Shown here: piece by piece, positions 1 through 30,416 of the stretch
Layout: each line of letters opens with the position of its first letter
How positions within the stretch are numbered: the first letter of the stretch is position 1
Virus record (IMG/VR): IMGVR_UViG_3300028563_000060
Location: 1 to 30,416 of that record
From: a virus
Length of the DNA stretch: 30,416 bases
Strand: one strand, 5' to 3'
The notes under the pieces: generated by a model
Databases searched by the model: none
Told to the model about the DNA's origin: nothing
What the model saw: the letters and a program-made list of their open reading frames with translations, nothing else
Position numbers and translations under genes: made by a program

Positions 1-968
1 GTCGCTTCAGGCGTAAACTTATTTTTGATAAACTTACTCAAATTTACGACAACCAGACGGCAAGCGTCGTACGCACACAACGGGAGTTCAGAGCAAGGAT
101 TTGATGCAATTGTTTTAAACCCATCATCCGAGTAACAATCCGCTGGTGAATTCTTTATTATCGTGTCCCAAAACATTACACCCGGTTCAGCACATGCATG
201 AGCCGCAGACACCGTCTTGTTCCAGATTTCAGACGCCTTCACTTTGCGTGAAATTACGTGCTCAACGTCCTTGTCAACGGGAAATCGTTGTTCATACTCT
301 TCACCACTTTCAAGCGCGTTCATGAACTCGTCAGTGTACTTCACTGAGACGTTTGCGCCTGTAATCTTAGTCTTGTCACGCTTTGCGTCGATGAAAGTGT
401 CGACCTCTAATGCGTGGCACGATATCAGCTGCATCAAAGCGCCACGCCTGCCGCCTTGCGCAACTTCCCTCGTCGTGTTGCTGAAGCGCTCCATGAACAC
501 CTTGATGCCGTCAGTGGTGCGTGCTGCGTTCTTTGTCTTTGTCCCACGTGGACGAAGAGCCGACAAGTCAATGCCGACACCGCCGCGGCGCTTCATTATC
601 TGAACGAGCTCTTGATCAGTCTTCAAAATCCCACCATAGCTGTCGTGCAAGTCAACGACAAAGCAATTTGACAATGACTGAAGCCTGTGTTCATCGCCTA
701 TCGCGGCCATTGGGCTACCTTGTGGCACAACTTTCCATGACGACAGGAGCTCAAATATCTCATCTTCACCCATCGGATTAGCGTATCTTTGCTCAATGCG
801 AGCAAATTCTTTCGCCAACCTGTGATGCATGTCGACAGGTGTTTTCTCTGTTAGATTTCCGTCTACGTCTCTCAATGCATATTTGTTCACGAACACGTCT
901 GCCGCGAGGGCATCATCACCAAAATACTCAAAACTTGCCTGATACGCTTCATCATGTGTGTACGTCAT
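1..968 (-). CDS. nrdJ: Class II (adenosylcobalamin-dependent) ribonucleotide reductase, N-terminal part
   Basis: Makes deoxyribonucleotides for phage DNA synthesis. The minus-strand frame is open from an ATG at 968 to the left edge, giving about 322 residues and no C-terminus. The translation has the RNR fold signatures: SNCFV with a redox Cys near residue 102, a nucleotide-binding stretch around 128-150 (RRGGVGIDLSALRPRG), REVAQGGRRGALMQ near 168-180, and the radical-site motif NPCSELPL at about 290-297 with the expected Asn, Cys and Glu. The pattern NCFV-RGGVGIDLS-NPCSE and the lack of an ATP-cone at the start fit the B12-dependent NrdJ type rather than class I NrdA. An AGAGAG ribosome site precedes the ATG. 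It lies downstream of the helicase gene in the same direction, with a 51-bp gap that contains a TATACAAT-like sequence. The final redox cysteine pair would lie off the window, so the class call rests on the N-terminal half. Confidence 0.88.
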   Translation of the reverse strand, partial: MTYTHDEAYQASFEYFGDDALAADVFVNKYALRDVDGNLTEKTPVDMHHRLAKEFARIEQRYANPMGEDEIFELLSSWKVVPQGSPMAAIGDEHRLQSLSNCFVVDLHDSYGGILKTDQELVQIMKRRGGVGIDLSALRPRGTKTKNAARTTDGIKVFMERFSNTTREVAQGGRRGALMQLISCHALEVDTFIDAKRDKTKITGANVSVKYTDEFMNALESGEEYEQRFPVDKDVEHVISRKVKASEIWNKTVSAAHACAEPGVMFWDTIIKNSPADCYSDDGFKTIASNPCSELPLCAYDACRLVVVNLSKFIKNKFTPEA

Positions 969-1019
969 TGTTCTCTCTTGGGATATGTAAGCCAAGCTTC
1001 TGTAATTATTGTATACAAC

Positions 1020-2450
1020 TCAGTTCTTGAGGTCAGGATGCAACGAATTCCATTTGTCCTTGAGCTGTTTCTTTAGATCACTATCGTCGTCCTTGTTTGT
1101 GTCTTCAAGCGTTTGAGCTTCACCCAATATTTTAAATTTTGAACGCGCAGTGTTGACTTGCATGTTCCAAAGCCATCCGTCTGTTCCAACGCGACTTTTT
1201 GTCAAAAATAACCTTGCAGCACCGGAAGCTTTTTCTATTGACTTTCTCGACAATGTCATCACAACATCACACTCTGCAACTTTACTAAATGCATCTGCAA
1301 TGTCATCACTATCAACTACGTTTTTACTTGCACCACCGCGGTTTGACTGACACGCAGTATGGAGAGCAATATTCTTCTCATATGCAAAAGCTCGAAGCTC
1401 TTGATAAAGAGACTGTAGCTCATCGCGTTTTTCATTGTACTTTTGTGACGGTTTCATGATGTCAGCATAGTCAAGAACGACCATATCGGGCACAAAACCT
1501 TTTTTGAGCTCCAAACGTTCTAAATGATTTCGTAAAGTGTTCACTGTCGCAGTTTTTGTCGGAAAGAACTTTACAAATAATCTCCCGATGTCCATATCAC
1601 CATACATTTTTTGTACGTTTTTCTGCATTTCCAACGCTTTTTGCTTCGCTTCTGGGGTGCTTTGCATTGGCGAAAGATCATTATAATCTATGTCACACAT
1701 GTTCGTGTCTATGCGACACGACACTTGCGGTTCATAAAGTTCAAACGTGTAGTACACGACATTTTTCTTTTGACGTAAACAATTTGATGCCATTTGTACC
1801 AAAAAATGACTTTTTCCCACCCCGGACGACGCGATTACACACGCGAGCTCCCCGCGTCCTAATCCACCATTAAATTTTGTGTCTAACGCATCTAATCCCG
1901 TCGATATTACGTCCCTTGATTTATCTGTAAATCGTGCATCAAAGTCTTCAAGTAGCTCTAATCCTAACGATGGCGTCTGACCCACGCCAATCGCGTCCCT
2001 TATGTCTTTTACGATGTCATCGTACTTTTCTTGTTCAATGTTGTCAAGAGCCTTTTCAAATGCGCTTCTCAACGCTTGGCGCCTACAGAACTCAAGCGCC
2101 TTTTCTTTGACAAATGGCAAGTCACATGCGTCTGTGTTTGCATGAACTCTTTTTATGTACTCAACGACTTGTTCACGAAGAGCTGCATCAGTGCCCGTCT
2201 TGAGCTCATCACGCACTATCGTGAGTAGTATTTGCAACGAAGGAAAAGTCTTGTACTTTTTGGCATATCCCAGGTACTTCTCCGCGAGAAACTGTAAATA
2301 TTTCAGGTCGAAATAATTCGTGTTAAACACCTCGAGAATGTTCTCGGCAAAGTGTTTGTCGACGATCATAGACGTTAACACGCGTTCTTGGAACGCTTTA
2401 CCGAATTGATTAAACGTTACTGATGACGTCATCTGTTTGCTGTCTGACAT
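1020..2450 (-). CDS. Replicative DNA helicase, DnaB/T4 gp41-like
   Basis: Hexameric helicase that unwinds the replication fork and works with primase. The 476-residue protein is about the length of T4 gp41. Residues 1-160 form the helical N-terminal domain. The RecA-like motor begins near 182 (STGLDALDTKFNGGLGRGE), with Walker A ASSGVGKS at 207-214 and Walker B MVVLDYAD at 323-330, followed by ACQSNRG (the DnaB-family sensor region) and a basic TKSRVG near 425. The gene lies 38 bp after the methyltransferase gene and 51 bp before nrdJ on the same strand, so these three may form one transcription unit. No clear ribosome site precedes the ATG: the leader is AT-rich (TTTAAAAACACAAA), with a TATAAA further up. 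The C-terminus is lysine- and acid-rich. DnaB-family assignment is firm; the gp41 subgroup is inferred from length and the phage setting. Confidence 0.88.
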   Translation of the reverse strand: MSDSKQMTSSVTFNQFGKAFQERVLTSMIVDKHFAENILEVFNTNYFDLKYLQFLAEKYLGYAKKYKTFPSLQILLTIVRDELKTGTDAALREQVVEYIKRVHANTDACDLPFVKEKALEFCRRQALRSAFEKALDNIEQEKYDDIVKDIRDAIGVGQTPSLGLELLEDFDARFTDKSRDVISTGLDALDTKFNGGLGRGELACVIASSGVGKSHFLVQMASNCLRQKKNVVYYTFELYEPQVSCRIDTNMCDIDYNDLSPMQSTPEAKQKALEMQKNVQKMYGDMDIGRLFVKFFPTKTATVNTLRNHLERLELKKGFVPDMVVLDYADIMKPSQKYNEKRDELQSLYQELRAFAYEKNIALHTACQSNRGGASKNVVDSDDIADAFSKVAECDVVMTLSRKSIEKASGAARLFLTKSRVGTDGWLWNMQVNTARSKFKILGEAQTLEDTNKDDDSDLKKQLKDKWNSLHPDLKN

Positions 2451-2488
2451 TTTGTGTTTTTAAAGTAATCAATTTATACAATGTCGTA

Positions 2489-3316
2489 TCACGCATACGT
2501 CACATCGAGGGCGCTAAATCTCTTCTTCATCGTCTCAATCGCTTCTATGTTCATGTCGACGAGAATGAACTTACGATCAAGCGCAACCGCACTTGCACCC
2601 GTCGTTCCTGACCCGGCACAAAAGTCAAGCACGGTGTCACCCTTGTTTGAAAAAGCTGTGATCAATCGCTTCACCAACTTCTCGGGCTTTTGTGAAACAT
2701 AATTCACACGTTCATGAGCGTTCGTTCCAACGATTCCAAGCTCCCAAACGTCAGTCGGAATTTGTCCGGCTTCAGCACGTTCCTTGGTTTTTTGCAACGA
2801 GGGCGCTTTGTACGGGATACGATCCACGTCATTATAATTGAAGATGTGCCCATCAGGTGTCTTTGAATACACCAAGATTGTGTTGTGTTTTCGCGGGAAA
2901 CATCGCTTTCCTCTCCCACCGAAATTAAACGACCATATCAGAGAATTCACAAAACAATCTTTCCCAAATAATGCGTCTAAGTACACTCTCGCTTCGTGTT
3001 CAGCGCGCCAGTCTAAGTGTAGACACAAGGTTCCGTTGTTCGTGAGAATTCGTTTAACTTCTACCAAGTGCGGTTCAAGAAAATCTTTCACGTAGTCGTC
3101 AAACTTGTCTTCATACGAAGCTTTAGACACCACTTTGTTCGTGTACGTGTTTCCACCAAAACCCTTGACACCCTCTGACGATCTTATCGACTTCACCGAT
3201 TGTAACTGTTGCGTGTGACCTGTCGCAAAAGGTGGATCAATCACGCACAATGTCACGCTCTCGTTATCAATATTTTTCAACACGGGTAACGCGTCACTAT
3301 GATAAACAATGTTCAT
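2489..3316 (-). CDS. DNA adenine/cytosine-N4 methyltransferase, beta-class
   Basis: Transfers a methyl group from S-adenosylmethionine to an exocyclic amine of DNA. The catalytic motif IV is DPPF at residues 27-30 and the AdoMet-binding motif I is FCAGSGTTG near 232-240, so the order is IV then I, as in beta-class enzymes. Between them is an LHLDWRAEHEAR segment typical of phage and type III-like Mod enzymes, and the C-terminus has RKFILVDMN after motif I. No restriction partner is adjacent, so it is probably an orphan enzyme that protects phage DNA or marks it. A TAAAAT box ends 6 nt before the ATG at 3316 and no Shine-Dalgarno is visible, so the message may start at the ATG. DPPF does not settle whether the target is adenine or cytosine-N4. 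Confidence 0.88.
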   Translation of the reverse strand: MNIVYHSDALPVLKNIDNESVTLCVIDPPFATGHTQQLQSVKSIRSSEGVKGFGGNTYTNKVVSKASYEDKFDDYVKDFLEPHLVEVKRILTNNGTLCLHLDWRAEHEARVYLDALFGKDCFVNSLIWSFNFGGRGKRCFPRKHNTILVYSKTPDGHIFNYNDVDRIPYKAPSLQKTKERAEAGQIPTDVWELGIVGTNAHERVNYVSQKPEKLVKRLITAFSNKGDTVLDFCAGSGTTGASAVALDRKFILVDMNIEAIETMKKRFSALDVTYA

Positions 3317-3372
3317 GTAACGATTTTAAACATTTGTGATGTTCGCGTATCAAATATTTATTTGTTAGTTCT

Positions 3373-4674
3373 ATGCGCACCACAATCGATAATTCACATG
3401 GCGTCGTCTCATATTGTGATGGATTTGATCTTGAAATCAGCACGCCAATGACTGCAAGCCAAGGTATTGTAACAAATGTACTGTCGGCGAGTACAATCAC
3501 GTCTGACACGATAAGCGATCTCGAAGCACCATCGTACTTGACGTTAGGATTATCGCTTGCGACGCCAAACAATCGCATGTTTTCACCTGGAAGCGGGATA
3601 ACCGTGTTAGACGAGGGACCAGGTGGGAGACTAATTGTTAACGCTGTTTCAAGCAGCCAGAAAACATTCACGTTTGCAGATCAATTTGCTTACTATCTTT
3701 TGCTTGCACCCACCGGATCAGTTCCAAATGGACACACGTTTTCAGTCTCCGGTAGTGGATTAAACTTGTTTGACGACGGTGCTTTTGCAAGGCTGTCAAT
3801 TAACGACAACGTCGTTGTGTGTACTTCGGGATCCGCACTATCAAGTTCAATTGATATAACCATCAAACAAGTAAGTTCATCAATCGCAGCAAGACTAACG
3901 ATTGACGAAGCGAGTTCGTTTGCAACGTCGAGTTCGTTTGCAACACGTGCAACGACTGACGAAACCAATTCAACAAACATGTCATCGAGCATTGATCTCA
4001 CAATAAAACAAGTAAGTTCATCGATAGACACAACAATTAAACAATCGAGCGGGAGTATAATTTCACAAGCAGTCACTGCGTCAGTTCCTTACATATACAG
4101 TTCCGGAAGCGGCGGCACGTGGACAGATTTAATTGGTAACGCAGATCAAGCTTCAGGCGCTGGTGCACTGACAAATGAACCGTTTTTGTTCTCCGTCAAT
4201 TTATTATTTTTTAGAACCGCGCAATCAGACAATTTAACGTATAAATTTCAAATGCCTCATTCGTGGAACGTTAGTTCAAGCGTGCACCCACACATTCATT
4301 GGTTACCTTGTGCCGCGCCAACGCTCAACGTAACACAGTCGGTGAACTTTGGCTTTCAATGGGGATGGTGTCCGAGAGGACAAGCGTTTCCAACGACGTG
4401 GACAACTGGAAGTTTGTCACTGCCGGTCAGTGCAAGCATGTTGAACGTACAGCAAAAAAACGAATTCGCACAAATTGCACCAGCAAACGTAGCGAACAAC
4501 GTGTCGGCGATTGGAATTTTACGAGTATTTCGTAGCGGATCCAGCGCGGCAGACACGTATAACGCCGCAAAACCAGGATCAGGAACTGCTTCTGCGAATG
4601 TTGGTTTATTGTCAATTGACGTTCATTACCAATCAAATGCCGCAGGCACAATCAACGAATACACACTACCGTAG
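3373..4674 (+). CDS. Tail-fibre-like structural protein with Ser-rich repeats
   Basis: A 433-residue protein of low-complexity, beta-rich type, proposed as a fibre or receptor-binding protein. Two related beta segments occur near residues 66-92 (FSPGSGITVLDEGPGGRLIV) and 116-143 (FSVSGSGLNLFDDGAFARLS). A central region repeats SSSIDLTIKQ-like units four times between about 155 and 235, which would suit a trimeric shaft. The last 190 residues form a separate globular domain with HPHIHWLP near 301-308 and aromatic strands. No signal peptide or enzyme motif is seen. It is a lone plus-strand gene between minus-strand replication genes and overlaps the tail of the phosphoesterase gene by 9 bp, which suggests an inserted cassette. 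The start lacks a clear ribosome site. Structural role is moderately supported; the receptor is unknown. Confidence 0.7.
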   Translation: MRTTIDNSHGVVSYCDGFDLEISTPMTASQGIVTNVLSASTITSDTISDLEAPSYLTLGLSLATPNNRMFSPGSGITVLDEGPGGRLIVNAVSSSQKTFTFADQFAYYLLLAPTGSVPNGHTFSVSGSGLNLFDDGAFARLSINDNVVVCTSGSALSSSIDITIKQVSSSIAARLTIDEASSFATSSSFATRATTDETNSTNMSSSIDLTIKQVSSSIDTTIKQSSGSIISQAVTASVPYIYSSGSGGTWTDLIGNADQASGAGALTNEPFLFSVNLLFFRTAQSDNLTYKFQMPHSWNVSSSVHPHIHWLPCAAPTLNVTQSVNFGFQWGWCPRGQAFPTTWTTGSLSLPVSASMLNVQQKNEFAQIAPANVANNVSAIGILRVFRSGSSAADTYNAAKPGSGTASANVGLLSIDVHYQSNAAGTINEYTLP

Positions 4675-5526
4675 TTCGATAATTTGATGTCTAGGTCGCC
4701 CGTATTCGGCACCACCAACGATGCAAGTCAAATTATTACGAATTATTTCTCGCGCTTTGCCATGTGTGTGACCTGACAAACACGTAAATTTCACGTTTTG
4801 ATACTTTTCTGCAACACCAAGCAACATGTCGCCCATGATTTTGGATGTGTAATAAGGTAACGCATCTTTCGTCGCGTGGCGCCCTTCGAACAAATGAAGA
4901 CTTGTGAATGGTGGCACGTGCGTCAATATGACAACGTGTGTATAACCTCCCGCGACCGCTCTTTGAACGTTATTTAATACATGTTGTGCACACTCTTGAG
5001 CGTGTTTGCGACTCACGTTGATTATGTGTTTGATGTCGACGCCATGGTGTTTTTCGCCTGGTTCAACGTTTGACATGTAAAAGTCAGAAATTCTGAACCA
5101 ATCATTGAGCACGTATTCGCTCGTTCGCCAATCGCCATGTAACATGTCGTACCACCCATCGGCGCCCACGACGCAAGTCGTGTCTGTCAGTTTTCGTGGA
5201 GTGGGACATGCGTACAAGTACTTTAGATTGTCAGACGTTTGAGATGTCACTGCGAGCTTCGTCGTGACATCGTCGAAGCTTGATCCATAAAAATCATGGT
5301 TACCACAAACAAAGTAGATGGGACGACGTGTGATACTCTCGAGCAATGCAAGATCATTCACAATTTCTGTTCCCGTCGACACGTCACCGGTGATGAAAAT
5401 TACGTCAGGATTGTCGTCAGCGACGCTCTCAAAAAACATTTTCTTGAGCATTTGTCGACGTTGAGGTGTCGTGCCGTCGTTTCCCAAACAGTTCAGGTGT
5501 ATGTCAGTTAACCATGCTGCTTTCAT
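4666..5526 (-). CDS. Calcineurin-like metallophosphoesterase
   Basis: A 286-residue hydrolase with a two-metal active site. The full motif set is present: D8-x-H10 in LTDIHLN, GD in ITGDVSTG near 47, GNHD at 75-78 (CGNHDFYG), a TH in LTHVPPF, and GHTHG near the C-terminus (SGHTHGKAREI). The family cleaves phosphomonoesters or diesters of nucleotides, nucleic acids or proteins; the substrate cannot be read from sequence. The ATG overlaps the stop of the upstream 90-residue gene (TTTATGA), with GAGGAT as ribosome site, so the two are translationally coupled. The 3' end overlaps the convergent fibre gene by 9 bp. A second, shorter and only distantly similar phosphoesterase lies at 23587. Confidence 0.87.
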   Translation of the reverse strand: MKAAWLTDIHLNCLGNDGTTPQRRQMLKKMFFESVADDNPDVIFITGDVSTGTEIVNDLALLESITRRPIYFVCGNHDFYGSSFDDVTTKLAVTSQTSDNLKYLYACPTPRKLTDTTCVVGADGWYDMLHGDWRTSEYVLNDWFRISDFYMSNVEPGEKHHGVDIKHIINVSRKHAQECAQHVLNNVQRAVAGGYTHVVILTHVPPFTSLHLFEGRHATKDALPYYTSKIMGDMLLGVAEKYQNVKFTCLSGHTHGKAREIIRNNLTCIVGGAEYGRPRHQIIELR

Positions 5527-5795
5527 AAACTATCCTCAAATGTTACAACAATAAGATCTTGTAGATTCACAAAAACAGGGCCGTCGTTCAGCTCAAATTC
5601 AACCTCTGCTTTTTGCGCAATTTTGTCAATTGCCATCACACCGCCAATCGCTACGTGTCCATTGTCGCTCTCTAAAAATTCTTTTGTTACGCGTGAAAGA
5701 ACAACGCTCGAAAAATATGGATCAATGTGACTACGTACGTCTGATCGTCGAACTTCGCCTGTTTCACTGATGATCCAATCGTTCATGTTTTCCAT
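5523..5795 (-). CDS. Small hypothetical protein, first gene of a unit
   Basis: I do not recognise this 90-residue protein. It is mixed alpha/beta and acidic, with no cysteine pairs, membrane span or catalytic motif, and ends in a hydrophobic strand (LQDLIVVTFEDSL). It is the first gene of a two-gene unit with the phosphoesterase; the stop and next start overlap as ATGA. There is no Shine-Dalgarno. Instead a promoter TGTATT-16-TATATT ends 8 nt before the ATG, so translation probably begins at or near the 5' end of the mRNA. A second in-frame ATG three codons in is an alternative start. Confidence 0.7.
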   Translation of the reverse strand: MENMNDWIISETGEVRRSDVRSHIDPYFSSVVLSRVTKEFLESDNGHVAIGGVMAIDKIAQKAEVEFELNDGPVFVNLQDLIVVTFEDSL

Positions 5796-5831
5796 GAGAT
5801 CTCAATATATCACATTCTCAAAAAGAATACA
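5796..5831 (-). promoter_or_regulatory. Promoter of the 5795 gene, leaderless type
   Basis: On the minus strand TGTATT (5831-5826), a 16-nt spacer and TATATT (5809-5804) are followed by 8 nt and the ATG at 5795. The spacer contains TTTTTGAGAATGTGA, closely shared with the promoters upstream of 20571 and 20801. Confidence 0.65.
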
Positions 5832-5833
5832 CA

Positions 5834-5860
5834 AATGGGCTGCAAAAAAAGCAACCCATT
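5834..5860 (-). terminator. Hairpin with U7 loop after hsp20
   Basis: Read on the minus strand, AATGGGTTGC and GCAGCCCATT can pair over 10 positions (one G-U pair) around a loop of seven T. It sits 21 bp after the hsp20 stop codon and before the promoter of the next minus-strand gene, so it could end the hsp20 transcript. The downstream T-run (TTCTTTTT) is separated by several bases, so this is a probable rather than classical terminator. Confidence 0.5.
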
Positions 5861-5881
5861 CAAATCATGAAATCGCACAAA

Positions 5882-6250
5882 CTATCGCACTGTCACTTTT
5901 CGAAGCTGACTTTCTGGCTGCTTTACCTTCTTCGCAATCGTGATCGTCAGCACGCCGTCAGCAAGAGCACAGTCGATTGCGTTCAAGTCATAGTCGTCAT
6001 GAATGTCATACCAATAATTTTTCATTTTTCCATCACGACTTGCATCGATGAAAAGACGTTGTTTATCTATCGTCACGTTGACATCAGAACGTTTTACGCC
6101 AGGAAGATCTATCGACATGACAAATTTTCCATCATCTTTTACGTGCTTTCTAACATTGTCTTTATCTTTCACGTTATCATACGTTGTCGTTACTTTCCAC
6201 GTGTATGGATCATAATCACGTCCAAACAAACTTGTAAATAAGCTATCCAT
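5882..6250 (-). CDS. Small heat-shock protein (Hsp20/alpha-crystallin)
   Basis: ATP-independent holdase that binds unfolding proteins. The 122-residue chain has a short N-terminal arm (MDSLFTSLFGRDYDPYTW), an alpha-crystallin domain from about residue 40 (FVMSIDLPGVKRSDVNVTID) to the conserved strand ADGVLTITIAK near 98-108, and a C-terminal V-x-V tail motif (LRKVTVR) used for oligomer contacts. T4-like and cyanophage genomes often carry Hsp20 for virion assembly. The start is set by GGAG 8 nt upstream of ATG 6250; an earlier ATG in the leader is out of frame. The promoter TTTACA-16-TAATAT (6321-6294) gives a leader of about 37 nt with competing hairpins (see 6257-6284). A hairpin lies after the stop. 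Confidence 0.92.
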   Translation of the reverse strand: MDSLFTSLFGRDYDPYTWKVTTTYDNVKDKDNVRKHVKDDGKFVMSIDLPGVKRSDVNVTIDKQRLFIDASRDGKMKNYWYDIHDDYDLNAIDCALADGVLTITIAKKVKQPESQLRKVTVR

Positions 6251-6256
6251 TTCATT

Positions 6257-6284
6257 TTCTCCTTTGTGAGAAGGTTAATTTCTC
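6257..6284 (-). promoter_or_regulatory. Possible RNA switch in hsp20 leader
   Basis: In the minus-strand leader the word UUCUC (6272-6268) can pair with an upstream GAGAA (6284-6280, 7-nt loop) or a downstream GAGAA (6261-6257, 6-nt loop). The downstream copy overlaps the GGAG ribosome site (6262-6259). The two stems exclude each other, so one form leaves the ribosome site free and the other covers it. Five-bp stems are weak, which would suit temperature sensing but may also be chance. Confidence 0.35.
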
Positions 6285-6293
6285 AACAATCCT

Positions 6294-6321
6294 ATATTAA
6301 ATCATCGTTCAACGTTGTAAA
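6294..6321 (-). promoter_or_regulatory. Promoter of hsp20, with leader
   Basis: TTTACA (6321-6316), 16-nt spacer, TAATAT (6299-6294) on the minus strand, close to the sigma70 consensus. It lies across the 3' end of the upstream gene. Unlike many promoters here it leaves a leader of about 37 nt with a Shine-Dalgarno. Confidence 0.55.
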
Positions 6322-6820
6322 CTGGTCCGGGAACTCGACGCATCACTTTTTTCACGCACTCTTTGAGCTCATCGTAAGATGAAAACTTTCTCCCGCTAAT
6401 GCTTGGCCCGTCATATATGCCACAGTGACATTCGTTTACATTACGACTTTCAATCACTGCATCAAGTTCTTCTTCACTTGCACACAGGAGCACATAATAG
6501 TCTGCACCATCAAAGAATGCCGCGTAACCATTAAGCAATTCAACCATTTCAACGTAACATCTACGATAATGTTCAGCGTCTCGCTCCCAACATTTATCAA
6601 TGAACTCTTGCGTGGGTTCACAATCGTGACGACTGCGCCACTCGTCGTCAATGAGTTTATCGTTAGCAAGATTACAGTAAATTCGCACGCTGTCAAATTT
6701 CGTCTTATATTGTGCTACTTTTATCGACGAAACACGACCCAAGCCATTGCACGGTGGGTTCGGGTGTTGAAGTCGAGCGCCAATGAAGGCTGCGATTGCA
6801 GAGTGATTAAAATTTTGCAT
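6302..6820 (-). CDS. Hypothetical protein
   Basis: A 172-residue protein I do not recognise. It has scattered cysteines (CNLANDK, NECHCG) and an aromatic middle (GYAAFFDGADYYVLLCASEEELDAVI) that reads like a small alpha/beta fold. I place the start at 6820 rather than further upstream (6868) because this ATG overlaps the TGA of the preceding small gene (TGATG), which would couple translation; the longer version would start inside that gene in another frame. The gene is read from the promoter in front of 6966. No function is proposed. Confidence 0.68.
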   Translation of the reverse strand: MQNFNHSAIAAFIGARLQHPNPPCNGLGRVSSIKVAQYKTKFDSVRIYCNLANDKLIDDEWRSRHDCEPTQEFIDKCWERDAEHYRRCYVEMVELLNGYAAFFDGADYYVLLCASEEELDAVIESRNVNECHCGIYDGPSISGRKFSSYDELKECVKKVMRRVPGPVYNVER

Positions 6821-6966
6821 CAATTTTTCCAATCGTGATATATTACACAAATCATTGCGATGCAACACAATGTGTTTGCAATAATGTGGAGCGCACCAAC
6901 GTTCATCACCGCAAAAAACACCGCATAACCCAAGTATTTTAAAGTCTTGAATTGTTTTTCTGTCAT
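6820..6966 (-). CDS. Small membrane protein (48 residues)
   Basis: A short minus-strand frame from ATG 6966 to TGA at 6822-6820. Its product starts MTEKQFKTLKYLGY and continues with about 30 mostly hydrophobic residues (AVFFAVMNVGALHII, then CCIAMICVIYH), enough for one or two membrane spans, with a charged tail HDWKN. Support comes from a promoter box TATCAT ending 6 nt before the ATG, as in other first genes here, and from the TGATG overlap with the next gene. Small membrane proteins in phages often act in lysis or superinfection exclusion, but nothing in the sequence decides this. Confidence 0.55.
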   Translation of the reverse strand: MTEKQFKTLKYLGYAVFFAVMNVGALHIIANTLCCIAMICVIYHDWKN

Positions 6967-7024
6967 GTACTCATGATATCACTTTTCGTTGTAAACGTAC
7001 ACAACCGGAGCATATTATCTCATC
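6967..7024. promoter_or_regulatory. Divergent leaderless promoters
   Basis: The 58 bp between two divergent genes hold two overlapping promoters. Plus: TGTAAA (6990-6995), 17 nt, TATTAT (7013-7018), 6 nt, ATG 7025. Minus: TGTACG (7001-6996), 17 nt, TATCAT (6978-6973), 6 nt, ATG 6966. The -35 boxes are back to back. Neither side has room for a Shine-Dalgarno. Confidence 0.65.
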
Positions 7025-7726
7025 ATGTTCCAACTAAAAAAGATGCGTGAAGGCGTGTACATGTTGTCTTTTACACAACACATTGACTTATGCTACGCAT
7101 TCTTACGTTATCAAGAGTTCTACGAAAGCACTAATCCACGCTTTTATGGAAAAACATTTACGTGGGCTGAATACATCAGGTGGTACACGTTAACGAACAA
7201 AAAAGAAGGATCAAATCCACATGCATTTTACTACGCATCTGACTGGTCAGGCTTCAATGCACCCGCAGAAGTCATCGGCAAAGTGCACGACTTGGGAATT
7301 CCTGATCCAAATCACTACGACGAAATCATGCATGGCATCTATAAACTGATCATGACTGAGTGTGACAAGGCGTACTTGATCGGTGCTGTACCTGGTACTT
7401 CAACTGAAAAACACGAACTTACTCATGCGTTATATTATTTAAACTCTGAATATAAAAATAAAGTTGTTAATACAATTCAAAAAACGCACAATGCGAACAG
7501 AAAATGTCTAGACGAGCGCGCAAAGCTCATCGAGTGCATGTCTGACATCTTGTTCAAAATGGGATATGCGGCAAGCTCAATCGTCGACGAAATCAACGCG
7601 TTCACGACGACGGGAGATATGAAGTTCTTTGACAAGCTCAATAAGCAAGCGTACGCTTCTTTGAAGAAAGAGTTGGTTACTTTACACAAGAAGTACTATC
7701 CGGAATTTGTAAAAGATATCAAGTGA
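7025..7726 (+). CDS. HExxH-containing protein, possible metallopeptidase
   Basis: A 233-residue protein with the sequence STEKHELTHALYYLNSEY; His130-Glu131-x-x-His134 is the zinc-binding motif of many metallopeptidases, and Glu143 could be a third ligand. The first 110 residues are rich in Tyr and Trp, and the C-terminal 70 are helical and lysine-rich. There is no signal peptide or membrane span, so it acts in the cytoplasm or virion if active. HExxH alone occurs by chance in some proteins, but the ELTHALYYL setting (helical, hydrophobic after the second His) is typical of real sites. It is the first gene of a plus-strand unit from a promoter 6 nt upstream. Substrate is unknown. Confidence 0.6.
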   Translation: MFQLKKMREGVYMLSFTQHIDLCYAFLRYQEFYESTNPRFYGKTFTWAEYIRWYTLTNKKEGSNPHAFYYASDWSGFNAPAEVIGKVHDLGIPDPNHYDEIMHGIYKLIMTECDKAYLIGAVPGTSTEKHELTHALYYLNSEYKNKVVNTIQKTHNANRKCLDERAKLIECMSDILFKMGYAASSIVDEINAFTTTGDMKFFDKLNKQAYASLKKELVTLHKKYYPEFVKDIK

Positions 7727-7742
7727 TGTTATAATACGTTTC
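7708..7742 (+). promoter_or_regulatory. Leaderless promoter of the 7743 gene
   Basis: TGTAAA (7708-7713), 16 nt, TATAAT (7730-7735), then 7 nt to ATG 7743. The -35 lies inside the last codons of the preceding gene. The -10 matches the consensus exactly. Confidence 0.68.
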
Positions 7743-7973
7743 ATGACGAGAATTGAACTTGGCGTTAACTTGGGAATGTCAGAGGTACTTCAAAAGTACG
7801 ACGATGATTATCACAGCGTAGATGAATTGTTTTGTGTTCACATCGACGCGCTTGACTATGACATAAACGTGCGCTCTTCACAAATTCACCCGGATTCCGA
7901 TGTCTTCAAGGTTGGCGACGTTGGGCACCTCATCGTTACACGTCGTTTTGCGGAGATAAAAAGATTACTATGA
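7743..7973 (+). CDS. Small hypothetical protein
   Basis: A 76-residue protein, not recognised. It begins MTRIELGVNLGMSEVLQKYD, is acidic in the first half and ends in a beta-rich stretch (VGDVGHLIVTRRFAEIKRLL). It has its own promoter with a perfect TATAAT 7 nt before the ATG and no Shine-Dalgarno. Its TGA overlaps the ATG of the beta-helix gene that follows, so the two are coupled. No motif suggests a function. Confidence 0.68.
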   Translation: MTRIELGVNLGMSEVLQKYDDDYHSVDELFCVHIDALDYDINVRSSQIHPDSDVFKVGDVGHLIVTRRFAEIKRLL

Positions 7974-8251
7974 TGACACATGATTTTGGCTCCGGCGGCT
8001 GCACTGCGCATCGTCACGTTAATCCCGACGGGTTGCTTGGCGGTTTGGTTGCTGACACCGCATACGTTGATCCGACTTGTTACGTTCACGAGAGTGCGAT
8101 TGTATTTGATACTGCAAAAGTGTTGGGTACTTCAAAAGTATCACCTCGTTCAATAGTGTGTGACGATAATGTTGTCGAAAATAGTACGACGTGGGTGGGT
8201 TCAACAAATCACTGGATGCTGAACAATTGCTCGTTGTATAACTGCGTGTGA
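7970..8251 (+). CDS. Beta-helix protein, YdcK-like hexapeptide type, short
   Basis: A 93-residue protein with the family signature HDFG-x-G then RH-x-N, LGGLVADTAYV, PTCYVHESAIV, in which short repeats place small or aliphatic residues at every sixth position, as in left-handed beta-helix proteins. It is a clear paralogue of the secreted protein at 26607 (shared HDFG, RH, LGG, VADTA, PT-YV) but has no signal peptide, and its repeat region decays after about residue 65 (WMLNNCSLYNCV). ATG 7970 overlaps the upstream stop (ATGATGA); the second Met is an equally possible start. A related, broken copy follows 1 bp after the stop. Family members may be structural or polysaccharide-linked; here the role is unknown. 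Confidence 0.68.
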   Translation: MMTHDFGSGGCTAHRHVNPDGLLGGLVADTAYVDPTCYVHESAIVFDTAKVLGTSKVSPRSIVCDDNVVENSTTWVGSTNHWMLNNCSLYNCV

Positions 8252-8252
8252 A

Positions 8253-8481
8253 ATGTCTCAATTTGATTTTGTAACCGCTCATCGACACGTAACTGACGGC
8301 TCACTTGGTGGACTCGTAGACGACACCGCAAACGTGAGTCCTACGTCGTGGGTGCACGAGACTGCGTGAGACTGCGCGAGTTTGTGACAGCGTGCGCGTT
8401 GAAGGAAGATCAGTCGTACGTAAAAATGTCATACTAATTGGAAATAAGACTTACGTTGACTCATACACCAAACCTACCTAA
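8253..8481 (+). pseudogene. Broken beta-helix paralogue (10-bp duplication frameshift)
   Basis: The reading frame from ATG 8253 gives MSQFDFVTAHRHVTDGSLGG and then LVDDTANVSPTSWVHETA before a TGA at 8367-8369. The family pattern continues in another frame (ARVCDSVRVEGRSVV...) to a TAA at 8479-8481. The cause is a 10-bp tandem repeat, GAGACTGCGT then GAGACTGCGC (8358-8377): removing one copy restores one 72-residue frame that matches the paralogues at 7970 and 26607. Either the gene is dead or the repeat is an on/off switch by slipped-strand change. The first 38 codons could still be made, translation being coupled to the gene before. Confidence 0.72.
8358..8377 (+). repeat. 10-bp tandem duplication causing a frameshift
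   Basis: GAGACTGCGT and GAGACTGCGC lie head to tail and differ only in the last base. Ten is not a multiple of three, so the copy number sets whether the beta-helix frame is open. Confidence 0.8.
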
Positions 8482-8571
8482 ATTCTTAATGAATTTGGCG
8501 GACTAACGACATATAACAAGACGACGCCGAGTGTTCTTCAGCGCCGCCTTCATGTAATAAGTAGGATGACG

Positions 8572-9777
8572 TTAAATTACGTCTTCACCTTCGTCGACTG
8601 TCACATCGCTATCACCTTCAGTTATGTTTCCCAACTGTCCTACGTCAAGAACGTATGCTGCATCAATCACTTGCATGATGTATTTACCAAATTCTTCATC
8701 ATGCATCAATGCGTCAAAATCATCCTTATAGAATTTCTTTTCACAAAGAATTTCTCCAGTAGTTGGATTTGACACGACTAATGATTTCCAGGTGCTACTG
8801 CCTGATATCTTTATTTCTTTGCCATCGCGTATGACTTTATTTTCATCACAATACGCTCTTACAACATCAAAAACGTATTTTCCTTCTTTGATACCACGTC
8901 CATAAATGATATCAAATTCACATTTTCGATAAGGCGGCGCGACTTTATTTTTCTTTGTTTCAACGTTAACTGTAATGCCAATCGTATTTCCTTTTTCGTC
9001 TTTGATTTTTTGCCCACCGGCAATACGCAAACGCACAGAAGCATGGAAAGGTACTGCTTTGCCCCCGCTTGTCACATATGGATCACCGTGTCCAATAAAG
9101 CCGCCAATCTTGTCTCGTAATTGATTTAACATCAAGAATGTTACATTATTCGCACCGACAAAACCTGTAATTTTCCTCATTCCTTTTGACAACACCCTCG
9201 CTTGTAATCCCATTGTTTGCGCGTCATAGTCACCATCGAGTTCAGCTTTTGGCGAAGTCGCAGCAATCGAATCCCAGACAATTAAGATAGGAATGTCTTT
9301 GCCAGCTAAATTCTTTGCTTTCGTGATCGTGCTCTCAATGATCTTGAATACCTCTTCTGTGCACTGCGTCTGCACATACACAAACCGCTTCTTCACGTCA
9401 ATGCCCATGATCTGGAGCTTGTCCAACATTGTTGCATTTTCGGTGTCAATGTAAACGACGAGACCACCCATCTTTTGTATTATAGCGGCTGTCAAAAACG
9501 CAAAATGCGATTTCCCTGACGAAGGTAACCCGCTTATCTCAATAATTCTTCCTTCGGGATACCCACCTCCAGCTGCGTTTCGAATGATGTAATCAAGTTG
9601 CACACTTCCTGTGCCAATCCACCTCTTCACCGTCGTGGGTGCAAGCTGTTCCTCCAAGTTGTACGCACACTGACACCCAAGTTCTTTATTGATGTCTTTT
9701 ATCAATTGTGCAGAAAAGTCTGCGACTTCAGCATTTTCCTGAACGACCGGTGCAACTGTCTTCTCTTTTTTTGCCAT
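8572..9777 (-). CDS. recA: RecA-family recombinase
   Basis: Forms filaments on ssDNA and carries out strand exchange for recombination-dependent replication and repair. The 401-residue protein has Walker A GLPSSGKS at 83-90, a catalytic Glu in YIDTENAT near 113, Walker B ILIVWDS near 164-170, and LNQLRDKIGG (217-226), the RecA L2-region signature, followed by the C-terminal domain with an acidic tail (EGDSDVTVDEGEDVI). The LNQxRxKxG form is closer to cellular RecA than to T4 UvsX, though length and setting (next to a gp32-like ssb) suit UvsX function. Start ATG 9777 has GAGGA as ribosome site. It follows ssb and a 66-residue gene on the same strand. Confidence 0.92.
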   Translation of the reverse strand: MAKKEKTVAPVVQENAEVADFSAQLIKDINKELGCQCAYNLEEQLAPTTVKRWIGTGSVQLDYIIRNAAGGGYPEGRIIEISGLPSSGKSHFAFLTAAIIQKMGGLVVYIDTENATMLDKLQIMGIDVKKRFVYVQTQCTEEVFKIIESTITKAKNLAGKDIPILIVWDSIAATSPKAELDGDYDAQTMGLQARVLSKGMRKITGFVGANNVTFLMLNQLRDKIGGFIGHGDPYVTSGGKAVPFHASVRLRIAGGQKIKDEKGNTIGITVNVETKKNKVAPPYRKCEFDIIYGRGIKEGKYVFDVVRAYCDENKVIRDGKEIKISGSSTWKSLVVSNPTTGEILCEKKFYKDDFDALMHDEEFGKYIMQVIDAAYVLDVGQLGNITEGDSDVTVDEGEDVI

Positions 9778-9846
9778 AGTTCCTCTTCGTGCATTTTAAT
9801 TCTATGCCATCACGTCAAACACGTCAAACAATTGTGACCACTCCAT

Positions 9847-9888
9847 TTAAAGACATCGTGCCTCGAGAAGTCATTCAGAAGGCACGAT
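9847..9888 (-). repeat. Hairpin repeat copy 1 (after the 66-residue gene)
   Basis: ATCGTGCCT (9855-9863) pairs with AGGCACGAT (9880-9888) around a 16-nt loop. With its flank it shares the 19-bp string at 9847-9865 with the hairpin at 10161-10193. It lies between the 66-residue gene and recA, so it could be a partial terminator or an RNA-processing or stability element that sets recA expression. Confidence 0.7.
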
Positions 9889-9902
9889 TGACTGTTCGCG
9901 TT

Positions 9903-10103
9903 TTACTTGTCTGTCGTTGCAAGTACTACTTCAACCTTTGAATAACGTGGAACATTATTAGCATATGTTATAGTCGATAATGTCTGTGCCAACGATTCTG
10001 CACAACAAAGCGTAAGTGGACCCACAATTTGAGCAAGATCGCTCAGTATGAATGCCTTCACAAAAAATTTATCACTCGATTGCTCATATCCACACATTTC
10101 CAT
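9903..10103 (-). CDS. Small protein between ssb and recA
   Basis: A 66-residue protein starting MEMCGYEQSSDKFFVKAF, not recognised. The centre is hydrophobic and alanine/leucine-rich (LAQIVGPLTLCCAESLAQTL) with three cysteines and the end is a basic/acidic strand. I choose the ATG at 10103 because GGAAAG precedes it at a good distance; a frame extended to 10196 would start inside the hairpin at 10170-10193. Its position between ssb and recA recalls T4, where small replication or late-transcription helpers sit near gene 32, but no similarity to gp33 or gp59 can be shown by eye. Confidence 0.55.
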   Translation of the reverse strand: MEMCGYEQSSDKFFVKAFILSDLAQIVGPLTLCCAESLAQTLSTITYANNVPRYSKVEVVLATTDK

Positions 10104-10160
10104 ATTTTCTTCTTTCCGAACAATTCGTTCATTTGAATTTAAACAATGAACTTCACGGTG

Positions 10161-10193
10161 TTTAAAGACATCGTGCCTCTTTCGAGGCACGAT
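10161..10193 (-). terminator. Perfect GNRA-loop hairpin after ssb (repeat copy 2)
   Basis: On the minus strand ATCGTGCCTC pairs with GAGGCACGAT (10193-10170) around a GAAA tetraloop, a very stable RNA hairpin, 17 bp after the ssb stop. It is followed by GTCTTTAAA, identical to the flank of copy 1 at 9847. The short T-run makes it a weak rho-independent terminator or an mRNA 3'-end protector. Confidence 0.65.
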
Positions 10194-10210
10194 CAACTTA
10201 TGATTAACTT

Positions 10211-11083
10211 CTACTCGTCGTCGCCATCTTCCATTAGCTCATCAAACGCAGCGTCCAGCTTCTGCTTTGCATCGCCTGCGTGCTTTGCAGCAACTTTCTC
10301 TTCCTTCTTTGCGGGCTTCGCTTCGGCGACCTCGTCAACTAACTTGTCAAGATCGGTTGAACTCGTAGTTGAACCCTTCTCGGTGCCATCTGACTTCTCT
10401 TCGTCACCGCCGTTCAACCAGGTGTCAAGCATTCCCTCGAGCTCCTGTGCGGACTTGAGCTGCTTCTTGATGTACGTCAAGAAGTCTGGAACCGCATCGA
10501 GCAGCTTTTGCGCAACCGCAGGATCAGCATGTAGCGGCGTTGACTTGGGCTTGGGATCAATTTCGGTATCAAGCACCGGTTTGCCATTGAACATCTTGCC
10601 ATTTGCAGAGGGTGACATCTTGATAATGAGATCGTATCCCTCTGTCGGGCTCGTGACATCGCCATAGTCCTCGTTCAACCAAAATCCAAGTAATCGCTTG
10701 TAGACGAACGGACTGAACATCCACACCTTCACGCCGTCGTCTTCCTTACCACGTAGCACGGTGGGTAGGTAACCGCTCATCTTTGGGCGCAAGCTGTTTG
10801 CAATTTTCTTGTCGTCTTCCTTCTTCGTCTTGTACAACTTCATGCGGAAGTCGTGAATCGGATCAGGAAGGCCAAACTGATACAACGCGAGAGTGCGCTT
10901 GTTATTTCCGATCTTGTAGAACGAAAGTTCAATGATTGGCGACTCGGCTGGAGCGTTCTTCCACGGAAGACACCGCACCCTTGTCTCACCTGCTTCTGGG
11001 AAGAAGTAATTGATCTCTCCACCACGATTCTCACCCTTGAGTTCAGCCAACTTTTTTCGAATTGCGTCTAAATCAATTGCCAT
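10211..11083 (-). CDS. Single-stranded DNA-binding protein, T4 gp32-like
   Basis: Coats ssDNA during replication and recombination. The 290-residue protein is close in size to gp32. It starts with a basic helix (MAIDLDAIRKKLAELKGENR), has an aromatic OB-like core (FFPEAGETRVRCLPW, then KVWMFSPFVYKRLLGFW near 117-134), a helical region to about 215, and a long charged tail ending ELMEDGDDE, the acidic tip that recruits partner proteins. The three-Cys-one-His zinc site of T4 gp32 is absent: only one cysteine is seen. It heads the ssb - small gene - recA cluster. The leader has a promoter at 11140-11168, a hairpin and a U-free A-rich stretch before the ATG, reminiscent of T4 gene 32 autoregulation. 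Confidence 0.8.
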   Translation of the reverse strand: MAIDLDAIRKKLAELKGENRGGEINYFFPEAGETRVRCLPWKNAPAESPIIELSFYKIGNNKRTLALYQFGLPDPIHDFRMKLYKTKKEDDKKIANSLRPKMSGYLPTVLRGKEDDGVKVWMFSPFVYKRLLGFWLNEDYGDVTSPTEGYDLIIKMSPSANGKMFNGKPVLDTEIDPKPKSTPLHADPAVAQKLLDAVPDFLTYIKKQLKSAQELEGMLDTWLNGGDEEKSDGTEKGSTTSSTDLDKLVDEVAEAKPAKKEEKVAAKHAGDAKQKLDAAFDELMEDGDDE

Positions 11084-11133
11084 TTTGTTTTCTCTTTTTC
11101 TTTCTTTTGTTTTGTTGGGACACCGTTCGTGTC
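11084..11133 (-). promoter_or_regulatory. ssb leader: hairpin plus A-rich tract, likely autoregulatory
   Basis: The transcript leader contains GACAC-GAACG-GUGUC (11133-11119), then CC and about 33 nt with no U that are almost all A with some G and C, up to the AUG at 11083. In T4 gene 32 a folded element followed by an unstructured A/U-rich leader lets gp32 bind its own message. The layout is alike; no pseudoknot partner for the GAACG loop is seen. Confidence 0.45.
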
Positions 11134-11139
11134 TGATAA

Positions 11140-11168
11140 TGATATTAAGCTAAGACGCTATAGGAGTA
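11140..11168 (-). promoter_or_regulatory. 29-bp promoter element, copy 2 (upstream of ssb)
   Basis: Minus strand: TGTACT, 17 nt, TAATAT. The 29 bp match the element at 13088-13116 at 25 positions, including the spacer core CGTCTTAG, which is more than two unrelated promoters would share. Confidence 0.6.
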
Positions 11169-11190
11169 CAAATATAATGGTAGTTGCTTA

Positions 11191-12228
11191 TTAGAGTATC
11201 GGCATAATAACGCTTCCTAACGGAGCATTAAAATTTGGCGAATCAATTGGCGTACCCGCTGACCACACACCCATAGTATTCGTAAAAGGAACTAATTGAT
11301 TAGTGTTGAACAGTGTCGCAAGAGCTATATCTTGTCTACCTAGTTCAGGAACTGAAATACCCCAAAGATCGGCACTGCCACCCGCGACTGACACAGTTTG
11401 TCTTAAACTAAAAATCTTAGTAATTGGATCATAATTTAATATCAATATATATCGTCCTGAAATATTACCGCTAGCAGCCAGCACAGTCTTACCATCTGCT
11501 AACCATCGTGACGCTGCAAATTTAAATGGTATAACTGACCGTGTCCAGCTAGAACCGTCCCAAAACAACGCAGAACCGTCAACGCCATCCGTATTACTTC
11601 CAACTAAACAAATAGTTCCAGTGGGATCAAATGAAATACAAAAATAACGTATACCTGCACCAGGTGTCAAACCAATTGACGTATCAAAATTCCAAACATT
11701 TGTGATTGGATCACGAAATAATGTGTATGCAATAATAGAATAATATTTTCCTACGCACGTGCCACGTAAACCATCAGGAGAAATACCAACGCTTGTTAAA
11801 TTGGTCTCTGGTAAAATTACGTACCCGTTCTGCACCCATAATCCGGTACCTTCGTTAAACATAACGGCTGACACCGTATTTGAGTTATCATTTGAAATTA
11901 ATGCATGTTTACCATCAAATGAAACAGCGACAGACGTTGAAGAACCTCCTCCGGTTAGTCCAACACTTGCACCCGAAGACCACGTTCCATTTATACATGT
12001 TATTGGTATAACACTATTTGTAGAATAGTTCGTTCTCAAACAACGTGCATTTCCAATTGTTGCCGCTCCAATCGACATAGAAATTAAGTTTACACCAGGC
12101 GGTGGTGAATTTATCAATGTACTTTCAGTCCAGATACCAGAAGTATTATACAAAAGGTTATTAACTTTTTGATTAGTGTAATAGTTTGCAACTAGAGCAC
12201 TATAGGATGTCCAGAATTTACGCGGCAT
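11191..12228 (-). CDS. Beta-propeller-like structural or adhesin protein
   Basis: A 345-residue protein with repeated blades of the form SVAVSFDGKHALISNDN..., TSVGISPDGLRGTCVGKY..., RYFCISFDPTGTICLVGSN and SRWLADGKTVLAASGN, spaced about 45-55 residues apart, which is the pattern of YVTN/WD-like beta-propellers. There is no signal peptide. It is the second gene of a pair with a fibre protein, starting 10 bp after that gene's stop with AGGAC as ribosome site, so it may be the receptor-binding tip or a chaperone of the fibre. Low charge and high Ser/Thr/Gly/Asn content fit a surface protein. Family name is not assigned. Confidence 0.62.
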   Translation of the reverse strand: MPRKFWTSYSALVANYYTNQKVNNLLYNTSGIWTESTLINSPPPGVNLISMSIGAATIGNARCLRTNYSTNSVIPITCINGTWSSGASVGLTGGGSSTSVAVSFDGKHALISNDNSNTVSAVMFNEGTGLWVQNGYVILPETNLTSVGISPDGLRGTCVGKYYSIIAYTLFRDPITNVWNFDTSIGLTPGAGIRYFCISFDPTGTICLVGSNTDGVDGSALFWDGSSWTRSVIPFKFAASRWLADGKTVLAASGNISGRYILILNYDPITKIFSLRQTVSVAGGSADLWGISVPELGRQDIALATLFNTNQLVPFTNTMGVWSAGTPIDSPNFNAPLGSVIMPIL

Positions 12229-12238
12229 GATGTCCGTC

Positions 12239-13039
12239 CTAGGGCAATCCTTGCCAAAGTAAATACGCAGTTATTTCACCAGATGTTAATGTACCTGAAC
12301 CACTGACACTTGCGTATATTGTCTTTGACGCCGGATATATCGCTTCGAATCCATTTAATTGTCCCATGTCAGTTCCTAACGTCATGAGTGATAATCCACC
12401 AACAATATCACCCGTAACTGACGTTGGCATAATGACTTGATTGAGTATAATTTCACTACCTCCTGGTGTTGATCCGATCTTTACGTTTGAAAAAGAATCC
12501 GGCGCGCCGGAAACCGGCGTTAATACGCGTAAATCAATTGAAACCAACTTCCACCGACCAGGACCAGGCGGTGAAGACGGACGAGTATCAATCACAGTAT
12601 TTGCCGTCGTTATTAAATCTATGTTTGTTTGTACGGACACGAGCGTATTTAGTGGCGCGCCACCGCCAATTCTAGAATCATTTCCTTCACAAAATGTGCC
12701 TGCGCTGGTTCCAAACGGTGGAAGCGCATGTACGTGATCTGCGTGTGCAGCCGCATTTTCATTTCCAACAACACCCGTCGCACCAGGTGACTCAGCAATT
12801 GGTATTGACGTACCAAGCGGTGCTCCACCGGAAGAATTTTTCCACGATGCTGTCGTTTTTGACGTTGCTGTTAATACTTGACCAACTTCGGGTGATGATG
12901 CATTACTAACATTAACAGGAACTAATTTTGACGTTTGAAGACTTGTTGCTATACCCGTAAGTCTTTTATCAATTATAGCGTTTAGTTCAGATAATGACCA
13001 TGTACGACCCATATTAATTTCAATCTTTTTACGATACAT
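12239..13039 (-). CDS. Tail-fibre protein
   Basis: A 266-residue structural protein. It has a helical N-terminus (WSLSELNAIIDKRLTGIATS), then GQVLTATSKTTASWKN, a linker seen in many fibres, and the collar-like motif VGNENAAAHADHVHALP near 90-106, followed by TFCEGNDSRIGGGAP. AHADHVH-type motifs are common in phage fibre and spike proteins, where the histidines can bind metal ions in the trimer. The C-terminal 130 residues are beta-rich. The likely start is ATG 13039 or the Met ten codons in (MGRTWSLSEL). A 29-bp promoter element lies 49 bp upstream. With the propeller gene it forms a two-gene surface cassette inside the replication region. Confidence 0.75.
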   Translation of the reverse strand: MYRKKIEINMGRTWSLSELNAIIDKRLTGIATSLQTSKLVPVNVSNASSPEVGQVLTATSKTTASWKNSSGGAPLGTSIPIAESPGATGVVGNENAAAHADHVHALPPFGTSAGTFCEGNDSRIGGGAPLNTLVSVQTNIDLITTANTVIDTRPSSPPGPGRWKLVSIDLRVLTPVSGAPDSFSNVKIGSTPGGSEIILNQVIMPTSVTGDIVGGLSLMTLGTDMGQLNGFEAIYPASKTIYASVSGSGTLTSGEITAYLLWQGLP

Positions 13040-13087
13040 TGAAGATTTTCAAATCTTTCAACGTATGTTCTTCTTTGTTTTCGTGTT

Positions 13088-13116
13088 TGATATTAAACTA
13101 AGACGTTATCAGAGTA
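13088..13116 (-). promoter_or_regulatory. 29-bp promoter element, copy 1 (upstream of fibre gene)
   Basis: Minus strand: TATACT, 17 nt, TAATAT, 25 of 29 positions identical to the copy before ssb. The two copies bracket the two-gene fibre cassette, so they could be duplicated promoters or marks of how the cassette was inserted. Confidence 0.6.
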
Positions 13117-13122
13117 TAAGTT

Positions 13123-13611
13123 TTATTTTGTCAGTGCGTCATAGACTGCATCTGTCACGATCTCCTTCACAATGTATTTTTTCATATTTGCTTTCCGTGC
13201 CCACTCTTCCCACTGTGGATACTCGTAGAAGAAGCTTTCGACCATGTCAGGTGCAACGTTCTGCGCGTCAGTGTCATCAGGTAAGTCGTTGCTGACGTGC
13301 GACGCAAACTCTTTCACTGCGTTCATGAGCAAATCGCTGCTAACAACGTTGTAGTCATCATCGTCTTCGTAGTCGTCAAAGTCATCTTCGTCGTACCATT
13401 TTGTGGGTGTTGACTTTGGATGTTTTTCGTGTACGTAAGAGTCAACGCCACGTTCACCCTTCGACAATAACACTTCGCCACAATCATCAACGTAGTCTTC
13501 AGTCGCGACTTCGTCGGGAGGCATGTCATTAATCATCTTGACGAGCTCTTCGCGTGGAACTTCAAGATACTCACGAATTAGCGTACGTAACTTTGAAACA
13601 GTTGTTTTCAT
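13123..13611 (-). CDS. Acidic protein with shared N-terminal peptide
   Basis: A 162-residue protein that starts MKTTVSKLRTLIREYLEV, one of five N-termini in this window with the same pattern (hydrophobic at 5, Leu 8, Arg/Glu 9, Ile/Val 12). The middle is very acidic (DEDDFDDYEDDDDY) and the rest is helical (VESFFYEYPQWEEWARKANM). I place the start at 13611, where the ATG overlaps the upstream gene's TGA (AAATGA); the frame is open further up to 13698, but that part overlaps the other gene and breaks the register of the motif. No catalytic motif is visible. Proposed as a capsid-packaged protein only by analogy. Confidence 0.68.
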   Translation of the reverse strand: MKTTVSKLRTLIREYLEVPREELVKMINDMPPDEVATEDYVDDCGEVLLSKGERGVDSYVHEKHPKSTPTKWYDEDDFDDYEDDDDYNVVSSDLLMNAVKEFASHVSNDLPDDTDAQNVAPDMVESFFYEYPQWEEWARKANMKKYIVKEIVTDAVYDALTK

Positions 13612-14180
13612 TTCCACGTCGCTCTCTTTTTGGGTGAAGACGTTGAATTTGGCGGTGACATACCTAATGTCAAAGTTACACCGCTTATGCCTGCACACGT
13701 TGACATCTCGTCTAATTCTTCATTGTCTTCTTCAACGTCAAGTTCATTGATTTCGCTGCACTTTTCACAGACTTCATAGGTTATTTTTTTGTCTCCCGGA
13801 CACCTGCACTGATTTATCACGTCACCACACTCTTTGCACACCGTCTTGTAGTGATTTGTAGTAGCGCGCTTTTCAACGACCAAAGACACGTACTTTCGCA
13901 CCAAATCTTCGTTAATCTTTTCTTTTGCAGTTTGTGCAACCGCGCGTAGTAGTCTCACCTGTTCAGGAGTAAAGTCTTGAAAATCGTCTGCACCCGCATC
14001 AATCATGTACTCAATTGCAAGTTCAATGCCTCTTAGCTTTGATGCATCTATCATTGCCATGACGCGACGGGCGGTCGCCTTGATCATTCCATCAACGCCT
14101 CCACGTGTCCTTGCGTCTTCCATGCGTTCGACTGCGCGTTGCACAGGTTCAGACGAAACTAAGCGTTCATTCAAAAACAT
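13608..14180 (-). CDS. Hypothetical protein with zinc-ribbon-like cysteines
   Basis: A 190-residue protein. Residues 1-110 are helical (VQRAVERMEDARTRGG, then LLRAVAQTAKEKINEDLVRKY). Around 114-145 two CxxC pairs occur (CKECG and CEKC) with an extra CRCPG between them, so a zinc ribbon or two small knuckles are likely. The tail is Ser/Pro-rich. The stop overlaps the ATG of the next gene (ATGA). The region before ATG 14180 is AT-rich (AATATTTATATAC) with no Shine-Dalgarno and an AATATT 7 nt upstream, so it may be another leaderless first gene. DNA or RNA binding is a guess from the zinc sites. Confidence 0.65.
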   Translation of the reverse strand: MFLNERLVSSEPVQRAVERMEDARTRGGVDGMIKATARRVMAMIDASKLRGIELAIEYMIDAGADDFQDFTPEQVRLLRAVAQTAKEKINEDLVRKYVSLVVEKRATTNHYKTVCKECGDVINQCRCPGDKKITYEVCEKCSEINELDVEEDNEELDEMSTCAGISGVTLTLGMSPPNSTSSPKKRATWK

Positions 14181-14201
14181 GTATATAAATATTTCACTTT
14201 A

Positions 14202-14522
14202 CTAACATTGCGGCACATCGCTCAAAAATTTATTTGGATCGCCAACGAGTCCAAACTTCGTGATGACGCGCTTCCCGTTTACTTCGTCGACTTCGTAGAA
14301 CATGTGTCCCACGCCTGTGTCACCGATGGTGCCAAACAACCCGTTCAAAAGTCCAAAAGCGCTGATAAGTTTTACTTTTGACGATCCACATACTTGTATC
14401 GTCGGATGATCCGCAAGTTTTTCATTACAAACGTAATGTATTAACATTAGATCACTAATCGCCACCGGATCAAGTGCAAGCGCTTCGTTCAAAAAATCTA
14501 CACATTGTTGTACTGTTTTCAT
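14202..14522 (-). CDS. Conserved hypothetical protein, phage/bacterial type
   Basis: A 106-residue protein with the pattern FLNEALALDPVAISDLMLIH, CNEKLADHPTIQVC and FGLLNGLFGTIGD. I recall this arrangement (FLN-AL--DP-AI, CNE-LADHPT-QV, G-LNGLFG) from a widespread family of uncharacterised small proteins in phages and bacteria; I know of no biochemical role. The ATG at 14522 is preceded by GAGGAG, which lies in the end of the 69-residue gene upstream, so the two genes are coupled with a 1-bp gap. Confidence 0.72.
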   Translation of the reverse strand: MKTVQQCVDFLNEALALDPVAISDLMLIHYVCNEKLADHPTIQVCGSSKVKLISAFGLLNGLFGTIGDTGVGHMFYEVDEVNGKRVITKFGLVGDPNKFLSDVPQC

Positions 14523-14523
14523 G

Positions 14524-14733
14524 TCACTCCTCGCTCACAAATCTTCGCCACTCTGCCAACGCATTTTCTATCGCCTTGGCGTGTCTAATTCCTTCGGGGG
14601 ACGGTATGAGACAAAATGCCACAGAATCACGTGTGTCATTAATTGACAAAAATGCACATTTGTGTACAGTCATCGCCAACATGACTGACGCACCCGCTTC
14701 GTCTTCAACGTCTTCAATTAGTTCAGATGACAT
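14524..14733 (-). CDS. Small hypothetical protein
   Basis: A 69-residue acidic protein starting MSSELIEDVEDEAGASVMLAM, not recognised. The second half reads as a helix (EGIRHAKAIENALAEWRRFVSEE). The start is well supported by TAGGAG seven bases upstream of the ATG. Its last codons carry the ribosome site of the next gene. The 107 bp before it hold only a very short possible frame and a GTGATAAT promoter-like box. Confidence 0.7.
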   Translation of the reverse strand: MSSELIEDVEDEAGASVMLAMTVHKCAFLSINDTRDSVAFCLIPSPEGIRHAKAIENALAEWRRFVSEE

Positions 14734-14840
14734 TTTTTATCTCCTAAAAATTATCACACGACGCGCTCTTACTAAACTAGACACGGGAGCGACCAATCAA
14801 TGCCCAGAGGATCGCAGTGCTACGCGTCATGTGATTAAAT

Positions 14841-15443
14841 TCATTCCTTCTCACTCGCAGTGGCAACATAATCAGCGATTTGTATAGCTGTCGTCAAATT
14901 AGACACTTTAAGACAATATTTCTTGTTCTCGTCCACGACGTATCCATCACTCGTCTTTATGGCGACCCACTCGTCAGGAGTCAATTGTATTCCATAGTGC
15001 TGAAGCACGTACATCGTCCTGTCACCCGTCTCCATGAACGTTAGGTTATTGTTGTACGTGTACATCTCACCAAGTTTGTTTCTGCGCCAATCGTCAGTCT
15101 GTGGGATATAAAAGTTATTTTCGCTCCCGCCAGGCAAACCAACCTTGCCTAAGTCGTGGAACAGCGCAACGATGATCATGCTCTCCTGTGGAAGCTCCCA
15201 CTTGAAAGCCTTGTTGACTATCAGAATGTTTTTGAGAACGTTTAGAGTGTGATGAATTAATCCACCACTAAACGCACTATGTTTCTTGGGTGAACCTGAT
15301 GCCGGTGCAAGCGCGAGACGTTCGCTTAACTCATCTACCATCTTCAACACTGCCTCGCTGCGGTCTCCCAACTTTTCGCAAAAAGAACGAAACTTGTCAT
15401 AGTTTGCAACGATTTCTTCAGGAGACAATTCTTTGATTGACAT
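14841..15443 (-). CDS. HD-domain phosphohydrolase
   Basis: A 200-residue hydrolase of the HD superfamily. The metal-binding residues are visible: His64/His65 in GGLIHHTLNVL, His96-Asp97 in ALFHDLGKVG, and Asp near 191 in IQIADYV. HD enzymes act on nucleotides, cyclic nucleotides or nucleic-acid ends; the GGLIHHT pattern with a short domain resembles HDIG-like and YfbR-type folds more than GTP-cyclohydrolase-like ones. In a phage it could trim nucleotide pools or degrade a signalling nucleotide. TATTAT ends 8 nt before the ATG with no Shine-Dalgarno, so it is likely the leaderless first gene of the 15443-13123 cluster. Confidence 0.82.
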   Translation of the reverse strand: MSIKELSPEEIVANYDKFRSFCEKLGDRSEAVLKMVDELSERLALAPASGSPKKHSAFSGGLIHHTLNVLKNILIVNKAFKWELPQESMIIVALFHDLGKVGLPGGSENNFYIPQTDDWRRNKLGEMYTYNNNLTFMETGDRTMYVLQHYGIQLTPDEWVAIKTSDGYVVDENKKYCLKVSNLTTAIQIADYVATASEKE

Positions 15444-15501
15444 GATTATTCATAATAAACAATGTATGTTTTGACGTATAAATTTATATTGAATGCATGT
15501 C

Positions 15502-16779
15502 TCACTCGAGCGCGCGCAATCGATAATTAGTTTGTGAAACGTTTTCACTTTCTGTTTCATAGATAACATTGCTAAATTCGTTAAACTGAACTCCCGCAAG
15601 AGGTTTCTCCACAGACTTTTTGGATCGTCCTTTTTTGAATGAAGACTTTCCTTGATCCCGGCAACTCACCGGTACACTATTTTTAAGATTATTCAATAAG
15701 TTTTTTGCTGCGTTCACGTCTCTATCGTGGTGTATTCCACACTTTTCACAAACCCATTCTCTGTCATTTAACTTCAGCTTTTCGTACTTGTGTCCACAAC
15801 ATGAACATAACTTTGACGAAGCAAACCACTGATTTGCGACGAATAAGTTAATCCCACGCCATGAACATTTATAAGTTAAACACGATCGAAACATTCCGAA
15901 CGCAGCATCTCTCACTTGTTTTTGAAACTTCATTTCTAAGATTTTTAGATCTTCAATCACAATCGCTGACTTGATTTTCGATAGCGTGTTTGTGATTTGA
16001 TGAATGAAGTTTAATCTCATGTTTGAGATGTCAAAGTGAATTTTTTGAACTTTTTTCTTTGCTTTTTCTCTGTTCTTTGATCCCTTCTTTTTCTTTGAAA
16101 ATTTTCTTTGAGCTCTTTTCAACTTTTTCTCAAACCTCTTGAGTGCTCGAAGAGGTTCAATTTTTGTTCCGTCAGAAAACGTTGCAAAAGTCTTAATGCC
16201 CAAGTCGATACCGGCTGAAGTCTCAGCAATGATTTCTTTCTGCTTGACTTCTTCGACTTCTCTCGTTGTCGTAATTGATGCGAACCATCTTCCACAGCGC
16301 TCTGATACTGTCACCGAAAGAATTTTGCCTTCGACACGCTTGTCAACATTCTTTTCTTTTGTTCTCACCCATCCAAATTTTGGCAAATAAACGTAGTGAG
16401 ATTGAATTTTAATACTACTTGTCACTCGAAAACTGTCTCTTTGTCCGCGTTTTTTAAATTTTGGTAATCCAGTGCCATTTTTTCTTCGTTTCCAAAAACC
16501 TTTAAACGCCTTATCAAGATCAAGCAACGTTTGTGTAGGTACAGTTGATGAAATTTCATAAAGCCAAGTAAGATCAGTTTTCTTTAATTGAATTAATTCT
16601 TTGCTATCTCGAACGTAATTCGAAAATTTCTCATTTCCTTCATTTTCATTGAACAAGTTATTTCTTTTTGCAAGCGCCCAGTTCCAGACAAATCGACGAG
16701 CTCCCACATGTTTCCTCAACAACGTCACCGTTGCGTTATTGGGATCGAGCTCAAATTTGTATGATTGAATACGTTGCAC
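15502..16779 (-). CDS. tnpB: TnpB RNA-guided nuclease (IS200/IS605 OrfB type) no. 1
   Basis: A 425-residue protein of the family ancestral to Cas12. The RuvC triad is complete: Asp192 in GIDLGIKTFATFSDG, Glu276 in IVIEDLKILEM, Asp354 in HDRDVNAAKNLL. The zinc finger has CSCCGH (Cys325, Cys328) and CEKCG (Cys344, Cys347). The N-terminal WED-like part begins IQSYKFELDPN. No tnpA is nearby and I find no clear element ends, so it is a solitary tnpB. The GTG start at 16779 is read from TAATTT 8 nt upstream with a TGTACA -35 shared with the divergent gene. The omega RNA would be expected to cover the end of the gene and the 3' flank (about 15380-15600). Confidence 0.93.
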   Translation of the reverse strand: MQRIQSYKFELDPNNATVTLLRKHVGARRFVWNWALAKRNNLFNENEGNEKFSNYVRDSKELIQLKKTDLTWLYEISSTVPTQTLLDLDKAFKGFWKRRKNGTGLPKFKKRGQRDSFRVTSSIKIQSHYVYLPKFGWVRTKEKNVDKRVEGKILSVTVSERCGRWFASITTTREVEEVKQKEIIAETSAGIDLGIKTFATFSDGTKIEPLRALKRFEKKLKRAQRKFSKKKKGSKNREKAKKKVQKIHFDISNMRLNFIHQITNTLSKIKSAIVIEDLKILEMKFQKQVRDAAFGMFRSCLTYKCSWRGINLFVANQWFASSKLCSCCGHKYEKLKLNDREWVCEKCGIHHDRDVNAAKNLLNNLKNSVPVSCRDQGKSSFKKGRSKKSVEKPLAGVQFNEFSNVIYETESENVSQTNYRLRALE

Positions 16780-16844
16780 TAATTTTAAAATTAAACAAAA
16801 TAAACTATGATGTACATTTTATTTGTTAAGATTATATTTCAATC
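16780..16844. promoter_or_regulatory. Divergent promoters sharing one palindromic -35
   Basis: The self-complementary hexamer TGTACA (16811-16816) can serve as -35 in both directions. Plus: 16 nt, TATATT (16833-16838), 6 nt, ATG 16845. Minus: 17 nt, TAATTT (16793-16788), 8 nt, GTG 16779 of tnpB. The plus side fits the leaderless pattern well; the minus side is weaker. Confidence 0.55.
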
Positions 16845-17165
16845 ATGATAAACTGTCTCACCCAGATTATTAATCTCATGTTGGATGAAGCGATTTCGGG
16901 ACCCGACACTAGGCACGCAATTGACGTAATAGTTGCAAACATCGTGGACGACGACGTGGTAATTTCGCTCGTTGCATACGACAACTGGATGGTGCGTGCA
17001 AGCGTTGCGAAGTTCGTGAGTGGAAGAAGCTATGAACAGTTGGTTGCGCTTGAGCGCGACGATGACGAGAGGGTGAGAGAGGTTGCAATAGAACGACATG
17101 CGAGTGATTTGAACGCACTTGCTGGGCTGTACACTACGGGTGCGTTGGCGAGAATTCAAGCGTAA
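16845..17165 (+). CDS. HEAT-like repeat protein
   Basis: A 106-residue protein with two short helical repeats of the type VRASVAKFVSGRSYEQLVAL and ERVREVAIERHASDLNALA, the VR..VA pattern of HEAT-like or leucine-rich-repeat-variant units. The protein at 20898 carries the same unit near residues 75-115. Such repeats are protein-binding scaffolds. It has a promoter with TATATT 6 nt before the ATG and no Shine-Dalgarno, and its end contains the -35 of the next gene. No enzyme motif is seen. Confidence 0.65.
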   Translation: MINCLTQIINLMLDEAISGPDTRHAIDVIVANIVDDDVVISLVAYDNWMVRASVAKFVSGRSYEQLVALERDDDERVREVAIERHASDLNALAGLYTTGALARIQA

Positions 17166-17197
17166 ACACGTTGGCAACGGGTGTATAAATTATTAAC
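17161..17197 (+). promoter_or_regulatory. Leaderless promoter of the exonuclease gene
   Basis: CGTAAA (17161-17166), 17 nt, TATAAA (17184-17189), 8 nt, GTG 17198. The -35 overlaps the stop codon of the preceding gene. Confidence 0.55.
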
Positions 17198-18166
17198 GTG
17201 GCAACCGAACGTCCTGTTCTAATAATTGACGCATTAAACGCTTTTTCGAGGGCGTGGGCCGTCTTCCCACAACTCACGTGTGATGGAGCGCAATTCGGGG
17301 GTACTATTGGCTTTTTAAAAACGCTTCGAAAGCTCGTCAATGAAATTCAGCCCAAACAAGTCTACATTTGTTGGGAGAGCGGTGGAAGTACTAAACGTCG
17401 TAAGATTTTTAAAGATTATAAAATGGGTCGTGCTCCGGAAAAACTTAATCGATTTTATGGCGAAGATATCCCCGAAAGTCAAGAAAATCGTTCGTTTCAA
17501 ACAGCCGAGCTCATCGGAATTCTAAAACACGTTCCCGTTTGTCAACTGTACGTGCCTGACTGTGAGGGCGACGACGTCGTAGCATACTTGTGTAAGAATA
17601 AATTTAATAACGTTGATAAAGTTGTCGCATCGAGCGACAAAGACTTTTATCAATTATTAGATGCAAAGACACGTATTTATAGCTTTCATAAGAAGACGTT
17701 CATTCTCGCTGAACAAGTGTTTGATGAGTTCAGAATTTCGACAAGAAATTGGGCGGTTGCGAAGGCGATAGTTGGCGAGCCGATAGGTGGTGACCATATT
17801 CCGGGCATTGATGGTGTAGGGTTTAAAACCGCCGCCAAGTGTTTTCCAATGTTGGGAACTGACACCGACGTCTTAATTCAACACTTGTTTGACTACTCAC
17901 AGGTAAATTTAGGAAAGCAAAAGACATACAAAAAAGTTCTTGAGGGTGCTGACATCATCAAGCGAAACTATCGCTTAGTGTACCTCGGCGACAACACGTT
18001 GTCATTGCAACAACAGACGCAAATTGACAATCAAATGTCAAAGTTTTCTCCCAAGACTAACAAGCTTGAAATCATGCGAACGTTAGCGAAGCACGGAATC
18101 TCTGACTTCAACGTTGACGACTTCGTGTACTGCTTCAACTGTATTGAAGGCATTCAACAACGATAA
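17198..18166 (+). CDS. 5'-3' exonuclease / flap endonuclease (T4 RNase H-like)
   Basis: Removes RNA primers and 5' flaps during lagging-strand synthesis. The 322-residue protein has the FEN/PIN acidic residues in order: Asp11 in LIIDALNAF, basic RRKIFKDYKMGR (67-78), the DCEGDD cluster at 121-126, SSDKDF with Asp147 and Asp149, and a helix-3-turn-helix DNA-binding motif from Asp199 (GDHIPGIDGVGFKTAAK). Length is close to T4 RNase H (about 305). The start is GTG at 17198; no ATG in the first 40 codons would keep Asp11. It is followed after 5 bp by the ADP-ribosyltransferase gene. Confidence 0.88.
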   Translation: MATERPVLIIDALNAFSRAWAVFPQLTCDGAQFGGTIGFLKTLRKLVNEIQPKQVYICWESGGSTKRRKIFKDYKMGRAPEKLNRFYGEDIPESQENRSFQTAELIGILKHVPVCQLYVPDCEGDDVVAYLCKNKFNNVDKVVASSDKDFYQLLDAKTRIYSFHKKTFILAEQVFDEFRISTRNWAVAKAIVGEPIGGDHIPGIDGVGFKTAAKCFPMLGTDTDVLIQHLFDYSQVNLGKQKTYKKVLEGADIIKRNYRLVYLGDNTLSLQQQTQIDNQMSKFSPKTNKLEIMRTLAKHGISDFNVDDFVYCFNCIEGIQQR

Positions 18167-18171
18167 TTGAC

Positions 18172-18846
18172 ATGCGCATTCGACTTGGCGACCTTCGTAA
18201 GTTAATCAGAGAAGCGGGTGCGCTCGACACGGTTGCTTTTGCTGACGAGCGTGAGTACCTTGGCGTTGAAGAACACGATAACGAGATTGAAAAGCGATTG
18301 TACAAAAATTTAGGTGCATATTTGCGCGATAACATTCCACTTGACAATAGCGACGTTGAGTTAATTAAAAAATTTATTGTCTCCGGCGAGTACGAAGACG
18401 TGTTCAAAGAACCCACAAGTGAATACGTGTTTCGTGGCATGGCTGTTGGCGAAGAGTACATAGACGAAATAACGCCAAAATTTGAACTGTCTCCTGATGA
18501 GGGAATGACAGACGTGTCGTATGATTTCAATCCCAAGTACGTTGAAAAGGTCAGTTCGTGGACGCTTGACAAGAGCGTGGCGAGGACGACTTTTGGGTTA
18601 GAACAAGTTACAAAGCAAAAACCGTATGTTCTTGTTCTTGTTGCAAGAGTGTCTGACAATCCGAATAAATTTGTCTCCGGACCAGATGGATTGTACGACG
18701 TAGGTGGACTTCAACAGTTCGTCGATGAACAAGAAGTCATCGGAATTGGCGACATCAAAGTGTGTCGCATAGTGTGGGAACGCGCGATCAAGAAGTCAAA
18801 TTATCGAGAATTGCTCAACAAACAAGCAAAATCATTGAACATCTGA
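18172..18846 (+). CDS. Putative ADP-ribosyltransferase with capsid-targeting-like N-terminus
   Basis: A 224-residue protein with the three marks of the R-S-E class of ADP-ribosyltransferases: Arg88 in EYVFRGM, an S-x-T-like SSWT at 128-131 followed by a helix (LDKSVARTTFG), and the E-x-E pair Glu186/Glu188 in VDEQEVIG, then IKVCRIVW. A VLVLVARVSDNP strand lies between them. These enzymes move ADP-ribose from NAD+ to proteins or nucleic acids; T4 Alt, ModA and ModB modify host RNA polymerase and other targets. The N-terminus MRIRLGDLRKLIREAG belongs to the shared five-protein motif. T4 Alt is packaged in the capsid and injected, so this enzyme may be too. The gene follows the exonuclease by 5 bp and is convergent with 18849. 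Confidence 0.66.
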   Translation: MRIRLGDLRKLIREAGALDTVAFADEREYLGVEEHDNEIEKRLYKNLGAYLRDNIPLDNSDVELIKKFIVSGEYEDVFKEPTSEYVFRGMAVGEEYIDEITPKFELSPDEGMTDVSYDFNPKYVEKVSSWTLDKSVARTTFGLEQVTKQKPYVLVLVARVSDNPNKFVSGPDGLYDVGGLQQFVDEQEVIGIGDIKVCRIVWERAIKKSNYRELLNKQAKSLNI

Positions 18847-18848
18847 TC

Positions 18849-19133
18849 TCACGCGTTTTTACTTAACCTTGACATTACATTATTAATCACGTCCTGTGGC
18901 ACGTTTCCGCGCATCATGTCATTCGCATAGCTCACGAACTCTGGGTCTGTCGCTGACTTCACTTCGAGCTCAGGTGCTGCCGCATAAAATTCGTTCATCA
19001 ATGCGTGGTACACGTCGTCAGCGGTGTGCATGTGGGGATTGTACTTGTCGAGCAACGTGTACGTTCCTGAGTGTGCACGCTCGTTCAGTGTTTGCTTCAC
19101 AATTTCTCTTAGTTCTGAAAGCTTGAGCTTCAT
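18849..19133 (-). CDS. Small protein with shared N-terminal peptide
   Basis: A 94-residue protein starting MKLKLSELREIVKQTLNERA, in register with four other N-termini in this window. The rest is helical (TADDVYHALMNEFYAAAPELE, then VPQDVINNVMSRLSKNA) and has no cysteine or catalytic motif. I take ATG 19133 instead of an upstream in-frame start at 19172, because 19133 lies 7 bp after the stop of the gene before and puts the motif at residue 1. It meets the ADP-ribosyltransferase gene tail to tail with a 2-bp gap; no strong terminator is seen between them. Confidence 0.68.
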   Translation of the reverse strand: MKLKLSELREIVKQTLNERAHSGTYTLLDKYNPHMHTADDVYHALMNEFYAAAPELEVKSATDPEFVSYANDMMRGNVPQDVINNVMSRLSKNA

Positions 19134-19140
19134 GTTGAGA

Positions 19141-19743
19141 TTAAGTATGCTCCCGTCGCCCACACACAACATATCGATTGTTAATGTATGCTATGTCCCA
19201 CTTCTTGTTCAATGAACGCGAGTTCCAGACGCGTAGCGCATCGTCTGATGGAACGAGCGATGACTTCACTGTCACGCGAAGCAGCTCGGCGATTTCGAAA
19301 CACTTGTCGTACATCATGATGCCGTAGCCATTATTTCTGTGCTCTTCATCAAGTGATGAGTGTGTCTCATAAAACGATTCGCCAGGGCGCTCGTCGAGAC
19401 ACATCTCGACGTGTCCCACTTCTTTGCTCCCGTCGAACCACTCAACGAGAATTGAGCGTTGTCTATTGACGATGTGCGGTGTCATCGATTGGAAAATGCA
19501 ACTTTTCGTACTCTTCAACGTCTTGAAGATCAGTTTGTCGAGTTGTTCTGCTTCTCCGGGAAGAAGATGCGTGAGCGAGCACAAGTTCTCAACGATTGGA
19601 AAATGCAACTTTTCGTACTCTTCAACGTCTGAAGACAATTTGTCGAGTTGTTCTGCTTCTCCGGGAAGAAGATGCGTGAGCGAGCACAAGTTCTCAACGA
19701 TTCCAAGCAAATTGCGGTATTGTTCGTGTGTTGTAATTTTCAT
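19141..19743 (-). CDS. HigA-like N-terminal repeat fused to GNAT acetyltransferase
   Basis: One frame of 200 residues made of two parts. Residues 1-50 resemble the N-terminal helical domain of HigA-type antitoxins (HEQYRNLL, then LPGEAEQLDKL and DVEEYEKLHFPI). Residues 16-37 recur at 51-72 owing to a tandem DNA duplication, and the second copy ends in a shifted frame (IFKTLKSTKSCIFQS) that leads into MTPHIV at residue 87. From there to the end is a GNAT domain with the acetyl-CoA loop RNNGYG and a typical LRVWNSRSLNKKW motif. A GNAT protein alone could start at 19485. The ATG at 19743 overlaps the upstream stop (CGATGA). Whether the fused chain is made, or two proteins, is open. Confidence 0.68.
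   Translation of the reverse strand: MKITTHEQYRNLLGIVENLCSLTHLLPGEAEQLDKLSSDVEEYEKLHFPIVENLCSLTHLLPGEAEQLDKLIFKTLKSTKSCIFQSMTPHIVNRQRSILVEWFDGSKEVGHVEMCLDERPGESFYETHSSLDEEHRNNGYGIMMYDKCFEIAELLRVTVKSSLVPSDDALRVWNSRSLNKKWDIAYINNRYVVCGRREHT
19486..19697 (-). repeat. Near-perfect 105/107-bp tandem duplication
   Basis: Unit 19486-19592 (107 bp) and unit 19593-19697 (105 bp) are nearly identical apart from a few changes around 19534-19545 and 19640-19650, with a net 2-bp difference that changes the frame. AATCG occurs at both ends and at the junction, suggesting duplication by short homology. Confidence 0.85.
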
Positions 19744-19955
19744 CGAATCTTACCCGCAACCGTTAACAGCCTTACCATTGTCGACACAGGTACTGACACG
19801 TGACTTGCACGTCCATCGAGAGACACTGAAGTGATAAAAATGTAGTCTCCATCAACCTCGACGTTCGCAGTCTGACGATTGTCATGGTGGCGCACGACTT
19901 CATTCTTTTCCGGGAGATTTGAAAATCTCCACGTTGAACCGCTCGGTAATGGCAT
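19740..19955 (-). CDS. Small hypothetical protein
   Basis: A 71-residue protein starting MPLPSGSTWRFSNLPEKNEV, not recognised. It is beta-rich (VEVDGDYIFITSVSLDG), like a small barrel or sheet. I choose ATG 19955 because it overlaps the upstream TAA (TAATG) and has GGAG at a good distance; a GTG seven codons earlier is the alternative. Its TGA overlaps the ATG of the GNAT fusion gene. It is the fourth gene of the minus-strand unit from 20801. Confidence 0.66.
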   Translation of the reverse strand: MPLPSGSTWRFSNLPEKNEVVRHHDNRQTANVEVDGDYIFITSVSLDGRASHVSVPVSTMVRLLTVAGKIR

Positions 19956-20179
19956 TAGATCTCGCTCCACTTGCACTCTTCTGTGCGTAGAAATCGTCGT
20001 GTCTGACCATCGTCAAATCGTAACGATGGATATTCAACGAGTTTCACGTGTTCGCTTTTCAAATGCTGACAATCAAGTTTACACTTTGTGACAAATCCTT
20101 TGAGCTGTGGACATGTCTCGTCACAATGTTCATTGTCGAACGTGACGATTGGTAACTTTCGAAATGATTTATTTGACAT
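19955..20179 (-). CDS. Small Cys-rich protein, probable zinc binding
   Basis: A 74-residue protein starting MSNKSFRKLPIVTFDNEH. Four cysteines in CDETC-x8-CKLDC, with His beside them (EHC, CQHLK), suggest a zinc site or a small metal-binding knuckle. The last 30 residues are basic and strand-forming (YPSLRFDDGQTRRFLRTEE). ATG 20179 overlaps the upstream stop (TAATG) and AAGG lies upstream; the frame is open to 20215 but that part overlaps the gene before. No family is recognised. Confidence 0.66.
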   Translation of the reverse strand: MSNKSFRKLPIVTFDNEHCDETCPQLKGFVTKCKLDCQHLKSEHVKLVEYPSLRFDDGQTRRFLRTEECKWSEI

Positions 20180-20571
20180 TATGATACCTTTCTGACTGAA
20201 GTTATGTAAAACCAACGATCTGGATCGCGTTCAGACGTCACGTTCACTTCTTCTTCAAGAACTTCAATAACAACGTATGGTTCGAGATATACGTTGTTGA
20301 GATCAAGCACGTGTTGAACTTTGTCACCAACAGAAATTCCATTATGGATGACTTTTTGCTCCGCCTTCAAACACTGATCACAACGTTGCAACCACCCACC
20401 CTCATGATCTTCGCGAAGAACGACTGGGTTACACTCTTTGTCAAAAAAAGCACCACACACCCATCGAGTGCCGAAGTGCGTCGTCAAAAGTCTTGGACAA
20501 AAGACGCCAGGTTCACTTGCACACGTCTTTTCACCGCAGTCTATCACTATGTTCAGAGTTCGTTTTGCCAT
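20179..20571 (-). CDS. Hypothetical protein with CxxC motif
   Basis: A 130-residue protein starting MAKRTLNIVIDCGEKTCASE. It has a possible zinc site formed by CGEKTC, FCPRLL and CDQCLKAEQK, and a C-terminal beta half (VGDKVQHVLDLNNVYLEPYVVIEVLEEEV, shown here as a strand-rich segment between about 76 and 108). Not recognised. The start is fixed by a leaderless promoter with TATATT 6 nt before the ATG. The stop overlaps the next gene (TAATG), which starts a chain of coupled small genes. Confidence 0.68.
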   Translation of the reverse strand: MAKRTLNIVIDCGEKTCASEPGVFCPRLLTTHFGTRWVCGAFFDKECNPVVLREDHEGGWLQRCDQCLKAEQKVIHNGISVGDKVQHVLDLNNVYLEPYVVIEVLEEEVNVTSERDPDRWFYITSVRKVS

Positions 20572-20605
20572 GATAGCAATATATCACTTTCTTCAAAAAT
20601 TTACA
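20572..20605 (-). promoter_or_regulatory. Leaderless promoter of the 20571 gene
   Basis: TGTAAA (20605-20600), 16-nt spacer TTTTTGAAGAAAGTGA, TATATT (20583-20578), 6 nt, ATG 20571 on the minus strand. It is one of three promoters here with the TTTTTGA spacer start. Confidence 0.7.
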
Positions 20606-20606
20606 C

Positions 20607-20801
20607 TTATGCAACGCCAAACCTGCGCATCACAACTTCAAAGCACTTTTCGCACTCAACGTCTTCGTCAGGCTCAAGTTCAGACACGTGTTTCGCTGAA
20701 TACTTTGGGATCACGTTCAATGCACGAGCATGTGATTCACACAAACACTCAGGTACGTATTCTTTTTTTGTCATCATATCATGACTTCTTAGATTTGCCA
20801 T
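20607..20801 (-). CDS. Small protein with C-terminal CxxC
   Basis: A 64-residue protein starting MANLRSHDMMTKKEYVPECL with CLCESHA and CEKCFEVVMRRFG, so four cysteines and a His may bind zinc. Not recognised. Its start is supported by a promoter with TATACT 7 nt before the ATG and no Shine-Dalgarno. The next gene has its own promoter in the 35-bp gap, so this is a single-gene unit or is read through. Confidence 0.66.
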   Translation of the reverse strand: MANLRSHDMMTKKEYVPECLCESHARALNVIPKYSAKHVSELEPDEDVECEKCFEVVMRRFGVA

Positions 20802-20836
20802 GAATAATAGTATAACAAAATTCTCAAAAATTTACA
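20802..20836 (-). promoter_or_regulatory. Leaderless promoter of the 20801 gene
   Basis: TGTAAA (20836-20831), 16-nt spacer TTTTTGAGAATTTTGT, TATACT (20814-20809), 7 nt, ATG 20801 on the minus strand. The spacer is almost identical to that of the 5795 promoter. Confidence 0.7.
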
Positions 20837-20897
20837 CAATTGAAAAGAGTTTATTTTTGATTTCCAGAAGGCATGTGACATATATTTATGTTGTAGT

Positions 20898-22157
20898 ATG
20901 AAACTAAAGCTTTCACATCTGGAGAACATTGTGAACAACGTACGCAACGAAAACAAGCTGTCAACGTTATTTTGTGAAGAGGTAAAACGATCGTTTGGTA
21001 GCTGCATTCGAGGCTACGTTCCAAGAGCAATCGCCGAGAGCGCGAACTACATGCTCGACATGAACGAACTCACGCACGTTGGCAAGGCGCCGAGCGTGAA
21101 GGTTTCGTTGTTCGTTGAGTGTCTGAAGCACAGCGACGAGCACGTTCGAAAGCTTGCGACTCGATTGGTGCCCGAGAAGTTTTTGGACAACATGTTGAAA
21201 GACAAGTCTCCCGCCGTCAGGGGAGCCGCTGCAGAGCGCGTCGGTATAAAGTCGCTCAAAGAAGCTTTGTCAATGTGGCCGTCAGACGATCAGATGCGCG
21301 CTACTTACTTGACGCGGTTGCTTGACGAGCCGACGCTTAAAGACGGTGACAACGAAGAGACGCTTGAACTACACGCCGACAAGCGAATTGGTGACCCAGG
21401 GAAACAACAACAATTTCCTGAATTGTCTGATCAGTGGTACGAGACACAAGCATTCAAACTTTTACAAGATTATGATGGAAACATTGAGTACTCATGGGAA
21501 CGTGGTGCTTGTAATAACTACTGCAATGCAATGAAGGCAACGAACGGCGTCGAGATCGATCGTGAGAAGCTTTATAAAAAGTTGATGGACCTAATCGAGA
21601 AGCGTGAAGACTTGGCTCTTGAAGAGGACGTGTTTCACGAACCAAGAAAAGTGTTGAATGAAATAACGGGTAGATCAGCAACAACATCATATAAAAATGT
21701 ACGACATCGTAAAGTTGAACGTGAAGAAGAAGAACAACGTGGTAAATTTGGACGAGTTTTGTCATGGGACGAAATGAAAAATGAAAACATTGACGCACTT
21801 ATTAATAGTGTGATCATAAAAGAAAGTGATGATTGGGACAACGTTGAAACACCTGAACAGCAACAAGATCGTTGGACAAAAATTGCTGAGCAACCTGAAA
21901 ATAAACCTTTCATCGACGCGATCAAAAACGCAGGAGACCTAAAAGAACTCGCTCGCGCAAAGCGAAGCCTGCAAAAGGCTGACGACAACGGTGAAATAAA
22001 CATGCCTGCAGGCGTGTGGATGAAGTATTACGATGAACGCAAAGACGAACTAAAAGCAATGAACGAAAAGCCAATGTCTTCCGCGGACTCACGTATGGAC
22101 CGCTTATTGCGAACACGAGACAGTTCAGGGAAAGCCACGCCAAGGAAATTCCAATGA
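20898..22157 (+). CDS. Large protein with shared N-terminal peptide and HEAT-like repeats
   Basis: A 419-residue protein starting MKLKLSHLENIVNNVRNE, the same N-terminal pattern as four other proteins here. Residues 55-140 hold HEAT-like units (EHVRKLATRLVPEKFLDNML, then SPAVRGAAAERVG), related to the protein at 16845. The rest is helical and charged, with QQQDRWTKIAEQPENKPFID near 310 and a basic tail (SRMDRLLRTRDSSGKATPRK). No enzyme motif is visible. Size, charge and the N-terminal peptide suit an internal virion protein, but this is inference. A TATATT lies 11 nt before the ATG and no Shine-Dalgarno is seen. The stop overlaps the Dps-like gene (AATGA). Confidence 0.68.
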   Translation: MKLKLSHLENIVNNVRNENKLSTLFCEEVKRSFGSCIRGYVPRAIAESANYMLDMNELTHVGKAPSVKVSLFVECLKHSDEHVRKLATRLVPEKFLDNMLKDKSPAVRGAAAERVGIKSLKEALSMWPSDDQMRATYLTRLLDEPTLKDGDNEETLELHADKRIGDPGKQQQFPELSDQWYETQAFKLLQDYDGNIEYSWERGACNNYCNAMKATNGVEIDREKLYKKLMDLIEKREDLALEEDVFHEPRKVLNEITGRSATTSYKNVRHRKVEREEEEQRGKFGRVLSWDEMKNENIDALINSVIIKESDDWDNVETPEQQQDRWTKIAEQPENKPFIDAIKNAGDLKELARAKRSLQKADDNGEINMPAGVWMKYYDERKDELKAMNEKPMSSADSRMDRLLRTRDSSGKATPRKFQ

Positions 22158-22801
22158 ATGACGAATGCACAATACAAACGCAACGCATGCTCACTGAGTG
22201 GGAAGACGTGAGCAGGCCTGAACTTTCAGTGTTGCTCACTTGGCTACGTGCACTCTACTTCACGCACCAGACACATCATTGGATCAGCAAAGGTGATAGT
22301 TTTTTCGGAAATCACCTGCTTTTTCAGAGAATTTATGAAGAAGTGTTGCCTGAAATTGATGCAGTCGCAGAAAAGAGCGTTGGACTCGGCGACGAAAACA
22401 ACGTAGACTTGCACAAGCAACTTGGCACTGCGCTTGAAATCGTATTCAGCAACTCGAGCGTCAACGTAATTCCTTCTCCTGACGACCTTGCAAAGAAGTC
22501 GCTGAAGCTTGAGCTCGAATTCCTGTGTGCGTGCGAAGTGCTTCGAAAATCAATGAAGACAAATGGCACTTTGACGACGGGAATCGATAATCTTGTGGCT
22601 AGTGTGTGTGATCTACATGAATCTCATGTGTATTTGTTGAAGGCCGCTTGTGGTGGAAATGTCATGCAACCACACGTAGATGACGTGCAAGTTGAGCACG
22701 AAAAGGCTGTGAATCCACGCCTCATCACGTTTGATGACATTGGAATGCCCGAACGCATGAACGACGAGTGGAAGTCAGCAAATAATTACTACGTGAAATG
22801 A
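22154..22801 (+). CDS. Dps/ferritin-like protein
   Basis: A 215-residue protein with the Dps fingerprint QTHHWISKGDSFFGNHLLFQ and then EIDAVAEKSVGLG. Aligned to E. coli Dps, the ferroxidase ligands His51, His63, Asp78 and Glu82 match His42, His54, Asp69 and Glu73, but the Asp67 position is Gln58, so iron oxidation may be weakened. Dps proteins bind iron and protect DNA from oxidants; phage versions are known but their job is unclear. The chain is about 45 residues longer than usual, with an extra C-terminal arm (VNPRLITFDDIGMPERMNDE). The ATG overlaps the upstream stop and has AGGA as ribosome site. Confidence 0.78.
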   Translation: MNDECTIQTQRMLTEWEDVSRPELSVLLTWLRALYFTHQTHHWISKGDSFFGNHLLFQRIYEEVLPEIDAVAEKSVGLGDENNVDLHKQLGTALEIVFSNSSVNVIPSPDDLAKKSLKLELEFLCACEVLRKSMKTNGTLTTGIDNLVASVCDLHESHVYLLKAACGGNVMQPHVDDVQVEHEKAVNPRLITFDDIGMPERMNDEWKSANNYYVK

Positions 22802-22852
22802 TATTTTTTGTTTTCATTTTTTACTGTCGGTGAAACGATATGTAATAAGACA

Positions 22853-23347
22853 ATGAACAATCTTTACGATCGCATTTCAACCGCCATAAATGATTTCCGA
22901 GCCGGAAGAATAACGCTTGAACAATATTCGGCTGTTGTTGCAGGCACTGCACCTGCGCAAGAAGAAGTAATAAGTCATAAACCCATCGAACAAATCGTCA
23001 ACGTTGTGACAGCATCAATTGAAACACCCGCTCCTCCGATTGTGCAACAACCAATCAATCCTCCCACGACTGCCATTGTAAAAGTTGTTGAACAAGCCGT
23101 GCCCGTTGAACTTCCAATGCAAGAAGTCACAAGTACGGGAGCTAATGAACACAAAAATCATAAGCACATGACGTTCTTCAAGGCATGGGATCACATGAAA
23201 GCGGGCAAAGTCATATACAATGACAAGCGATTGTTGATTGGATATCGCCTAAACAACGTGATTGAGTGGCAAGTCAACGGTGAATGGGTTGTTTGTCCCA
23301 TTACAGTTTCAGAAGCAGTCGCAACCGATTGGTATGTAGAAAAGTGA
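22853..23347 (+). CDS. Protein with C-terminal Tad2/DUF2829-like domain
   Basis: A 164-residue protein. Residues 1-30 form a helix (LYDRISTAINDFRAGRITLE); 35-100 are a Pro/Val-rich linker. Residues 105-164 read MTFFKAWDHMKAGKVIY ... VNGEWVVCPI ... SEAVATDWYVEK, which follows the DUF2829/Tad2 plan (F-eAl--lk-Gk-v at the start, an A-x-DW-v at the end). Tad2 proteins sequester the signalling molecules of the Thoeris defence system. The usual basic R-x-x-W after the Gly-Lys is not clear here, so the match is partial. I start at ATG 22853 (an upstream TTG frame would add 15 residues); TGTAAT lies 6 nt upstream. Confidence 0.5.
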   Translation: MNNLYDRISTAINDFRAGRITLEQYSAVVAGTAPAQEEVISHKPIEQIVNVVTASIETPAPPIVQQPINPPTTAIVKVVEQAVPVELPMQEVTSTGANEHKNHKHMTFFKAWDHMKAGKVIYNDKRLLIGYRLNNVIEWQVNGEWVVCPITVSEAVATDWYVEK

Positions 23348-23351
23348 TGCG

Positions 23352-23546
23352 TTAACTACGCTCTTCACTTAGCTCATCGTACAGTTCAACGTCACCCATC
23401 TTTTCATGAGCTTTTTTCGCATCTTCTCTCTCAAACGTGTGCGAAAAATTGCAGTCAGGGCAATAAACAACCTCTTCGGGATTTTCAACAGTCGCGAATT
23501 TTTCAAGAAGCAGTTCATAGATTCGCATTTCAACAAGTTTGCTCAT
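23352..23546 (-). CDS. Small hypothetical protein
   Basis: A 64-residue acidic protein starting MSKLVEMRIYELLLEKFATV with a single CPDC and a nearby His (NFSHTFERED), perhaps half a zinc knuckle that needs a dimer. Not recognised. It is convergent with the Tad2-like gene (4-bp gap) and divergent from the phosphoesterase gene. The AT-rich upstream (TGTATA, 16 nt, TTATAT) ends 3 nt before the ATG, closer than in the other units, and no Shine-Dalgarno is seen. Confidence 0.62.
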   Translation of the reverse strand: MSKLVEMRIYELLLEKFATVENPEEVVYCPDCNFSHTFEREDAKKAHEKMGDVELYDELSEERS

Positions 23547-23586
23547 AACATATAAATATTCACAACATTAGTATACAATTTTAATA

Positions 23587-24219
23587 ATGACTTTGTTCCT
23601 AAGCAGCGATCACCACTATTTTCATCGCAATATAATTTCATTTTGCTCCCGCCCATTCACGTCTATTGAACACATGAATGACGAACTTGTGTCACGTTGG
23701 AACGCGCGCGTCAAATCTAACGACTGCGTTTTATACTTGGGTGACGTCACGCTCATAAACTATCACAAAGACGCGTTGTGTGAAAAGCGCCCTGATTTCG
23801 TTGAGCTCATCAAAAGTCTGAACGGGAGAATAATTTTAATTCCTGGTAATCACGACGACAAGCGAATGTTTTCGTTCTATGAAGATTGCGGGTGGCACGT
23901 CGTCAGAAACAAATTACATTCCGGTAAACAGAAAACGATGTACGGCTTCATTTTAAATGACGTAATGTTTTGTCACAATTATAATGCAGCCGTGATGAGC
24001 GACAATGCCGGAAAAGTTGTCGTACACGGACACGCGCATGGAGCTCGACAACACAACGAAGGCGATCCACGAACTTACATCGACGTTGGCGTTGACTGTT
24101 GGAATTATACTCCCGTCGAGGTGTCTAACGTGTTGGACGAACAACGTGCAAAGCTCATTGAAGAACATGTCAAGACACTATACCATAATCAAGAAGTACT
24201 AACTCGCCCGACGTATTAA
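23587..24219 (+). CDS. Calcineurin-like metallophosphoesterase, YfcE-like short form
   Basis: A 210-residue hydrolase with Asp8/His10 in SSDHHYFHRNII, YLGDVT near 51-56, GNHDD near 94, FCHN and GHAHG, and a closing DVGVDCWNYTPVE. The SSDHHFxHxNI start and VD-WNY-P end mark a phage/bacterial phosphoesterase subfamily different from the enzyme at 4666. The substrate is unknown. TATACA lies 9 nt before the ATG, without a Shine-Dalgarno. The 3' end overlaps the convergent gene at 24170 by 50 bp, so the two messages could form a duplex. Confidence 0.88.
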   Translation: MTLFLSSDHHYFHRNIISFCSRPFTSIEHMNDELVSRWNARVKSNDCVLYLGDVTLINYHKDALCEKRPDFVELIKSLNGRIILIPGNHDDKRMFSFYEDCGWHVVRNKLHSGKQKTMYGFILNDVMFCHNYNAAVMSDNAGKVVVHGHAHGARQHNEGDPRTYIDVGVDCWNYTPVEVSNVLDEQRAKLIEEHVKTLYHNQEVLTRPTY

Positions 24220-24811
24220 GACCCCATTGACGATGGGTAACCAGATCGCCCACATCTATGCGAGTTTCATGTTCAAAACGTTCTAATAACTTTAAAAACC
24301 ACCCTCTGTTTTTGCCGCGATATTTGTGATGTTTTGTATCATTTTGTACAAACACTGTGCGTTTGTTAATGTCATAATCACACATGTCTTCAAGCTCATC
24401 TTCGTTAAAACCGATTATGTTTTCAAATTGTTTTTTATTGACTGGATTTACGAGTTCGCTCACTAACCACGCATATGCATCATCGACACGTAAAACTTTT
24501 GTAATATGCGAAGAAATAGACGTTGTTGAAAGTTGAGAATACGTTAGATATTCTATCTTGTTTTGTTCAACGCCTTGTTGTGAATTTGCAATCTTCAACG
24601 CCGATTTTGATGTCAACGTAAACACGTCTCTTGACGAACTTCCAAGAAGTTGAAGACGATCTGATGCGTATTCACGTGCTTTTTTGTTTTGTATTCCAAA
24701 ACAATTTGTCGACACATCATCAGTGATTAATTTTACAAATTCATTCCAACGAAACGCATCATTCGTTTCTTGTCGTATGCGTTCACGAAGTTGTTTGATC
24801 GTAACAATCAC
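24170..24811 (-). CDS. Protein with shared N-terminal peptide and kinase-like DYG tail
   Basis: A 213-residue protein if read from the GTG at 24811, starting MIVTIKQLRERIRQETND, which puts the shared N-terminal motif at residue 1; an ATG nine codons upstream (24838) is the alternative. The middle has no motif I know. The C-terminus THRQWGLNTSGELVLLDYG resembles the catalytic-loop to DFG stretch of kinase-fold proteins (H-x3-N, then a hydrophobic strand and D-Y-G), but without a visible glycine-rich loop or the upstream Lys and Glu. A degenerate kinase-like or ATP-binding fold is possible. The last 50 bp overlap the phosphoesterase gene on the other strand. Confidence 0.6.
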   Translation of the reverse strand: MIVTIKQLRERIRQETNDAFRWNEFVKLITDDVSTNCFGIQNKKAREYASDRLQLLGSSSRDVFTLTSKSALKIANSQQGVEQNKIEYLTYSQLSTTSISSHITKVLRVDDAYAWLVSELVNPVNKKQFENIIGFNEDELEDMCDYDINKRTVFVQNDTKHHKYRGKNRGWFLKLLERFEHETRIDVGDLVTHRQWGLNTSGELVLLDYGIVS

Positions 24812-24926
24812 AAAATAAATATCTTTGTCTTCACACATTGATATGAAACACGTGAATTCTCTCGTTCAATCGAGATAATTTTTTAAACAATCAATTGGTA
24901 ATCATACACTCACGTTGTGATGAGCG

Positions 24927-25601
24927 TCATGATTGACGAGCTCTCGCCTCCTCAACGATTTTCTTCGTTGCCGAACTTCCCACTCGTGTCGCACCTGCGT
25001 TCAAAAACATCTCGACTTGTTCAAGCGTCTTGATGCCTCCTGACGCCTTCACTTGACACTTTGAACCCTCACACCACTTTGTCATGAGCTCAACGTCATA
25101 CAGCGTTGCACCGTGTGAAGCAAATCCCGTTGACGTCTTCACAAAGTCAGCGTTCGTCTTCACGGCCAATTGACATAGCATTTGAATGTAATCACCGGTG
25201 TTGCACGTCTCAAAGATCACCTTGACGATGCCGCTACGAGCGTGAACGGCGTTGTGTAAGCGTTCCATTTCACAAGCCACAGCGTACCAATCACCGTTGA
25301 GCACGTTCGACGTGTTGATGACGTAGTCAATTTCGTCAGCGCCGTGATCTAACGCTAACGTCGCTTCGTACTCTTTTGTGTGCAAACACGAGTTGCCATG
25401 TGGAAATCCAACGACGCTTGCGAGCTTCACGCAATCACCCACATAGCGCTTTGCTGCTTGCACGTCGCATGGCTTCACGCACGCTGACGCCACCTCGAAC
25501 GTGACTGCAACGTCGAGTCCATCCTCAAGCTCCTGTTGCGTCAAGTGAGGAGCGAGAATTGCGTGATCAATCGTTGACGCTATTTGTTCAGATGTTCGCA
25601 T
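24927..25601 (-). CDS. deoC: Deoxyribose-phosphate aldolase
   Basis: Splits 2-deoxyribose 5-phosphate into glyceraldehyde 3-phosphate and acetaldehyde in deoxynucleoside breakdown. The 224-residue protein has the DeoC residues: Asp92 in DEIDYVIN, Schiff-base Lys155 in DFVKTSTGF, and Lys185 in VKASGGIKT; IDHAILAP at the start and FPHGNSCLHTK also match. It could turn host deoxynucleosides into carbon or energy. The ATG has AAGGAT as ribosome site and overlaps the end of the HAD gene by 14 bp. It is last in a four-gene unit (beta-helix protein, MazG, HAD, DeoC). An ACGCTCA/TGAGTGT hairpin follows the stop. Confidence 0.93.
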   Translation of the reverse strand: MRTSEQIASTIDHAILAPHLTQQELEDGLDVAVTFEVASACVKPCDVQAAKRYVGDCVKLASVVGFPHGNSCLHTKEYEATLALDHGADEIDYVINTSNVLNGDWYAVACEMERLHNAVHARSGIVKVIFETCNTGDYIQMLCQLAVKTNADFVKTSTGFASHGATLYDVELMTKWCEGSKCQVKASGGIKTLEQVEMFLNAGATRVGSSATKKIVEEARARQS

Positions 25602-26139
25602 TTTCTTTATCCTTATTCAACACTGCAATCGCTCTTTTGACATCGTACGGTGTGAGCCCGTATTTCGCTGACGTCTGCACTAAGTTGCCACGCAGCGTTC
25701 CCATGTCATCATCGTCGTCGAGTATGACAAACGTAATGTCTTCGCCAGGAAGTAGCATTGCGTCGTACATCCACTCGCTTATTTCTTCCCCACGAATGGC
25801 GCCACACAATTCCGGAGTCATTGACGTGACTTCGCCAACAAATCCATGATACTCTAACGCGTCTATCAAGTCGTCAACGTTTCTTCCCAGGCGCCACGAA
25901 GACGATATGACGACTTTTGCACCTGTCTTCTCAATTATTTGGTTCAGCAATATGACTTTTGTGCGATCAATCATGCGCAAGTCGCTAACATCGACGTTTG
26001 AACTTGCGTGTTCACACCTAAACTTGTGCTCCCGTTGTGTCAACGGCCCTTCGAACCATCCTTCACGCTCCAAAAATGGAGTTGAGTTCAACACACCATC
26101 AAAATCAAGAAAAATTATCTTCGTTGTCAATATGTACAC
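25588..26139 (-). CDS. HAD-superfamily phosphatase
   Basis: A 183-residue hydrolase with motif I LDFDGVL (nucleophile Asp12, general acid Asp14), motif II VVISSSWR and an acidic motif FVILDDDDDM. It belongs to the short HAD group in which SSSWR follows motif I, found in phages and in nucleic-acid or nucleotide phosphatases; the substrate cannot be set. The start GTG at 26139 follows the MazG stop directly (TAAGTG), with AAGAAG upstream. Overlap with deoC suggests joint expression; a nucleotide-salvage role fits the neighbours. Confidence 0.82.
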   Translation of the reverse strand: MYILTTKIIFLDFDGVLNSTPFLEREGWFEGPLTQREHKFRCEHASSNVDVSDLRMIDRTKVILLNQIIEKTGAKVVISSSWRLGRNVDDLIDALEYHGFVGEVTSMTPELCGAIRGEEISEWMYDAMLLPGEDITFVILDDDDDMGTLRGNLVQTSAKYGLTPYDVKRAIAVLNKDKENANI

Positions 26140-26610
26140 TTAACACTTCTTTCCGTGCATGTGAGGGCGGGAAACGTTATACGCGTGTTTGACGTTCACT
26201 GCTCTTTCGAGATCAACGTTCATCGCCTTTGCGTCGTCAACGAGTCTAAGAAATATGTCAGCGAACTCCTCTTCAACACACGTCAACGCAGGCAAGCCCA
26301 ATGCCTTCAATTTTTCGCTCTTGTCACAAGGCTCAAATAACTTTCCTGCTCGATAAGCTTCCCACACTTCACTGATTTCAGTGTGCAAATTCATCATCCA
26401 CACGGCGAGATTTTCTTGCAGCGACTTGTTTTGATCGTCGTCGTGAAAGCCATGTTCTACGCAATTTTGATAGTTACGAGACGCCCACGCATTAATCGAG
26501 TTATCGTACACGTTGTGATACGCATGTGTACAGTAGCGCAGGCTACCTAAAATCCATGCGGGTAATCGCTTTTCAGGAGTCGTTGAGCCACATTGTTGAC
26601 ACTTTATCAT
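26140..26610 (-). CDS. MazG-like nucleotide pyrophosphohydrolase
   Basis: A 156-residue protein with the MazG-fold acidic residues NLHTEISEVWEAYRAG (Glu78, Glu81) and CVEEEFADIFLRLVDDA (Glu114, Glu115, Asp118), which bind magnesium. Such enzymes hydrolyse NTPs, dNTPs or (p)ppGpp; phage MazG may change the host alarmone or nucleotide pool. The start adds a CQQCG zinc-like pair and an aromatic region. The ATG overlaps the upstream stop (AAATGA) with GAGG as ribosome site. It lies between the secreted beta-helix gene and the HAD gene. Confidence 0.83.
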   Translation of the reverse strand: MIKCQQCGSTTPEKRLPAWILGSLRYCTHAYHNVYDNSINAWASRNYQNCVEHGFHDDDQNKSLQENLAVWMMNLHTEISEVWEAYRAGKLFEPCDKSEKLKALGLPALTCVEEEFADIFLRLVDDAKAMNVDLERAVNVKHAYNVSRPHMHGKKC

Positions 26611-27116
26611 TTTACCTCACCTTGATAATATACACCTGTCGTTATCACGTTCAAAATGTTGGTGCAAAAATAGACGGTGCCAAAGATCAACGTGCCGCCT
26701 GCGATTTGGCTGCTACAACCCACATATGCATTTCCGCTCACGCTGACGTGGCCTCCGACTCGAGCGTTCCCATAGACGTTAGACTTCCCGAACACCTTTG
26801 CGTGCTCCATGATCTGTGCATCATCGTACAATCGAGCGTCACCGTAGACTTCAGCATGGCCCTTGACGTACACTCGTTGGAATATCTTCGCGTTCCCATA
26901 CACCACGGCGGTTCGCTCGACATATGCAGTGGGTGCAACGGCCGCAGTGTCAGCAACCCACCCACCGAGCGTGTCATCGTTGTTCAAGTGTCGACGTGCG
27001 CAGACTGCACCATTGCCATCTCCGAAATCATGTTTTAGAGCACAGTCGTCCGCAAACGACGTTGACGAAAGTGCCGCCGCGGTGATGAGACTTGTTACGA
27101 GTGATGTGAACTTCAT
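26607..27116 (-). CDS. Secreted beta-helix (YdcK-like) protein
   Basis: A 169-residue protein with a Sec signal peptide (MKFTSLVTSLITAAALSSTS, likely cut after SFA near residue 22) followed by HDFGDGNGAV and a long run of six-residue repeats of the type AKVFGKSNVYGNARVGGHVS, typical of a left-handed beta-helix. It is the complete, exported relative of the two short copies at 7970 and 8253. The end has cysteines (VGCSSQ, YFCTN) that may form disulfides outside the cytoplasm. Phages rarely secrete such proteins; envelope change or exclusion of other phages are possible roles. The start is set by AGAGG before ATG 27116. It heads the MazG-HAD-DeoC unit. Confidence 0.8.
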   Translation of the reverse strand: MKFTSLVTSLITAAALSSTSFADDCALKHDFGDGNGAVCARRHLNNDDTLGGWVADTAAVAPTAYVERTAVVYGNAKIFQRVYVKGHAEVYGDARLYDDAQIMEHAKVFGKSNVYGNARVGGHVSVSGNAYVGCSSQIAGGTLIFGTVYFCTNILNVITTGVYYQGEVK

Positions 27117-27145
27117 AATATAACCTCTTTCTTAGACTGAATTTC

Positions 27146-28210
27146 TTATCCCGCGAGGGGACAAGGATCAAGAGTTGTCTTTGATTGACATTGCTCTTTG
27201 AGGACTTCAGACGGCCTCTTTACAAGATCTCTTTTCTCTTGCAAACTGATCACTTCAGGCGCCACAGCAATGTTAAATGCTGCATTCACATCTGCGTGAT
27301 CAACGTGTTCACAGTGTGTGCACTTGAACACCTTTCCTTTGCGATTGTCTTTGTCGACGTGACCGCATCGGGAGCACTTCTGCGAAGTCCATTTCGGATC
27401 AATCACTTGAAGCTCAACGCCCCACTTTTTGGCCTTGTATTCGATCATTGTTTTGAACATGAAGAATGGCCAAGAGTTTAAGACGAAATTGCTCTGCTTT
27501 TTAAATTTTACCGTGCATCGCTTTCGAATGCCTTTTAGATTTTCGATTTTTATTCCTGTGTTGTTTTCCTTCGCTTCTTTGACGATTGAAGTCGTGAGCT
27601 TGTGTAAGACGTCGACTGTCTTTCGATGCTCACGGTTTGCTATCTTTTTGACTTCTTTAAACATTCCACGACGTTGTAAGCGTTTTCTGATTGCACGATA
27701 TTTTTTCTTGATATGAGGAACTTGTTTTCCGAGCTTTTTCACTTTGCCCGTTGAATGATTTGCAACAACAATTGAATGTGAAGTCGAGTTCAAATCAATA
27801 CCAACGAAATTCTGTGACTTCATCACTTCAACATCAGGAATTGTGACTTGAACGCATGCCCAAACTTTGTCAAGTTCAATCTGATTTACCTTTGTGAAGT
27901 CTGTGCGAAACCAAAAATTGAAAGAACTTTTAAGACAAGGAAGTCGAATTGTTTTGTTCTTGAGATCAACTTTGACATTCTGTCCAGGAATGGTTAGTTT
28001 GACTTTCTTTGGATTAACTTTCTTGATCGTTTTACTTTTTCCATACTTTCTGATGATTTGATTTGCAATCTCAGATTTTAATCCAAATTGCTTGACAGAC
28101 TTTGTTGAACAAGAACCGTATTCAAAAGCAAACTGTGCAACCTTGACTGCGTTTTCAAAAAGAGAATGATCAAGTTGCAACTTGTGTTTGACTTTAAACG
28201 TTAGGATCAC
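27146..28210 (-). CDS. tnpB: TnpB RNA-guided nuclease no. 2
   Basis: A 354-residue TnpB of a different subgroup from the one at 15502. The RuvC triad is intact: Asp139 in FVGIDLNSTSHSIVV, Glu223 in GIKIENLKGIR, Asp307 in DHADVNAAFNIA. The zinc finger is CSRCGH (279, 282) and CTHCEH (297, 300). The N-terminus (MILTFKVKHKLQLDHSLFEN) is the WED-like part. The start is GTG 28210, preceded by an 18-bp palindrome and AATATT. The stop lies inside the right-end hairpin, so the omega RNA would end just past the gene, with the guide taken from the flank near 27110-27145. An active nuclease is likely from the residues. Confidence 0.92.
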   Translation of the reverse strand: MILTFKVKHKLQLDHSLFENAVKVAQFAFEYGSCSTKSVKQFGLKSEIANQIIRKYGKSKTIKKVNPKKVKLTIPGQNVKVDLKNKTIRLPCLKSSFNFWFRTDFTKVNQIELDKVWACVQVTIPDVEVMKSQNFVGIDLNSTSHSIVVANHSTGKVKKLGKQVPHIKKKYRAIRKRLQRRGMFKEVKKIANREHRKTVDVLHKLTTSIVKEAKENNTGIKIENLKGIRKRCTVKFKKQSNFVLNSWPFFMFKTMIEYKAKKWGVELQVIDPKWTSQKCSRCGHVDKDNRKGKVFKCTHCEHVDHADVNAAFNIAVAPEVISLQEKRDLVKRPSEVLKEQCQSKTTLDPCPLAG

Positions 28211-28221
28211 TTGTTTAATAT

Positions 28222-28239
28222 TTAATCAATATTGATTAA
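28222..28239. repeat. 18-bp perfect palindrome before tnpB
   Basis: TTAATCAAT joined to ATTGATTAA is fully self-complementary and lies 12 bp before the GTG start of tnpB no. 2. It could be an operator for a dimeric regulator or part of the left end of the element. Confidence 0.6.
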
Positions 28240-28337
28240 TTTGTACAACAATTCATGTCATCCCACGAGGGGATAACCTTTCTTGTCAAAGAGAACGTAA
28301 ATTACATTATGAGTTTCAATTTGTATAAAGAGAATAA

Positions 28338-29114
28338 TCACACGTGATGGTGAGCACAAGCGAGAGGTAATGCCACACCCACATCATCCATGCCGAACCC
28401 GTCACTTTGCTCGTGGCCACTCACTTCGTCAAACTTATATCCCTTTCCTTCATCGTAAAGTGAAGGTATCTGCGAGTGTGGCAACGTGCCTTCTACGATC
28501 GTGGGAATGGTCGGCAAAATCGCCCTAACGGGTGAACACGCAATCTCAAGAAGGTCAGGAGCGAGCCTTACGTTGTTCAACTTTATTTCTGTTTGTGAAC
28601 CGTCGTCATTAAACATTCGAATGGCATTCGCTTTATTTTCATCAGACGTGTCAACGATAAATTCAGATGAAAAATCAAATTCATTCTTGATGCGTTTCGC
28701 TGTGTCGACAAGGGCGCGGGCAATGTCAATGTTACCTCCCGACACATCTTTGATCGTAGTCTTTAGTTCAGGACATTCTGAAATCACTGTGTCAAGAATT
28801 GCTGCACTACGTCGTTTCATCGCTTCACTCGCACTTTTACACGCATCTATGGCGTGTTGCTTTTCGTTTGACACTCCCGTTGCCGCGACAATCAATGACT
28901 CCTTAATTAAAATCTTGACATCGTCTGCGATCTCAACGCTCTTGTAACCCTCAGGCACTGTCACTTTTTCTGCCACCTCAATGATTGACGCGCTGTCTGC
29001 GATCATTTGCTTTCCCACACACGCAATTAGAAGTGCTTCAGCGCTGCTTTGAGTAGATACGGGACCCGCCTTAAAGATTGTTATATCTTTGTATGAAAGA
29101 ATGACGTTATACAT
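28338..29114 (-). CDS. Hypothetical protein, possibly structural
   Basis: A 258-residue protein starting MYNVILSYKDITIFKAG, not recognised. The first 40 residues look like a small beta/alpha start, 40-150 are helical and acidic, and the end is Pro/Gly-rich (LPHSQIPSLYDEGKGYKFDE) with a final CAHHHV. It lies 34 bp after the probable baseplate gene on the same strand, so a role in tail assembly is possible. I choose ATG 29114, because TATGTT ends 6 nt before it as in other leaderless genes; an ATG six codons upstream (29132) is the alternative. Confidence applies to the gene, not to a role. Confidence 0.62.
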   Translation of the reverse strand: MYNVILSYKDITIFKAGPVSTQSSAEALLIACVGKQMIADSASIIEVAEKVTVPEGYKSVEIADDVKILIKESLIVAATGVSNEKQHAIDACKSASEAMKRRSAAILDTVISECPELKTTIKDVSGGNIDIARALVDTAKRIKNEFDFSSEFIVDTSDENKANAIRMFNDDGSQTEIKLNNVRLAPDLLEIACSPVRAILPTIPTIVEGTLPHSQIPSLYDEGKGYKFDEVSGHEQSDGFGMDDVGVALPLACAHHHV

Positions 29115-29148
29115 GTTGAAAACATAAAACATGTACCCGTTTTTGTAA
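29115..29148 (-). promoter_or_regulatory. Leaderless-type promoter of the 29114 gene
   Basis: TTACAA (29148-29143), 16 nt, TATGTT (29126-29121), 6 nt, ATG 29114 on the minus strand. The -35 is less like the others, so this is a weaker case. Confidence 0.45.
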
Positions 29149-30416
29149 TCACTTTGTGATTGTCGGAATGTCCGGATTTATACTACTCAAAAATTGTTGA
29201 ATTGTCTGCGTGCCCTCAAATCGTCCGAACGCGTCAGCGAACGCGAAGTCGCACGTAGTTTCAAACTTTCCAGGAGACAAATTGTGCGTCAACGTAGTAA
29301 GAATGTACAAGTTGTCAACGCTCGTGCCCGTCGCGAAGTCCCAAAACAATCGCTGTGCAGGTGCCAACAATGGACAACCAAACATAACGGCGTGTAAACT
29401 TGCGGGTATCACACGAAGCGGTATTCCACCCTCGCCGCTGCCGTTCGGTGCCGCAGTGTTCTTCGTCGTGTTAACGCGCATCATGTTTGCAGTCGCAAGC
29501 AACGGGTCAGACTTGCTCGTTAATTCAGCTTTCGTTATCATCGTACCGTTGCACCCATACGTTATCGTCGGCACGAGCTTCGACACCAAGTTCTTCACCT
29601 GCGTGCCGTCAGTCGCCTGTGCAAGTTGAACGCCGCTCGTCGGATCGTCTATGAGCTTCTGAATCGTCACGCCGAGGGCCTTTGCAGTGTCCTGCACGTT
29701 GCCGAGTGATCGGTTGCCAAACAGCTTTTTTGCGTAGTCAGTCGACGGTAGTTCCACAAATCCTCTCCCATCGCTGCTTCGAAGCAACTGGCTCGCCTCG
29801 ACGTCGGTGTTCGCCTGCTTGTCGTAGATGTGAATTCGCATGATGCGATGCAACTGATTTTCTTTCAACGTCTTCTGAATTTCACTCGTGGCGTCTTTTG
29901 CGGAATAAGACAATTGTTGTAGGATGTCGCTCTGACCCATGCTTGGCGACTTCTGGTGCGTAGTCTCAACGTACATCTCGATGACTGGCTTCTTGAACGC
30001 ACCGTACTTCTGCGTCCTCGCCGACAACGCGCTCTCAAAGTCCTTTTCCTTGTTCTTGTTCACCTGCGCATCGCGATTGGTGGGATCATAGGGCTCGTAG
30101 TACGTTCGTAAGCCGTAGCCTATCGCCCTGTCATCGAGCACCTGCGCGTTGACTACGAGCTGCAGGAATTCTTCAAGAGTTATGAGTTCGCCGCCGCGCT
30201 GTAACACGTGTTGCCTGTATTGATCAGTGAACACCTGCATGTCTATGGGAAACTCGGCTATCGAGTGACAGCTTACAGGGCCGCACTGTTCGTTCATGCT
30301 GTAGAAGAACACTTGCAACTCATCGACGACTTGTGCGGAGACGATAGACTGCACTGCGAACACGCTGAACAGCTTCCCGAACGACACGACCTTTTTGTTG
30401 AGCTTGCCTACGTTTG
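29149..30416 (-). CDS. Probable baseplate/hub-type structural protein, partial
   Basis: The frame is open through the right edge (it reads ...NVGKLNKKVVSFGKLFSV), so the start is missing and a GTG at 30387 is probably internal. About 422 residues are visible. The middle is helical and charged (RDAQVNKNKEKDFESALSAR). The C-terminal 130 residues hold FGCPLLAPAQRLFWDFATGT, then DNLYILTTLTHNLSPGKFET, a pattern I associate with phage baseplate hub or late-control-like proteins (a stored 'LxPGQ-xxxDFGTxTxxDNxY-xxxxxHxxxPGxFxT' layout). Two cysteines near the N-terminal side (CGPVSC) may bind metal. The role is tentative; the neighbours do not decide it. Confidence 0.55.
   Translation of the reverse strand, partial: NVGKLNKKVVSFGKLFSVFAVQSIVSAQVVDELQVFFYSMNEQCGPVSCHSIAEFPIDMQVFTDQYRQHVLQRGGELITLEEFLQLVVNAQVLDDRAIGYGLRTYYEPYDPTNRDAQVNKNKEKDFESALSARTQKYGAFKKPVIEMYVETTHQKSPSMGQSDILQQLSYSAKDATSEIQKTLKENQLHRIMRIHIYDKQANTDVEASQLLRSSDGRGFVELPSTDYAKKLFGNRSLGNVQDTAKALGVTIQKLIDDPTSGVQLAQATDGTQVKNLVSKLVPTITYGCNGTMITKAELTSKSDPLLATANMMRVNTTKNTAAPNGSGEGGIPLRVIPASLHAVMFGCPLLAPAQRLFWDFATGTSVDNLYILTTLTHNLSPGKFETTCDFAFADAFGRFEGTQTIQQFLSSINPDIPTITK

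What the first reader, a model, noticed from the sequence alone, without database searches (positions are those of the whole stretch)
13123..24811. Five unrelated proteins share an N-terminal peptide in exact register: a candidate capsid-targeting signal
The starts MKTTVSKLRTLIREYL (13611), MRIRLGDLRKLIREAG (18172), MKLKLSELREIVKQTL (19133), MKLKLSHLENIVNNVR (20898) and MIVTIKQLRERIRQET (24811) align without gaps: hydrophobic at 5, Leu at 8, Arg or Glu at 9, Ile or Val at 12. The remainders of the proteins are unrelated. T4 uses a short conserved N-terminal peptide, cut by the prohead protease, to send internal proteins and Alt into the capsid. The same logic would make these five an injected protein set.
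Basis: partly seen in the sequence, partly recalled or inferred. Interest (0 to 1): 0.82.

Follow-up and report, generated by a model that had tools for sequence, protein, structure and literature searches.

The report
Phage leader peptide marks capsid-packed proteins
Many otherwise unrelated proteins of uncultured T4-like viruses of bacteria begin with the same short peptide, which looks like a removable address label that sends them into the virus head so they can be injected into the next host, and it may make a large hidden set of injected proteins findable from sequence alone.

Summary
All five peptides are at the stated coordinates, align without gaps and sit on unrelated bodies. A profile made from these five alone finds more such leaders in relatives, and almost none inside proteins.

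The signal reaches well beyond this window. A 90-kb near relative (G002) has about 11 such proteins. More distant T4-like contigs carry the same core (L-R-x-I-I-R-E-E) on up to 11 proteins each. In all, 117 leader proteins fall into 108 unrelated body clusters.

Three facts tie the leader to head assembly. (1) Leader genes crowd around the gp21-type prohead protease, gp22-scaffold and gp23-capsid genes. (2) In 78 proteins the leader ends at a gp21-type site, (L/I)xE at residues 16-21, in 85% against 10% of other genes. (3) The capsid protein's own cleavage Glu is conserved in these phages. In the window's clade the leader survives while bodies diverge to 37% identity, and at one locus the leader is kept while the body is replaced.

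Best reading: a capsid-targeting propeptide working like T4's, but with a different sequence and far more cargo. Packaging and cleavage are inferred. The window's own head genes are not on the contig, and two of the five peptides lack a clear cleavage site.

The parts
13564..13611 (-). leader peptide MKTTVSKLRTLIREYL; possible gp21-type site IRE14|Y
   Evidence: kept in L264 (MKTTVSKLRTLIREYIEL) and, with LAE|A, in the distant homologue G054 72773
13123..13611 (-). cargo gene 1: 162-aa acidic protein, unknown family
   Evidence: 35% identity over the C-terminal 83 aa to G054 72773-73615
18172..18219 (+). leader peptide MRIRLGDLRKLIREAG; gp21-type site IRE14|A
   Evidence: leader-coding DNA alignable with L264 7295 while the bodies differ
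18172..18846 (+). cargo gene 2: 224-aa protein; by eye resembles an ADP-ribosyltransferase (FRGM / SSWT / EQEVI), not confirmed by profiles
   Evidence: no Pfam, PHROG, PDB or phage homologue; single-sequence model uninformative
19086..19133 (-). leader peptide MKLKLSELREIVKQTL, followed by LNE18|R (LLE18 in the G002 orthologue)
   Evidence: kept in G002 79598 and L264 8375
18849..19133 (-). cargo gene 3: 94-aa protein, unknown family
   Evidence: 85% identical in G002
20898..20945 (+). leader peptide MKLKLSHLENIVNNVR; no (L/I)xE within 30 residues here (IDE18|E in G054 orthologue)
   Evidence: kept in G002, L264, G054 and G055 orthologues
20898..22157 (+). cargo gene 4: 419-aa HEAT-repeat protein; lacks about 200 internal residues present in G002
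   Evidence: HEAT E=7.6e-5; internal gap
24764..24811 (-). leader peptide (GTG start) MIVTIKQLRERIRQET; no canonical site; weakest member
   Evidence: 2 of 3 G002 homologues keep an LIRE/IRQ leader, one (11936) does not
24170..24811 (-). cargo gene 5: 213-aa protein of family phrog_4301, weakly kinase-like
   Evidence: phrog_4301 E=1.7e-9, phrog_2361 Ser/Thr kinase E=0.044; three paralogues in G002

Best explanation
The shared N-terminal peptide is a capsid-targeting propeptide of a T4-type phage lineage. It probably forms a short amphipathic helix that binds a component of the prohead core, so that any protein carrying it is built into the prohead. A gp21-type (S77) protease then cuts after an (L/I)xE site at or just behind the helix, releasing the mature cargo inside the head. 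The cargo is injected with the DNA at the next infection. The leader is reused on many unrelated bodies, which are gained, lost and swapped behind it.

Shown here: the leader, its spread, its absence from internal positions, its location in the head module, the cleavage-type site, the conserved capsid cleavage Glu, its retention as bodies diverge, and one body swap. Inferred: helix formation, packaging, binding partner, cleavage, injection, and that the window's own phage encodes the protease.
For: (a) A profile from the five window peptides alone picks, as the top hit of 146 genes in G007, the gene two upstream of the gp21 protease (86580, MKITKSDLQEIIKEEA; score 18.6, next best 9.6). In G022 its only hit among 449 genes (256050, MKIKVSTIRRIIREEY) adjoins the protease. 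In G009 it gives the gp67/68-slot gene as one of two hits.
(b) 78 non-identical MKKSELRQIIREEI-type proteins have (L/I)xE ending at residues 16-21 in 66 (85%), against 9.8% of other genes and a mean of 15 (maximum 30) when residues 15-30 are shuffled. A, G or S follows in 28 of 66, against 18% background. Conservation is near background after about residue 21.
(c) In G022 (292 kb) all six leader genes first found lie within 9 kb of the protease. Permutation tests on the larger contigs: G022 and G023 0 of 5000, G025 0.0004, G026 0.008, G006 0.016, G024 0.028. In G046 and G048 about eight leader genes lie between protease and scaffold genes.
(d) Of 32 leader-bearing contigs, 17 carry the S77 protease, including all five longer than 75 kb.
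(e) The gp23 cleavage Glu aligns with T4 Glu65 in all 14 environmental capsid proteins, mostly as [ILV]xE.
(f) 117 leader proteins form 108 body clusters.
(g) Body swap at one locus; leader kept at 37% body identity in G054 and G055.
(h) The strict DNA pattern matches 91 IMG/VR stretches and none in 257 Gb of bacterial and archaeal genomes.
T4 background: PMC9026906, PMC12373910.
Against: No virion proteomics or isolate was found for these phages. The window clade (window, G001, G002, G057) and the nearer relatives G054 and G055 show no S77 protease, portal, scaffold or capsid gene on their contigs, so the protease is not demonstrated there. Proteins 20898 and 24811 lack a canonical site. Location tests are not significant in short contigs or in G007 and G009, and only 1 of 3 strict leaders in G006 has the second site. 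The hydrophobic moment of single leaders does not clearly exceed shuffles, so the amphipathic helix is only suggested. The cultured relative Mel-JY01 has the protease but no clear leader set.
Confidence: 0.8

Rival explanations
1. The peptide is a docking helix that attaches diverse proteins to some other phage assembly or host complex (portal, tail, outer capsid surface, host RNA polymerase) and is not a cleaved capsid-lumen signal.
For: A short helix shared by many proteins could serve any hub. Some leader genes lie far from the head module (G009, G024), and two window peptides lack a cleavage site.
Against: It does not explain the (L/I)xE signature at a variable position with A/G/S after it, the sharp end of conservation there, or the crowding between protease and scaffold genes.
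Confidence: 0.12
2. The conserved segment is kept at DNA level as a recombination handle for swapping accessory genes and has no protein function.
For: The body swap at 18172 / L264 7295 has alignable leader DNA.
Against: The conservation includes a protease-type site and a hydrophobic pattern at amino-acid level; orthologues at 37% identity keep the amino-acid pattern.
Confidence: 0.03
3. The leaders are the N-terminal domain of one ancient duplicated family, and the bodies have only diverged beyond recognition.
For: The kinase-like family shows paralogues that share both leader and body.
Against: Bodies range from about 45 to 600 aa and include clearly different folds such as DnaJ-WGR and HEAT repeats; 117 proteins give 108 clusters.
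Confidence: 0.04
4. Chance resemblance or a translation-start artefact.
For: The finding was picked by eye from about 45 genes.
Against: Profile from the five alone: 8 hits in 174 starts against 0 in 14,912 internal positions in G002.
Confidence: 0.01

Closest known systems
Phage T4 capsid-targeting sequence (CTS) of internal proteins IPI, IPII, IPIII and Alt
   Same: Short N-terminal peptide shared by unrelated bodies; (L/I)xE-type site at its end (T4 IPII/IPIII MKTYQEFIAE|A, read); cargo polymorphic; S77 gp21 protease in the same genomes.
   Different: Different sequence (L-R-x-I-I-R-E-E core), 12-20 residues instead of 10, up to about 11 cargo genes per contig, often a second possible site, cargo genes placed inside the protease-scaffold interval. 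Targeting and cleavage not shown experimentally.
T4 prohead core proteins gp67, gp68 and scaffold gp22
   Same: Several leader genes occupy the gp67/gp68 position next to gp21 (G007 86580, G009 176344).
   Different: Most leader proteins have no detected relation to gp67 or gp68, and many lie outside that slot.
Giant phage (SPN3US, phiKZ) inner-head propeptides
   Same: N-terminal propeptides removed by a prohead protease; paralogues with identical N-termini (PMC5694885).
   Different: Those propeptides are mostly over 100 residues and the proteins are few; here the leader is short and spread over unrelated proteins.
Phage P1 DarB N-terminal capsid signal
   Same: An N-terminal segment of 30 residues or fewer directs a protein into the head (PMC9024508).
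   Different: P1 Dar proteins show no shared N-terminal consensus; here the consensus is strong.

Membership tests
T4-type capsid-targeting sequence (functional class) | Short N-terminal peptide shared by proteins with unrelated bodies | tested here: met
   five in the window, 117 overall in 108 body clusters
T4-type capsid-targeting sequence (functional class) | gp21-type (L/I)xE cleavage site at the end of the peptide | tested here: met
   66 of 78 MKKSEL-type leaders; in the window 3 of 5 have one, 20898 and 24811 do not
T4-type capsid-targeting sequence (functional class) | S77 (gp21) prohead protease in the same genome | tested here: inconclusive
   Present in 17 of 32 leader-bearing contigs and in all five above 75 kb, and in G004, G006, G007, G009; not found in the window clade, whose contigs lack the head module
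T4-type capsid-targeting sequence (functional class) | Protein is packaged in the head | not testable with these tools
   Needs virion mass spectrometry
T4-type capsid-targeting sequence (functional class) | Peptide is sufficient to package a reporter | not testable with these tools
   Needs a fusion experiment
T4 CTS proper (MKTYQEFIAE sequence family) | Sequence homology to the T4 leader | tested here: not met
   T4 IPII/IPIII MKTYQEFIAE and Alt MELITELFDE lack the L-R-x-I-I-R-E core; works like it, not a sequence member
Mono-ADP-ribosyltransferase (for cargo 18172) | Profile match or fold match to the family | tested here: inconclusive
   No significant Pfam, PHROG or PDB match; R-S-E-like motif seen by eye only; model pLDDT 36

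The most novel reading that the evidence does not exclude
A large group of uncultured T4-type phages uses one leader peptide as a general, swappable address label for an open-ended set of injected proteins, up to about ten per contig and over a hundred unrelated bodies in the small sample read here, so that the injected effector repertoire of these phages can be listed from sequence alone.
Probability: 0.6. Interest if true: 0.85.

Novelty: new variant of a known kind. Interest (0 to 1): 0.75.

Why it matters
T4's three internal proteins are each inhibitors of a different GmrSD restriction enzyme, and many T-even internal-protein genes were identified through their leader (PMC12373910). A leader this distinct, on this many unrelated proteins of unknown function, would be a direct way to list candidate injected anti-defence and host-takeover proteins in uncultured phages. 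It would also provide new packaging tags and make the question of what a core-binding peptide must look like testable by comparison.

Tried and rejected
Chance or start-codon artefact: rejected. Shared domain with diverged bodies: not supported, except for the kinase-like family.

Single-sequence structure predictions of window 18172 and L264 7295 gave pLDDT 36 and 32 and were not used. Homologues of 18172 were sought in phages and viral contigs without result. Named phages with the leader were sought by tblastn of a gp67-slot protein and of a 25-residue leader without result. One search used a query partly typed by guess and is void. Microcystis phage Mel-JY01, the nearest named relative by helicase, was read whole and shows no clear leader set.

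Searches for the leader letters in papers found nothing, and other searches found only T4, SPN3US and P1 work; the library is partial, so absence is weak evidence. A head module for the window clade was sought in its related contigs without success.

Full report
What was checked. The window is the whole of a 30,416-base virus record with T4-type replication genes: gp41-type helicase, UvsX, gp32 and a 5'-3' exonuclease. The five reported N-termini are present in exact register. Four begin with ATG and the one at 24811 with GTG. The bodies are a HEAT-repeat protein (20898; HEAT E=7.6e-5), a phrog_4301 protein with weak kinase similarity (24811) and three proteins with no family.

Is it more than chance? 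A profile built only from the five peptides, scoring residues 3-16 so that the start Met cannot help, was run over gene starts and over all internal positions. In the 90-kb near relative G002 (91% identical helicase), 8 of 174 starts score 12 or more and 0 of 14,912 internal positions do. In the window, 5 of 45 starts and 1 of 5,838 internal positions do. Most of the G002 hits are on proteins with no counterpart in the window, so this is an independent confirmation.

How far does it go? The same profile gives as the best hit among 146 genes of G007 the gene two upstream of the gp21 protease. In G022 (292 kb, 449 genes) its single hit adjoins the protease. In G009 one of its two hits is the gp67/gp68-slot gene. 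These phages carry variants with a common core L-R/K-x-I/L-I-R/K-E-E. G054 and G055, at about 44-64% identity in replication genes, carry intermediate forms such as MRITKEALRRIIREA and MKITATQLRRIIKEELEAVNEA. A strict DNA pattern for MKKSELRxxIREE matches 91 stretches in IMG/VR and none in 257 billion bases of bacterial and archaeal genomes.

Link to the head. Of 32 leader-bearing contigs examined, 17 hold the S77 (gp21-type) prohead protease, including all five longer than 75 kb. Iterated profiles seeded from Microcystis phage Mel-JY01 placed terminase, portal, protease, scaffold and capsid genes. In G046, G048, G041 and G023 leader genes fill the interval between protease and scaffold/capsid genes. 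Permuting gene positions, the leader genes are nearer the protease than random short genes in G022 and G023 (0 of 5000), G025 (0.0004), G026 (0.008), G006 (0.016) and G024 (0.028), but not in most short contigs or in G007 and G009.

Cleavage signature. In 78 non-identical MKKSEL-type proteins from 14 contigs, residues 1-14 are nearly fixed. An (L/I)xE triplet ends at residues 16-21 in 66 of them (85%), against 9.8% of other genes and a mean of 15 and maximum of 30 in 2000 shuffles of residues 15-30. The triplet's position varies (17, 19, 20), A, G or S follows it in 28 of 66, and conservation is near background after residue 21. The contigs were chosen by residues 1-13 only, so this part was not selected for. 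T4's own targeting sequences end the same way: IPII and IPIII MKTYQEFIAE|A; the Alt N-terminus reads MELITELFDE. The gp23 cleavage Glu of T4 (LTE65|A) is conserved in 14 aligned environmental capsid proteins, mostly as [ILV]xE, which indicates that protease specificity is kept.

Evolution of the leader in the window's clade. Orthologues of 20898 keep the leader in G002, L264, G054 and G055, down to 37% identity. The 13611 protein keeps it in L264 and in G054, where it reads KLTLGQLRTVLAE|A. The 19133 protein keeps it in G002 and L264, with LNE changed to LLE in G002. Of three G002 homologues of 24811, two keep a leader and one does not. Downstream of the exonuclease gene, the window has MRIRLGDLRKLIREAG and contig 3300028800_000289 (L264) has MRLRLSELRTIIRKALHE|A: the leader-coding DNA aligns, the flanks are closely related, and the bodies are unrelated.

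Cargo. 117 leader proteins form 108 body clusters after removal of the first 24 residues. No Pfam family is shared by more than one of them and no PHROG by more than three. One G054 cargo is a DnaJ-WGR protein whose J domain begins right after the leader.

Conclusion and limits. The leader works, on this evidence, like the T4 capsid-targeting sequence: it marks proteins for the prohead core, is cut off by a gp21-type protease, and its cargo is presumably injected. It is not a sequence member of the T4 leader family. Packaging, cleavage and injection are inferred. The window clade's head genes are on no contig found, so the protease there is not shown. Proteins 20898 and 24811 lack a canonical site in this window, and 24811 is the least certain member. 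The ADP-ribosyltransferase reading of 18172 rests on motifs seen by eye.

Known background from papers: ten T4 CTS residues suffice for targeting, with residues 4 and 7 for targeting and 8 and 10 for processing (PMC9026906). T4 Ip1-Ip3 share only the leader and each blocks a different GmrSD enzyme (PMC12373910). Giant phages have longer propeptides (PMC5694885). P1 DarB has an N-terminal signal without a shared consensus (PMC9024508).

Noticed in passing
15502-16779 (-) and 27146-28210 (-): Two TnpB/OrfB (IS605-type, Cas12f-like TNB domain) genes in one 30-kb phage fragment, 25-30% identical over the aligned parts; neither has a counterpart in the near relative G002.
   Followed up: partly
19141-19743 (-): The protein repeats the segment IVENLCSLTHLLPGEAEQLDKL nearly perfectly in tandem; in G002 only the C-terminal part is matched.
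   Followed up: no
20898-22157 (+): The window's HEAT protein lacks about 200 internal residues, including a CPQCGNDSFNCTC zinc-ribbon-like part, that the 94%-identical G002 protein has; L264 keeps most of that segment.
   Followed up: partly
L147, L127, L171, L159 (G028, G029, G037, G038): The S77 protease frame is interrupted by 2-3 in-frame TGA codons in four leader-bearing contigs, suggesting TGA is read as an amino acid there.
   Followed up: no
G023, G032, G041, G046, G048, G053 (L219, L249-L250, L254, L236-L237, L238, L132): Terminase and/or portal genes are split into several pieces in these contigs, possibly introns, inteins or homing insertions.
   Followed up: no
L259 22183-22410 (Microcystis phage Mel-JY01): A gene annotated as ribosomal protein S21 lies in the head module, two genes after the prohead protease.
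   Followed up: no
L395 18855-19850 (G054 75816-76853): A leader is fused directly to a DnaJ J domain followed by a WGR domain, a candidate injected co-chaperone.
   Followed up: partly
24927-25601 (-), 5882-6250 (-), 22154-22801 (+), 25588-26139 (-): DeoC-type aldolase, HSP20 chaperone, ferritin/Dps-like protein and HAD_SAK_2 RNA-repair-type phosphatase, all carried by the phage.
   Followed up: no
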